Shown in pieces: positions 1 to 42,167 of a DNA stretch of 42,167 nucleotides (positions within the stretch are counted from its first letter, which is position 1; each line of letters begins with the position of its first letter). Below the pieces are notes generated by a model. It did not search any database. It was not told the origin of the DNA and was given only the letters and a program-made list of their open reading frames with translations. The stretch is from Pseudomonadota bacterium (GTDB lineage: Bacteria; Desulfobacterota; Binatia; Binatales; Binataceae). The stretch spans positions 1 through 42,167 of the forward strand of contig JAJPHI010000010.1 in assembly GCA_021325355.1 (NCBI GenBank). Direction: 5' to 3'. The position numbers and the translations under genes are program-made.

Positions 1-149
1 GCATCGATTACCTTCTTGGCGAAGCCCGGCGCACGCCCGCCTATCTGCGCCACCTTCCCATCCTTGATCCAGACGTCGCCACGAAAACGCGGTACCCGCG
101 TCCCATCAACGATCGTCCCGCCTTTGATCTGAATGTCGTACTCAGCCAT
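1..149 (-). CDS. Amidohydrolase (N-acyl-D-amino-acid deacylase-like), N-terminal fragment
   Basis: Only the first 49 codons are inside the window; the gene runs off the left edge. The visible protein begins MAEYDIQIKGGTIVDGTRVP and continues with a GDVWIKDGKVAQIG stretch. The KGGTIVDG and IKDGKVAQIG strings are the N-terminal beta-sandwich signature of amidohydrolases of the D-aminoacylase / dihydroorotase type (COG3653-like), enzymes that hydrolyse amide bonds with a TIM-barrel metal centre. The metal ligands lie outside the window, so the substrate cannot be judged. The start is set by an AGGAGGG Shine-Dalgarno about 7 bases upstream of the ATG. It is downstream of, and co-oriented with, the two amidohydrolases at 301-2625, across a 151-bp gap. 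Confidence 0.72.
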   Translation of the reverse strand, partial: MAEYDIQIKGGTIVDGTRVPRFRGDVWIKDGKVAQIGGRAPGFAKKVID

Positions 150-300
150 CCTGGTTCCCTCCTGATTGGTAAGGACTGTGGCGCCCATGGGGTGCGCCCG
201 CTCAAGCCGTGATTTTGATCCGTTTTCCTTATAACAAAAAGAAGCGCCGGGATACCAGAGTCGAAAGACCGGCCGTCGGCCCTCGATCAAAACGCTCGGG

Positions 301-1455
301 TCATCCCGCCACGCCCATCAGTTGGGCGAAATTGTTCGCATAAAACCGCTCTTTGGCCGTTTCGCTGACGCCCGTCAGCGATTCCTCGAAGCGCTTTATC
401 GGGTTACGCCCGCCTTCGATATGTGGATAGTCGGACGAAAAGAGCAGCAATTCGTCGCCGGTCTGCCGCATAATCCAACCGACCGGCTCGGTGGGAAATG
501 GCGTGAACCTGAGCTGACGACGCACGTAGTCCGAGGCTTTCAGCGGCAGCGCGAGCGCGGGTTCATTACGCGCGAAGATCTCTTGCGCGAGATCGAGCCG
601 CCGCATCCATGACGGCACCCACAGCGCGCCGAGTTCGATGGCCGCGCCGCGCAAGCGCGGGAACTCCTCGAGCGTGCCGTCCAGCACCATCGCGCTGAGA
701 AACGCTTCGGCCGGAGCGTGCAGCATCATGAAGTCCTTGGAATCGAGACTCTCGCCGCCACCCGCGAAACCCGCGCGCGGCCCGCGCGCGTTGTTGCGAT
801 AGGCCGCCGGCATCGGATGGGCGCCGGTGCCGACATGCAGGACAAAAGGCGTGTCGGCCTCCTGCAGGCGCGCCCAGATCGGATCGAAATCAGGATGGGT
901 GGGGGATTTTGTCCCGGCCGGCATCGACGGTATCCAGAAGGCGCGACAACCGAGTCGGAGTCCCTCGTCGAGCTCGAGACGGGCGCGCGCGGCGTCGTCC
1001 AACGGGAGGAAGCCCACCGGCAGCAGGCGTTGATCATGATGGCAGAAGTCGGCGATACCGCGATTGACGGCGCGCGCGCCGCCGTAGATCAACTCCAGGT
1101 CATGTTCGCGTTGGGCATAGACGCCCCAGAACTGGCTCATCGCCAGTGACATAAAGACGAGCTGGCGGCTGAAACCCAGCAGATCAAGCGCGCGGGTGCG
1201 CTCGGCCGGATCGAAGGCGCCGAGCGCCTCCCATCCTTTGATCTGCATGAGGTTCTCTTCGATTCTGACTTCGCGCCAGTGCCGATCGTCGTACTTGCCG
1301 TTGTAGGCGGCATCGGCGAGACGTCCCGCCACGCCGAGTTCGAGATCTCTCAGGCGCCCGCGGATGGCGGGATCGGCATACTGCGCGAGCCATCCCGCCG
1401 GCTCCATGATATGGGCGTCGGCGTCATTAAAGGTGCGCCCGGTCGCGTACGGCAT
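301..1455 (-). CDS. Amidohydrolase family protein (PF04909, ACMSD-like), tandem copy B
   Basis: A 384-residue TIM-barrel metal-dependent hydrolase of the amidohydrolase_2 type, the family that includes ACMSD and related decarboxylases. The metal-site motifs are visible: DADAHIME near residue 11, a barrel His in FVLHVGTG, and a C-terminal SSDYPHIEG that supplies the usual catalytic Asp. The substrate is unknown. GGAGAG lies about 7 bases upstream of the ATG. It follows its close paralog (1471-2625) by only 15 bp, so the two are almost certainly one operon produced by duplication. Both are 384 residues long and share long identical stretches, for example around the IEGGRNPIKRFEESL C-terminal motif. 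The first metal motif has D-x-D-x-H where other amidohydrolases have H-x-H, a common variant in this subgroup. Confidence 0.85.
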   Translation of the reverse strand: MPYATGRTFNDADAHIMEPAGWLAQYADPAIRGRLRDLELGVAGRLADAAYNGKYDDRHWREVRIEENLMQIKGWEALGAFDPAERTRALDLLGFSRQLVFMSLAMSQFWGVYAQREHDLELIYGGARAVNRGIADFCHHDQRLLPVGFLPLDDAARARLELDEGLRLGCRAFWIPSMPAGTKSPTHPDFDPIWARLQEADTPFVLHVGTGAHPMPAAYRNNARGPRAGFAGGGESLDSKDFMMLHAPAEAFLSAMVLDGTLEEFPRLRGAAIELGALWVPSWMRRLDLAQEIFARNEPALALPLKASDYVRRQLRFTPFPTEPVGWIMRQTGDELLLFSSDYPHIEGGRNPIKRFEESLTGVSETAKERFYANNFAQLMGVAG

Positions 1456-1470
1456 CGAGGCTCTCCGCAG

Positions 1471-2625
1471 CTAGCCCATCATCTCGGCAAAATTGGTCGC
1501 ATAGAAGCGCTCTTTGGCCGTTTCGCTGACGCCCGCCAGTGATTCCTCGAAGCGCTTTATCGGATTGCGCCCGCCCTCGATATGCGGATAGTCGGAGGAA
1601 AACAGGAACAGCTCTTCACCGCCCTGCTCGATAATCCAGCCGACGGGCTCGGTCGGATGCGGTGTGAATTTGAGCTGCCGGCGCACGTAGTCGGAGGCTT
1701 TCATCGGCAGAGCCAGCGCCGGTTCGCCTTTGGCGAAGGCCTGTTGCGCGATATCGAGCCGCCGGAGCCACGGCGGCACCCACAGCGCGCCGAGCTCAAT
1801 CACGCCACCGCGCAGCCGCGGGAATTGCTCGAGGGTGCCGTCGAGCACGAGCGCGCTCAGGAACGCCTCGGCGGGTCCGTGCAGCATCATGAAGCCCTTC
1901 GAATCGAGCACCTCGCCCTCGCCGCCGAGGAAGTCCTTGATCGGTCCGCGGCCATTGTTGCGATAGGCGTCGGGCATCGGCGTTTCACCCGCGCCGACAT
2001 GCAGCATGAAGGGGACGTTGGCGTCCTGAAAGCGCGCCCAGACGCCATCGAAATCATGATGGCTCGGCGACTTGTCGCCGGCCGGTGCGGCGGGAATCCA
2101 GAAGGTGCCGCAGCCGGCCTTGAGCCCTTCGTCGAAGGCTCGTTCGGCGCGTTTGGGGTCGTCGAGCGGCAGGAAGCCGACGGCGATGAGGCGCGAGTCA
2201 TTCCTGCAGAAATCGCTAATCGCGCGATTCACCGCGGCGGCGCCGCCGTAAAGCAGGTCGAGATCATGCTCGCGCTGCGCGAAGACCCCCCAGAACTGAC
2301 TCATCGCGAGCGAGGTGAAAACCAATTGCCGGTTGAAGCCAAGCAGATCCATCGCGCGCTTGCGCTCGTCCGGATCGAAAGCGCCCAAGGCGCCCCAGCC
2401 CTTGATGAACATCAGGTTCTTTTCGATGTTGATTTCGTCCCAGTGGCTCGCCGGGAACTTGCCCGAAAAGGCGGTGCCATGCTCATTCATCTTGCCGGCA
2501 TTGGAGACATCGAGCGGCTTGAGCAACTGGCGCGTTTTGGCGTCGGCGTAACTTGCCACCCAATCCACCTGCTCCATGATATGCGCGTCAGCGTCGTTAT
2601 AGACGCGTCCTTCGGCATAAGGCAT
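1471..2625 (-). CDS. Amidohydrolase family protein (PF04909), tandem copy A
   Basis: A 384-residue paralog of the downstream gene and the first gene of the minus-strand operon. It shares the N-terminal NDADAHIME metal motif, a barrel His in FMLHVGAG and the C-terminal SSDYPHIEGGRNPIKR block. The family performs metal-dependent hydrolysis or decarboxylation of carboxylated ring-cleavage products and related compounds; the substrate here cannot be inferred. A strong GGAGGA Shine-Dalgarno sits 7 bases before the ATG. The two copies differ mainly at residues 25-60 and in the barrel loops, which is consistent with divergence in substrate after duplication. Confidence 0.86.
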   Translation of the reverse strand: MPYAEGRVYNDADAHIMEQVDWVASYADAKTRQLLKPLDVSNAGKMNEHGTAFSGKFPASHWDEINIEKNLMFIKGWGALGAFDPDERKRAMDLLGFNRQLVFTSLAMSQFWGVFAQREHDLDLLYGGAAAVNRAISDFCRNDSRLIAVGFLPLDDPKRAERAFDEGLKAGCGTFWIPAAPAGDKSPSHHDFDGVWARFQDANVPFMLHVGAGETPMPDAYRNNGRGPIKDFLGGEGEVLDSKGFMMLHGPAEAFLSALVLDGTLEQFPRLRGGVIELGALWVPPWLRRLDIAQQAFAKGEPALALPMKASDYVRRQLKFTPHPTEPVGWIIEQGGEELFLFSSDYPHIEGGRNPIKRFEESLAGVSETAKERFYATNFAEMMG

Positions 2626-2873
2626 CGTTTCGTCCTCCGGGTGTTCGGCTAATCGATGTGAGCTGGATTGTCACAATCTGCGGGGCTGACTGCAACTTCT
2701 CCGCGCCGTTGCGATAAGCCGGGTCCCAGGTGCGCCTGACGCCGGCTCGCGATAGTCGAGCGGCTGCTGCTTTTGGAAACTCCCGAGGGGGCGCTTGATA
2801 ACCTCAGAGCTGATCCGGTTGAATCGAAACATCCGAGGCGCCGGCAAATGAGCGATTCGACATCCCCCGACCC
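2626..2873. promoter_or_regulatory. Divergent intergenic region between amidohydrolase operon and ABC ATPase
   Basis: This 248-bp non-coding stretch separates two divergent units and must hold both promoters. On the plus strand there is a TTGATA-like -35 near 2793 followed, about 18 bases later, by TTGAAT. This is a weak match only. There is no good Shine-Dalgarno directly before the ABC ATPase ATG at 2874. No obvious operator palindrome was found. Confidence 0.4.
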
Positions 2874-3632
2874 ATGGCCCTGCTCGAACTCAAGCACGTC
2901 GAAAAGAGCTTCGTCCATCCCAACGGCGTGCTGCGCGTGCTGGAGGATATCTCCTTCAGCGTCGCCGAAGGTCAGTTCGTGGCGGTCGTCGGCCCCTCGG
3001 GCAGCGGCAAATCGACGATGCTGCGGATTATCAACGGCTTGATCCCAGCCAGCGCAGGTGAGGTTTTGTACCAGGGCAGGCAGGTTGACGGGGTGAATCC
3101 GGAAGCAGCGTTGGTCTTTCAGTCCTTCGCCCTGCTGCCCTGGTTGACCGTCAAGGCCAACGTTGAACTGGGGCTCGAGGCGCGCGGCGTGCCGCCCGCG
3201 GCGCGTGAAAAGCGCGCCGCCTTTTATATCGACAAGGTCGGTCTGGACGGCTTCGAAGAGGCCTATCCCCGCGAACTGTCGGGCGGGATGAAGCAGCGGG
3301 TCGGCCTGGCACGCGCGCTCGCGGTCGAGCCGCGGGTGCTGCTGATGGATGAACCATTCTCGGCGCTCGATGCGTTGACGGCAATCTCGCTGCGCGAAGA
3401 GCTGCTCGATATCTGGCAATCGCGCGACCTGCCGGTGCACACGATCATGCTGGTTACGCACATCATCGAAGAGGCCGTCGAACTTGCCGATCGCATCCTG
3501 GTGCTCTCGGCCCATCCGGGTCGCCTGGTGGCCGATTTGACCGTCGAACTAAAGCGCCCGCGCGATCGTCGCAAGGACTCCTTCAACGCCCTGGTGGACA
3601 AGGTATTTTCCCTCATCGAGGAGCGCGGCTGA
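2874..3632 (+). CDS. ABC transporter ATP-binding protein (nitrate/sulfonate/taurine type)
   Basis: A 252-residue complete nucleotide-binding domain of the SsuB/TauB/NrtD group, which powers import of sulfonates, nitrate, taurine or similar small anions. It shows Walker A GPSGSGKST (residues 40-48), Q-loop Gln 83, signature LSGGMKQR (135-142), Walker B VLLMDEP (155-161) and H-loop His 196. No periplasmic binding protein or permease gene lies nearby, so it is an orphan ATPase here. Its TGA overlaps the next gene's ATG by one base (TGATG). In many homologs the AAA-associated domain encoded by that next gene is the C-terminal part of the same polypeptide. The upstream frame closes at 2820 with no other start codon, so 2874 is the only reasonable start even though it lacks a clear ribosome site. 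Confidence 0.88.
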   Translation: MALLELKHVEKSFVHPNGVLRVLEDISFSVAEGQFVAVVGPSGSGKSTMLRIINGLIPASAGEVLYQGRQVDGVNPEAALVFQSFALLPWLTVKANVELGLEARGVPPAAREKRAAFYIDKVGLDGFEEAYPRELSGGMKQRVGLARALAVEPRVLLMDEPFSALDALTAISLREELLDIWQSRDLPVHTIMLVTHIIEEAVELADRILVLSAHPGRLVADLTVELKRPRDRRKDSFNALVDKVFSLIEERG

Positions 3633-4123
3633 TGCCCTCGTCAACCGGCATCAATCCCATCCCTGACTGCCAAATCACCTGGATTATCGGTCTGCTGGAG
3701 ACGCTCGAGGATCGCGGCGGCCGCGACGACGGCTACAAGATTGCCCGCGAGCTGAATTTCAATTTCGGCGACCTGTTGAAAGTGATGAAGGCGGCCGAGA
3801 TTCTCAACCTGGTCTCGACGCCGTCGGGCGATGTGCAGTTGGAAGCGCTCGGGCGGCGCTTCCTCGCCAGCGATATCAATCAGCGCAAGCTGATCGTGCG
3901 CGAACAGCTCAAGCAGCACGGACTCTTCAACTATCTGATTCGCCTGCTCCGCGCCCAGGAGGATCATGCGCTGACCAGGGAGGTGGTGCTCGAGCATCTG
4001 GCGATGGTGCTGCCGAACGAGCCGCCGGAAGCCCTGTTCGCGACCGTGGTCAACTGGGGCCGCTTCGCCGAGTTGTTCGGTTTCAACAAGGACGAGGATC
4101 GGTTCTACCTCGATCAGGAATAG
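3632..4123 (+). CDS. AAA-associated domain protein (PF09821-like), detached C-terminal partner of the ABC ATPase
   Basis: A 163-residue protein with no membrane segment. It begins MPSSTGINPIPDCQITWIIG, then has a winged-helix-like region (DDGYKIARELNFNFGDLLKVM) and a helical C-terminus ending in VVNWGRFAELFGFNKDEDR. This matches the AAA-associated domain usually found fused behind nitrate/sulfonate ABC ATPases, probably a regulatory or dimerising module. The start ATG shares its A with the TGA of the ATPase gene, so translation most likely depends on termination-reinitiation. Read together, the two proteins give about 415 residues, the length expected of the fused form. A true split gene and a single-base frameshift relative to a fused ancestor are both possible. 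Confidence 0.75.
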   Translation: MPSSTGINPIPDCQITWIIGLLETLEDRGGRDDGYKIARELNFNFGDLLKVMKAAEILNLVSTPSGDVQLEALGRRFLASDINQRKLIVREQLKQHGLFNYLIRLLRAQEDHALTREVVLEHLAMVLPNEPPEALFATVVNWGRFAELFGFNKDEDRFYLDQE

Positions 4124-4200
4124 CTTCGCCTAAGCTTGCAGTTGCTCGCGGCGGTCGAATCAAATAAGCGTTGCGACCAGCAAGAGAGGAGGACCACAGG

Positions 4201-4575
4201 ATGGCCACGGAAGCCGAAGCGATTGTCAGCGATTTCTGCCGGGCGTGGGCACGGCTCAATATCGATCAGATCATGGACTTCTTCACCGAGGATGCCGAAT
4301 ATCACAATATTCCGCTCCCCAAGGCAACTGGCAAAGCCGCGATCCGCAAGACGATCGAAGGATTGCTGAAGGGCACCACCTGGCTCGAATTCAAGGTGCT
4401 CCACAGCGCCGCGGTGGGTAACGTCGTGCTGAATGAACGGGTCGATTCGTTCGAAGTCAAAGGCAAGCGGATGTCGCTGCCGGTTGCCGGGGTCTTCGAG
4501 ACAACGCCCGACGGCAAGATCAAGGCCTGGCGCGATTACTTCGACATGAAGATGTTCACCGACCAGATGAAGTAG
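4201..4575 (+). CDS. Limonene-1,2-epoxide hydrolase-like protein (SnoaL-fold)
   Basis: A 124-residue protein of the LEH family, small alpha+beta-barrel enzymes that open epoxides by direct water attack. The N-terminus (SDFCRAWARLNIDQIMDFFTE) and the AEYHNIPLP segment with Tyr and Asn match the family. NERVDSF supplies the Arg-Asp pair, and WRDYFD a second Asp, matching the Asp-Arg-Asp catalytic set of Rhodococcus LEH. The start is fixed by GAGAGGAGGA at 4184-4193. An in-frame TTG at 4171 lacks any ribosome site and is rejected. It sits between the ABC module and selB, 34 bp before the latter. An epoxide substrate fits a terpenoid- or aromatic-degrading context, but the family also contains non-enzymatic SnoaL-like members. 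Confidence 0.8.
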   Translation: MATEAEAIVSDFCRAWARLNIDQIMDFFTEDAEYHNIPLPKATGKAAIRKTIEGLLKGTTWLEFKVLHSAAVGNVVLNERVDSFEVKGKRMSLPVAGVFETTPDGKIKAWRDYFDMKMFTDQMK

Positions 4576-4609
4576 GCGGCGCAGGCGGCCGCGACGCGCG
4601 GTCCTCACT

Positions 4610-6532
4610 ATGTCCACAGCGGTCGCCCAGGCGATTATCGGCACCGCCGGTCATATCGATCACGGCAAGACGGCGCTGATCCGCGCGCTCACGGGCCAGG
4701 ATACCGATCGCCTGAAGGAGGAAAAGGAACGCGGCATTTCGATCGACCTCGGATTCGCGTTCCTGACTCTGCCCGACGGCACCCGGGCCGGGATCATCGA
4801 CGTTCCCGGGCACGAGCGCTTTATCCGTAACATGCTGGCCGGCGCTCACGGCGTCGATCTGGTCCTGTTTACGATCGCCGCGGACGACGGGATCATGCCG
4901 CAGAGCGAAGAGCATCTCGATATTCTCCATCTGCTCGGCGTGCGACGCGGCATCTTTGTGATCACCAAGGCGGACCTCGTCGATAACGCGCGGATCGCGG
5001 CGGTGCGCGAGGACATCGAGATTCTGGCTGACGGCACCAGCCTCGAGGGCGCGCCAATCCTCGCCGTCGCCGCCCCTGCCGGAATTGGGCTTGAACCGCT
5101 GCGGGCAGAGATCACGCGCCAACTGACCGGTTTCCAGGCGCGGCGCCCGACCGGGCTCTTTCGCCTGCCGGTTGACCGCGCGTTCGTGATCAAAGGCCAC
5201 GGCACGGTGGTGACGGGAACCGCGATGGGGGCCGGCGTACGGGTCGGACAGAAGCTGCGGGTGATGCCTGCCGGCGACGAGGCGCGCGTCCGCTCGATCC
5301 AGGTGCACGGCGAAAGTGTCGAGAGTGCGTCGGCCTGCCAGCGCGTCGCGCTGAACCTCGCGGGCGTCGAAAAAACCCATCTGCAACGCGGCGACGTATT
5401 GACCGACGACGGTCTCACTCTCACCACGACGCGACTCGACGCGCGGATTGAAATACGCCCCGGCAGCAAGCGCCGACTGCAGCATAACCAGCGCGTGCGC
5501 TTCTTTATCGGCGCCGCCGAGACGCTTGCGCGCGCAATCCTGCTCGGCCGCGAAGAAATCGGACCGAAAGAATCAGGCCTCGCGCAGCTCGTGCTCGACG
5601 ATGCGGTGGTGGCGCTCAACGGCGATCGCTTCGTCATTCGCGACGAAACCAATTCCCGCACGCTCGGCGGCGGTGTCGTGCTGAATCCGCTCGGCCGCCG
5701 TTCGCGGCGGCCGCTGGAGAGCTACATTACCGATCTCGCGGCGCTCGCCAACGGCCTCAGCGCTGCGTCAATCGAAGCGCTGCTGCGATTGCAGAATGAG
5801 CTGGCACTGCCGATCCGGCGGATCGCCGAGCTGTTCAATGTGCCAACGGACGAGGTCGCCGCGGCCGTACGCGAGGGACGGTTCGTGCGGCTCTCGCTCG
5901 GCGACGAAGAGGGCTACACCACAGCGGGCAAATGGAATCGTCTCAAGGATGAGGCGGTCGAGGCAGTCGACCGCCACCATCGCGATCAACCGTCGGCGGC
6001 GGGTCTCGAGATGGAAGCGCTGCGCGCGCAAATCTCGAGCGCAGTGGCGCCGCGAGCTTTTCGAGCGGTGTTGGATCGCCTGGTGCAGGAAACCGAGTTG
6101 GTCCGCGAGGACAATCTGGTCCGACGGCGATCACACAAGGCCACGCTGCACGGCGATACCGCGGCGCTCGGTCGCCGCGTCGCGACGCTGCTACAGGAGA
6201 GCGGGTTTCAGCCGCCCGATCCGCGACAGATGGCCGAAACGCTGAAGCTCGCGGCCGGTGACCTGGCGCGTCTGCGCGAGGTCCTGGCGACGCTCGAGCG
6301 CGAGGGCCAGGTGGTCAAGATCGCGAGCGACCTTTATTTCGCCCGCGAGCCCTTCGAGGCGGCCAGAGACAAGCTGCTCAACTACCTGGCGACGCACGGC
6401 GAGATTACCGCCGCAACCTACCGCGACCAGCTCAGCGCCTCGCGAAAATACGCGATCGCGCTGCTCGATTATTTCGACCATACCGGCCTGACGACGCGGG
6501 TCGGCGATCTTCGTCGTCTGCGCCGACACTAG
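4610..6532 (+). CDS. selB: Selenocysteine-specific translation elongation factor SelB
   Basis: A 640-residue GTPase that delivers selenocysteyl-tRNA to UGA codons followed by a SECIS hairpin. The G1 motif GHIDHGKT is at residues 14-21, the G3 motif DVPGH at 64-68, and TKAD at 119-122 replaces NKxD. EF-Tu-like beta-barrel domains follow to about residue 350. The C-terminal third contains the winged-helix repeats that bind SECIS RNA (for example [19 protein letters not shown] and the final [20 protein letters not shown] segment). Its length is close to that of bacterial SelB. No selA, selD, tRNA-Sec or recognisable selenoprotein lies in the window. It is 34 bp downstream of the LEH-like gene without a clear Shine-Dalgarno and converges on ppa with 17 bp between. 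Confidence 0.95.
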
Positions 6533-6549
6533 CGGCGTCGCGGCACGCC

Positions 6550-7095
6550 TTACGCCTTGTCCGCCGAAGCCGCGGCGAAGCGCTCGATACATTGCATGAT
6601 CAGCCTCGAGGCTTCGGCGCTATCGAGCCAGCCTTGAAGTCGCACCCACTTGCCCTCTTCAAGGTCCTTGTAGTGGCGGAAGAAGTGCTCGACCTGGTTG
6701 CGAAACAGGGTCGGCAGATCGGAAAGCTCGGCGATTCGCTGGTAATAGGGGTTAAGCGCGTCGATCGGCACCGCGATAACCTTTTCGTCGGTGCCCTCCT
6801 CATCCTCCATCAGTAGGGCGCCGACGGGTCGGCAGCGAATAACCGCGCCGGGCGTCACAGGCACCTGCGAGACCGCAAGACAATCGAGCGGGTCGCCATC
6901 GGCCGACAGCGTATTCGGAATAAACCCATAATTAGCCGGGTAATACATCGCGGTATGCAGGAAGCGATTGACGAAAAGCGCGCCGGAGGCTTTGTCCAGC
7001 TCATATTTTACCGGGACGCCGCCTTCAGGAATTTCGATCAGCACATTCACTTCGTGGGGCGGATTGCGCCCCGGCGGAATTCTACTCACGTCCAT
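6550..7095 (-). CDS. ppa: Soluble inorganic pyrophosphatase, family I
   Basis: A 181-residue cytoplasmic enzyme that hydrolyses pyrophosphate to phosphate with Mg2+, pulling biosynthetic reactions forward. Active-site motifs are intact: IEIPEGG and KYELDKASG at the N-terminus, YYPANYGFIPNT, the metal loop DGDPLD (Asp 66, 68, 71), Asp 98 and Asp 103 with Lys 105 in MEDEEGTDEKVIAVP, and YKDLE near the end. The start MDVSRIPPG is chosen because AAGGAG (7104-7109) lies 8 bases upstream. A longer in-frame extension to 7239 has no ribosome site and is not conserved in the family. It is a stand-alone gene, divergent from the small lipoprotein at 7280. Confidence 0.95.
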   Translation of the reverse strand: MDVSRIPPGRNPPHEVNVLIEIPEGGVPVKYELDKASGALFVNRFLHTAMYYPANYGFIPNTLSADGDPLDCLAVSQVPVTPGAVIRCRPVGALLMEDEEGTDEKVIAVPIDALNPYYQRIAELSDLPTLFRNQVEHFFRHYKDLEEGKWVRLQGWLDSAEASRLIMQCIERFAAASADKA

Positions 7096-7279
7096 ACAAG
7101 CAACTCCTTGAAGGGTTTTTTCCCGCTGAGTCTCAAACAATCCGACGGAAAAAAATTCCGTCGGCGCGATGCTGCTGCAGAAATCAAGCCGTAGAGCGCG
7201 AGAATTCCTCGGCGACGCGATGGCAACACTCTTGCTCACGATATCACAAAGCGATCAACACGAGGCGGAGATAGTGCTT

Positions 7280-7591
7280 ATGGATAAATTCAGGAATGGT
7301 TTGATTGGCGTGATCAGCGTGGGCGCGGCTTGCATATTTTCCGCGTGCATCTCAACCTCACGCACTATTCAGCAACCACCGACGGTGGTCCAGCCGCCGC
7401 CGGTCGTCGTCAACCCACCGCCGCCTTCCGCACCGGCCTATACTTCGCAGTCCACTACGCGCACGTGGGATAATGGGGCTATCGTGCAGAAGCAGACGGA
7501 TAACGGCGTCACCAAGCAGACCACCACGACGTGGGGCGCCAACACGCCGAACAGCGTGACCACGACCACAACGACGACCAACGCTCCGTAG
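7280..7591 (+). CDS. Small proline/threonine-rich lipoprotein, hypothetical
   Basis: A 103-residue protein of unknown function. The N-terminus MDKFRNGLIGVISVG followed by AACIFSAC is a type II (lipoprotein) signal with lipobox FSAC, so Cys 23 should be lipidated. The mature part is low complexity: a proline-rich segment with PPP repeats, then a segment rich in Thr, Ser and Gln ending in a run of seven threonines. The short repetitive tail suggests a flexible tether in the periplasm or cell wall. GGCGGAG lies about 9 bases before the ATG and supports this start over the longer upstream reading frame. A strong terminator follows at 7645-7684, so it is a monocistronic unit. Confidence 0.7.
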   Translation: MDKFRNGLIGVISVGAACIFSACISTSRTIQQPPTVVQPPPVVVNPPPPSAPAYTSQSTTRTWDNGAIVQKQTDNGVTKQTTTTWGANTPNSVTTTTTTTNAP

Positions 7592-7644
7592 GACGCCGGC
7601 TCAGTCGGCGGCGGTCTCTTCGGCGTACGCCCGACACGACTTTG

Positions 7645-7684
7645 AGCGGCAGCGGCGGCGACCGGCCGTCACTGCCGCTTTTTT
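7645..7684 (+). terminator. Rho-independent terminator after the small lipoprotein gene
   Basis: The stem AGCGGCAG (7645-7652) pairs perfectly with CTGCCGCT (7672-7679). The loop is large and G/C-rich and can fold further. Six T follow (7679-7684). It ends the lipoprotein unit and insulates bluB. Confidence 0.8.
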
Positions 7685-7816
7685 GTGACGAATTACCGGC
7701 GCCGAGGGACCGGGCGCCCGGCGCGTGCGAGCTCGCGACCTCTCGCGAAGTCTGGGCCGCATCGCGGGCTGGCCAATTTGTCCTCGGACGGCATCGCGGA
7801 ATCCGCGCCCACCCAA

Positions 7817-7856
7817 TTAGTCAGCCGCGTCCGGGCAGATATACTGCCCCGTAATG
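7817..7856 (+). promoter_or_regulatory. Candidate bluB promoter giving a leaderless or near-leaderless mRNA
   Basis: TATACT at 7840-7845 is a five-of-six match to the -10 box. TTAGTC at 7817-7822 is a weak -35 at 17-bp spacing. A start point about 7 bases after the -10 box falls at or next to the ATG at 7854, and no Shine-Dalgarno is present. The -10 box also lies inside a perfect hairpin, GGGCAG / ATATA loop / CTGCCC (7833-7849). No cobalamin-riboswitch B12-box is visible upstream. Confidence 0.45.
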
Positions 7857-8588
7857 AGCAGCGAGACGAGCGCCACATTTTCCAACGAACTGCGTCAAGG
7901 CCTGTATGAAGCGATCTTCAGACGGCGCGACGTTCGCGAATTCCTGCCCACGCCCGTCCCCGACGAGACCCTTGCGCGTATCCTGGTAGCGGCCCATCAC
8001 GCGCCGAGCGTGGGCTTTACGCAACCGTGGGATTTCGTGATTATTCGCGACCTCGAACGGCGGCGGCGGGTCAAGGCGGTCTTCGAGGAGGAACGCGCGA
8101 AGAACGCGGCGCAGTTCACCGGCGCGCGCCGCGAATTGTTCCTCTCCTTAAAGCTCGAAGGGATCATCGAGGCGCCGCTAAACCTGATCGTGACCTGCAC
8201 GCCGGAGCGCTTCGGCCCCGCCGTCCTTGGCCGCGTCAGTATCCGCGAAGTCAGCGTCTACTCCGCCTGTCTGGCGGTTGAGAATCTCTGGCTCGCGGCG
8301 CGCGCAGAAGGCCTCGGCGTCGGCTGGGTCAGTATCCTGCGCAACGAGGCTCTGCACGAGCTTTTCGCCATCCCGCCCGAGGTTGTCCCGATTGCCTATC
8401 TGTGTGTCGGCTATGCCCGCGAATTTCCGGCCGAGCCGGTGCTCGAAAGCGCCGGCTGGCTGAGCCGTCTGCCGCCCCGCTCGCTGCTCCATTTCGAGAG
8501 CTGGACCGCCGGCGCGAGCGACCCCGGGCTCCTGCGCCGTATCGAGGACCGAGACACCTGGCGGGAGATTTTCGGCGGACGCAAATGA
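7854..8588 (+). CDS. bluB: 5,6-dimethylbenzimidazole synthase BluB
   Basis: A 244-residue flavin enzyme of the nitroreductase fold that converts reduced FMN and O2 into 5,6-dimethylbenzimidazole, the lower ligand of vitamin B12. Diagnostic BluB strings are present: IFRRRDVREF (phosphate-binding Arg cluster), AAHHAPSVGFTQPWDF, LKLEGIIEAPLNLIV, VLGRVSIREVSVYSACLAVENL, LAARAEGLGVGWVSIL and IAYLCVGYAREFPAEPVLE. The length fits the family (about 210-240). No other cobalamin gene lies nearby. It has no ribosome-binding site and a -10-like TATACT just upstream, so it is probably translated from a leaderless transcript. An ordinary nitroreductase is unlikely given the SVGF-QPWDF and GWVSI motifs. Confidence 0.92.
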   Translation: MSSETSATFSNELRQGLYEAIFRRRDVREFLPTPVPDETLARILVAAHHAPSVGFTQPWDFVIIRDLERRRRVKAVFEEERAKNAAQFTGARRELFLSLKLEGIIEAPLNLIVTCTPERFGPAVLGRVSIREVSVYSACLAVENLWLAARAEGLGVGWVSILRNEALHELFAIPPEVVPIAYLCVGYAREFPAEPVLESAGWLSRLPPRSLLHFESWTAGASDPGLLRRIEDRDTWREIFGGRK

Positions 8589-8719
8589 CACGGGCGACCT
8601 CGGGCCCGTTGGACATATCGGACCGCATATTCTATGGATCGAAACGATAACTCGCGTTAACGCGGCGGAAATTCATGGGCGGTTCCTGAGCGAACCATCG
8701 GCGTTTGGAGGCAGTCTCT

Positions 8720-9808
8720 ATGGCGACGAAAGATTTTGAAGTTCAGCAGTTATTCAAGGCCTACCGCTCGGGGCTCATCTCCGAAGCGCTCTTCGCGCAA
8801 CAGATGGACGAACTGTGCGGCGCGCGCAACGGCCAGGCGCCGAAAGCTGACGGCGCGGCGCGCCCCAGAGGACCGCGGCCGCTGACCGGCGACGATCGGC
8901 TCGATGCGCCGGGGGCGATGGCGGCGCTGATGGGCAAGGGACGCACCTATGACCGCACCACCGAGGACCTCGGCAACATCGTCGCCCTCGAACACGTCAA
9001 CGTCACGGTGCCCGATCAAACCAAAGCGGCGCTGTTTTATATCAATGGTCTCGGCCTGACCCGCGATCCCTACATGATGACCGGCCCGGCCAACATGTGG
9101 GTCAACGTCGGCCGCCAGCAGTTCCATCTGCCGACCAGCAAACCGCAGGTGCTGCGCGGCCACGTCGGCGTCGTGGTATCCGATCTCGAGGCTCTGCCGC
9201 GCCGCCTGAGTCGGGTCAAGGAAGCGTTGGCCGATACCCGGTTCGAGTTCTGCGAGCGCGACGGTTATATCGAGGCGGTCTGTCCGTGGGGCAATCGGGT
9301 GCGATGCTTCGCGCCGCAGAAGCGCTTCGGGACGATGGCGGTCGGGATTCCGTACGTCGAGTTTGACGTGCCAACCGGCACCGCAGACGGGATCACCCGC
9401 TTCTATACGCAAATCATGGGCGCGCAGGCCGCGACGCTCGAGGACGCGCATGGACGCTTCGCCTGCGTCACCGCCGGCTGCGGGCAGAATCTGTTTTTCC
9501 GTGAGACCGACCGCCCGCTGCCGCCTTACGATCACCACCATATCCAGGTGTACATCAACGACTTCTCCGGACCGCATCGGCGTCTGGTCGAGCGCAATCT
9601 GATCATCCAGGAAAGCGATCAGCATCAGTATCGCTTCGAGAATATCGTCGATCCGGAAAGCGGCCGGGTGCTGTTCACGGTCGAGCACGAAGTGCGCAGC
9701 CTGAAGCATCCGCTTTACCTGCGCCCGCTGGTGAATCGCAATCCGTCGCAGAGCATCATGCAGTACGCGCCGGGCGAGGACGCCCGCAACTGGGCGACGC
9801 TGAACTAG
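8720..9808 (+). CDS. Two-domain VOC (glyoxalase/dioxygenase-fold) protein
   Basis: A 362-residue protein with two vicinal-oxygen-chelate domains, roughly residues 86-205 (starting IVALEHVNVTVPDQTKAALF) and 210-335 (AVGIPYVEFDVP onward). Paired VOC modules make metal sites used by extradiol dioxygenases, glyoxalases and epimerases. Possible ligands include His 92 and the DHHH cluster near residue 274, but the standard extradiol set is not obvious, so no activity is assigned. Residues 6-33 (a FEVQQLFKAYRSGLISEALF stretch and what follows) resemble a SHOCT-like helical hairpin; residues 35-80 look disordered. The start is at GGAGG (8707-8711) 8 bases before ATG; the in-frame TTG at 8705 is rejected. 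A perfect hairpin separates it from the nitroreductase. Confidence 0.75.
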   Translation: MATKDFEVQQLFKAYRSGLISEALFAQQMDELCGARNGQAPKADGAARPRGPRPLTGDDRLDAPGAMAALMGKGRTYDRTTEDLGNIVALEHVNVTVPDQTKAALFYINGLGLTRDPYMMTGPANMWVNVGRQQFHLPTSKPQVLRGHVGVVVSDLEALPRRLSRVKEALADTRFEFCERDGYIEAVCPWGNRVRCFAPQKRFGTMAVGIPYVEFDVPTGTADGITRFYTQIMGAQAATLEDAHGRFACVTAGCGQNLFFRETDRPLPPYDHHHIQVYINDFSGPHRRLVERNLIIQESDQHQYRFENIVDPESGRVLFTVEHEVRSLKHPLYLRPLVNRNPSQSIMQYAPGEDARNWATLN

Positions 9809-9836
9809 GCCCTCGGCGCCGAACCAAATCAGAGTC

Positions 9837-9869
9837 CATACGGGCCTTCGATGCGTGAAGGCCCGTATG
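9837..9869 (+). other. Perfect 13-bp intergenic hairpin before the nitroreductase RBS
   Basis: CATACGGGCCTTC (9837-9849) pairs perfectly with GAAGGCCCGTATG (9857-9869) around a 7-base loop, GATGCGT. It is followed by CTTTC, too few T for a strong intrinsic terminator. It ends only 8 bases before the AGGAGG Shine-Dalgarno (9878-9883) of the next gene. It could be a partial terminator, an RNA processing/stability element or a translational control hairpin. Confidence 0.7.
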
Positions 9870-9888
9870 CTTTCAGCAGGAGGCGGTC

Positions 9889-10485
9889 ATGGACGTAATC
9901 GAAGCGATGGAGACCTGCAGCGCCGCGCGCTATCTGAAGCCCGATCCCGTGCCGCAGGAGCTTATCGAGCGCGTGATTTACGCGGCGACCCGCGCTTCGA
10001 GTCCGGGCAACAGCCAGGAATGGGACTTTATCGTTGTCCGCAGTCCCGAAACGAAGCAGAAAATTCGCGACCTCTTGGCGCCGCGTTTCCGCGAGCGCGT
10101 CGGCGTGAGCGCGGGCGGGCGGGTCACCAATCGCATGATCGCCGGCGCGACCCATCTGGCGGAAACCCTGCACGAAGTCCCCGCGATCATCTTCGTCTGC
10201 GGCCCGGTCGCCTACCCGCCCAATGCGCCCCTGGAGCAGTTTGTCTGGTCGGCGCTCTATCCCGCCGCGCAGAACCTTATCGTGGCAGCGCGCGCGCTCG
10301 GATTGGGCACGACTTTCACGACATTTCACATGTTCATGGAAAACGAGCTGCGTGATCTGCTGGGCATTCCGAGGGAAGTCAAGTTCGGTGTGATGATCCC
10401 GATCGGCTGGCCGCAGAAGGAGTTCGTCAAGGTCAAGCGCAAGCCGCTCGCGGAGGTGATCCACTGGGAGAAGTGGCGCGACTGA
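9889..10485 (+). CDS. Nitroreductase family protein
   Basis: A 198-residue FMN-dependent oxidoreductase of the nitroreductase superfamily. Visible features are the N-terminal MDVIEAMETCSAARYLKPDP (the usual R-S/A-x-R-x-F region, here SAARYL), RASSPGNSQEWDFIVVRSPE, SALYPAAQNLIVAARALGLGTTFTTF and the C-terminal LGIPREVKFGVMIPIGWPQ. The enzyme class reduces nitro groups, quinones or enones with NAD(P)H; the natural substrate is not evident. AGGAGG lies 5 bases before the ATG. It is co-oriented with the VOC gene and with the amidohydrolase 40 bp downstream, so the three may share transcripts despite the hairpin at 9837. Confidence 0.85.
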   Translation: MDVIEAMETCSAARYLKPDPVPQELIERVIYAATRASSPGNSQEWDFIVVRSPETKQKIRDLLAPRFRERVGVSAGGRVTNRMIAGATHLAETLHEVPAIIFVCGPVAYPPNAPLEQFVWSALYPAAQNLIVAARALGLGTTFTTFHMFMENELRDLLGIPREVKFGVMIPIGWPQKEFVKVKRKPLAEVIHWEKWRD

Positions 10486-10525
10486 CAGACGCATAATCGC
10501 GATCACATGACGGAGGACAGCGCTA

Positions 10526-11713
10526 ATGTCTGCCTATACCATCATTGATGCCGATACCCATGTGACCGAGACGCCGGATGTATGGACCAGTCGCGCGCCC
10601 GCCCATCTGCGCGATCGCGTCCCGCGGATCGAGACCTCGGCCAAAGGGACGCAGCGCTGGGTGCTCGGCGACAACAAGGGCATCCTGGCGAATCCCGGCA
10701 TGACCGCCACCGCCGGCCGCGGCAGTTTCAAGAATCCGCCCAAAAGCTACGACGAGATGCATCCCGGGGCCTACGATCCCAAGGCCCGCCTCAAGTACAT
10801 GGACGAGATGGGCATCTGGGCGATGGTCATGTATCCCAACGTCGGCGGTTTCGGCGCGCAACAATTCCTGAAGCTGAATGATCCCGCGCTGATGCTCGCC
10901 TGTGTCCAGATCTACAACGACTGGCAGACCGAATGGGCTTCAGCGGACGCGCGCCGCCTCCTGCCCATCACCTCGATTCCCTTTTGGGACGTCCGGGCAG
11001 CCGCCGCCGAGGTCCGCCGCTGCGCTGCCATGGGCCATCGGGGAATCCTCTTCACCGGAGAGCCGCAGTATTTCGGTCAGCCGCTCCTCGGCGATCCGCA
11101 TTGGAACCCGCTTTGGGAGGTCGCGTGCGAATTCGACCTGCCCATTAGTTTCCATGTCGGCTCGGGCGACATGACCGAAGGCCTGCTGAGGGATCGCGTG
11201 TCGTCCTACGGGCTGGCGCCCGCCTTTACCGCGCTCGCCATCGATATCCTGCTGCAGAACGGCCGGCAGGTGAGCGATCTAATCATGTCGGGCGTGCTCA
11301 ACCGTTTTCCGACCATCAAGTTCGTCTCGGTCGAGAGCGGCATCGGCTGGATTCCATTCATGCTCGAGGCGATGGATTACCAGTTCCAAGGCAACAGCGT
11401 GCGCGAGGAACGGCCTGAGTTCGACCTGATGCCCTCGGAGTACTTCGCACGCAACGTCTACGCCTGCTACTGGTTCGAGCAGGTCGCGCCACGCCGCCTG
11501 ATCGACAAGATCGGGGCGGACAACGTGATGTTCGAGACCGACTTCCCGCATCCGACCTCGCTTTACGGTGACGAGGTCCACGCGCGCATTAAGGGCGGTC
11601 TCGCCGATTGCGAGGAATCGGTGCGGCGCAAAATCCTATGGGACAACGCGCAGCGGCTTTACAAAGTCGTCGATCCGTCGCCGGCGGATGAGGCCAGGCG
11701 CGCCGGGGTTTGA
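10526..11713 (+). CDS. Amidohydrolase family protein (PF04909)
   Basis: A 395-residue TIM-barrel metallo-hydrolase. It has the N-terminal metal motif IIDADTHVTETPDVW, the barrel motif PISFHVGSG, KFVSVESGIGWIP and a C-terminal FETDFPHPTSLY bearing the catalytic Asp. This is the subtype of PF04909 with DxDxHxxE, frequent in genomes of aromatic and steroid degraders. It differs from the two at 301-2625 in length and loops, so it is an independent family member rather than part of that duplication. GGAGG (10512-10516) lies 9 bases before the ATG. It is the last gene of the plus-strand cluster and converges on the DUF35 gene with about 100 bp between. Confidence 0.85.
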   Translation: MSAYTIIDADTHVTETPDVWTSRAPAHLRDRVPRIETSAKGTQRWVLGDNKGILANPGMTATAGRGSFKNPPKSYDEMHPGAYDPKARLKYMDEMGIWAMVMYPNVGGFGAQQFLKLNDPALMLACVQIYNDWQTEWASADARRLLPITSIPFWDVRAAAAEVRRCAAMGHRGILFTGEPQYFGQPLLGDPHWNPLWEVACEFDLPISFHVGSGDMTEGLLRDRVSSYGLAPAFTALAIDILLQNGRQVSDLIMSGVLNRFPTIKFVSVESGIGWIPFMLEAMDYQFQGNSVREERPEFDLMPSEYFARNVYACYWFEQVAPRRLIDKIGADNVMFETDFPHPTSLYGDEVHARIKGGLADCEESVRRKILWDNAQRLYKVVDPSPADEARRAGV

Positions 11714-11816
11714 TTCCGGCGCCGTCTCAAAACGGCTCGACGCGGCGGCGCGACCATCGTCGCGTCGCCGCGTCCACTTTTGCCGCGGATTGCGCGGCAA
11801 AGGCACATCCCGCGTT

Positions 11817-12218
11817 TCAGGCTGGCTTGAACTTCACCAGCGTGTGCTCCGGCGTAACGTCGTCGAAGCAGACCGTCACCGGCATTCCCACCTTGACCAT
11901 CTCGGGCGGAGCCTCGATGTTGGTCGTCATCCGCGGACCTTCTTCGAGCTCGACGATCGCGAGCACATAAGGCTTGTCGGCAAAGGAGCGCGTCGCCGCG
12001 CGACGCACCACGGTATAGCTGTAGACCCGGCCGCGGCCGCTGACCGGCTTCCATTGAAGCTCGTCGCTCAGACAATGGGGGCAGCGATCGCGCGGATAAT
12101 AGATAAACGCCTGGCATCCACCGCACTGTTGAAGCTGCAGTCGATGGGCTTTGGCGGCCTCCCAGAAGGGACGGCTGGTGGCCGTCGGTTTGGGTAGGGG
12201 TTTCGTGTATTCGCTCAT
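11817..12218 (-). CDS. DUF35 OB-fold/zinc-ribbon acyl-CoA-associated protein
   Basis: A 133-residue protein of the Zn-ribbon/OB-fold (DUF35) family, which acts as a scaffold and CoA-binding partner of thiolase-superfamily enzymes. The zinc ribbon uses Cys 32, 35, 46 and 49 (CGGC and CPHC), followed by an OB fold (GRGRVYSYTVVRR, PYVLAIVELEEG, VTVCFDDV). The start ATG overlaps the stop of the upstream thiolase-like gene as ATGA, so the two are translationally coupled and very likely form a stoichiometric complex. Comparable pairs include archaeal thiolase/DUF35/HMG-CoA synthase complexes and the Ltp2-ChsH2 steroid side-chain aldolase of actinobacteria. The in-frame upstream extension lies in the thiolase gene and is not used. 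Confidence 0.88.
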   Translation of the reverse strand: MSEYTKPLPKPTATSRPFWEAAKAHRLQLQQCGGCQAFIYYPRDRCPHCLSDELQWKPVSGRGRVYSYTVVRRAATRSFADKPYVLAIVELEEGPRMTTNIEAPPEMVKVGMPVTVCFDDVTPEHTLVKFKPA

Positions 12219-13375
12219 GATCGCCGCTCCAGAATCAGACTGACCTGCTCGCTCATGATGCCGCCGTTGCCGTTGACATGCGCGAGCGTCGCGTTCCTGA
12301 CCTGGCGTCCCTCGCCGCGGCCCATCAGTTGACGGATGCCCTCGGTGACGTGACTCATCCCGCCGCCCAGGCCCGGTTGGCCAAACGAGAGCTGGCCGCC
12401 ATGCGTGTTGCAGGGAAAGTCGCCGGCATACGAGAGGTCGTGCTCCATCACGAACGGTCCGCCATGACCTTTCTTGCAATAGCCGGAATCCTCGAGGGTC
12501 ACGAGCACCGTGATGGTATAGCAGTCGTACGGACAGACCAGGTCGATGTCCTTGCGCTCCACCCCGGCCATCTTGAAGGCCGCGTCCGCCGCCGGCTTGA
12601 TCGGCGATTCGGTCAGCGACGGCGCATAAGTGATCGAGGCGTGGTTGGCATATTCACCCGCCCCCAACAGCCATACCGGCGGATTTTTCGCCCTCTTGGC
12701 AATCTCGGGCGACGCCACGATCACCGCCGAGCCGCCACTGCACGGACTGACAATCTCGAACAGATGCAGCGGATCGCAAATCATGCGGGAGCTCAGCACA
12801 TCGTCGATGGTGAGCAGTTTGTCGCCGAAGGCGGCGAGCGGATTCTTGACCGCGCTCTTGCGCTGATCGACGGCAATCTTCGCCATCTGCTGCGGCGTGG
12901 TGCCGAACTCGTGCATGTGGCGATGAGCGATCATCGCATAGCCGCAATTCGCGCCGATATTGCCGTAGGGCGCTTCGAACTCGCGCTGGACCGAAACCAC
13001 CGGAACCTTCTGATCACCGATTTTGTTCAGATCGGCGACCAGGCAGATCACCGCATTGCACATCCCGGCAGCGATCGCCGCAGCCGCCCGCCAGATCATG
13101 CCGGCGGCGCTCGCTCCGCCGATATCAACGACATTGAGCATTCGCGGGTTCAGCCCGAGGACCTCCGCCAGGCTCGCCGGATAAATCATCCCCGGATCCG
13201 CAAACGGCATCCCGACCAGCAGCCCGTCAAGGTCGCGTTTGTCGAGACCCGCATCGTTGAGGACGTCGGCCGTCAGTTGCGCCATCAGTTTTAATGGGGT
13301 GACGCCGGGCGGCGCCTCTTTCCACGGCTTGAATTCCGCGATTCCGATCGCCGCCGCCTTGCCTTTGAGACTCAT
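12215..13375 (-). CDS. Thiolase-superfamily protein (SCPx/Ltp2-like), probably a lyase rather than a thiolase
   Basis: A 386-residue thiolase-fold protein. Family signatures are CPYDCYTITVLVTLEDSGYC (residues 281-300), CNTHGGQLSFGQPGLGGGM (322-340) and AHVNGNGG near the end. Where true thiolases carry the nucleophilic Cys (V-N-x-x-C-x-S-G), this protein reads DIGGASAAG (84-92) with no Cys. That is typical of the lipid-transfer-protein aldolase subgroup, which cleaves beta-hydroxyacyl-CoA side chains by retro-aldol chemistry. The ATGA-coupled DUF35 gene supports that reading. The start MSLKGKAAAI is set by GGGAG about 11 bases upstream; a longer frame to 13561 has no ribosome site. Substrate unknown; a steroid or branched acyl-CoA is plausible, and a CoA-ligand-binding non-enzymatic role cannot be excluded. 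Confidence 0.85.
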   Translation of the reverse strand: MSLKGKAAAIGIAEFKPWKEAPPGVTPLKLMAQLTADVLNDAGLDKRDLDGLLVGMPFADPGMIYPASLAEVLGLNPRMLNVVDIGGASAAGMIWRAAAAIAAGMCNAVICLVADLNKIGDQKVPVVSVQREFEAPYGNIGANCGYAMIAHRHMHEFGTTPQQMAKIAVDQRKSAVKNPLAAFGDKLLTIDDVLSSRMICDPLHLFEIVSPCSGGSAVIVASPEIAKRAKNPPVWLLGAGEYANHASITYAPSLTESPIKPAADAAFKMAGVERKDIDLVCPYDCYTITVLVTLEDSGYCKKGHGGPFVMEHDLSYAGDFPCNTHGGQLSFGQPGLGGGMSHVTEGIRQLMGRGEGRQVRNATLAHVNGNGGIMSEQVSLILERRS

Positions 13376-13487
13376 GACAGTTGCTTCTCCCTGACTTGAT
13401 CCGTATGCTCCCTGCGATTTTCCATCGACTAGCATGAATGGCGGTCGCGCAGGAAACGCCGACCGTCCCGAGCAGGGGAGCCGTGGA

Positions 13488-13667
13488 ATGGCCTTTATCA
13501 TGTGTGATGACCATAACGTTTCGGTCGAAGCCGACGGGATCGAGCCGGCCGCCGCGCGCAAGTTGATGCTGGCCGAGCCGCCGCCGAGTCCGAGCGTTAT
13601 CGAGCGCGAGGTGATTGAGTTCGGCCGGAGTCATCGCGATTGCAATATCCGAGTCCTCGCCGATTAA
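13488..13667 (+). CDS. Hypothetical 59-residue protein
   Basis: A short reading frame beginning MAFIMCDDHNVSVEADGIEP, preceded by GGGGAG (13475-13480) at 7-base spacing and ending in TAA. The C-terminal half contains PPPSPSVIEREVIEFGRSHR. It is not recognised. There is no signal peptide or membrane segment, and two Cys are widely spaced. It lies just upstream of the first DUF1329 copy and divergent from the thiolase-like gene, so it could be an accessory gene or chance. The good ribosome site is the main support. Confidence 0.5.
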   Translation: MAFIMCDDHNVSVEADGIEPAAARKLMLAEPPPSPSVIEREVIEFGRSHRDCNIRVLAD

Positions 13668-13868
13668 GGCAGGCGCTTGAACGGTTGCCGAGGAAATATG
13701 TTAACTTGGGAACCGATGGCGCCAGTCGCTGGTTATCCCGAACGCGGCCGCGATTGGCATGCAGTTTCTGGAAATCTGAAAGGAGAATGTTGAACGATTT
13801 GCCCTCGGTTCCGCCGTTGGAACGCGATGGCCGGATAAGTTGGAGCTACACGTAGGGAGGATTTATAG
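13668..13868 (+). promoter_or_regulatory. Promoter and leader of DUF1329 copy 1, with a possible leader peptide
   Basis: TTGAAC (13677-13682) and TTAACT (13701-13706) form a candidate sigma70 promoter at 18-bp spacing. The leader contains a 22-codon reading frame (13787-13855) starting ATG TTG AAC just behind AAAGGAG and stopping at TAG. That stop touches the GGGAGGA ribosome site (13855-13861) of copy 1. This arrangement could couple leader-peptide translation to copy 1 expression, but the AAAGGAG to ATG spacing is very short. Confidence 0.4.
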
Positions 13869-15221
13869 ATGATAAACAACCTAAGACGCCTACTGGCGGC
13901 GGGCGTGATCGTTGCCCTGCTGCCGGCGTTCGGATGGTCGCAGACGACCGACCGCAGCGAAGTTGATCAATGGGTCAAGGACACCGCCAGTCAGGGCGAG
14001 TTGCCGGTCGGCACCAAGATTACGACCTCGAACTGGCAGCAGTACAAGAACTACATGCCGCTCGGCATGCAAAAGCTCTTTGCCGGAACCTACTTCTGGA
14101 AGATTCCGCAGGATGCCGAGCTCGACATCGGCCCGACCATCAACAACTTCCTGCCACCGACGTGGAAGGACGCCACTGAGAAGTATGGCCCGCAGACCAC
14201 GGTCGAAGTGCTGCCCAACGGCCACTACGTGATGCACAACTATCACGGCGGCACGCCCTTCCCGAATCCGCAGGAACCCAACAAAGGCTGGAAGGTTCTC
14301 GCCAACGTTTTCTACGCCTACCAGCCAGCGGTGTACGTCAACAGTCCGGATAACGTCGGCTCGGTCTGGGCGGTTGATCGCTACGGCAACGTTAATGCGA
14401 CTACGATCGACGTAGTGTATCGATGGAGCTCGTACATCACCGATCCGCACTTCCCGCAGACGCTCACCTATGCGCCGGGGACCTGGTACACGGAATGGCT
14501 GATGGAAGAGACGCCCGAGCAGGCGCGCTACACCTCTTCGCTCAACCTTTTCTATATCGATCAGGAAAAGACCCCCTTCCCTGATACCTACGTCTTCGTT
14601 CCGGCGCTGCGTCGCTCGCTGCGGCTGGCCAACACCGCGCGATGCTCGCCGGTGTTCGGCTTCGACTGGAGCTATGACGACGCCAAGACCAACGGGTTCA
14701 ACGGCAGCACGTCGATTTACACCGGCGATTGGCTCGCCGACCGCAAGCTGGTCACCCTCGCCCACTTCAACCAGGACGGCGCGATTTTCCCGGACGGCTA
14801 CCTGATGCCGCTCGGGTTCCCCAAACCGTCATGGGGCAAATGGGAAGTGCGTGAACACTCGGTAACCGATATCCATCGCATCCCGAGCGAAGCGGCCGGC
14901 TATTGCTATTCCAGCCGCATCATCTACGCCGACAAGGAGCACTGGAACGGTAACTGGGTCGACCTGTTCGACTCCAACCACAAGCTGTGGAAGTCGATCG
15001 CCTACTACAACGATGGCGCCGACAACGTGCCGAATATCGGCAATTCGTGGGACGGCGTCTCTTCGATGGCCATGGATTTCCAGAATATGCACGAGACCGT
15101 ATGGTCCGGCTTCGGCAATCCGGCGAAGCGCAAGCCGTACCTCGGGATCAATGCACCGAAGGAGTATCTCGACGGTGTCAAATACGGCAGCCCGAGCGGT
15201 CTCTCGATGGTTATGCGCTGA
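13869..15221 (+). CDS. DUF1329-type secreted protein, tandem copy 1
   Basis: A 450-residue exported protein, the first of four tandem paralogs. The Sec signal peptide is MINNLRRLLAAGVIVALLPA followed by FGWSQ, with cleavage expected after GWS. Conserved blocks shared with the other copies are HNYHGGTPFPNPQEP, APGTWYTEW, YVFVPALRRSLRLANTARCS (the Arg-rich strip of DUF1329), NGFNGSTS, LMPLGFPKPSWGKWE, DIHRIPSEAAGYCYSSRIIY and MAMDFQNMHETVW. Two conserved Cys (ARCSP and GYCYS) could form a disulfide. DUF1329 proteins are periplasmic or outer-membrane-associated and often co-occur with DUF1302 and RND-type exporters in hydrophobic-compound metabolism; neither partner is here. GGGAGGA lies 7 bases before the ATG. 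The biochemical role is unknown. Confidence 0.78.
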   Translation: MINNLRRLLAAGVIVALLPAFGWSQTTDRSEVDQWVKDTASQGELPVGTKITTSNWQQYKNYMPLGMQKLFAGTYFWKIPQDAELDIGPTINNFLPPTWKDATEKYGPQTTVEVLPNGHYVMHNYHGGTPFPNPQEPNKGWKVLANVFYAYQPAVYVNSPDNVGSVWAVDRYGNVNATTIDVVYRWSSYITDPHFPQTLTYAPGTWYTEWLMEETPEQARYTSSLNLFYIDQEKTPFPDTYVFVPALRRSLRLANTARCSPVFGFDWSYDDAKTNGFNGSTSIYTGDWLADRKLVTLAHFNQDGAIFPDGYLMPLGFPKPSWGKWEVREHSVTDIHRIPSEAAGYCYSSRIIYADKEHWNGNWVDLFDSNHKLWKSIAYYNDGADNVPNIGNSWDGVSSMAMDFQNMHETVWSGFGNPAKRKPYLGINAPKEYLDGVKYGSPSGLSMVMR

Positions 15222-15263
15222 GTAAAGCGCTCTGAAACTCTGCCGGCGAGCGCTTGCCGGTCA

Positions 15264-15299
15264 AGACGGGACGCCTCACGGCGTCCCGTCTCTTTTTTT
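15264..15299 (+). terminator. Rho-independent terminator of DUF1329 copy 1
   Basis: A perfect 12-bp stem, AGACGGGACGCC (15264-15275) with GGCGTCCCGTCT (15280-15291), loop TCAC, then C and seven T. Its core GGGACGC/GCGTCCC recurs in the terminator after copy 3 and partly after copy 2. Confidence 0.95.
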
Positions 15300-15633
15300 C
15301 CATCTGCGAATCCCTCGATCAACCTTTGACGCGGCCGCAATCGCGCCGCTTACCTCCACCGGAGCGCGGTCGCGTAGCGACACGGCGAAAAACCAAATTT
15401 TGTCGGAACTCCGGCGCCTGCCGGAGGGTTGATACTGTGAGGCGCTATTCAGTTCATGTGCTCCTCAATCCAATTCAAGCGGAAAGGAGGTCGCCCTATC
15501 GAGCGATAGCTGGCGTCCGGCGTGTGGAGGACGGCCGGACTAACGTTCCCTGGCGCCGGGGGATGCGCCGGTTCTTTTGACGCGGTGGATGCGGTGATTC
15601 AGGCATCCCAACCCCAGGAGCTCAGGACGTTGT
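15300..15633 (+). promoter_or_regulatory. Leader region of DUF1329 copy 2
   Basis: 334 bp without a credible gene. It contains a 7-bp hairpin CTCCGGC/GCCGGAG (15409-15426), an AAAGGAGG element (15483-15490) with no start codon behind it, and the palindrome CTATCGAGCGATAG (15496-15509). A similar GGAGG followed by TTATCGA occurs in the leader of copy 3 (17211-17234). AGGA at 15624-15627 serves the ATG at 15634. No convincing sigma70 promoter was found by eye. Confidence 0.4.
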
Positions 15634-16980
15634 ATGAAGGCTCTAGCACGATTATTGGCGCTGGCGATGATAGTGGCGTTGGCCCCGTCATACGCCTGGT
15701 CACAGTCGACCGACCGCAGTGCAATGGATCAGTGGATGAAGGATAGCGCCAATCAGGGCACTATCCCGGTCGGTACGAAAATCACGATGGCGAACTGGCA
15801 GCAGTACAAACAGTATCTGCCGCTAGGGATGCAAAAGCTGTTCGAGGGTACTTACTTCTGGAAGATGCCCCAGGACGTCGAGTTGGACGTCGGGCCGACC
15901 ATCAATAATTTCCTGCCGACCACCTGGAAAAATGCCACCGAGAAGTACGGCTCGCAAACGAGCGTCAAACTGCTGCCGAACGGCCACTATGAATTGGTCA
16001 ATTACCACGGTGGCACGCCCTTCCCTAATCCGCAGGAGCCGTACAAGGGTTGGAAAGTGATGACCAACGTCTTCTACGGCTTCGTGCCCGCAATCTACGT
16101 CAACAGCCCGAGCAATTACGGTTCGGTTTGGGCTATCGACCGTTTCGGCAACGTCAACCAGACGACGCTGGACGTGGTCTATCGTTGGAGCGACTACGTC
16201 ACCGATGCCAATGTGCCCCACAATCTGACTTACGCCCCGGGCACCTGGTATACCGAGTGGGGCATGGAGGAAACTCCCGAGCAGGCCCGCTACACGGCCT
16301 CGCTCAGCCTGTTCTTTAACGACCAGGAGGCGCATCCGTACCCCGATACTTACGTGTTTGTGCCGGCGCTGCGCCGCTCGCTGCGTCTGTCCAGCACGGC
16401 GCGATGCTCGCCGGTGTTCGGCTTCGACTGGACCTATGACGATGCCAAGACCAACGGCTTCAACGGCAGCACCTCAACCTACACGGCGGACTATCTGGGC
16501 GATCGCAAGATCCTGACCCTGGCGCACTTCGATCAGGAAGGCGCGATCTTTCCCAACGGCTACCTGATGCCGCTCGGCTTCCCCAAACCTTCGTGGGGTA
16601 AATGGGAACTGCGCGATATGGCGATCGCCGATATCCATCGTATCCCCAGTGAGGCGGCCGGCTATTGCTACTCGAGCCGGATCATCTACGCCGACAAAGA
16701 ACACTGGAACGGCGACTGGGTCGATCTGTATGACTCGAACCACAAGCTATGGAAGTCGATTGCCTACTACAACGATGCCGGTCCGGTGCCCGGTTACGGT
16801 GATATGTGGGACGGCGTCGCCTCGATGGCGATGGATTTCCAGAATTCCCACGAAACCGTCTGGTCCGGTTTCGGCAACCCGGGGAAAGTCAAACCCTATC
16901 TCGACACCAATGTGCCGCGCGAATACTTCGACGGCAACAAATACGGGAGTCCCGGCGGTCTGCAGATGATCATGCAATAG
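15634..16980 (+). CDS. DUF1329-type secreted protein, tandem copy 2
   Basis: A 448-residue paralog. The signal peptide is MKALARLLALAMIVALAPSY followed by AWSQ. All shared blocks are present: NYHGGTPFPNPQEP, APGTWYTEWGMEETPEQARY, YVFVPALRRSLRLSSTARCS, NGFNGSTS, PLGFPKPSWGKWE, AAGYCYSSRIIYADKEHWNG and GSPGGLQMIMQ. It is distinctive at about residues 105-125 (TSVKLLPNGHYELVNYHGG, where copies 1 and 3 have TTVEVLPNGHYVMHNYHGG), and it ends in Gln rather than Arg. It has its own leader and terminator, so it can be expressed independently. The predicted location is the periplasm or outer-membrane inner face, since no lipobox is present. Function unknown. Confidence 0.78.
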   Translation: MKALARLLALAMIVALAPSYAWSQSTDRSAMDQWMKDSANQGTIPVGTKITMANWQQYKQYLPLGMQKLFEGTYFWKMPQDVELDVGPTINNFLPTTWKNATEKYGSQTSVKLLPNGHYELVNYHGGTPFPNPQEPYKGWKVMTNVFYGFVPAIYVNSPSNYGSVWAIDRFGNVNQTTLDVVYRWSDYVTDANVPHNLTYAPGTWYTEWGMEETPEQARYTASLSLFFNDQEAHPYPDTYVFVPALRRSLRLSSTARCSPVFGFDWTYDDAKTNGFNGSTSTYTADYLGDRKILTLAHFDQEGAIFPNGYLMPLGFPKPSWGKWELRDMAIADIHRIPSEAAGYCYSSRIIYADKEHWNGDWVDLYDSNHKLWKSIAYYNDAGPVPGYGDMWDGVASMAMDFQNSHETVWSGFGNPGKVKPYLDTNVPREYFDGNKYGSPGGLQMIMQ

Positions 16981-17020
16981 TGGGCAGAACTTAAGGCATC
17001 GGGCGACCGATGCCGGCTGC

Positions 17021-17055
17021 GGGCGGAACGCTTGCAAGCGTCCCGCCCTTTTTTT
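17021..17055 (+). terminator. Rho-independent terminator of DUF1329 copy 2
   Basis: GGGCGGAACGCTT (17021-17033) pairs with AAGCGTCCCGCCC (17036-17048) with one A-C mismatch, followed by seven T (17049-17055). Confidence 0.92.
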
Positions 17056-17339
17056 GCCGCATCCGCTCTGGCTTCGGCCTGACGCCAGAAGCCAATCAGG
17101 CGCGGTTTGGAAGGTCAGGAGCGTCGGGAACCTTTGCCATCGTTCAACTGTTACAAGTTAAGAATTTTGGGTTTGTTTTTTGGCCAATCTTTGGCTATTT
17201 CAACGACGCGAGGAGGAGCCTTATCGAAGAATAATCGAAGGAAAGGTAAAGCGCTCTTAATGGAACGTTGGTTACTTCGGGGTGTTGAAACGACTTGCCG
17301 GCTTCCTCGCGAAGCCCGGCCATGAGGAGCAGGGGACCG
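17056..17339 (+). promoter_or_regulatory. Leader region of DUF1329 copy 3
   Basis: 284 bp with no convincing gene. It is unusually AT-rich around 17150-17210. TTGTTT (17172-17177) and TATTTC at 17-bp spacing are a possible promoter. AGGAGGAGCC is followed by TTATCGAAGAATAA (17211-17234), resembling the element in the copy 2 leader. A near-perfect hairpin GCCGGCTTC/GAAGCCCGGC (about 17299-17321) lies directly before the GAGGAG ribosome site. Confidence 0.4.
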
Positions 17340-18689
17340 ATGTTGAAAGTCTTCAGTCGCTTACTGGCAGCAGGGGTCATAATCGCCTTGCTGCCCTCGC
17401 TCGGATGGTCGCAATCGACCGACCGCAGCGAAATGGATCAATGGATCAAGGATACGGCCAACCAGGGCGACCTGCCGGTCGGCACCAAGATCACGATGTC
17501 CAACTGGCAGCAGTACAAGAATTTCCTGCCGCTGGGCATGCAGAAGCTGTTTGAGGGGACCTACTTCTGGAAGATGCCGCAGGATGTCGAGCTCGATGTC
17601 GGCCCGACCATCAACAACTTCCTGCCGGCGACCTGGAAAGATGCGACCGAAAAATATGGTCCGCAGACCACGGTCGAAGTGCTGCCCAACGGCCACTACG
17701 TGATGCACAACTATCATGGCGGCACGCCCTTCCCGAATCCGCAGGAACCCAACAAGGGCTGGAAGGTGATGGCCAACGCATTCTGGGCCTTCGTTCCGGC
17801 GATCTACGTCAACACGCCGAATAACGTCGGTTCCGTGTGGGCCGTCGACCGCTACGGCAACGTCAACCGTACCACGCTCGATATCGTGTACCGCTGGAGC
17901 TCGTACGTTACCGATGCCAATGTCCCGCACGACCTGAACTATGCCCCCGGCACCTGGTACACCGAGTGGGGTATGGAAGAGCAGCCGGAGCAGGCGCGCT
18001 ACACCGCTTCGCTGAGCCTCTTCTACATCGATCAGGAAGCCCATCCGTTCGCCGATACTTACGTCTTCGTCCCGGCTCTGCGGCGTTCGCTGCGTCTGTC
18101 GAGCACGGCGCGATGCTCGCCGGTCTTCGGTTTTGACTGGACCTACGACGACGCCAAGACCAACGGCTTCAATGGCAGCACGTCAATCTACACCGCCGAC
18201 TTCCTCGGCGATCGCAAGATCCTGACGCTTTCACACTTCAACCAGGAAGGCGCGGTCTTTCCGGACGGTTACCTGATGCCGCTCGGGTTCCCCAAGCCCT
18301 CGTGGGGCAAGTGGGAAGCTCGGCTGCACGCCGTGGCCGATATTCATCGGATTCCGAGCGAAAGCGCCGGATACTGCTATTCGAGCCGCATCATCTATGC
18401 GGATCGCGAGCATTGGAACGGCAACTGGGTTGACCTCTACGATTCCAACCGGAAGCTGTGGAAGTCGATTGCCTATTACAATGATGCCGGTAACGTGCCC
18501 GGTTACGGCGACATGTGGGATGGCGTTGCCTCGATGGCGATGGATTTCCAGAACATGCACGAAACCGTATGGTGCGGATTCGGCAACGATGCCAAGCAGA
18601 AGCCGTATCTCGATGCCAACGCGCCGAAGGAATTCTTCGACGGCGTGAAGTACGGCAGCCCGGGCGGTTTGCAGATGATCATGCGCTAG
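17340..18689 (+). CDS. DUF1329-type secreted protein, tandem copy 3
   Basis: A 449-residue paralog and probably the closest to copy 1. The signal peptide is MLKVFSRLLAAGVIIALLPS followed by LGWSQ. Copies 1 and 3 share the identical protein segment TTVEVLPNGHYVMHNYHGG and the following PQEPNKGWKV, encoded by nearly identical DNA (see findings). The other family blocks, including YVFVPALRRSLRLSSTARCS and DIHRIPSESAGYCYSSRIIY, are intact. The start MLKVF is chosen by alignment with copy 1 and the AGGAG 11 bases upstream; an in-frame extension to 17295 would put charged residues before the signal peptide. It is monocistronic, with a terminator at 18740-18771. Function unknown. Confidence 0.78.
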   Translation: MLKVFSRLLAAGVIIALLPSLGWSQSTDRSEMDQWIKDTANQGDLPVGTKITMSNWQQYKNFLPLGMQKLFEGTYFWKMPQDVELDVGPTINNFLPATWKDATEKYGPQTTVEVLPNGHYVMHNYHGGTPFPNPQEPNKGWKVMANAFWAFVPAIYVNTPNNVGSVWAVDRYGNVNRTTLDIVYRWSSYVTDANVPHDLNYAPGTWYTEWGMEEQPEQARYTASLSLFYIDQEAHPFADTYVFVPALRRSLRLSSTARCSPVFGFDWTYDDAKTNGFNGSTSIYTADFLGDRKILTLSHFNQEGAVFPDGYLMPLGFPKPSWGKWEARLHAVADIHRIPSESAGYCYSSRIIYADREHWNGNWVDLYDSNRKLWKSIAYYNDAGNVPGYGDMWDGVASMAMDFQNMHETVWCGFGNDAKQKPYLDANAPKEFFDGVKYGSPGGLQMIMR

Positions 18690-18739
18690 TCGCTCTTCAA
18701 CGGGCTCGCCCCGGGCGAGCCGGGACAGCGCCTGAAGCA

Positions 18740-18771
18740 ACGGGACGCGGCCACCGCGTCCCGTTTTTTTT
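18740..18771 (+). terminator. Rho-independent terminator of DUF1329 copy 3
   Basis: A perfect 11-bp stem, ACGGGACGCGG (18740-18750) with CCGCGTCCCGT (18754-18764), loop CCA, then a run of eight T (18764-18771). Confidence 0.95.
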
Positions 18772-18907
18772 CAACGAAAAAGTCCCTTGACAACTAAAAT
18801 TTTCGAGATGACAAGTCGTAATTGTTCGTTAACTTTTCGTGAGAACGGGGGGCCGCTCTCGCGATAACCCGGCGCCTCTCGGCGCCGGCAGGGCCGAGGG
18901 GAACATC
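18772..18907 (+). promoter_or_regulatory. Promoter/leader region of DUF1329 copy 4
   Basis: A consensus -35 hexamer TTGACA lies at 18787-18792 in an AT-rich stretch, but no good -10 box is found at 16-18 bp. A perfect 8-bp hairpin CCGGCGCC/GGCGCCGG with loop TCTC (18869-18888) is placed just before the GAGGGG ribosome site, comparable to the pre-RBS hairpin of copy 3. Confidence 0.4.
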
Positions 18908-20266
18908 ATGAAAGGATGGGTGCGTTTCCTGGCGGCAGCGCTCGCTTTGATGGTGCTGCCGTCGCTGGGCTGGTCGCAGGTGTCGACCGACCGTAGCGAG
19001 TTTGACCAATGGGTCAAGGACTCCGCCAACCAAGGTCAGCTACCGATCGGCACCAAGATCACGATGGCCAACTGGCAGCAGTACAAGAACTTCCTGCCGT
19101 TCGGCATGGTCAAGCTCTTCCAGGGCCAGTACTACTGGAAGATGCCGCAGGACGTCGAGATGGACGTCGGACCGGTGGTTAACGACTTCCTGCTCAAGAG
19201 CTGGGTCGAGCGCACGGAGAAGTACGCCGGTCAGGTGTCGGTCGAAGTGTTACCCAACGGACACTATGTGCTGCACAACTATCATGGCGGCACACCGTTT
19301 CCCCATCCGACGGATCCCTACAAAGGGTGGAAGGCGATGGCCAATGTGTATTGGCCGGCGGGCCCGCAATTGTATGTCAATGCGCCTGAGAACTACGGTT
19401 CCGTGTGGTCGGTGGACCGTTTCGGCAATATCAATCAGTCAACCTTCGACGTGGTCTATCGCGTCAGCTACAGCGACTACGTGAGCGATCCCGGCATCCC
19501 GCCGGAGAGTCTCGATTACGCTCCCGGCACCTGGTACACCGAGTGGGGTATGCAGGAGAGCCCCGAGCAGGCGCGCTACACCGCGTCCTTGAGCCTCTAC
19601 TTCATTGACCAGGAGGCGCATCCGTATCCCGATACGTTTGTGTTCGTCCCGGCTCTCCGCCGTTCGCTGCGCCTGGCCAGCACGGCACGATGCTCGCCGG
19701 TGTTCGGCTTCGATTGGGCCTACGACGACGCCAAGGGCAACGGGTTCAACGGCACCACTTCAATCTTCACCGCCGACTATCTGGGCGATCGCAACATCCT
19801 GACGCTCGCGCACTTCAACCAGGACGGCGCGATTTTCCCGGACGGCTACCTGATGCCGCTCGGCTTTCCCAAGCCCTCGTGGGGCAAGTGGGAAGCGCGG
19901 CCGATGGCCGTAATCGACGTCCATCGCATCCCGAGCGAATCCTCGGGTTATTGCTACTCGGCGCGCATCATCTACGCCGATAAGGAGCACTGGGGCGGTG
20001 ACTGGGTCGATTTGTTCGACGCCAACAGGAAATTCTGGAAGTCGATTTCCTATTACAACGGCGCCGGCGACGTTCCGAACATGGGGCATATGTGGAAGGG
20101 CGTCGCTTCGATGGCCATGGATTTCCAGAACTCGCACGAAACCGTATGGTGCGGCTTCGGTAATCCGTGGAAGCGCAATCCGTACATCGATGTCAATGTG
20201 CCGAAGGAATTTCTGAACGGCGCGAAATATGGCAGCCCCGGCGGTCTGCAGATGATCATGCGCTAA
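18908..20266 (+). CDS. DUF1329-type secreted protein, tandem copy 4 (most divergent)
   Basis: A 452-residue paralog. The signal peptide is MKGWVRFLAAALALMVLPSL followed by GWSQ. Family blocks are kept (HNYHGGTPFPHPTDPYKGWK, APGTWYTEWGMQESPEQARY, FVFVPALRRSLRLASTARCS, NGFNGTTS, PLGFPKPSWGKWE, SSGYCYSARIIYADKEHWGG, KYGSPGGLQMIMR). It differs by FGMVKLFQGQYYWK in place of LGMQKLFEGTYFWK and by an inserted SYSDYVSDPGIPPESLDY loop. It therefore seems to have separated first or evolved faster. One 53-bp stretch is identical to copy 1 DNA. GAGGGGAAC precedes the ATG; the longer upstream frame crosses the leader hairpin and is rejected. Confidence 0.78.
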   Translation: MKGWVRFLAAALALMVLPSLGWSQVSTDRSEFDQWVKDSANQGQLPIGTKITMANWQQYKNFLPFGMVKLFQGQYYWKMPQDVEMDVGPVVNDFLLKSWVERTEKYAGQVSVEVLPNGHYVLHNYHGGTPFPHPTDPYKGWKAMANVYWPAGPQLYVNAPENYGSVWSVDRFGNINQSTFDVVYRVSYSDYVSDPGIPPESLDYAPGTWYTEWGMQESPEQARYTASLSLYFIDQEAHPYPDTFVFVPALRRSLRLASTARCSPVFGFDWAYDDAKGNGFNGTTSIFTADYLGDRNILTLAHFNQDGAIFPDGYLMPLGFPKPSWGKWEARPMAVIDVHRIPSESSGYCYSARIIYADKEHWGGDWVDLFDANRKFWKSISYYNGAGDVPNMGHMWKGVASMAMDFQNSHETVWCGFGNPWKRNPYIDVNVPKEFLNGAKYGSPGGLQMIMR

Positions 20267-20292
20267 AGCGGCGCGGCCGCGAATAAACCGCA

Positions 20293-20318
20293 GGGGCGCG
20301 ACCCGATGGTCGCGCCCC
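20293..20318. terminator. Hairpin between convergent DUF1329 copy 4 and acyl-CoA dehydrogenase
   Basis: A perfect 11-bp stem, GGGGCGCGACC (20293-20303) with GGTCGCGCCCC (20308-20318) and loop CGAT, lies between two gene ends. Only TT follows on the plus strand, so unlike copies 1-3 this is not a classical U-tract terminator; it may stop transcription from both sides weakly. Confidence 0.6.
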
Positions 20319-20343
20319 TTCGCCTCTCAGGCCAACTCTTTAT

Positions 20344-21471
20344 CTAGCTCAGCAGGACGCGCGCGACGGTCTCCCGATGGATCGGCGCGTTGCCGAGATT
20401 AGCCTCCCCCGCGAGCGCCCGCCGATGGTACAGGTGGCAGTCGTGCTCCCAGGTAAAACCGATACCGCCGTGCACCTGGATCGATTCCGAAGTCACGTTC
20501 TTCGCCATATCCGAGGCATACGCCTTGGCCATCGGCACGGCGCTCTGCGCCTCGGGCACCCGTTCATCCACGGTCCATGCCGCGTAGTAGGCCAGCGAGC
20601 GGGCATTTTCGACGGCGACCATCATATCGACGCACTTATGCTTGACCGCCTGGAATGAGCCGATCGGCTTGCCGAACTGAACGCGCGTCTTGGCATAGTC
20701 GACCGCGATATCGAGCGACTTCTGCGCCGTCCCGACCATCTCGGTCGAGAGCGCTGACGTCGCGACATCAAGTACCCGGCGCAATACCGCCCAGCCATTG
20801 TCGGGAGTGCCGATCACCGTATCGGCCGCAACATTGTCGAGCTTCAGGTGGCACATCCGCCGCGTCATATCGACCGTTTTGAGCTGAGTGATCGACAGGC
20901 CGGGCGCATTGGACGGCACGCACAACAGAGTGATGCCATTTTCACCGGCGCCACCGGTGCGCGCGGCGACGATAATCGCATCGGCTACGTGCGCGTCCGG
21001 CACGAAGAATTTCTCGCCGTTCAGCGTATAGCCGGAACCTTTTTTGGCGGCCTTGAGCTCGATCCCACCGGCATCGAAACGCCCCGACGCCTCGGCAATC
21101 GCGACGGTCGGAATAAACTTACCCTCGGCGATCTTCGGCAAAAATTCCTTCTTGAGGGCATCCGATCCGCCTTCGAGGAGCGCAGGTACGCCCATCAGGG
21201 CCGCCGCGAAGAATGGTCCGGGCGCCAGCGCCTTGCCCAGTTCTTCGACGATCACCGTCATATCCAGAAAGGTTCCGTGAGCGCCGCCGTACTGTTCGGG
21301 TATCAGGAGCCCCGGCCATCCCTGCTGCACGAGTTTCTGCCAGAAGGCTGGATCGTGCGCCGTCGCGTCCGCCATCATCTGGCGGACGAACTTGGTGGAG
21401 CAGTTGTCCGCTAAAAAGCGCTTCGCCGCATCACGAAGCATCTCTTGTTCTTCAGAAAAGCCAAAATCCAA
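20344..21471 (-). CDS. Acyl-CoA dehydrogenase family protein
   Basis: A 375-residue flavoprotein of the acyl-CoA dehydrogenase family, which introduces the alpha-beta double bond into acyl-CoA thioesters. N-terminal helices (DFGFSEEQEMLRDAAKRFLA), the middle beta domain (VAIAEASGRFDAGGIELKA, with YTLNGEKFFVPDAHVADAI) and the C-terminal helical domain (KTRVQFGKPIGSFQAVKHKC, IQVHGGIGFTWEHDCHLYHR) are all visible. The loop normally reading TEP-x-x-GSD is AEASGRFDAG, as in the divergent subunits of heteromeric steroid-type dehydrogenases; a partner subunit is not adjacent. Start chosen: TTG at 21471, because AAGGAGA lies 7 bases upstream and the family begins M-D-F-x-F. The upstream ATG at 21558 has no ribosome site. 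Confidence 0.87.
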   Translation of the reverse strand: MDFGFSEEQEMLRDAAKRFLADNCSTKFVRQMMADATAHDPAFWQKLVQQGWPGLLIPEQYGGAHGTFLDMTVIVEELGKALAPGPFFAAALMGVPALLEGGSDALKKEFLPKIAEGKFIPTVAIAEASGRFDAGGIELKAAKKGSGYTLNGEKFFVPDAHVADAIIVAARTGGAGENGITLLCVPSNAPGLSITQLKTVDMTRRMCHLKLDNVAADTVIGTPDNGWAVLRRVLDVATSALSTEMVGTAQKSLDIAVDYAKTRVQFGKPIGSFQAVKHKCVDMMVAVENARSLAYYAAWTVDERVPEAQSAVPMAKAYASDMAKNVTSESIQVHGGIGFTWEHDCHLYHRRALAGEANLGNAPIHRETVARVLLS

Positions 21472-21627
21472 GGTTGGATCTCCTTCGTTACCCAGGCAAC
21501 GCCCGACGCCGTCTGGCTTTGAGCTACCATTAACGATCGCGCCGCTGCAAGTATGCAATTTTAATCGCCGCCGGCGCCAAAGCCCACTCGCCGGCGCCCG
21601 CAGCCATCGGATGCCGCCCGCGGTTTC

Positions 21628-22038
21628 TCAACGCACCAGCGTCAGATAGGCCGCCATCGCGATACCGACCAGCGCCAGCGAGGCGGCCGTCAGCAGCGCC
21701 GTGCGCGAATGCTGCCCGAGGTTCGCTTCGTCGCGGTTCAGACGGTCGATCAGGCGATAATAGCTCACGCTCGAACCGACATTTACCGCAACTCCAATCA
21801 GAATCAGTCCGGTGCCCACAGCCAGTGAGAACGCGGAGGATCGGAGTTTGAAGCCAGGCTGCGTAGTGGCGAGCTCTTCGAGAAAAAGGCCGAAGCGCGC
21901 GACGACAAAGCCGAAACCCATGAGCGCGAGGCCGGTGCGTATCCAGGCCAGGTAGGTCCGCTCGGCGGCAAAGTACACCCTGGGATCGGACGCCGGCGGC
22001 CGCGGAAGCCTCGACGGCGGGGACGGTTCCCGCGCCAA
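21628..22038 (-). CDS. DUF202 inner-membrane protein
   Basis: A 136-residue integral membrane protein with the DUF202 (YidH-like) signature DPRVYFAAERTYLAWIRTGL followed by ALMGFGFVVARFG. It has three predicted membrane segments (about residues 33-52, 67-88 and 113-134). The start is a TTG directly abutting the TGA of the FIST gene (TGATTG), with GGGAG six bases upstream, so translation is coupled to the sensor protein upstream. Function unknown for the family; the context suggests membrane anchoring or partnership with the FIST protein. Confidence 0.85.
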   Translation of the reverse strand: MAREPSPPSRLPRPPASDPRVYFAAERTYLAWIRTGLALMGFGFVVARFGLFLEELATTQPGFKLRSSAFSLAVGTGLILIGVAVNVGSSVSYYRLIDRLNRDEANLGQHSRTALLTAASLALVGIAMAAYLTLVR

Positions 22039-23217
22039 TCAGGTCTCCCTGGCGCCGGTGATGGTCAGGACTCCAGTATATTGCAGGGGGCTCAGATGCC
22101 CCGCCAGCGTGCCGATCTCGAAGCCGGTGAAGAAGCCGACGACCGGCGTCGCGCCCAGATAGCGCCCGATATAGGCGGCGTCATGATCCGGCACCTTGTA
22201 GAGATTGACGCCGCGCGACACGCAATTGAAGTAAAGTCCGAAGCTCGGATTGGGCAGTTGGGCAGCGGTGGTCTCGAGCATGTTCTTGAGTTCGCCGCGC
22301 GAGCGTTCGGCGTCGCGCAGGACGAAACCGACGCGATCGCCGACGCGCGGCCGATGGGCCACGGCAATCGCCCCATGTTCTTCGCTGACGCCGAGCAGAT
22401 TGCGGACAAAAAACTGGCCGCGCTCGAGTCGTTCGGCATTCGTTCCGCTCAGCGGGACGCCGAGAAAAACAAACGCAGCGGCGCGCGTAAAATCGCCGGC
22501 CAGCGGTCCCGCCACCTCGGCAAACACGTCGAAGGCCCGCCGCCCATCCAGTTGCAGAATGACGTTGTCGCGAACGCTCGTGACCTCATGCAGGCGGCCG
22601 AGCGGAGCGCACGCCTGTGCGGCGCCCTCGCGCACTTCGATTTCACCGGCGAACAGCATTCCCGAGATCGCATTGGAACTGACGACATCGCCGCAGAACT
22701 GAAAGGTCTCGCCGGTTGAGCCGTCCTCGGTGGCGCCGCCGCCGACTATCGTCACACCGGGCAGCTCGCGACTGAGCGTTTCGACGAACGCCGCCGGCTC
22801 GAGATTATACGAATCGGCAAAAAGACATAACAGATTGTTATCGCCGAGCCGCGGTTTCACCGCCGCGGCCAGTTCCCGGGCGGCATCGGCGGCGCGATTG
22901 CGGAGCTGCGGTACGAAGAAGCGCGACATCGCGAGCCCGCCACCGATCACCAGGGCCGCGAGGCCGTGGCCGTTTTCGATCTCGCGGCCATTGGCGATTA
23001 CGCCGATAGTGCTGCATCCCGCGACGTTCTCGGTGCCAGCCGCTTCGCCCACCGTGCGCAACAACTGCGGATAGGCGCCGCCGTGGCGACTGGTGGCGAA
23101 GCACAGCACCGCGTCGGCACGCCGCAGGCCCGCCTGACGCAGCGCCGCCTCAACCGCTTCGAGCGCGGCCGTGCGCGGATTGTGCGAAACCGAATAGCCT
23201 GCTCCCGCCCGTATCAT
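22039..23217 (-). CDS. FIST-domain sensory protein
   Basis: A 392-residue soluble protein with FIST_N (about residues 30-220; ADAVLCFATSRHGGAYPQLL, ENVAGCSTIGVIANGREI, GVTIVGGGATEDGSTGETF) and FIST_C (about 225-365; GRRAFDVFAEVAG, NPSFGLYFNCVSRGVNLY, TPVVGFFTGFEIG). FIST domains are proposed small-ligand sensors in signal transduction. No fused kinase, cyclase or methyl-acceptor output domain is present, so output may be through another protein, possibly the coupled DUF202 membrane protein. AGAGGA precedes the ATG by 7 bases. Confidence 0.88.
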   Translation of the reverse strand: MIRAGAGYSVSHNPRTAALEAVEAALRQAGLRRADAVLCFATSRHGGAYPQLLRTVGEAAGTENVAGCSTIGVIANGREIENGHGLAALVIGGGLAMSRFFVPQLRNRAADAARELAAAVKPRLGDNNLLCLFADSYNLEPAAFVETLSRELPGVTIVGGGATEDGSTGETFQFCGDVVSSNAISGMLFAGEIEVREGAAQACAPLGRLHEVTSVRDNVILQLDGRRAFDVFAEVAGPLAGDFTRAAAFVFLGVPLSGTNAERLERGQFFVRNLLGVSEEHGAIAVAHRPRVGDRVGFVLRDAERSRGELKNMLETTAAQLPNPSFGLYFNCVSRGVNLYKVPDHDAAYIGRYLGATPVVGFFTGFEIGTLAGHLSPLQYTGVLTITGARET

Positions 23218-23348
23218 AAGCGCGTTCCTCTGCCGAGAGCTTTATCGAATCAGTCGGCGCGGCGGAAGGCTTGCGCCGCCTGCGGCGCAGAAATTTGTTC
23301 CGTGCCCGCGAGACCTCGCGTCGAGTCGCGATACGCCGCGCGCGCAGT

Positions 23349-24480
23349 TCAGGCGGTCGCGGCTTCCGCGTCGCGGCGCCGCACGCCCATCAGGTAAGCC
23401 TCGATGAACTGGTCGATATCGCCATCCAGCACCGCCGCGGTGTTGCCGACTTCGACACCGGTGCGATGGTCCTTGACCATCTGGTAGGGATGCAGGACGT
23501 AGGAGCGGATCTGACTGCCCCAGGCGATATCCTTTTTTTCCTTGCTGAACTTTTCCAGTTCCTCGCGTTTTTTGCGCTGCTCGAGCTCGAACAGCCGCGC
23601 CCGCAGAATCTTCATCGCCATCGCCCGATTCTTGTGCTGCGAGCGTTCGTTCTGACAGGTCACCACGATACCGGTCGGGAGATGCGTGAAACGCACCGCC
23701 GAATCGGTTTTGTTGACGTGCTGACCGCCCGCCCCTGACGCGCGAAACGTATCGATCCGCAGGTCCGCCGGATTGATCACCACCTCGACCTTGTCGTCGA
23801 TCGCCGGAAAGACGAACACCGACGCGAACGAGGTATGACGACGGGCATTGGCGTCGAACGGCGAGATGCGCACCAGCCGATGGATCCCCGCTTCAGCCTT
23901 AAGGTAGCCGTAGGCGTAATCACCCTCGACCTCGAAGGTCGCATTCTTGATACCAGCGCCGTCGCCCGGTTGCAGGTCGGCGATTTCGCTCTTGAAGCCG
24001 TGCCGCTCGGCCCAGCGGAGATACAACCGCAGCAGCATCTCGGCCCAGTCCTGCGCTTCGGTGCCGCCGGCTCCCGGATGAATTGTCACGATCGCGCCCA
24101 GGCGATCGTATTCGCCACCGAGCATCACCTGGAGTTCCTGACGCTCCAGCTCGGCGCGCGCCGAGGTCAATGATCGGGCGGTTTCATGAGCCGCTTCGGA
24201 CTCCTCGGCGCCCTCCTCTTCGGCCATCGTGAAGAAAAGTCGCGCTTCCTCGATCGCTTTGCGCAGCTTGTCGTAACCGGCAAGCTGCGCGCGGATCCGG
24301 TCCTGTTCGCGCAGCGTGGTCTGCGCCGCTTCGGGCCGCTCCCAAAAATCCGCCCTGGCGGATTGTTCCTCGAGCTCGGTCAGGCGTGCGGTCTGGGTGG
24401 CGACGTCAAAGACGCCTCCCGAGCCCTTCGCAGCGGGCCTCGAGGTCGAGTAATTGTTCGCGCATTTCCGCCAAGGTCAT
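23349..24480 (-). CDS. prfB: Peptide chain release factor 2, expressed by programmed +1 frameshift
   Basis: RF2 reads stop codons UGA and UAA and releases the finished peptide. The gene is in two frames. Frame one starts at 24480 ([20 protein letters not shown] then GRRL) behind AGGAG and hits TGA at 24408-24406 after 24 codons. The second frame resumes at GAC (24407) and runs to 23349, giving 376 residues in all. The recoding site GGG AGG CGT CTT TGA C copies the E. coli arrangement of internal Shine-Dalgarno, CTT slip codon and UGA-C. The body has the RF2 tripeptide SPF ([12 protein letters not shown]) and the catalytic GGQ ([17 protein letters not shown]). Low RF2 favours frameshifting, so the gene autoregulates. 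Confidence 0.95.
24405..24420 (-). promoter_or_regulatory. prfB programmed +1 frameshift signal
   Basis: On the minus strand the bases are GGGAGG (24420-24415), CGT, CTT (24411-24409), TGA (24408-24406), with C at 24405. The internal Shine-Dalgarno is 3 bases from the slip codon, the same spacing as in E. coli prfB. Slippage from CUU to UUU places the ribosome in the GAC frame. Confidence 0.93.
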
Positions 24481-24565
24481 CGGCCGGATCTCCTGAACTG
24501 TCGCTGCACTCGATCTTACGGCAAATCCGCAGGTACCGGAACCTGCCGCACCGGCACCACCATGA

Positions 24566-24850
24566 TCAGGCCTTTTTCTTGAACAGGGCTTCGAGTTTAG
24601 TGCGAGCATCCGCGGCCGCCGGCGGCGTCCGTAGCGCCCGCTTCGAGGGCGCGAAGTAGTCGCAGAGGTTGGCGCGATCCTTGTCAACGACGCGCGGCGC
24701 CTGCGTTTCGCGGCACTGATTGTTGTACCGAAGATCGTAGAATTCGCAGTTGAGGCAGACATGGAGCGGCCCATCGCAGCGCGCGCAGCGATCTCGAAAA
24801 CCGACGCGCTCGATCACCTCGACGGCGCTACCGCAATGAAAACAATTCAT
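24566..24850 (-). CDS. Zinc-ribbon protein, hypothetical
   Basis: A 94-residue cytoplasmic protein with four paired Cys motifs: CFHCG (residues 3-6), CARC, CLNC and single Cys at NQCRE and NLCDYF. It looks like a double zinc-ribbon of a conserved but unnamed family seen in delta-type bacteria (pattern N-C-F-x-C-G ... R-D-x-C ... VCLNC-x-FYD ... C-R-E ... R-A-N-x-CDYF). The C-terminus is Lys-rich. The role is unknown, possibly nucleic-acid binding. It is upstream of prfB on the same strand (85 bp) and divergent from xerC. Confidence 0.78.
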   Translation of the reverse strand: MNCFHCGSAVEVIERVGFRDRCARCDGPLHVCLNCEFYDLRYNNQCRETQAPRVVDKDRANLCDYFAPSKRALRTPPAAADARTKLEALFKKKA

Positions 24851-24964
24851 CTTCCCGCAGCCTTGCTTTCCGGCATCTTCGCCGCATTCACCTCGATACG
24901 AAAATGCAGCATCGCATCCCCATAGCCGGTATTGTAGTCCCCGGAGCAGGCGGAGGCGGCAAGG

Positions 24965-25867
24965 ATGGTCGGGGAAATTGCGCAATTCATTTCCGCGATG
25001 CGCGGGGCGGCGCGCGCGGCACAAAATACGGTCGACGCCTATCGGCGCGACCTCGCGGACTTCCACGGTTATCTCGCGAGTCGGCGCCGCGGTGACGACG
25101 AACTCGGCGAACCCATCGACGTGGAAAGCATCTCAGCCGACCACGTGCGCGATTATCTCGCCTTCCTGATGAAGGCCAACGCTTCGCGCGCGACCATCCA
25201 GCGCCGCCTGTTCGCGATCAAGGCCTTCTTTCGCTGGCGCGAGGGCCTCACCGGCCATCCCAACCCGGCGCGGGCAATCCGTTCGCCGAAACTCGAAAAG
25301 CGCCTGCCTCAGGTGCTTGGCGAGGATGCCGTCGTGGATCTGATCGAAAGCGAGACGCAGACCACCGCCGCGGGATTGCGCGACCGCGCGATTCTCGAAG
25401 TGCTCTACTCGACCGGGATTCGCGTCAGCGAGCTCACGGCATTGTGCTGGCGCGACGTCGATACCGAACTCGGGATGGTGATGGTGCGCGCGGGCAAGGG
25501 CAACAAGGACCGCCTGATCCCGATCGGCGAACCCGCCCTGGACGCCTTGATGGCGTGGCGGGCGGCGATGCCGGTCGCCTGGTCGCTCGACGGACCGGTT
25601 ATCACGAATCTGCGCGGCGGACGTCTGACCAGCCGCTCGGTACAGAAGATCGTCGAGCGCCGGCTGCGCAGCTCGGGACTCGACGTCGCGCTGAGTCCGC
25701 ATGGACTCCGTCACAGCTTCGCCACCCATTTGCTCAACGCCGGCGCCGACCTGCGCGCAATCCAGGAGATGCTCGGCCATTCGAGCCTTGCCACGACGCA
25801 GCGCTATACTCATGTCAACGTGCGTCATCTGAAAGAGGTTTACCGTCGTGCCCATCCGCGAGCCTGA
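24965..25867 (+). CDS. xerC: Tyrosine recombinase XerC
   Basis: A 300-residue site-specific recombinase of the XerC/D type, which resolves chromosome dimers at dif. The N-terminal core-binding SAM-like domain (1-105) is followed by the catalytic domain with Arg 153 (STGIRVSEL), Lys 178 (AGKGNKDR), His 246 and Arg 249 (HGLRHSF), His 272 ([10 protein letters not shown]) and nucleophile Tyr 281 (RYTHV). Standard length and no neighbouring integration module argue for the housekeeping enzyme, not an integrase. It overlaps hslV by 20 bases, a conserved xerC-hslV order known from Bacillus and other lineages. The purine-rich GGAGGCGGCAAGG precedes the ATG. Confidence 0.88.
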
Positions 25868-26411
25868 AGAGTCTCCGACCCGCGTGCGTTCCACCACGAT
25901 TCTCTGCGTGCGTCATCTCGGCAAGGTCGTGATGGCGGGCGATGGTCAGGTCACCGTCGGCCCGACCATCATGAAGCGGGGGGCGCGCAAAGTGCGCCGG
26001 CTCCATCACGACGCGGTGCTCGCCGGTTTCGCCGGATCGACCGCCGATGCGCTGACCCTGTTCGACAAGTTCGAGAGCAACCTGCAGGAATTCAATGGCA
26101 ATCTGCGCCGCGCCGCCGTCGAGATGGCCAAGGACTGGCGGACCGACCGCGTCCTCCGACGGCTCGAAGCGATGCTGATCGTCGCCGATGCCGAGAGTTC
26201 GCTGCTGATCTCCGGCGCGGGCGACGTGATCGAACCCGACGACGGCCTGATTGCGATCGGTTCCGGCGGCAACTATGCCCTGGCCGCCGCGCGCGCCCTG
26301 CTGCGCGCCGGTAAGGATTTATCCGCGCGGCAAATCGCCGAGCACGCGATGGCAATCGCGGCCGAGATCTGCATTTATACCAACGACAATTTTGTCGTCG
26401 AAGAACTCTAG
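25848..26411 (+). CDS. hslV: ATP-dependent protease peptidase subunit HslV (ClpQ)
   Basis: A 187-residue proteasome-like peptidase that forms a double hexamer and works with the unfoldase HslU. The catalytic N-terminal Thr lies in [10 protein letters not shown] (Thr 16 of this start, exposed after removal of a short propeptide). Other family blocks are [76 protein letters not shown] and [14 protein letters not shown]. The GTG start at 25848 has AGAGG upstream inside xerC; a second GTG at 25884 would give a shorter propeptide. HslU, normally next, is absent: a GST-like gene follows 80 bp later. Confidence 0.92.
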
Positions 26412-26491
26412 TTTGAAAGGCGGTCCACCGTCGCGCCCCGCGACGCTCGCGCGGGCCGCGATCGCATCCTGAGTCCCCTGGGAGGCTAAAG

Positions 26492-27271
26492 ATGGCGCAG
26501 TACGTCGAAGTGGAAGATGCAATGAAGATGTCGGGCTTGCGGGTCGTGCTCTCACCCGGCGTGCCGGGCCCCTGGAGCGAGTCGGCCAAAGGTATCCTGC
26601 ACGTCAAGCGCCTGCCCTACGTCAAGGTCCGCCAGAACGTCGGCGGGACCAACGAGCCGCTGCGCCGATGGACCGCTCAGGAAACCGCACCGGCCTTCGT
26701 CTACAACGATGAGCGGCCGCGCAGCCTCTGGAACGATCAACTCTATCTGGTCGAACGGCTCGCGCCGACCCCGCCGCTGATTCCGGCAAAGGTCGAGGAG
26801 CGGGTGCGGATGTTCGGACTGGCCAACGAATTATGCGGCGAGAACGGCTTCGGATGGTCGCGGCGCCTGATGCTGATCCATAGCCGGCTGAGCGATCCGA
26901 ACGCACCCGAGGCCGCGCGCAAAGGCGCTGAATACCTCGGCCGCAAGTACGACTACTCGGCCGCCGCGGCGGCGGGTGCAGCGCGCCGCTGCGCCGACGT
27001 GATCGAGATCTTCGCACGCCAACTGGCGCTCCAGCGCGAACGGGGCAGCCGTTTCCTCGTCGGCGAGGAGCTTTCGGCAGTTGACATCTATTGGGCTTGC
27101 TTTGCCGCGCTGCTTCAGCCGTTGCCTGATGAATTGTGCCCGATGCCGCGCGGCTTTAGGCAGATGTACACCTGCAATGACCCGACGATCATGGGCGCGC
27201 TAACGCCGGCGCTCTTGGAGCATCGCGACTTCATCTACCGCGAATATCTGGAGTTGCCGGTTGATCTCTAG
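26492..27271 (+). CDS. Glutathione S-transferase-like protein
   Basis: A 259-residue protein with a thioredoxin-like N-terminal half and a helical GST C-terminal domain, seen best in SRFLVGEELSAVDIYWACFA (the N-capping and hydrophobic-staple region). The N-terminal part contains KRLPYVKVRQNVGGTNEPLR and TAPAFVYNDERPRSLWNDQL, resembling a GST G-site region but without a clear catalytic Ser/Cys/Tyr. The substrate is unknown; detoxification or an isomerase step is possible. GGGAGG lies 5 bases before the ATG. It stands alone after hslV. Confidence 0.72.
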   Translation: MAQYVEVEDAMKMSGLRVVLSPGVPGPWSESAKGILHVKRLPYVKVRQNVGGTNEPLRRWTAQETAPAFVYNDERPRSLWNDQLYLVERLAPTPPLIPAKVEERVRMFGLANELCGENGFGWSRRLMLIHSRLSDPNAPEAARKGAEYLGRKYDYSAAAAAGAARRCADVIEIFARQLALQRERGSRFLVGEELSAVDIYWACFAALLQPLPDELCPMPRGFRQMYTCNDPTIMGALTPALLEHRDFIYREYLELPVDL

Positions 27272-27304
27272 ATTCGGACGGCCGGCCCGCTTTCACCCGA
27301 CGTT

Positions 27305-27904
27305 TCAGCGGTTGGCGGCAGCCAGATAGTAGCGGGCGTAAGCCAGCCGCTGAAGCGCCGTGGCAATTTCAAGGACGGCGTACAGGCAACACAGCACCAC
27401 GCCCCAGCCCGGCACGAGGGCTACGAGAATGAAGAAGATGAACGCCTCGCTGCGTTCGACGATTCCCGGCGGATAGTGAATCAGCTTATCGCCCGCTTCC
27501 AGGGCCGCGCCGGTCGCCATAAAGGCGGTGATATTGACGTACCAGGTCGCGAGCACGAACGTGCCCGCCAGTTGCAAGTACGGACGGGCCCACATCAGAC
27601 CGATCAGCACGGCAGCCTCGACCACGCGATCGAGCGTCAGGTCAAGGATTCCGCCCCAGGCGCTCGCGGTCTCAAAGGTCCGCGCCAGCGTGCCATCGAC
27701 GGCATCGAGGATGCCGCTTAAGCCGAGCGCCAGAATCCCTGGCAGCACCCACCCCTTCGCGAAGAAGAATCCGGCGAGCGCGCCGACCATCGCGCCGGCG
27801 ACCGTGGCCTGATTGGCACGAATCCTGATCATGTGAAGCCGCCGCGCCAGTTCCCGTTGAAGCCTGAGCACGGGCGGTGAGCTTCCCAACTTCTGATCGA
27901 TCAT
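27305..27904 (-). CDS. CDP-alcohol phosphatidyltransferase family protein
   Basis: A 199-residue inner-membrane enzyme that moves a phosphatidyl group from CDP-diacylglycerol (or similar) to an alcohol such as glycerol phosphate, inositol or serine. The full signature DGxxARx8GxxxDxxxD is present: Asp 70-Gly 71, Ala 74-Arg 75, Gly 84, Asp 88 and Asp 92 (DAVDGTLAR ... GGILDLTLD). Several hydrophobic segments follow. The acceptor cannot be told from sequence. The longer upstream frame overlaps the divergent HAD gene, so the ATG at 27904 is used, although its ribosome site is weak. Confidence 0.85.
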   Translation of the reverse strand: MIDQKLGSSPPVLRLQRELARRLHMIRIRANQATVAGAMVGALAGFFFAKGWVLPGILALGLSGILDAVDGTLARTFETASAWGGILDLTLDRVVEAAVLIGLMWARPYLQLAGTFVLATWYVNITAFMATGAALEAGDKLIHYPPGIVERSEAFIFFILVALVPGWGVVLCCLYAVLEIATALQRLAYARYYLAAANR

Positions 27905-27961
27905 GGCGACCGCTAGCGTAGCCGCTTTATGGTTGAATGCACGAGGATCGTAGCGCTGACA

Positions 27962-28690
27962 ATGAAGCCCCTTACTCCTTTGGTCTTTGCCACCGACTAT
28001 GACGGGACTCTGGCGCTGAACGGCCGCGTCGGCGCAACGACGATGGCGGCGCTGGAGCGCCTGAAACGTGCCGGCTTCAGGCTGATCCTGATCTCCGGTC
28101 GCCAGTTGGATGATCTCGCGACGGTCTTCGACGGTCAGGAAATCTTCGACCGCCTGATTCTCGAAAATGGCGCGCTGCTGCACGTTCCCAAATCCAAGCA
28201 GAGCAAACGGCTCGGTACACCGCCGCCGCCCGCCTTTGCCGAAGCTTTGCGCAAGGCGGGCGTGAGTCGGCTCAATTGCGGCGAGGTGATCGTCGCGACC
28301 TGGCGGCCCTACGAAACGATAGTGTTCGAAACGATCGCGCGCATGCGACTCGATCTGCAGGTCATTTTCAATAAAGACGCCGTGATGATCCTGCCGCCCG
28401 GCATCAATAAGGCGAGCGGTCTGCGGGCCGCACTAGACGATCTCGGCGCTTCGCCGAGCGCTACCGTCGGTGTCGGCGATGCCGAGAACGATCTGGATTT
28501 TCTGCGGCTCTGCGGCTTCTCGGCGGCGGTCGCGAACGCCTTGCCCGAAGTCAAGCAGGCGGTTGACTACACGGCGCAGCGCGACCACGGCGCCGGCGTC
28601 GAAGAGCTGGTCGAGCACATCTTGTCGGGTCAGGCCGGCAGGCGCTTCGTTCCGGCCGGCGCCCGGGAGCGTCCCAAGACTCAGGAATAG
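27962..28690 (+). CDS. HAD-superfamily phosphatase (Cof-type)
   Basis: A 242-residue hydrolase with all HAD motifs: I, DYDGTLA (Asp 12 nucleophile, Asp 14 acid/base); II, LISGR; III, the Lys in GINKASGL; IV, GVGDAENDLDFL. A C2-type cap lies between motifs II and III (about residues 80-155). Cof-type HADs dephosphorylate sugar phosphates or nucleotides; the substrate is not clear. Both possible ATGs (27929 and 27962) lack a good Shine-Dalgarno. The second was chosen because family members start close to the DYDGT motif. It overlaps the 3-prime end of the convergent SDR gene by 10 bases. Confidence 0.82.
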   Translation: MKPLTPLVFATDYDGTLALNGRVGATTMAALERLKRAGFRLILISGRQLDDLATVFDGQEIFDRLILENGALLHVPKSKQSKRLGTPPPPAFAEALRKAGVSRLNCGEVIVATWRPYETIVFETIARMRLDLQVIFNKDAVMILPPGINKASGLRAALDDLGASPSATVGVGDAENDLDFLRLCGFSAAVANALPEVKQAVDYTAQRDHGAGVEELVEHILSGQAGRRFVPAGARERPKTQE

Positions 28691-29568
28691 CGCATCTGCC
28701 GCAGGTCCGAGAGCAGATCCGGCCCGGTTGGATGCCATCCAAGCTGCTCCCGAGTCCAGGCGCTCGACGCCGGTTGATCATATCCGGCAAACGCGGCGAA
28801 CCAGCCGAAATGCGATGCCGCCTGCTCGGGTGGAACGGCGACCACCGGCACGTTGAGGCCGCGACCGATCGTCTCGGCGATCGTGCGTAGGGGCACGCCC
28901 TCTTCGGCGACGGCGTGATAGACGGCTCCGGGCTGACTCTTTTCGAGGACGAGTCGGTAGAGCTGAGCGGTATCGCTCAGATGGGCCGCGGCCCAGCGGT
29001 TGCTCCCGTCGCCAACATAGGCCGAGACCCCTTTTTCACGCGCGAGTTGGATCAGCACCGTAACCAGTCCCTGTTTGACCGTGTCGTGCACCTGGGGAAG
29101 TCTCACGATCGCGACGCGAGCGCCTCTCGCGGCCGCCGCCGCCGCAGCCTCTTCGGACGCCGCCCGCGGAATCAGCTTCGAGCTGGCCGGCGGATCACTT
29201 TCCACACAGGCACGACCGGCGGCGCCGACAATCATCACGCCCGAGGTCACGACCAGCGGCCGTGCGGAGCCCGCCAACACCTCGCCGAGAGCCTCGATCA
29301 CGTTCCGATCGTCCTCGCAACGCGCGGCATACCGGGAGAAGTCGTGGTTGAAGGCCAGATGAATCACGGCGTCGGATTGATCCGCGCCGCGCCTGAGGCT
29401 CTCGAGATCCTCCAGGTCGCCGCGATGGACCACGGCACCCGCCGCGGCCAGCGTCCGCGCTCCCGCATCGCTGCGCGCCAGCCCCAAAACCTGATGGCCC
29501 GCGCGGATCAGATCGGGCACCAGCGCGGAACCGATAAAGCCGGTCGCGCCCGTGACGAAGACTCGCAT
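28681..29568 (-). CDS. NAD-dependent epimerase/dehydratase (extended SDR)
   Basis: A 295-residue Rossmann-fold oxidoreductase with the NAD(P) motif VTGATGFIGSALVPDL at residues 5-20 and the middle motif SDAVIHLAFNHD. The usual catalytic YxxxK is replaced in the region reading LIPRAASEEAAAA, so it belongs to an atypical subgroup and may not catalyse standard epimerisation. The C-terminal part (GWHPTGPDLLSDL) is as in sugar-nucleotide-like SDRs. AGGAG lies 7 bases upstream of ATG 29568. It is divergent from the amidohydrolase at 29689. Confidence 0.82.
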   Translation of the reverse strand: MRVFVTGATGFIGSALVPDLIRAGHQVLGLARSDAGARTLAAAGAVVHRGDLEDLESLRRGADQSDAVIHLAFNHDFSRYAARCEDDRNVIEALGEVLAGSARPLVVTSGVMIVGAAGRACVESDPPASSKLIPRAASEEAAAAAAARGARVAIVRLPQVHDTVKQGLVTVLIQLAREKGVSAYVGDGSNRWAAAHLSDTAQLYRLVLEKSQPGAVYHAVAEEGVPLRTIAETIGRGLNVPVVAVPPEQAASHFGWFAAFAGYDQPASSAWTREQLGWHPTGPDLLSDLRQMRYS

Positions 29569-29688
29569 ATGCTTGCTCCTGTGCGATGGTGTCGCCGCCG
29601 CGCCGTCGAGGCGGTGATGGTGCTGCTTCGCGCAGAACCAGAGTTTCGCGGTAAGCTCGTTCAAACATACCATGCGGGAGCCGCTCAT

Positions 29689-30492
29689 ATGGAAATTGTC
29701 GACGCACAGGTCCATGCCAATCATCGCGGGCTCGATCAATCGATCGCCATCATGGATGCCGTCGGGGTCAACGCCGCGGTGATCGACGTCTGGCCGCCGG
29801 TGCGGACCAAAACGGCCGACGGCGTGATGCGTTTTGAATATCCGTTCGCGGAGGAGGCGGTCGAGCGATTTCCGCAGCGGTTCGCCTATGTCGCGCGTTT
29901 CGATCCCAACGATCCGGAGCTCGACAATCTGATGGCGGACCTGCGCCGGAAGCCCGGCCGGCTGTGCGTACGGATTGCCTCAGGTTTCGATTTCAAGCTG
30001 CTGCAGCAAGGTGGTGGGCACGAAAAAATTCTCGCCGCCGCCGGCCGCCATCGCGTGCCCATCATGATCTATCCCGGCGACTACCATGCGACCCTCCAGA
30101 AATACGTCAAAGGTTTCCCCGACACGCAGTTCATCATCGATCATGTCGGCATGGGCGTGGATCGACCGTCGCTGCCGAGTCAGCTCGAACAGACGATTGA
30201 TCAGCTAATCAGCTACGCGAAGTATCCGCATGTGGCGGTCAAATGGGGACATGCGCCGCGTCTTTCGCGCGAGGCTTTCCCTTACCGGGATTTGCTCCAG
30301 CAGCTCGGTCGGGTGATCGAGGCTTTCGGCGCGAAACGGATCATGTGGGCCAGCGATTACACGGTCACGACCGACCACCATACGTACGCCGAATCGTTGT
30401 TCTGTATCCGTTGCGCAGATCAGCTATCCGCCCCCGACAAGGAGTGGCTCCTCGGCCGGTCGGCGCGGGCGATCCTCGGCTGGATGGGATGA
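29689..30492 (+). CDS. Amidohydrolase family protein (PF04909), short form
   Basis: A 267-residue TIM-barrel metallo-hydrolase, shorter than the other family members in the window. It has the N-terminal metal motif VDAQVHANHRGLDQS, PIMIYPGDYHATLQKYVKG, FIIDHVGMG, KWGHAPRLS and a C-terminal WASDYTVTTDHHTYAES with the catalytic Asp. It is related to lactonase-type 2-pyrone-4,6-dicarboxylate hydrolases. GGGAG lies 8 bases before the ATG at 29689. The very long in-frame extension upstream (to 28915) lies antisense to the SDR gene and is not real. A G/C hairpin follows at 30546-30571. Confidence 0.8.
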   Translation: MEIVDAQVHANHRGLDQSIAIMDAVGVNAAVIDVWPPVRTKTADGVMRFEYPFAEEAVERFPQRFAYVARFDPNDPELDNLMADLRRKPGRLCVRIASGFDFKLLQQGGGHEKILAAAGRHRVPIMIYPGDYHATLQKYVKGFPDTQFIIDHVGMGVDRPSLPSQLEQTIDQLISYAKYPHVAVKWGHAPRLSREAFPYRDLLQQLGRVIEAFGAKRIMWASDYTVTTDHHTYAESLFCIRCADQLSAPDKEWLLGRSARAILGWMG

Positions 30493-30545
30493 ACGGCGAA
30501 GCGGGATGCGGGCGGTGACTCGATTCCTGCACCGATCGGCCGGCT

Positions 30546-30571
30546 AGCCCGTGGGTCGCCCCCCGCGGGCT
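30546..30571 (+). terminator. Hairpin after the short amidohydrolase gene
   Basis: AGCCCGTGGG (30546-30555) pairs with CCCGCGGGCT (30562-30571) with one G-T wobble and a 6-base loop. Only TT follows, so it is a weak intrinsic terminator at best. Confidence 0.5.
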
Positions 30572-30603
30572 TGATGCGAGCGCCATCGGACCAAGCTTAA
30601 TTC

Positions 30604-30963
30604 GTGAGCAAGATGAAAAAGATACGATTTCTGTGGAAATCAACTTGCAGCACCTGCCGCAACGCCAGAAGTTTCCTGCGCGATGAGCTCAAGGTCGAAC
30701 TCGACGAGCGCGACTACGCGAAGACTCCGCTAAGCCGCGCCGAACTCGCGGAGCTGTTCGCCGGACACGACCCCCGCGAGTACATCAACCCGAAGAGTCC
30801 CGCCTTCAAGCAGCTTGGTCTGAAAGGCCGGGAACTCACGACGGACGAAGCACTCGACCTCATGACGCGCGAGCCCAATCTGATCAAACGTCCGTTGATC
30901 ATCAGTGGTAAGACGCGGATTGCCGGGTTCGACCGCGAAGCTTTGCGCAAAGCGTTTGGCTAA
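30604..30963 (+). CDS. ArsC/Spx-family thioredoxin-fold protein
   Basis: A 119-residue protein of the arsenate reductase ArsC / YffB / Spx family. It carries a CSTC motif (STCSTCRNARSFL) near the N-terminus, where ArsC-type reductases have a single catalytic Cys, plus LSRAELAELFAGHDPREYIN and the C-terminal LIKRPLIISGKTRIAGFD, the family's conserved RP-cis loop. It may reduce arsenate or act as a glutathione-linked reductase. The start could be GTG 30604 or ATG 30613; neither has a strong Shine-Dalgarno. No ars operon neighbours are present. Confidence 0.8.
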   Translation: MSKMKKIRFLWKSTCSTCRNARSFLRDELKVELDERDYAKTPLSRAELAELFAGHDPREYINPKSPAFKQLGLKGRELTTDEALDLMTREPNLIKRPLIISGKTRIAGFDREALRKAFG

Positions 30964-31055
30964 TTGCGCGGAAGTTTCGGCGCGGGAGTTGAGCCGCCGA
31001 TTCGCTCCCCGATCGTATGCCGCGACGGCGCGACGCCGCTTTGGCGAAGTGCCGG

Positions 31056-31421
31056 CTACGCCGCTTTAACAAAATGATTGATGAGCCGCTCGAGCTTCTG
31101 CACGTCCACCGGCTTGTAGAGCACCGCCCGCGCGCCGGACGCCCGGGCCTGCTCGCCAACTTCCGACGAGGCGGTCATGATGACGACCGGGATCCGCGCG
31201 AGCTCGCTATTCTTGCGAAGTTCGTTCAAGAAGCTCCATCCGTCCATAATCGGCATCGCGAGGTCGGAAAGAATCAGCGCGGGTCTTTCATCAGCCCTGA
31301 TGAGGCAATCGAGGGCGTCGGCGCCGTCATGGGCGCGTTCTACCTGATGGCCGAAACTGCTCAGAATTTCTGCCAGTACTTGGGAAAGGTCGGGATCGTC
31401 TTCTACAACGAGGATGAACAA
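31056..31421 (-). CDS. Single-domain response regulator (CheY-like receiver)
   Basis: A 121-residue stand-alone receiver domain. The acidic pocket is EDD (residues 7-9), the phospho-acceptor Asp 53 is in LSDLAMP, switch Thr 83 is in IMTASS and Lys 103 is in LYKPVD. There is no output domain, so it acts by protein interaction or as a phosphorelay intermediate. Start codon TTG at 31421; upstream the frame closes with TGA, so this is the only start, although its ribosome site is weak. No histidine kinase is nearby. It is divergent from the universal stress gene. Confidence 0.85.
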   Translation of the reverse strand: MFILVVEDDPDLSQVLAEILSSFGHQVERAHDGADALDCLIRADERPALILSDLAMPIMDGWSFLNELRKNSELARIPVVIMTASSEVGEQARASGARAVLYKPVDVQKLERLINHFVKAA

Positions 31422-31660
31422 CGGGCGACTCAGTCAAAAAAAGGTTTACAAAATTTTCAGATAGCAAGAGCGATGCCATGCGATAATAAACGTTCCATTC
31501 TGCTGAGTTGGCCATTTCTGTGCGCCCCAAGCACTCTCATCGTAAATTTTTCCGGTTCCACGGTTTAAGGCAGGTTCATCCACCCCTTCCCGTATCCTTT
31601 GCTGCCGAGGCCGAACCGTGGGCTTGCTAGAAAAGCCGCGCCAAGCGTATCGTCTACAAC
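31422..31660. promoter_or_regulatory. Divergent intergenic region, response regulator / universal stress protein
   Basis: About 239 bp, locally AT-rich near 31430-31560, containing the promoters of both genes. No gene, RNA or clear operator is visible. Confidence 0.35.
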
Positions 31661-32146
31661 GTGCCGACCTTTAACAAGATTCTCGCCCCAACGGACTTCT
31701 CTGATGATTCAAAGCTAGCCTTGAGCTACGCTATCGCGCTGGCGCAAAAGTTCGGCGCAGAAGTGATCGTCGTCCATGTGGATCAGCCGCTGGCGCCGGT
31801 CATGATTGGTGATCTGAGTCCGGGCTTGGATATGGGCACGGTCAATCGCATTGCGGAAGAGCAGCGGCTGATGGCGTTAAAGGAACTCGATCAGGAGATC
31901 GTTCGCCTGCGCGATGCCGGCATCAAAGCGCGCAGCCTGATGAGGGTTGGCGCGCCCTTCCTCGAGATTATCCACGCGGCACAAAGCGAGAACGTTGACT
32001 TGATCGTGATGGGCACGCACGGACGCAGCGGTCTCGCACACGTGCTGATGGGCAGCGTGGCCGAACGTGTGGTCAACAAGGCGCCGTGCGCGGTCCTGAC
32101 CATCCGGCATCCCGACCGCAAGTTCAAGCATCCTCTCGACAAATAA
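31661..32146 (+). CDS. Universal stress protein (UspA family)
   Basis: A 161-residue soluble stress protein with the nucleotide-binding G-2X-G-9X-G-S signature at GTHGRSGLAHVLMGS. The N-terminal KILAPTDFSDDSKLALSYAI is typical of ATP-binding Usps. It is thought to help survival in starvation or oxidative stress. The start is GTG at 31661 without a strong ribosome site; M-P-T-F-N-K-I is the usual family N-terminus. Confidence 0.9.
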   Translation: MPTFNKILAPTDFSDDSKLALSYAIALAQKFGAEVIVVHVDQPLAPVMIGDLSPGLDMGTVNRIAEEQRLMALKELDQEIVRLRDAGIKARSLMRVGAPFLEIIHAAQSENVDLIVMGTHGRSGLAHVLMGSVAERVVNKAPCAVLTIRHPDRKFKHPLDK

Positions 32147-32231
32147 GTCGCGGCATGGCTCGGATCGGCTCGACGTGTCATCAGCGCCGCCGGATCGTCT
32201 CGCCGCTGCCGACGCCGCAGATCCGGTGGGG

Positions 32232-32250
32232 ATGCCGCTCGATGCGGCAT
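32232..32250 (+). other. Small hairpin in the universal-stress / dioxygenase gap
   Basis: ATGCCGC (32232-32238) pairs with GCGGCAT (32244-32250), loop TCGAT, followed by TTGTG. It might end the universal-stress transcript or be part of the dioxygenase leader. Confidence 0.4.
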
Positions 32251-32309
32251 TTGTGATATGCCGATATTGACGGCAGGGTGACGCGACGGCCCTGCTCGGG
32301 AGGTGCGCG

Positions 32310-33581
32310 ATGGGCGAAGGCCTTTCTCAGAACGCTAACGGATCGCTCATCCAAACAGCCTATTTTCCACGCCGTGACGGCTCACGGATCCCCTACGAGA
32401 TCTATACTTCACCCGCCATCTACAGGCTCGAACAAGAGCGTATTTTTCACGGCCCGGTGTGGAGTTTCGTCGCGCTCGAGGCCGAACTGCCGCGGCCGTT
32501 CGATTACAAAAGCACCTTTGTCGGCGATACGCCGGTCGTGGTCACGCGGGCCGAGGACGGGCAGTTCGCGGCATGGGTCAATCGCTGCGCCCATCGGGGG
32601 GCGATCGTCTGCCGCCATGCGCGCGGCAACGCCCGCACGCACATCTGCGTGTATCATCAGTGGAGCTACGATCCGCGCGGCAATCTGCGCGGCGTCCCAT
32701 TCCGCAACGGCGTCAACCGCCGCGCCGGGATGCCGGCGGACTTCGATCCCGTGCACAACGGTCTCGAGAAGCTTCGCCTCGAAACCTACGGTCAGTTGAT
32801 CTTCGCGACTTTCAGTGATGCCGCGCCGCCGCTTTACGACTATCTGGGCCCGCAGATGCGGCCGGGGCTTGAGCGGCTCGCGCGCAAGCCGATGGCTTAT
32901 CTCGGATGCGTACGTCAGTACGCGCGGGCCAACTGGAAACTCTACAGCGAAAACGTCCGTGATCCGTATCACGCCTCACTCCTGCACGCCTTCTTCAGCA
33001 CTTTCAACCTGATCCGCGCCGGGATGCGCTTCGATTCGGTCGGCAGCGACGACGGCCTCCATACCTGGCTGCGCTACTTTCACACCGAAGACACGAGTGG
33101 CGGGGCCGCCTACAAGAGCGCGCAGGTTTCGTCCTTCAAGGAGGGCCTGCGGCTCGAAGATACTTCCGTACTCGAGCCTTCCCGCGAGTTCGCCGACGGC
33201 ATGAGTCCGCATATCCAGTCGATTTTCCCGCAAGCGGTGGTGACGCAGATCCAGAACAGCCTCGCGATCCGGCAGATTCTCCCCAAGGGCCCCGATCACT
33301 TTGAACTGATCTTTCATTTTTTCGGCTACGAGGATGATCCACCCGATCTGCGCATGAAGCGGATCAAGCAGGCGAACCTGGTCGGTCCCGCCGGCTTGAT
33401 CTCGATGGAGGATACGCTCGCGACCGAACTGGTGCGCGGCGGCACCGCCGGCGGGATCAACCCCTGCGGAATCGTCGATATGGGCCTTGAAGCCTCGCGT
33501 GAAGACGCGGATCGCTCAGACGTGTCGGAGAGCCATATCCGCGATTTCTGGCGCGGCTACCAGAAGCTGATGGGGCTCTGA
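32310..33581 (+). CDS. Rieske aromatic-ring-hydroxylating dioxygenase, alpha subunit
   Basis: A 423-residue oxygenase component. The Rieske [2Fe-2S] ligands are Cys 93, His 95, Cys 113 and His 116 (CAHRG ... CVYHQW). The mononuclear iron site is in ENVRDPYHASLLH (Asp 218, His 221, His 226), with a carboxylate in SMEDTLATELV. It resembles large subunits of anthranilate/benzoate-type dioxygenases, which add both atoms of O2 to aromatic acids. GGGAGG lies 6 bases before the ATG. The beta subunit follows after 30 bp. No reductase or ferredoxin is in the window, so electrons must come from a remote gene. Confidence 0.9.
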   Translation: MGEGLSQNANGSLIQTAYFPRRDGSRIPYEIYTSPAIYRLEQERIFHGPVWSFVALEAELPRPFDYKSTFVGDTPVVVTRAEDGQFAAWVNRCAHRGAIVCRHARGNARTHICVYHQWSYDPRGNLRGVPFRNGVNRRAGMPADFDPVHNGLEKLRLETYGQLIFATFSDAAPPLYDYLGPQMRPGLERLARKPMAYLGCVRQYARANWKLYSENVRDPYHASLLHAFFSTFNLIRAGMRFDSVGSDDGLHTWLRYFHTEDTSGGAAYKSAQVSSFKEGLRLEDTSVLEPSREFADGMSPHIQSIFPQAVVTQIQNSLAIRQILPKGPDHFELIFHFFGYEDDPPDLRMKRIKQANLVGPAGLISMEDTLATELVRGGTAGGINPCGIVDMGLEASREDADRSDVSESHIRDFWRGYQKLMGL

Positions 33582-33611
33582 CGGGCCCGCCTGCAGATTG
33601 GGGGACCAGCC

Positions 33612-34097
33612 GTGGACGCCGTTCTCGCCGAAATGCTCCTTTGGTTCGAACTCTATCGACTACAGGAGAACTATATCGACGTAATCGATAGCGACCGGCT
33701 CGAAGCCTGGCCGGAGCTTTTTACCGCGGACGGCGTTTACGAGATCCTGCCTAAGGAAAACGTCGATCTGGGGCTTGAGATCGGCATCATGCACTGTTTC
33801 GGGCGTCCGATGATGCGCGATCGCATCGTCTCTTTGCGCAAGGCCAATCTCTACGAGCCGCACACCTATCGGCACCTGACATCGGGCCTCACCTATACGC
33901 GCCTCGATTCCGATACGATCGCGATGCAGTCCAACTATGTCGTCGTGCAGACGCTGACCGACGGCGAGTCGCGCCTGTATCAGGCCGGCCGCTATTACGA
34001 CCGCGTCATCCGGACGGACGAGGGTTGGCGCTATCAGCACAAGCGCGCGGTGTACGATACCTCGCGCGTCCAGACCCTGCTCGTCACCCCGGTCTGA
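33612..34097 (+). CDS. Aromatic-ring-hydroxylating dioxygenase, beta subunit
   Basis: A 161-residue SnoaL-fold beta subunit that stabilises the alpha3beta3 hexamer. It has YIDVIDSDRLEAWPELFTAD, RDRIVSLRKANLYEPHTYRH and YQHKRAVYDTSRVQTLLVTP. The length matches the family. The start is GTG with GGGGGA upstream. It forms an operon with the alpha subunit and converges on the crotonase gene. Confidence 0.88.
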   Translation: MDAVLAEMLLWFELYRLQENYIDVIDSDRLEAWPELFTADGVYEILPKENVDLGLEIGIMHCFGRPMMRDRIVSLRKANLYEPHTYRHLTSGLTYTRLDSDTIAMQSNYVVVQTLTDGESRLYQAGRYYDRVIRTDEGWRYQHKRAVYDTSRVQTLLVTPV

Positions 34098-34106
34098 TTG
34101 CCGTCA

Positions 34107-34925
34107 TCAGCGGCCGGTGAATTTGGCGGCGCGCTTCTCCTGGAAGGCGCGAATCCCTTCGCGAAAATCCTCCGACCGCAGCATCTCGGCCGTCGCTTCA
34201 TCGTCTTCGCGGAGCGCCGTGGCGAGGTCAGTAAACAGATGGCCGTACACCAACCGCTTGATGTGTGAGAGGCCGAGCGGAGTGCATTGCGTTGCCAGAT
34301 CCTCGGCCAACGCGCGCGCCGCCGTCATCAGTTCGCCGTCAGGGACCACGCGGCTCACCAGGCCTAACCGCTGCGCCTCGTTCGCGTCGATCAGGCGTCC
34401 GGTCATCGCGAGGTCCATCGCGTTGGTGAGACCGACGATTCGGGGCAGCATCCAGGAGCTGCCGAATTCGATCGCGAGACCGCGACGGGGGAAAATCAAG
34501 CCCATCCGCGCCGACTGCGCGGCGACGCGAAAATCACAATACAGGGTGATCGCGAAGCCCATCCCGACCGCGGGACCGTTGATCGCGCAGATCACCGGCT
34601 TTTTGAGTCCGAGCATCCACGAAAAGCGGCCCTGGTAGTTGGGATTCGCTGCGCTCGCGCGCGAGGACGCCGGGCGGTGCTCGGGGATTTCCTCGTTGCC
34701 GGCGGCAATACTGTTGAGCGCCTGCATGTCGGCGCCGGCGCAGAAGGCGCGCCCGCTGCCGGTCAAAATAATCGCGCGAACCTTCGGATCATTTTCAGCG
34801 TCGAGAATCGCGGTGCGCGCCTCATCGCCCATCCGCGCATTCCAGGCGTTCATGCGCTCCGGCCGATTATATGCCACCACCGCCACGCCGGCGGTCTGCT
34901 CGTAAACGATATCCTTGAAGTCCAT
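34107..34925 (-). CDS. Enoyl-CoA hydratase/isomerase (crotonase) family protein
   Basis: A 272-residue crotonase-fold protein. It has the oxyanion-hole motif GRAFCAGADMQAL and the GPAVGMGFAITLYCDF helix. In classical hydratases the latter carries Glu in GGGxE; here Ala occupies that place. The second site, LAIEFGSSWMLPRIVG, has a Glu as in single-Glu delta3-delta2 enoyl-CoA isomerases. It is therefore more likely an isomerase or unusual lyase than a hydratase. GGAGAG lies 7 bases before the ATG. It could act in the CoA-dependent degradation suggested by the neighbouring dioxygenase. Confidence 0.85.
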   Translation of the reverse strand: MDFKDIVYEQTAGVAVVAYNRPERMNAWNARMGDEARTAILDAENDPKVRAIILTGSGRAFCAGADMQALNSIAAGNEEIPEHRPASSRASAANPNYQGRFSWMLGLKKPVICAINGPAVGMGFAITLYCDFRVAAQSARMGLIFPRRGLAIEFGSSWMLPRIVGLTNAMDLAMTGRLIDANEAQRLGLVSRVVPDGELMTAARALAEDLATQCTPLGLSHIKRLVYGHLFTDLATALREDDEATAEMLRSEDFREGIRAFQEKRAAKFTGR

Positions 34926-35127
34926 GAGGCTCTCCGTCGATCGTGAATTCGATTGCCAACCGAAGCTTCACCCCGGCCCTTCCAACGTCCCGCACGATGG
35001 CGCACCGGTTGCGAAGATGACGATGCGAAAGTGCGGCGGGATAGCCAGCGCCAAGGCGCTAATTAAGCATTGTCGGGCGGTCCCTCGCCAGCTTTCCCCA
35101 GCTCTTCGTGACTGTTAGTACATCCTG

Positions 35128-36792
35128 ATGCTTCGACGGACCCGAACCAAACTCCTCCGCCTCTTCATCGCGATCAGCTTCTGTCTGGTCTCGCTGCAGA
35201 CCGGCGACGCGGCCGAGGCGCATCATGCGATGGTCGCCTCGGAGGGGGCGGAGGCTTCGCAGATCGGTCTCGACGTAATCGAACACGGCGGCAACGCGGT
35301 CGATGCGGCAGTGGCGGTGGCGCTCGCGCTCGGAGTGACGAACTCGGCCTCGTGCGGGATCGGCGGCGGCGGGTTCATGCTGATCTATTGGGCGAAGGAC
35401 CATAAGCTTTATGCCCTCGATTATCGTGAAACGGCGCCCAAGGCCGCTTCAGCGGATATGTATTTTCGTAACGGCAAACCGGTCGAGGAGCTGGCGAGGA
35501 CCGGCGCGCTCGCGGTTGCCGTGCCCGGCGAGCTCGCCGGTCTCGACGCGGCGTTGCGGCGCTTCGGCACGATGCCCTTCTCATCTCTGGTCGCCCCTGC
35601 GGTCAAGCTCGCGCGTGAAGGCTTTGTGCTGAGTCCGCATATGGCGCGCGATATTGCCTTCTCGGCGAGCCAGATCGTCAAGGACCCGGGCTTTCGTGCC
35701 CAGTTCTTCGATGCCGCCGGGGCGCCGCTGAAAGCGGGCGCGCGCGTTCGGGCACCCGGGCTCGCTGCTTTGATGGACGGGCTCGGCGACCAGCCGGTCG
35801 AGCGCTTTTATCACGGCGCGACCGCCGCGCAGATTGCAGCCTTCATCAAGGCGTCCGGCGGAATCCTCACGACCGACGATCTCGCGAACTATAGGCCCGT
35901 CTGGCGCGAGCCCATCCATCTGCGGTATCGCGGCTACGATCTCTACACGATGCCGCCGCCGTCCTCGGGCGGAATCGTGCTTGAAATGTTCGGCATGATC
36001 GCGCCGGGCCATACGGAGGGTCTCGGTCTGAATTCGCCCGCCTACCTGGCGCAATTGATCGAAATCATGCGGCAGGGTTTCGTCGATCGCGATCGCTACG
36101 GCGATCCGGCATTCGTAAAGGTGCCGGTAGCCGAACTGCTGTCACCGGCCCATCTGAGCGAAGCGCGGCAGCAGGCCCTGCATCATCTTACAGTGCCGAA
36201 TATCGCATCAGCCCGCGACCATGGAACCTCGAATTTTTGTATCGTCGATAAGGCTGGCAACGTCGTCGACGTCACCACGACCATCAACACGATCTTCGGC
36301 GCGAAGATCATGGTTCCCGAAGCGGGTCTGATTCTGAACGACGAGATGGACGACTTTGCGGTCGCGCCCGGCGTTCCTAATGCCTTCAAGCTGGTTCAGT
36401 CGCAGACTAATGCGATCGCGCCGGGGAAACGGCCGCTTTCGAGCATGTCGCCCCTGATTGCGCTCCGCGGTCGCGCGCCGGCGATGGTCGTGGGCGCGTC
36501 AGGAGGCCCCACGATCATCACCGGCGTCCTTCAGGTAGGGCTGAATATCCTGGATTTCGGCCTCAGCCCCGAGGCGGCGGTCAGCGCGCCGCGGATTCAT
36601 GAGCAGAGTCAGCCGCCGACGGTCTTCACCGAAGCAGCGATGCCCGCGACCACCATCGGCGCGCTGCGCCAGATGGGTTACCCAATCAAGGTGGTGCCCG
36701 AATTGGGTGCCGTCAGCGCGATTCGGATAACGCCCGGGATGCTCGACGGCGCCTTCGACCCGAGCAAGGGAGGCGGCGCCGTCGGCAATTAG
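35128..36792 (+). CDS. ggt: Gamma-glutamyltransferase
   Basis: A 554-residue secreted Ntn-hydrolase that removes gamma-glutamyl groups from glutathione and other peptides. A signal peptide (residues 1-28, TKLLRLFIAISFCLVSLQTG) is followed by the large subunit with Arg 100 (DYRETAPKA) and GIGGGGFMLIY. Autoprocessing gives the small subunit starting at catalytic Thr 367 in DHGTSNF. GASGGPTIITGVLQV and RPLSSMSP are conserved substrate-binding loops. No ribosome site is seen before the ATG. It ends 4 bp from the convergent BON gene. Confidence 0.92.
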   Translation: MLRRTRTKLLRLFIAISFCLVSLQTGDAAEAHHAMVASEGAEASQIGLDVIEHGGNAVDAAVAVALALGVTNSASCGIGGGGFMLIYWAKDHKLYALDYRETAPKAASADMYFRNGKPVEELARTGALAVAVPGELAGLDAALRRFGTMPFSSLVAPAVKLAREGFVLSPHMARDIAFSASQIVKDPGFRAQFFDAAGAPLKAGARVRAPGLAALMDGLGDQPVERFYHGATAAQIAAFIKASGGILTTDDLANYRPVWREPIHLRYRGYDLYTMPPPSSGGIVLEMFGMIAPGHTEGLGLNSPAYLAQLIEIMRQGFVDRDRYGDPAFVKVPVAELLSPAHLSEARQQALHHLTVPNIASARDHGTSNFCIVDKAGNVVDVTTTINTIFGAKIMVPEAGLILNDEMDDFAVAPGVPNAFKLVQSQTNAIAPGKRPLSSMSPLIALRGRAPAMVVGASGGPTIITGVLQVGLNILDFGLSPEAAVSAPRIHEQSQPPTVFTEAAMPATTIGALRQMGYPIKVVPELGAVSAIRITPGMLDGAFDPSKGGGAVGN

Positions 36793-36796
36793 CGGG

Positions 36797-37204
36797 TTAC
36801 TCGGCCCTGGCGGAGGTGACGTGCAGGTTGTTATGCACGCCCTTCACGCCGCTGGTCCGCTCGGCCACGCGCGTCGCTTCGCGAGCGGCCTCTTCGGTGT
36901 TGACGCTGCCATATAGATGGACGACGCCAGCGATCGTCTTGACGTGGATATCCTGGTCCTTGGTCACCTTATCTTCGTGTAGATTCCACTTAACCTTACC
37001 GGTCAGAGTGCTGTCCTCGGTCGCCGTCGCGGTGCCCTTGGCCGCGTTGACAACCGCGTGCCCTGCGCTCGTGCCAGCGCTTTTGGTCTCCTGACCGGCC
37101 GTACTGAAGTCCGAGCTGGCCGATTGCGCCATCGCCACACCGCCGAAGGCCAGCGCAAGCGCTGCAGCCGCGATAACACTTCCTGTTTTCGAAGAAACCT
37201 TCAT
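36797..37204 (-). CDS. BON-domain periplasmic protein
   Basis: A 135-residue secreted protein. The signal peptide is MKVSSKTGSVIAAAALALAF then GGVAMAQ. One BON domain occupies the C-terminal half (LTGKVKWNLHEDKVTKDQDI, VHLYGSVNTEEAAREATRVA and VKGVHNNLHV). BON domains bind phospholipid and help envelope stability, as in OsmY and DolP. GGGAG lies 7 bases before the ATG. The longer upstream frame extends into the intergenic region and is rejected. Confidence 0.85.
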   Translation of the reverse strand: MKVSSKTGSVIAAAALALAFGGVAMAQSASSDFSTAGQETKSAGTSAGHAVVNAAKGTATATEDSTLTGKVKWNLHEDKVTKDQDIHVKTIAGVVHLYGSVNTEEAAREATRVAERTSGVKGVHNNLHVTSARAE

Positions 37205-37488
37205 TCCTGTGCTCCCATGCTTACGGGTTTCGATGTGAGAACGAGCTACATCGTGGAACAAAGCCAACATCATGCCAATCCCTCGCAGAGTCACAGGGGA
37301 AGTACCGCGTCAAAAATTTCCATCAGTTAGATGGCTCTTGGTTCTTTTGCATAACGAATGCCAAAAACACGTGATCTAAACTCAACAAAACACTAGACTA
37401 CCCGCGCGTAGGCGTCACTTCGCGTCGGCTCTAGTTTTGAACCGACGCTGGACTACCGAGCCTACGGGCACTCGCGGAAAGGGATGCA
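37205..37488. promoter_or_regulatory. Divergent intergenic region, BON protein / kelch lipoprotein
   Basis: 284 bp, AT-rich around 37310-37395 and containing the promoters of both genes. An inverted repeat CGATGT (37231-37236) / ACATCG (37248-37253) lies 27 bases upstream of the BON start and could be a regulator site. No gene or RNA is evident. Confidence 0.4.
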
Positions 37489-38961
37489 ATGATCAGACAT
37501 ATTTCATCGAGATTCCATCTTTGCGCCGTTTTGAAGGCGGCCATCGTTGTCGCGGCACTGGTCGGCGTAGGATGCTCGGATCCCTCCAACACCACCTTCC
37601 GCGCGGAATTCGCTACGCCGATTGCTCAAGATGGCGCTAAGGCCGCGCTGCAAGAAGGTAGTATCGCGATGAAGCCGGCGGCCAAGAAGTTGCCGCTCGC
37701 CGGCGACGTCCTGATCGCGGGTGGTGCTTCCGGCAAAAAATCCACAGTTAAGGCCGAGTTTTACGATCCCACCACCAAGAAATTCACCAAGACCGGAGCC
37801 CTGACGACCGATCGGATGGCCCCCTGCGCGATCGCTCTACCCACCGCCGGTGCTGATTCGCCCGTCCTGGTATTCGGCGGCGGCCAGGTTTCCGCCAAGA
37901 CCAAGAACGAAGTGACGTTGACGCTGACGCCGCTCGCCTCGGCGGAGAGTTACGACCCTACGAGCGGCACTTTCACCACCTTGACCAACGCGATGACCGC
38001 CCCGCGAATGGGCTGCACGGCGACCCTGCTCACCAGCGGTCCCAACACCGGCGACGTTCTGATTGTTGGCGGCCTGGGATCGACGGGCGACGCTGAGGCC
38101 AGCGCCGAGCTCTACAATCCCACCAACGGTACCTTCACCCCGACCGGCTCGATGGCGAGTCCGCGCGCCTTTCATACGGCGACCCTGTTGACGACCGGTG
38201 CGCTCGCTGGCGAGGTGCTCGTCACGGGCGGCCTCGTGAGCGCTGCCCCCGGGGCTATTGATCAGGGGGTTACGCTCAAAACCGCCGAACTTTACAATCC
38301 TGCCACCGGCAAGTTTTCGACGCTGACCAGCACGATGGCGGATTTTCGCGCGTTCCACACCGCGACCCTGCTTCAGGACGGCACGGTCCTGGTGGCGGGC
38401 GGCATCAGCAACGGTTTCTCCTTCGGCGCGTTTGGCGCGACCGCGAGCGCCGACATCTTTGATCCGACCACCCAGACTTTCACTTTGACCAGTGGTGGCG
38501 GCATGATCGAGCCGCTGGCGATGCACGGGGCAACGTTGCTCACGACGGGCGCCAATGCCGGTCAGGTGCTGATTAGCGGCGGATTCGACGCCGACCAGGT
38601 GGTCATCTTCAGCGGCGGGTCTTATGGCGCATTTTTCGGCTCGGTCGCGCAAGGCGCGGAACTCTACGATCCCACCACGCAGACCTTCTCCTGTATCAAT
38701 GGAACGACCACGGTTCAGGGGCTCACGGTCTGCGCGAAAAGCATGACTCATCCCCACGCCGGCCACGCCGCCGTTCTGCTGAACGACGGCACAGTGCTGA
38801 TCGCTGGCGGCTTCGGCGGCAAAAAGGACACTAGCCAGGCCAACATCAATAAGGTTGCGGAGATTTACGATCCGACGACCAACACCTTCACCAAGGTCGG
38901 CGCGATGAAGACCGGGGTCGCGATGCCAGCGGCGGCAGTTATCCTGGCGCCGACGTTGTAG
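37489..38961 (+). CDS. Kelch-repeat lipoprotein, probable seven-bladed propeller
   Basis: A 490-residue secreted protein. The N-terminus carries a lipoprotein signal ending ALVGVGC, so it is probably anchored in the outer membrane. Seven repeats of the kelch / galactose-oxidase-central type follow, each with a VLIAGG-like strand and an AELYDPTTxTF strand (for example DVLIVGGLGS with AELYNPTNGTF, and TVLVAGGISN with DIFDPTTQTF). Seven copies fit a seven-bladed beta-propeller, normally a protein or glycan interaction surface. No copper-radical Tyr-Cys active site of galactose oxidase is evident. AAAGGG lies 5 bases before the ATG. Confidence 0.82.
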   Translation: MIRHISSRFHLCAVLKAAIVVAALVGVGCSDPSNTTFRAEFATPIAQDGAKAALQEGSIAMKPAAKKLPLAGDVLIAGGASGKKSTVKAEFYDPTTKKFTKTGALTTDRMAPCAIALPTAGADSPVLVFGGGQVSAKTKNEVTLTLTPLASAESYDPTSGTFTTLTNAMTAPRMGCTATLLTSGPNTGDVLIVGGLGSTGDAEASAELYNPTNGTFTPTGSMASPRAFHTATLLTTGALAGEVLVTGGLVSAAPGAIDQGVTLKTAELYNPATGKFSTLTSTMADFRAFHTATLLQDGTVLVAGGISNGFSFGAFGATASADIFDPTTQTFTLTSGGGMIEPLAMHGATLLTTGANAGQVLISGGFDADQVVIFSGGSYGAFFGSVAQGAELYDPTTQTFSCINGTTTVQGLTVCAKSMTHPHAGHAAVLLNDGTVLIAGGFGGKKDTSQANINKVAEIYDPTTNTFTKVGAMKTGVAMPAAAVILAPTL

Positions 38962-38970
38962 GCACCGGCT

Positions 38971-39585
38971 TTAGCGAAGGCCGGCGTGCGTCCGGCCTTC
39001 GGGGTTGCGCAGCAGCTCGATCTCACCGCTGTCCATCGCGTAACGTGCCGGCACGATCATGAGCTCGCGCGCCGCGACCTTAGCGGCAAAGTCAGCCTCG
39101 CCCGCGAGCCGCTCAGCTACGATGATCGCGTTGGCCCTGACGGTTTTATCAATCGGGTCGCCCGGTCCGCCCTTAGCGGCGCTGATGGCGGGATAGATAT
39201 TCTCGACCAGCGGTCCGACGCCAGTTGCCGGATAATGCTCCAGCGCCGCGCTGACCGCCCCGCAGGAGTCGTGGCCGATGACGATTATCAATGCCACGCC
39301 GAGCTTCATCACGGCGAAGCGGATGCTCTCGCAGGCGAGGCGGTCATACGTATTGCCAGCGACGCGCACAACAAAGAGCGCTCCGACGCCCTGATCGAAA
39401 ATCAACTCAGGCGCAACGCGCGAGTCGCTGCACGACAGCACCACCGCCAGCGGACTCTGCGGCGCCGCCGATGGCCGCGAAGCCGGATGGATTGCCGCGT
39501 TGCGCACGTAGCGCGCGTTGCCGTCGAGCAGTTGCTTGAGCGCGCGCGCGGCGCGCTCGCTCGGAGATAGGGATTCGGTTGCCAT
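38971..39585 (-). CDS. Beta-class carbonic anhydrase
   Basis: A 204-residue zinc enzyme that interconverts CO2 and bicarbonate. Zinc ligands Cys 52, His 105 and Cys 108, with the catalytic Asp 54-Arg 56 pair, are visible in SCSDSR and GHDSCGA. FVVRVAGNTYDRLACESIRF is the conserved substrate-access block. It converges on the kelch gene with 9 bp between. The last codons are part of a perfect 10-bp inverted repeat CGAAGGCCGG/CCGGCCTTCG (38975-39001), which could stop kelch transcription. No Shine-Dalgarno precedes the start. Confidence 0.92.
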   Translation of the reverse strand: MATESLSPSERAARALKQLLDGNARYVRNAAIHPASRPSAAPQSPLAVVLSCSDSRVAPELIFDQGVGALFVVRVAGNTYDRLACESIRFAVMKLGVALIIVIGHDSCGAVSAALEHYPATGVGPLVENIYPAISAAKGGPGDPIDKTVRANAIIVAERLAGEADFAAKVAARELMIVPARYAMDSGEIELLRNPEGRTHAGLR

Positions 39586-39748
39586 GATCGCGGTCTATTG
39601 TGCCTGATGCGTCCAACCGGATACAGCGGGGCGGCCGCTCCCTTGAGCTATCGGGGAATGCTATTTTGTGAGTCGCGCGGGCTAATCGCGACATCGGCCG
39701 GAGGGCCGCCGCTTGCAGAACCGCGATCGGCATCCGAGGATATGATCT

Positions 39749-40156
39749 ATGGCGGAAAAAATTCACAAGACCGACGAAGAATGGCGTCAGCTCCTCACGC
39801 CGGAACAATTCGCGATTGCACGTAAAAAAGGTACTGAGCGCGCCTTCACCGGTAAATACTGGGATTTTCACGAAAACGGGGTTTATCTTTGCGTCTGTTG
39901 CGGCAATGAGCTGTTTTCCTCCGACACCAAATATGATTCCGGCTGCGGATGGCCGAGCTTTTATGCGCCGCTCGAGGACTCGCGGGTCGAAAACTCGCCC
40001 GATCACAGCTACGGGATGATCCGCACCGAAGTCACCTGTTCGCGCTGCGGGGCCCATCTTGGGCATGTCTTCGAGGATGGACCGCGGCCGACCGGGCTCC
40101 GCTACTGCATGAACTCGGCCTCGCTCAACTTCGTCAAAAAGGACGAGATGAAGTAG
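39749..40156 (+). CDS. msrB: Peptide-methionine (R)-S-oxide reductase MsrB
   Basis: A 135-residue repair enzyme that reduces methionine-R-sulfoxide. The zinc site uses Cys 48/51 (CVCCGNELF) and Cys 97/100 ([10 protein letters not shown]). The catalytic Cys 120 is in [11 protein letters not shown], and Cys 66 in SGCGWPSFY is the likely recycling Cys. It is a stand-alone MsrB with no MsrA domain and does not use selenocysteine. GAGGAT is upstream of the ATG. An ABC-2 exporter follows after 22 bp. Confidence 0.95.
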
Positions 40157-40178
40157 CGGGCCGGCCGCCGCTCATAAT

Positions 40179-41144
40179 ATGACTGCGCGTATCTCTCCGG
40201 CGGCTGCGGCCGCGCTCTCCCAATCCGCGCGACCGGCGCTCGAACTCGAGCAGATAGGCTTCTGCTACGGCGAACGACGCGCGCTCGACGGCGTCAGCCT
40301 GACGATTAACGAGCGCGAGCTCTTCGGCCTGCTTGGACCGAACGGCGGCGGCAAGACGACGCTCTTCAAACTGCTCTCGACGCTCACCCCGATGCAGGCG
40401 GGCAGCGCGCGCGTGCTCGGCGTTGACCTGCGTCACGGCACGCTCGAGCTGAGGCGCCGGATGGGCGTCGTCTTCCAACATCCGAGCGTTGACGGCAAGC
40501 TGACCGTAACCGAGAACCTGCACCATCATGGACGCCTTTACGGGCTGCACGGGGCGTCGTTGCGCGATCAGACGGCGGCGATGCTCGAACGGGTGGGCTT
40601 GCAGGATCGGGCCGGCGAACTGGTCGAACGCCTGTCGGGCGGCCTCCGGCGCCGCGTCGAACTGGCGAAAGCCCTCCTGCCGCGACCGGAACTGCTAATC
40701 CTCGACGAGCCCAGCACCGGGCTCGATCCGCTGGCGCGACGGGAGTTTCTGAATTACCTGACCGAGCTGCGCGAACGTGACGGGCTCACGATCGTCCTTA
40801 CCACGCATTATCTCGAAGAAGCCGAACGCTGCGACCGTATCGCTATCCTCGACCAGGGCAAGCTGGTCACCGTCGCCCCTCCCGGAGAGCTCAAGTCGCG
40901 CGTCGGCGGCGACGTAGTCGTCATCAGGACCGGCGATCCGGAAGGCTTGCAACGCAAAATCGAGCAGCGGATGCGTCTCCGGACGACTATTGTCGATGGG
41001 ATGCTGCGCCTCGAGCGACCGCGCGGTCACGAGCTCGTCCGCGACATCGTCGAGGCGTTCGGCAGCGAAATCGACACCATAACCCTGGGCAAACCGACCC
41101 TCGAAGATGTCTTCGTCCATCTGACGGGTCGGCGGTTCGCCTGA
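40179..41144 (+). CDS. ABC-2 type transporter ATP-binding protein
   Basis: A 321-residue exporter ATPase of the DrrA/NatA type. Walker A GPNGGGKTT is at residues 53-61, Q-loop VVFQHPS follows, the signature is LSGGLRRRVELA, Walker B is LLILDEPSTGLDP and the H-loop is LTTHYLEEAE. The C-terminal 80 residues form the usual DrrA-type extension. The partner permease follows after one base (TGA G ATG), so the two are coupled. The cargo is unknown; this family exports drugs, polysaccharides or lipids, or assists heme/copper maturation. Confidence 0.9.
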   Translation: MTARISPAAAAALSQSARPALELEQIGFCYGERRALDGVSLTINERELFGLLGPNGGGKTTLFKLLSTLTPMQAGSARVLGVDLRHGTLELRRRMGVVFQHPSVDGKLTVTENLHHHGRLYGLHGASLRDQTAAMLERVGLQDRAGELVERLSGGLRRRVELAKALLPRPELLILDEPSTGLDPLARREFLNYLTELRERDGLTIVLTTHYLEEAERCDRIAILDQGKLVTVAPPGELKSRVGGDVVVIRTGDPEGLQRKIEQRMRLRTTIVDGMLRLERPRGHELVRDIVEAFGSEIDTITLGKPTLEDVFVHLTGRRFA

Positions 41145-41145
41145 G

Positions 41146-41943
41146 ATGGCACTCAAGATGGACAACGCGCTCAGAGGAATCGGCACCTTATGGTTGCGCG
41201 AGGTCACGCGCTTTTGCCGTCAGCGCAGCCGCGTAATCGGATCCTTTCTGCAGCCGCTGGTCTTCTGGCTGTTGCTGGGTGCCGGCTTGAAAGCCTCATT
41301 CCGGCCGGCCGGGATGCCCGCCGACATGAACTACTTCGAATATCTCTATCCGGGTTTCATCACGCTGGTGTTGCTGTTCACCGCGATCTTTTCAACGATT
41401 TCGACCGTTGAGGATCGCCGTGAGGGGTTTTTACAGGGCGTGCTGGTCGCGCCGATCGCCCGGCCGACCATCGTGATGGGACAGGCGCTGGGCGCGACCA
41501 CCCTGGCCTGGGTGCCGAGTTGTATTTTTCTGCTGCTCGCGCCTTTCGCCGGCATTCATCTCTCGCTCGCGGCGATCCTCCTCTCGGCTCTCGTGATGGC
41601 GATCGTAGCCTTCGCCCTGACCTGCATCGGTCTGTTAATCGCCTGGCGTATCGAGTCGACGCAGGGCTTTCACGCCATCATGAATCTGATCCTGATTCCG
41701 ATCTGGCTCCTGTCAGGAGCCTTCTGGCCCGTGGCCGGAGCGCCCCTGGTGCTCGGATGGGTGATGCGCATAAACCCGCTGACCTACGGCGTGGCCGCGC
41801 TGCGCGAGGGGCTCTACGCGAGCCATCCCGGCGCGATCGCCTCATTGCCGGCTTTCGGACTTTCATTTGCCGTCGCAGCGGTTTTTGCCTTGGCGATGTA
41901 TGCGATGGCCGCGCGCGTCGCCAATCGCGCCGTGGTCACATAA
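41146..41943 (+). CDS. ABC-2 type transporter permease
   Basis: A 265-residue inner-membrane protein with six predicted segments. It has the ABC2-membrane N-terminal coupling helix (LREVTRFCRQRSRVIGSFLQ), YLYPGFITLVLLFTAIFSTI, EDRREGFLQGVLVAPIARP, AFALTCIGLLIAWRIESTQG, LILIPIWLLSGAFWPV and NPLTYGVAALREG, all typical of DrrB-like permeases. It directly follows its ATPase and the pair is complete. Confidence 0.92.
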   Translation: MALKMDNALRGIGTLWLREVTRFCRQRSRVIGSFLQPLVFWLLLGAGLKASFRPAGMPADMNYFEYLYPGFITLVLLFTAIFSTISTVEDRREGFLQGVLVAPIARPTIVMGQALGATTLAWVPSCIFLLLAPFAGIHLSLAAILLSALVMAIVAFALTCIGLLIAWRIESTQGFHAIMNLILIPIWLLSGAFWPVAGAPLVLGWVMRINPLTYGVAALREGLYASHPGAIASLPAFGLSFAVAAVFALAMYAMAARVANRAVVT

Positions 41944-42030
41944 GCGCCAATCGAGTCGCGACGCTCGTGGCGCCGATCGCCGCGTCCGCCTTGCTTTCAA
42001 CCGTAGCGCGCGCAATGCTTGAGCTTTAGA

Positions 42031-42105
<75 letters not shown>

Positions 42106-42167
42106 TCAAAACCGCCGACCCGCCTTTAGGGCAAATCCGAACTCAACCGTCTGACCCGCCCGGCAGC

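Follow-up and report, generated by a model that had tools for sequence, protein, structure and literature searches.

Four tandem DUF1329 genes (c1–c4) lie in succession on the forward strand at positions 13869–20266 of the 42,167-nucleotide stretch analysed here (the window), in a 3.36-Mb draft genome of the Binataceae that holds eight DUF1329 genes in all. In our reading, which we give an even chance of being right, the four products are periplasmic carrier or adaptor subunits for hydrophobic substrates and share a few Ame-type machines encoded elsewhere. How water-insoluble substrates cross the periplasm of Gram-negative bacteria is poorly understood, and DUF1329 is still entered in Pfam as a protein of unknown function.

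The Array and Its Flanking Genes

The features of the array and its surroundings are as follows.

12215–13561, reverse strand: thiolase of the lipid-transfer-protein type (PF22691), divergently transcribed relative to c1; given for context, its membership of the array being unproven
13869–15221, forward strand: c1, DUF1329 gene, 450 codons, Sec-type signal peptide, PF07044 88.6 bits
15264–15291, forward strand: intrinsic terminator after c1, 12-bp stem followed by a T tract
15634–16980, forward strand: c2, DUF1329 gene, 448 codons, PF07044 90.4 bits
17021–17048, forward strand: intrinsic terminator after c2, 11 pairs with one mismatch, T tract; absent from a simpler scan
17340–18689, forward strand: c3, DUF1329 gene, 449 codons from ATG, PF07044 99.8 bits (scored on the longer ORF)
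18736–18768, forward strand: intrinsic terminator after c3, stem of 12–14 pairs by scan, T tract
18908–20266, forward strand: c4, DUF1329 gene, 452 codons from ATG, PF07044 85.6 bits (scored on the longer ORF)
20292–20319, no strand assigned: hairpin between the convergent c4 and acyl-CoA dehydrogenase genes, terminator-like on the reverse strand only, toward the latter
20344–21558, reverse strand: acyl-CoA dehydrogenase (ACAD), convergent with c4; context

The original prediction of four consecutive DUF1329 paralogs stands: in the comparison with PF07044 that had been proposed as a check, all four proteins exceed the curated Pfam cut-off of 23.1 bits (85.6–99.8 bits over the whole protein). 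The longest ORFs of c3 and c4 begin at 17295 (TTG) and 18839 (GTG), but in both the signal peptide starts at the ATG, which makes the longer versions less probable. Each protein carries a hydrophobic N-terminal stretch (Kyte-Doolittle 2.15–2.39 over 15 residues) with no Cys inside it, and composition revealed no second membrane-like stretch; judged by sequence composition, all four have an export signal and are predicted to be periplasmic, in agreement with the earlier claim of exported proteins with signal peptides. Pairwise protein identity is 69.9–83.5%, and the copies differ at 19–27% of nucleotides, so that the array is no artefact of repeat assembly.

The flanking thiolase matches PDB 9myr, a 'Nonspecific lipid-transfer protein', at 2.4e-103, and an ACAD gene also lies near an array-clade DUF1329 gene in two of 18 relative loci (87% identical in genome G020 and 85% in G035). 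A scan of the window proteins found no DUF1302 and no MMPL/RND partner gene, as had been noted from the sequence, and in place of a contiguous AmeABCD-type four-gene cassette the array is flanked by the thiolase and the ACAD. These catabolic neighbours, together with a former suspicion of hydrolase activity in PP_0765/PP_0766 reported for Pseudomonas putida (PMC10866462), would suit enzymes (hydrolases, for instance) that are secreted or periplasmic, act on hydrophobic substrates, and are not transport parts. We regard this explanation as improbable, since no enzyme family was matched by c1–c4 in Pfam or NCBIfam (no NCBIfam model matches them at all), their weak similarity beyond DUF1329 points to LolA-like carriers and PDB 3BK5, and DUF1329 genes occur within transporter cassettes in relatives.

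Cysteine Pair and Possible Likeness to LolA

A pair of Cys residues (motif ARC ... GYCY), which probably forms a disulfide, is kept in 39 of 39 alignment rows that reach both sites, and two truncated rows retain the first Cys. The array subfamily defined by this pair departs from canonical DUF1329; part of the published work on DUF1329 rests on the canonical type. LolA_like (PF17131) scores are 28.3, 30.0, 29.0, and 21.3 bits for c1–c4 (cut-off 30), and the whole-sequence profile match to PDB 3BK5 has an E-value of 5e-4. Two AlphaFold models, computed from 14- and 12-row alignments of the window proteins and loci L019–L026, were unusable (mean pLDDT 46.1 and 41.6).

Scores at or below the LolA_like cut-off, and the reported inclusion of the hopanoid transporter HpnN in HAE3 (PMC6394551), could be taken to mean that the proteins serve envelope maintenance as carriers of lipoproteins or lipids (e.g., hopanoids) and not of catabolic substrates. 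A range of 0 to about 38 copies within one family would be odd for housekeeping, and one relative has a monooxygenase context (G013, below); we therefore hold this explanation to be very improbable.

Termination and Upstream Regions

Strong terminator sites number four on the forward strand of the window, three of which follow c1–c3, with one more on the reverse strand. The U-tract terminators foreseen after the first three copies were thus recovered, as was the hairpin after c4, which is without a U tract on the forward strand. By comparison, six strong sites occur over the 266,964 strand-bases of eight of the ten loci taken from the same genome, and shuffling the joined gaps 200 times produced two sites in total; a looser scan of 13400–20700 is far less striking (12 sites vs. 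7.5 ± 3.0 in shuffles). A strong terminator follows 3/4 genes of the array, 10/21 of the array clade, 3/11 other DUF1329 genes, and 18/295 controls. Separate termination of the array genes is supported.

As to the claim that each copy also has its own leader, the intergenic gaps measure 412 bp (c1–c2), 359 bp (c2–c3), and 218 bp (c3–c4), and the sequences ahead of the genes are dissimilar except for the terminator stems. Promoter-like sites at the array are not above chance (1 found, 3.1 expected), so that independent promoters are putative at most. No leader element common to the copies, or shared with G020, was found.

Age and Descent of the Copies

The array copies are old and under purifying selection (dN 0.11–0.21 vs. 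dS 0.84–1.29, NG86). In the tree, c1 is sister to a syntenic single copy of a congener (support 96/93) and c4 to a congener copy that lies at another location (100/99); since each pairs with a different congener copy, at least two paralogs predate that species split. When identity was followed along the syntenic G020 copy, nothing suggested that array contraction had left a c1/c4 hybrid there. Other genera of the family have tandem DUF1329 copies of their own. The proposed lineage-specific array is not simply a recent burst, and the wider picture is one of expansion across the family. As a side result, nine stretches on viral contigs fit a pattern and none proved to be a relative, and plasmids gave no match.

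These data bear on the explanation that four copies doing one job are kept for high output of a single abundant periplasmic carrier. The copies are 70–84% identical with conserved core blocks, their strong terminators suit single-gene units, and a DUF1329 protein ranked fourth in one proteomic experiment reported for a benzene consortium (PMC13101534). Against this stand dS values of about 0.8–1.3, a protein divergence of 16–30% among the four copies, differing upstream regions, and little sign of gene conversion besides a c1/c3 tract of about 95 nt, and we consider such a dosage role unlikely.

Partner-Type Genes in the Genome and the Family

Other contigs of the genome carry four HAE3-like MMPL transporter genes (assigned by homology) and two genes each of the YCF48-like and DUF1302-like types, none of which adjoins a DUF1329 gene. 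YCF48-MMPL pairs lie at C19:216.6–219.8k and C20:152.3–155.8k, and in the pairs of loci L063 and L065 both PF03176 and PF14870 score above cut-off, giving an MMPL protein with a YCF48-like partner. HAE3 is the best NCBIfam family match of both scanned MMPL proteins, though below cut-off (100.6 and 105.4 bits, where TIGR00921 asks 351.9). The DUF1302 assignment is the weakest of the three: in the search of the genome one protein reached 34.6 bits against a cut-off of 23.2, and over 267 aa it shares 42% identity with a G021 protein that is PF06980-positive, yet hmmscan of the whole protein assigned it to no Pfam family, even with an E-value limit of 10; its paralog is 72% identical to it.

Copy number and neighbours were surveyed in relatives, as the original prediction had suggested. 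Across 41 family genomes, DUF1329 matches range from 0 to about 38 per genome. All four genomes with at most one match lack HAE3-like (E ≤ 1e-40), DUF1302 (E ≤ 1e-3), and YCF48 (E ≤ 1e-6) matches, and HAE3-like genes occur in 37/37 of the remainder; the four genomes without partners represent three genera, and this co-occurrence may therefore go back to few events. The ratio of DUF1329 to HAE3-like genes reaches 23 to 1, an excess that fits machine sharing but also a role unrelated to the pump.

Of the 94 DUF1329 genes in five hand-picked genomes, 6 have an HAE3-like MMPL gene within 5 kb, where 1.6 would be expected (p 0.006), two of the six being one tandem pair; the counts are 4 vs. 1.1 expected at 3 kb and 7 vs. 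2.8 at 10 kb. For the array clade (26 genes at 56% identity or more, some on short contigs) the count within 5 kb is one (G034:C11), about chance. A complete DUF1329-YCF48-MMPL-DUF1302 cassette, in which all four proteins pass their Pfam models, occurs at G021:C31. Its DUF1329 protein carries the Cys pair, belongs to the same subfamily as the array, and is 31–35% identical to c1–c4, and its MMPL protein is 56% and 48% identical to those of our genome's YCF48-MMPL pairs. At G012:C33, a DUF1329 gene (with the Cys pair), a YCF48 gene, and an MMPL gene stand in a row, the MMPL protein being 76% identical to that on C19. In G013, an array-clade gene (60% identical to c2) is clustered with genes for di-iron hydroxylase, reductase, FMO-like, Rieske, and SDR proteins. 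DUF1329 has thus expanded family-wide and is mostly parted from the pump genes that can accompany it.

Proposed Function

Taken as a whole, the earlier interpretation of the array is partly supported; its ideas of independent control and of another compound for every copy are hypothetical, and what the data support is separate termination. In the carrier reading that we prefer, each array gene would yield a soluble periplasmic DUF1329/LolA-like protein with a Cys pair, which would bind a hydrophobic molecule or pass it between outer- and inner-membrane parts, the outer-membrane end being a putative DUF1302-like barrel and the inner-membrane end an HAE3-like MMPL transporter with its YCF48-like partner. 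The carrier gene may have multiplied in the family and mostly left the cassette, so that several carriers, differing in specificity or expression, might be served by a few shared machines elsewhere in the chromosome. Weighing against this reading are the want of partner genes beside the array and, beyond chance, near its clade, the mixed DUF1302 assignment, the HAE3 scores below cut-off, and the departure of the array subfamily from canonical DUF1329. We infer ligand binding, substrate, transport direction, machine sharing, and any copy-specific roles or control of the DUF1329 proteins.

A bolder and rather doubtful extension is that the Cys-pair DUF1329 family supplies up to about 38 interchangeable carriers that dock on a handful of MMPL/DUF1302 machines. 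Many of these carriers would be single-gene transcription units, and an Ame-type envelope machine would be opened to many hydrophobic compounds per cell. The range from 0 to about 38 paralogs, the pump-less sister genomes, and the four-copy array allow a direct test, comparative and biochemical, of whether specificity resides in DUF1329.

Comparison with Known Systems

AmeABCD of Castellaniella defragrans comprises DUF1302, DUF1329, COG4447/YCF48-like, and HAE3 RND proteins; insertion in ameB reduced growth on monoterpenes, and deletion of ameABCD reduced tolerance (PMC6394551). The same kinds of protein are present in our genome, DUF1302 least certainly, and the Ame DUF1329 protein is likewise predicted to be periplasmic. 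In contrast to the conserved cassettes reported for the Ame lineage, we find an unlinked four-copy array, eight genes in all, and a Cys pair in the array proteins. To use Tween 20, P. putida requires PP_0765, PP_0766, PP_2018, and PP_2019 (PMC10866462). There, DUF1302 and DUF1329 are numbered apart from the pair of a periplasmic protein and an efflux transporter and share a related Tween 20 phenotype, and therefore offer a precedent for action in trans; the PP set has one DUF1329 gene, and the accessible part of that report describes no tandem array.

DUF1329 is also reported with YCF48-related and MMPL proteins in the 'nanopod' cluster of the benzene-degrading strain ORM2a (PMC13101534) and with DUF1302 in Delftia nanopod preparations (PMC3110197). 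Each has one DUF1329, as far as these sources are accessible, and our array evidence has no bearing on nanopods; a DUF1329 deletion cited by PMC13101534 did not turn up in a term search of a Delftia nanopod paper (PMC3958437), and its phenotype, being second-hand, carries no weight here. The orphan Bug/TctC proteins of TTT transporters, reported at 76–81 to two membrane partners in B. pertussis (PMC5812351), likewise combine many periplasmic proteins with few, mostly unlinked membrane partners. They belong to an unrelated family with other ligands and serve as an analogy only; the modular platform, if true, would be their hydrophobic counterpart. Finally, a 42-fold rise on n-C28 alkane has been reported for an MMPL protein that includes a LolA-like domain (PMC6304351).

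The tandem array and its subfamily

Four tandem DUF1329-type genes of exported proteins had been proposed, and their coordinates and profile scores bear this out:

13869-15221, + strand: c1, exported protein, 450 aa
15634-16980, + strand: c2, exported protein, 448 aa
17340-18689, + strand: c3, exported protein, 449 aa
18908-20266, + strand: c4, exported protein, 452 aa

In the HMM search suggested as a check, all four exceeded the Pfam cut-off for PF07044/DUF1329 (85.6-99.8 bits; cut-off 23.1), their LolA_like matches lay at or below that model's Pfam cut-off, and none of the NCBIfam models fitted them. The proteins share 69.9-83.5% pairwise identity, and their mature forms contain 15-16% aromatic residues. 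Two cysteines (c3 positions 259 and 346) occur in 39/39 rows reaching both sites in the 41-row set, the remaining two ending after the first. Of 14 family DUF1329 proteins compared in addition, L087, L093, and L048 carry the pair and 11 lack one or both cysteines, the protein of the G020:C53 cassette among them; a motif check of six more genes found both motifs in five and only the first in L091:5621. Because the pair is present in the array rows and patchy in other DUF1329 proteins, c1-c4 are assigned by sequence to a Cys-pair subfamily.

Terminators and transcription units

The gaps c1-c2, c2-c3, and c3-c4 (412, 359, and 218 bp) are mutually dissimilar except for terminator stems. The predicted U-tract terminators were recovered as strong sites directly 3' of c1, c2, and c3, making up three of the four such + strand sites in the window, compared with six in 266,964 strand-bases (eight other loci, own genome) and two in 200 rounds of shuffled gaps; a looser scan of the array region gave 12 terminator-like sites vs 7.5 +/- 3.0 in shuffles. 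The hairpin reported after c4 exists; the genes on its two sides converge, and its resemblance to a terminator is on the opposite (-) strand. Promoter-like sites at the array showed no excess over chance.

A terminator after the gene is a trait common to the array-clade genes of relatives (DUF1329 genes close in sequence to c1-c4): one lies within 200 bp downstream in 10/21 of those at >=55% identity, compared with 18/295 control genes, or 9/169 where the downstream gap is >=100 bp (p about 1e-6 for the array clade, with related and hence non-independent rows and genes called by an ad hoc ORF rule). Among other DUF1329 genes the count is 3/11.

Age and origin of the copies

NG86 estimates (dN 0.11-0.21 vs dS 0.84-1.29) argue that the copies are old and under purifying selection; one conversion tract between c1 and c3 is possible. 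In the 41-row tree, c1 is sister to a copy from G020, a genome of the same genus, at a syntenic ACAD-FIST locus (ACAD, acyl-CoA dehydrogenase; support 96/93), c4 is sister to another G020 copy whose locus differs in composition (100/99), and c2 groups with c3 (90/89, not starred), the branching order among the pairs being unresolved. Since c1 and c4 each pair with a different G020 copy, at least two paralogs appear to predate the split from that species. In genome G015, contig C1 holds two complete copies and a fragment at its end, and C38 a fragment at its start and one complete copy; we infer a single array split by assembly, and the complete copies form a separate clade (100/100). G034, G016, G011, G021, and G025 likewise contain tandem copies in twos or threes (a triplet at G025:C22:35.7-40.3 kb), and tandem growth seems to have arisen repeatedly. 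The proposed lineage-specific array thus stands as a tandem array, though not simply one of recent, lineage-restricted growth, given these older paralogs and the tandem copies of other genomes.

Copy number across the family

DUF1329 matches were found in 39/41 family genomes, with counts over the 41 of 0 to 37 (38 for G025 on a separate listing) and at least 593 rows in total, some of them fragments; the richest genomes were scored in part, so that counts there are lower bounds. The median is 12 per genome vs 0-8 HAE3-like MMPL transporter matches, and G024-G026 (genus g9) have 36-38 DUF1329 matches each. In a wider phylum sample, with the best nine or so candidates scored, DUF1329 (E<=1e-5) occurs in at least 64/198 genomes. 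The c3 relatives at eight named loci come from four Deltaproteobacteria bacterium MAGs, two Proteobacteria bacterium, one 'bacterium', and one Candidatus Binataceae bacterium (L020). A full-text literature search on DUF1329 did not turn up the expansion: none of the 13 matching papers names Binatota in its title. One Binatota paper (PMC8262859) is absent from those matches, and a search within it gave no match for transporter or outer membrane.

Partner genes and linkage

The window contains no DUF1302, YCF48-like, or MMPL partner gene of the types in AmeABCD of Castellaniella defragrans, so the stated absence of DUF1302 and RND partners holds there; partner-type genes sit on other contigs of this genome (3,357,406 bases, 35 contigs, 95.34% complete). 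These comprise four HAE3-like genes, on C19, C32, and C20 (two), from five match rows of which two are one gene; YCF48-like genes, one just upstream of the C19:217k gene and one just upstream of the C20:153k gene; and a pair of mutually 72% identical DUF1302-like genes on C20. For two transporters scanned against NCBIfam, HAE3 was the best match at a score far below its cut-off. DUF1302 is the weak point among these assignments: searching the genome gave a DUF1302-like protein above the cut-off (34.6 bits) that shares 42% identity over 267 aa with a Pfam-passing protein of G021, and hmmscan of it did not recover DUF1302. No partner-type gene shares a contig with any of this genome's eight DUF1329 genes; among the contigs with DUF1329, C23 (14.9 kb), C22 (42.2 kb), and C26 (41.9 kb) are short, so undetected neighbours are possible.

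Among relatives, G021:C31 carries DUF1329-YCF48-MMPL-DUF1302 (4/4 above Pfam cut-offs) and G012:C33 DUF1329-YCF48-MMPL, both with the Cys pair, and G020:C53 carries YCF48-MMPL-DUF1302-HEAT-DUF1329 with a canonical DUF1329 (HEAT-repeat gene at L085 7860-9188, - strand). Two DUF1329 genes adjoining DUF1302 matches (L088 7615-9006 in G015; L089 10691-12073 in G033) encode an N-terminal twin-arginine-like RRxF, absent from the array proteins. All four genomes with at most one DUF1329 are without HAE3-like, DUF1302, and YCF48 matches, and 37/37 others have an HAE3-like match (Fisher 1e-5; the four represent only three genera). DUF1329 counts correlate weakly with those of HAE3-like, DUF1302, and YCF48 (Spearman 0.49, 0.40, and 0.34). 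In five hand-picked genomes, 6/94 DUF1329 genes have an HAE3-like gene at most 5 kb away (1.6 expected, p 0.006), whereas the array clade has 1/26, not above chance. Thus, linkage occurs within the subfamily, and most copies, array clade included, are unlinked.

Catabolic neighbours

The array is flanked by a thiolase of lipid-transfer type and, beyond c4, an acyl-CoA dehydrogenase gene that also neighbours 2/18 relative loci, in G020 (87%) and G035 (85%; at a distance of 1.6 kb that includes an SDR-like gene). At G013:C103, a cluster encoding an amidohydrolase, a Rieske oxygenase, a di-iron hydroxylase, two SDRs, an FMO-like protein, and a ferredoxin reductase is bordered on one side by an array-clade gene with 60% identity to c2 and on the other by another DUF1329 gene. 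The array-clade gene at G034:C11 has an HAE3-like gene 2.9 kb away and an FMO-like gene 1.2 kb away. Other array-clade loci adjoin unrelated genes, e.g., ATP synthase or ribosomal (read from translations). Catabolic genes are in any case abundant in these genomes.

Proposed role

In the best-supported reading, the c1-c4 proteins would be periplasmic carriers or adaptors for MMPL/DUF1302-like machines that they share and whose genes lie elsewhere in the genome. Published work ties DUF1329 or LolA-like proteins to monoterpenes (AmeB; PMC6394551), Tween 20 (PP_0766; PMC10866462), and a hydrophobic substrate in a benzene consortium (PMC13101534), and n-C28 induces an MMPL protein that contains a LolA-like domain (PMC6304351). 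The DUF1329-to-HAE3-like ratio is reminiscent of orphan Bug proteins, of which B. pertussis has 76-81 vs two permease sets (PMC5812351). Uptake and efflux are both compatible: Ame is described as efflux, and growth phenotypes fit uptake too. The 'undescribed system' of the original prediction is a real array but not wholly undescribed: it varies on a kind of envelope transport already known, if poorly understood, from which the Cys pair, the lost cassette linkage, and the large copy number set it apart.

Other genes in the window

A SelB elongation factor gene (4610-6532, + strand) suggests that the organism probably makes selenoproteins. The prfB gene (release factor 2; 23349-24480, - strand) contains the classic CTTTGAC motif for programmed frameshifting at 24411, following codon 24 counted from the ATG at 24480, and its 292-aa ORF is the downstream part only. 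A second tandem duplication, an Amidohydro_2 pair with 71% identity over 384 aa, lies at 301-2625 (- strand).
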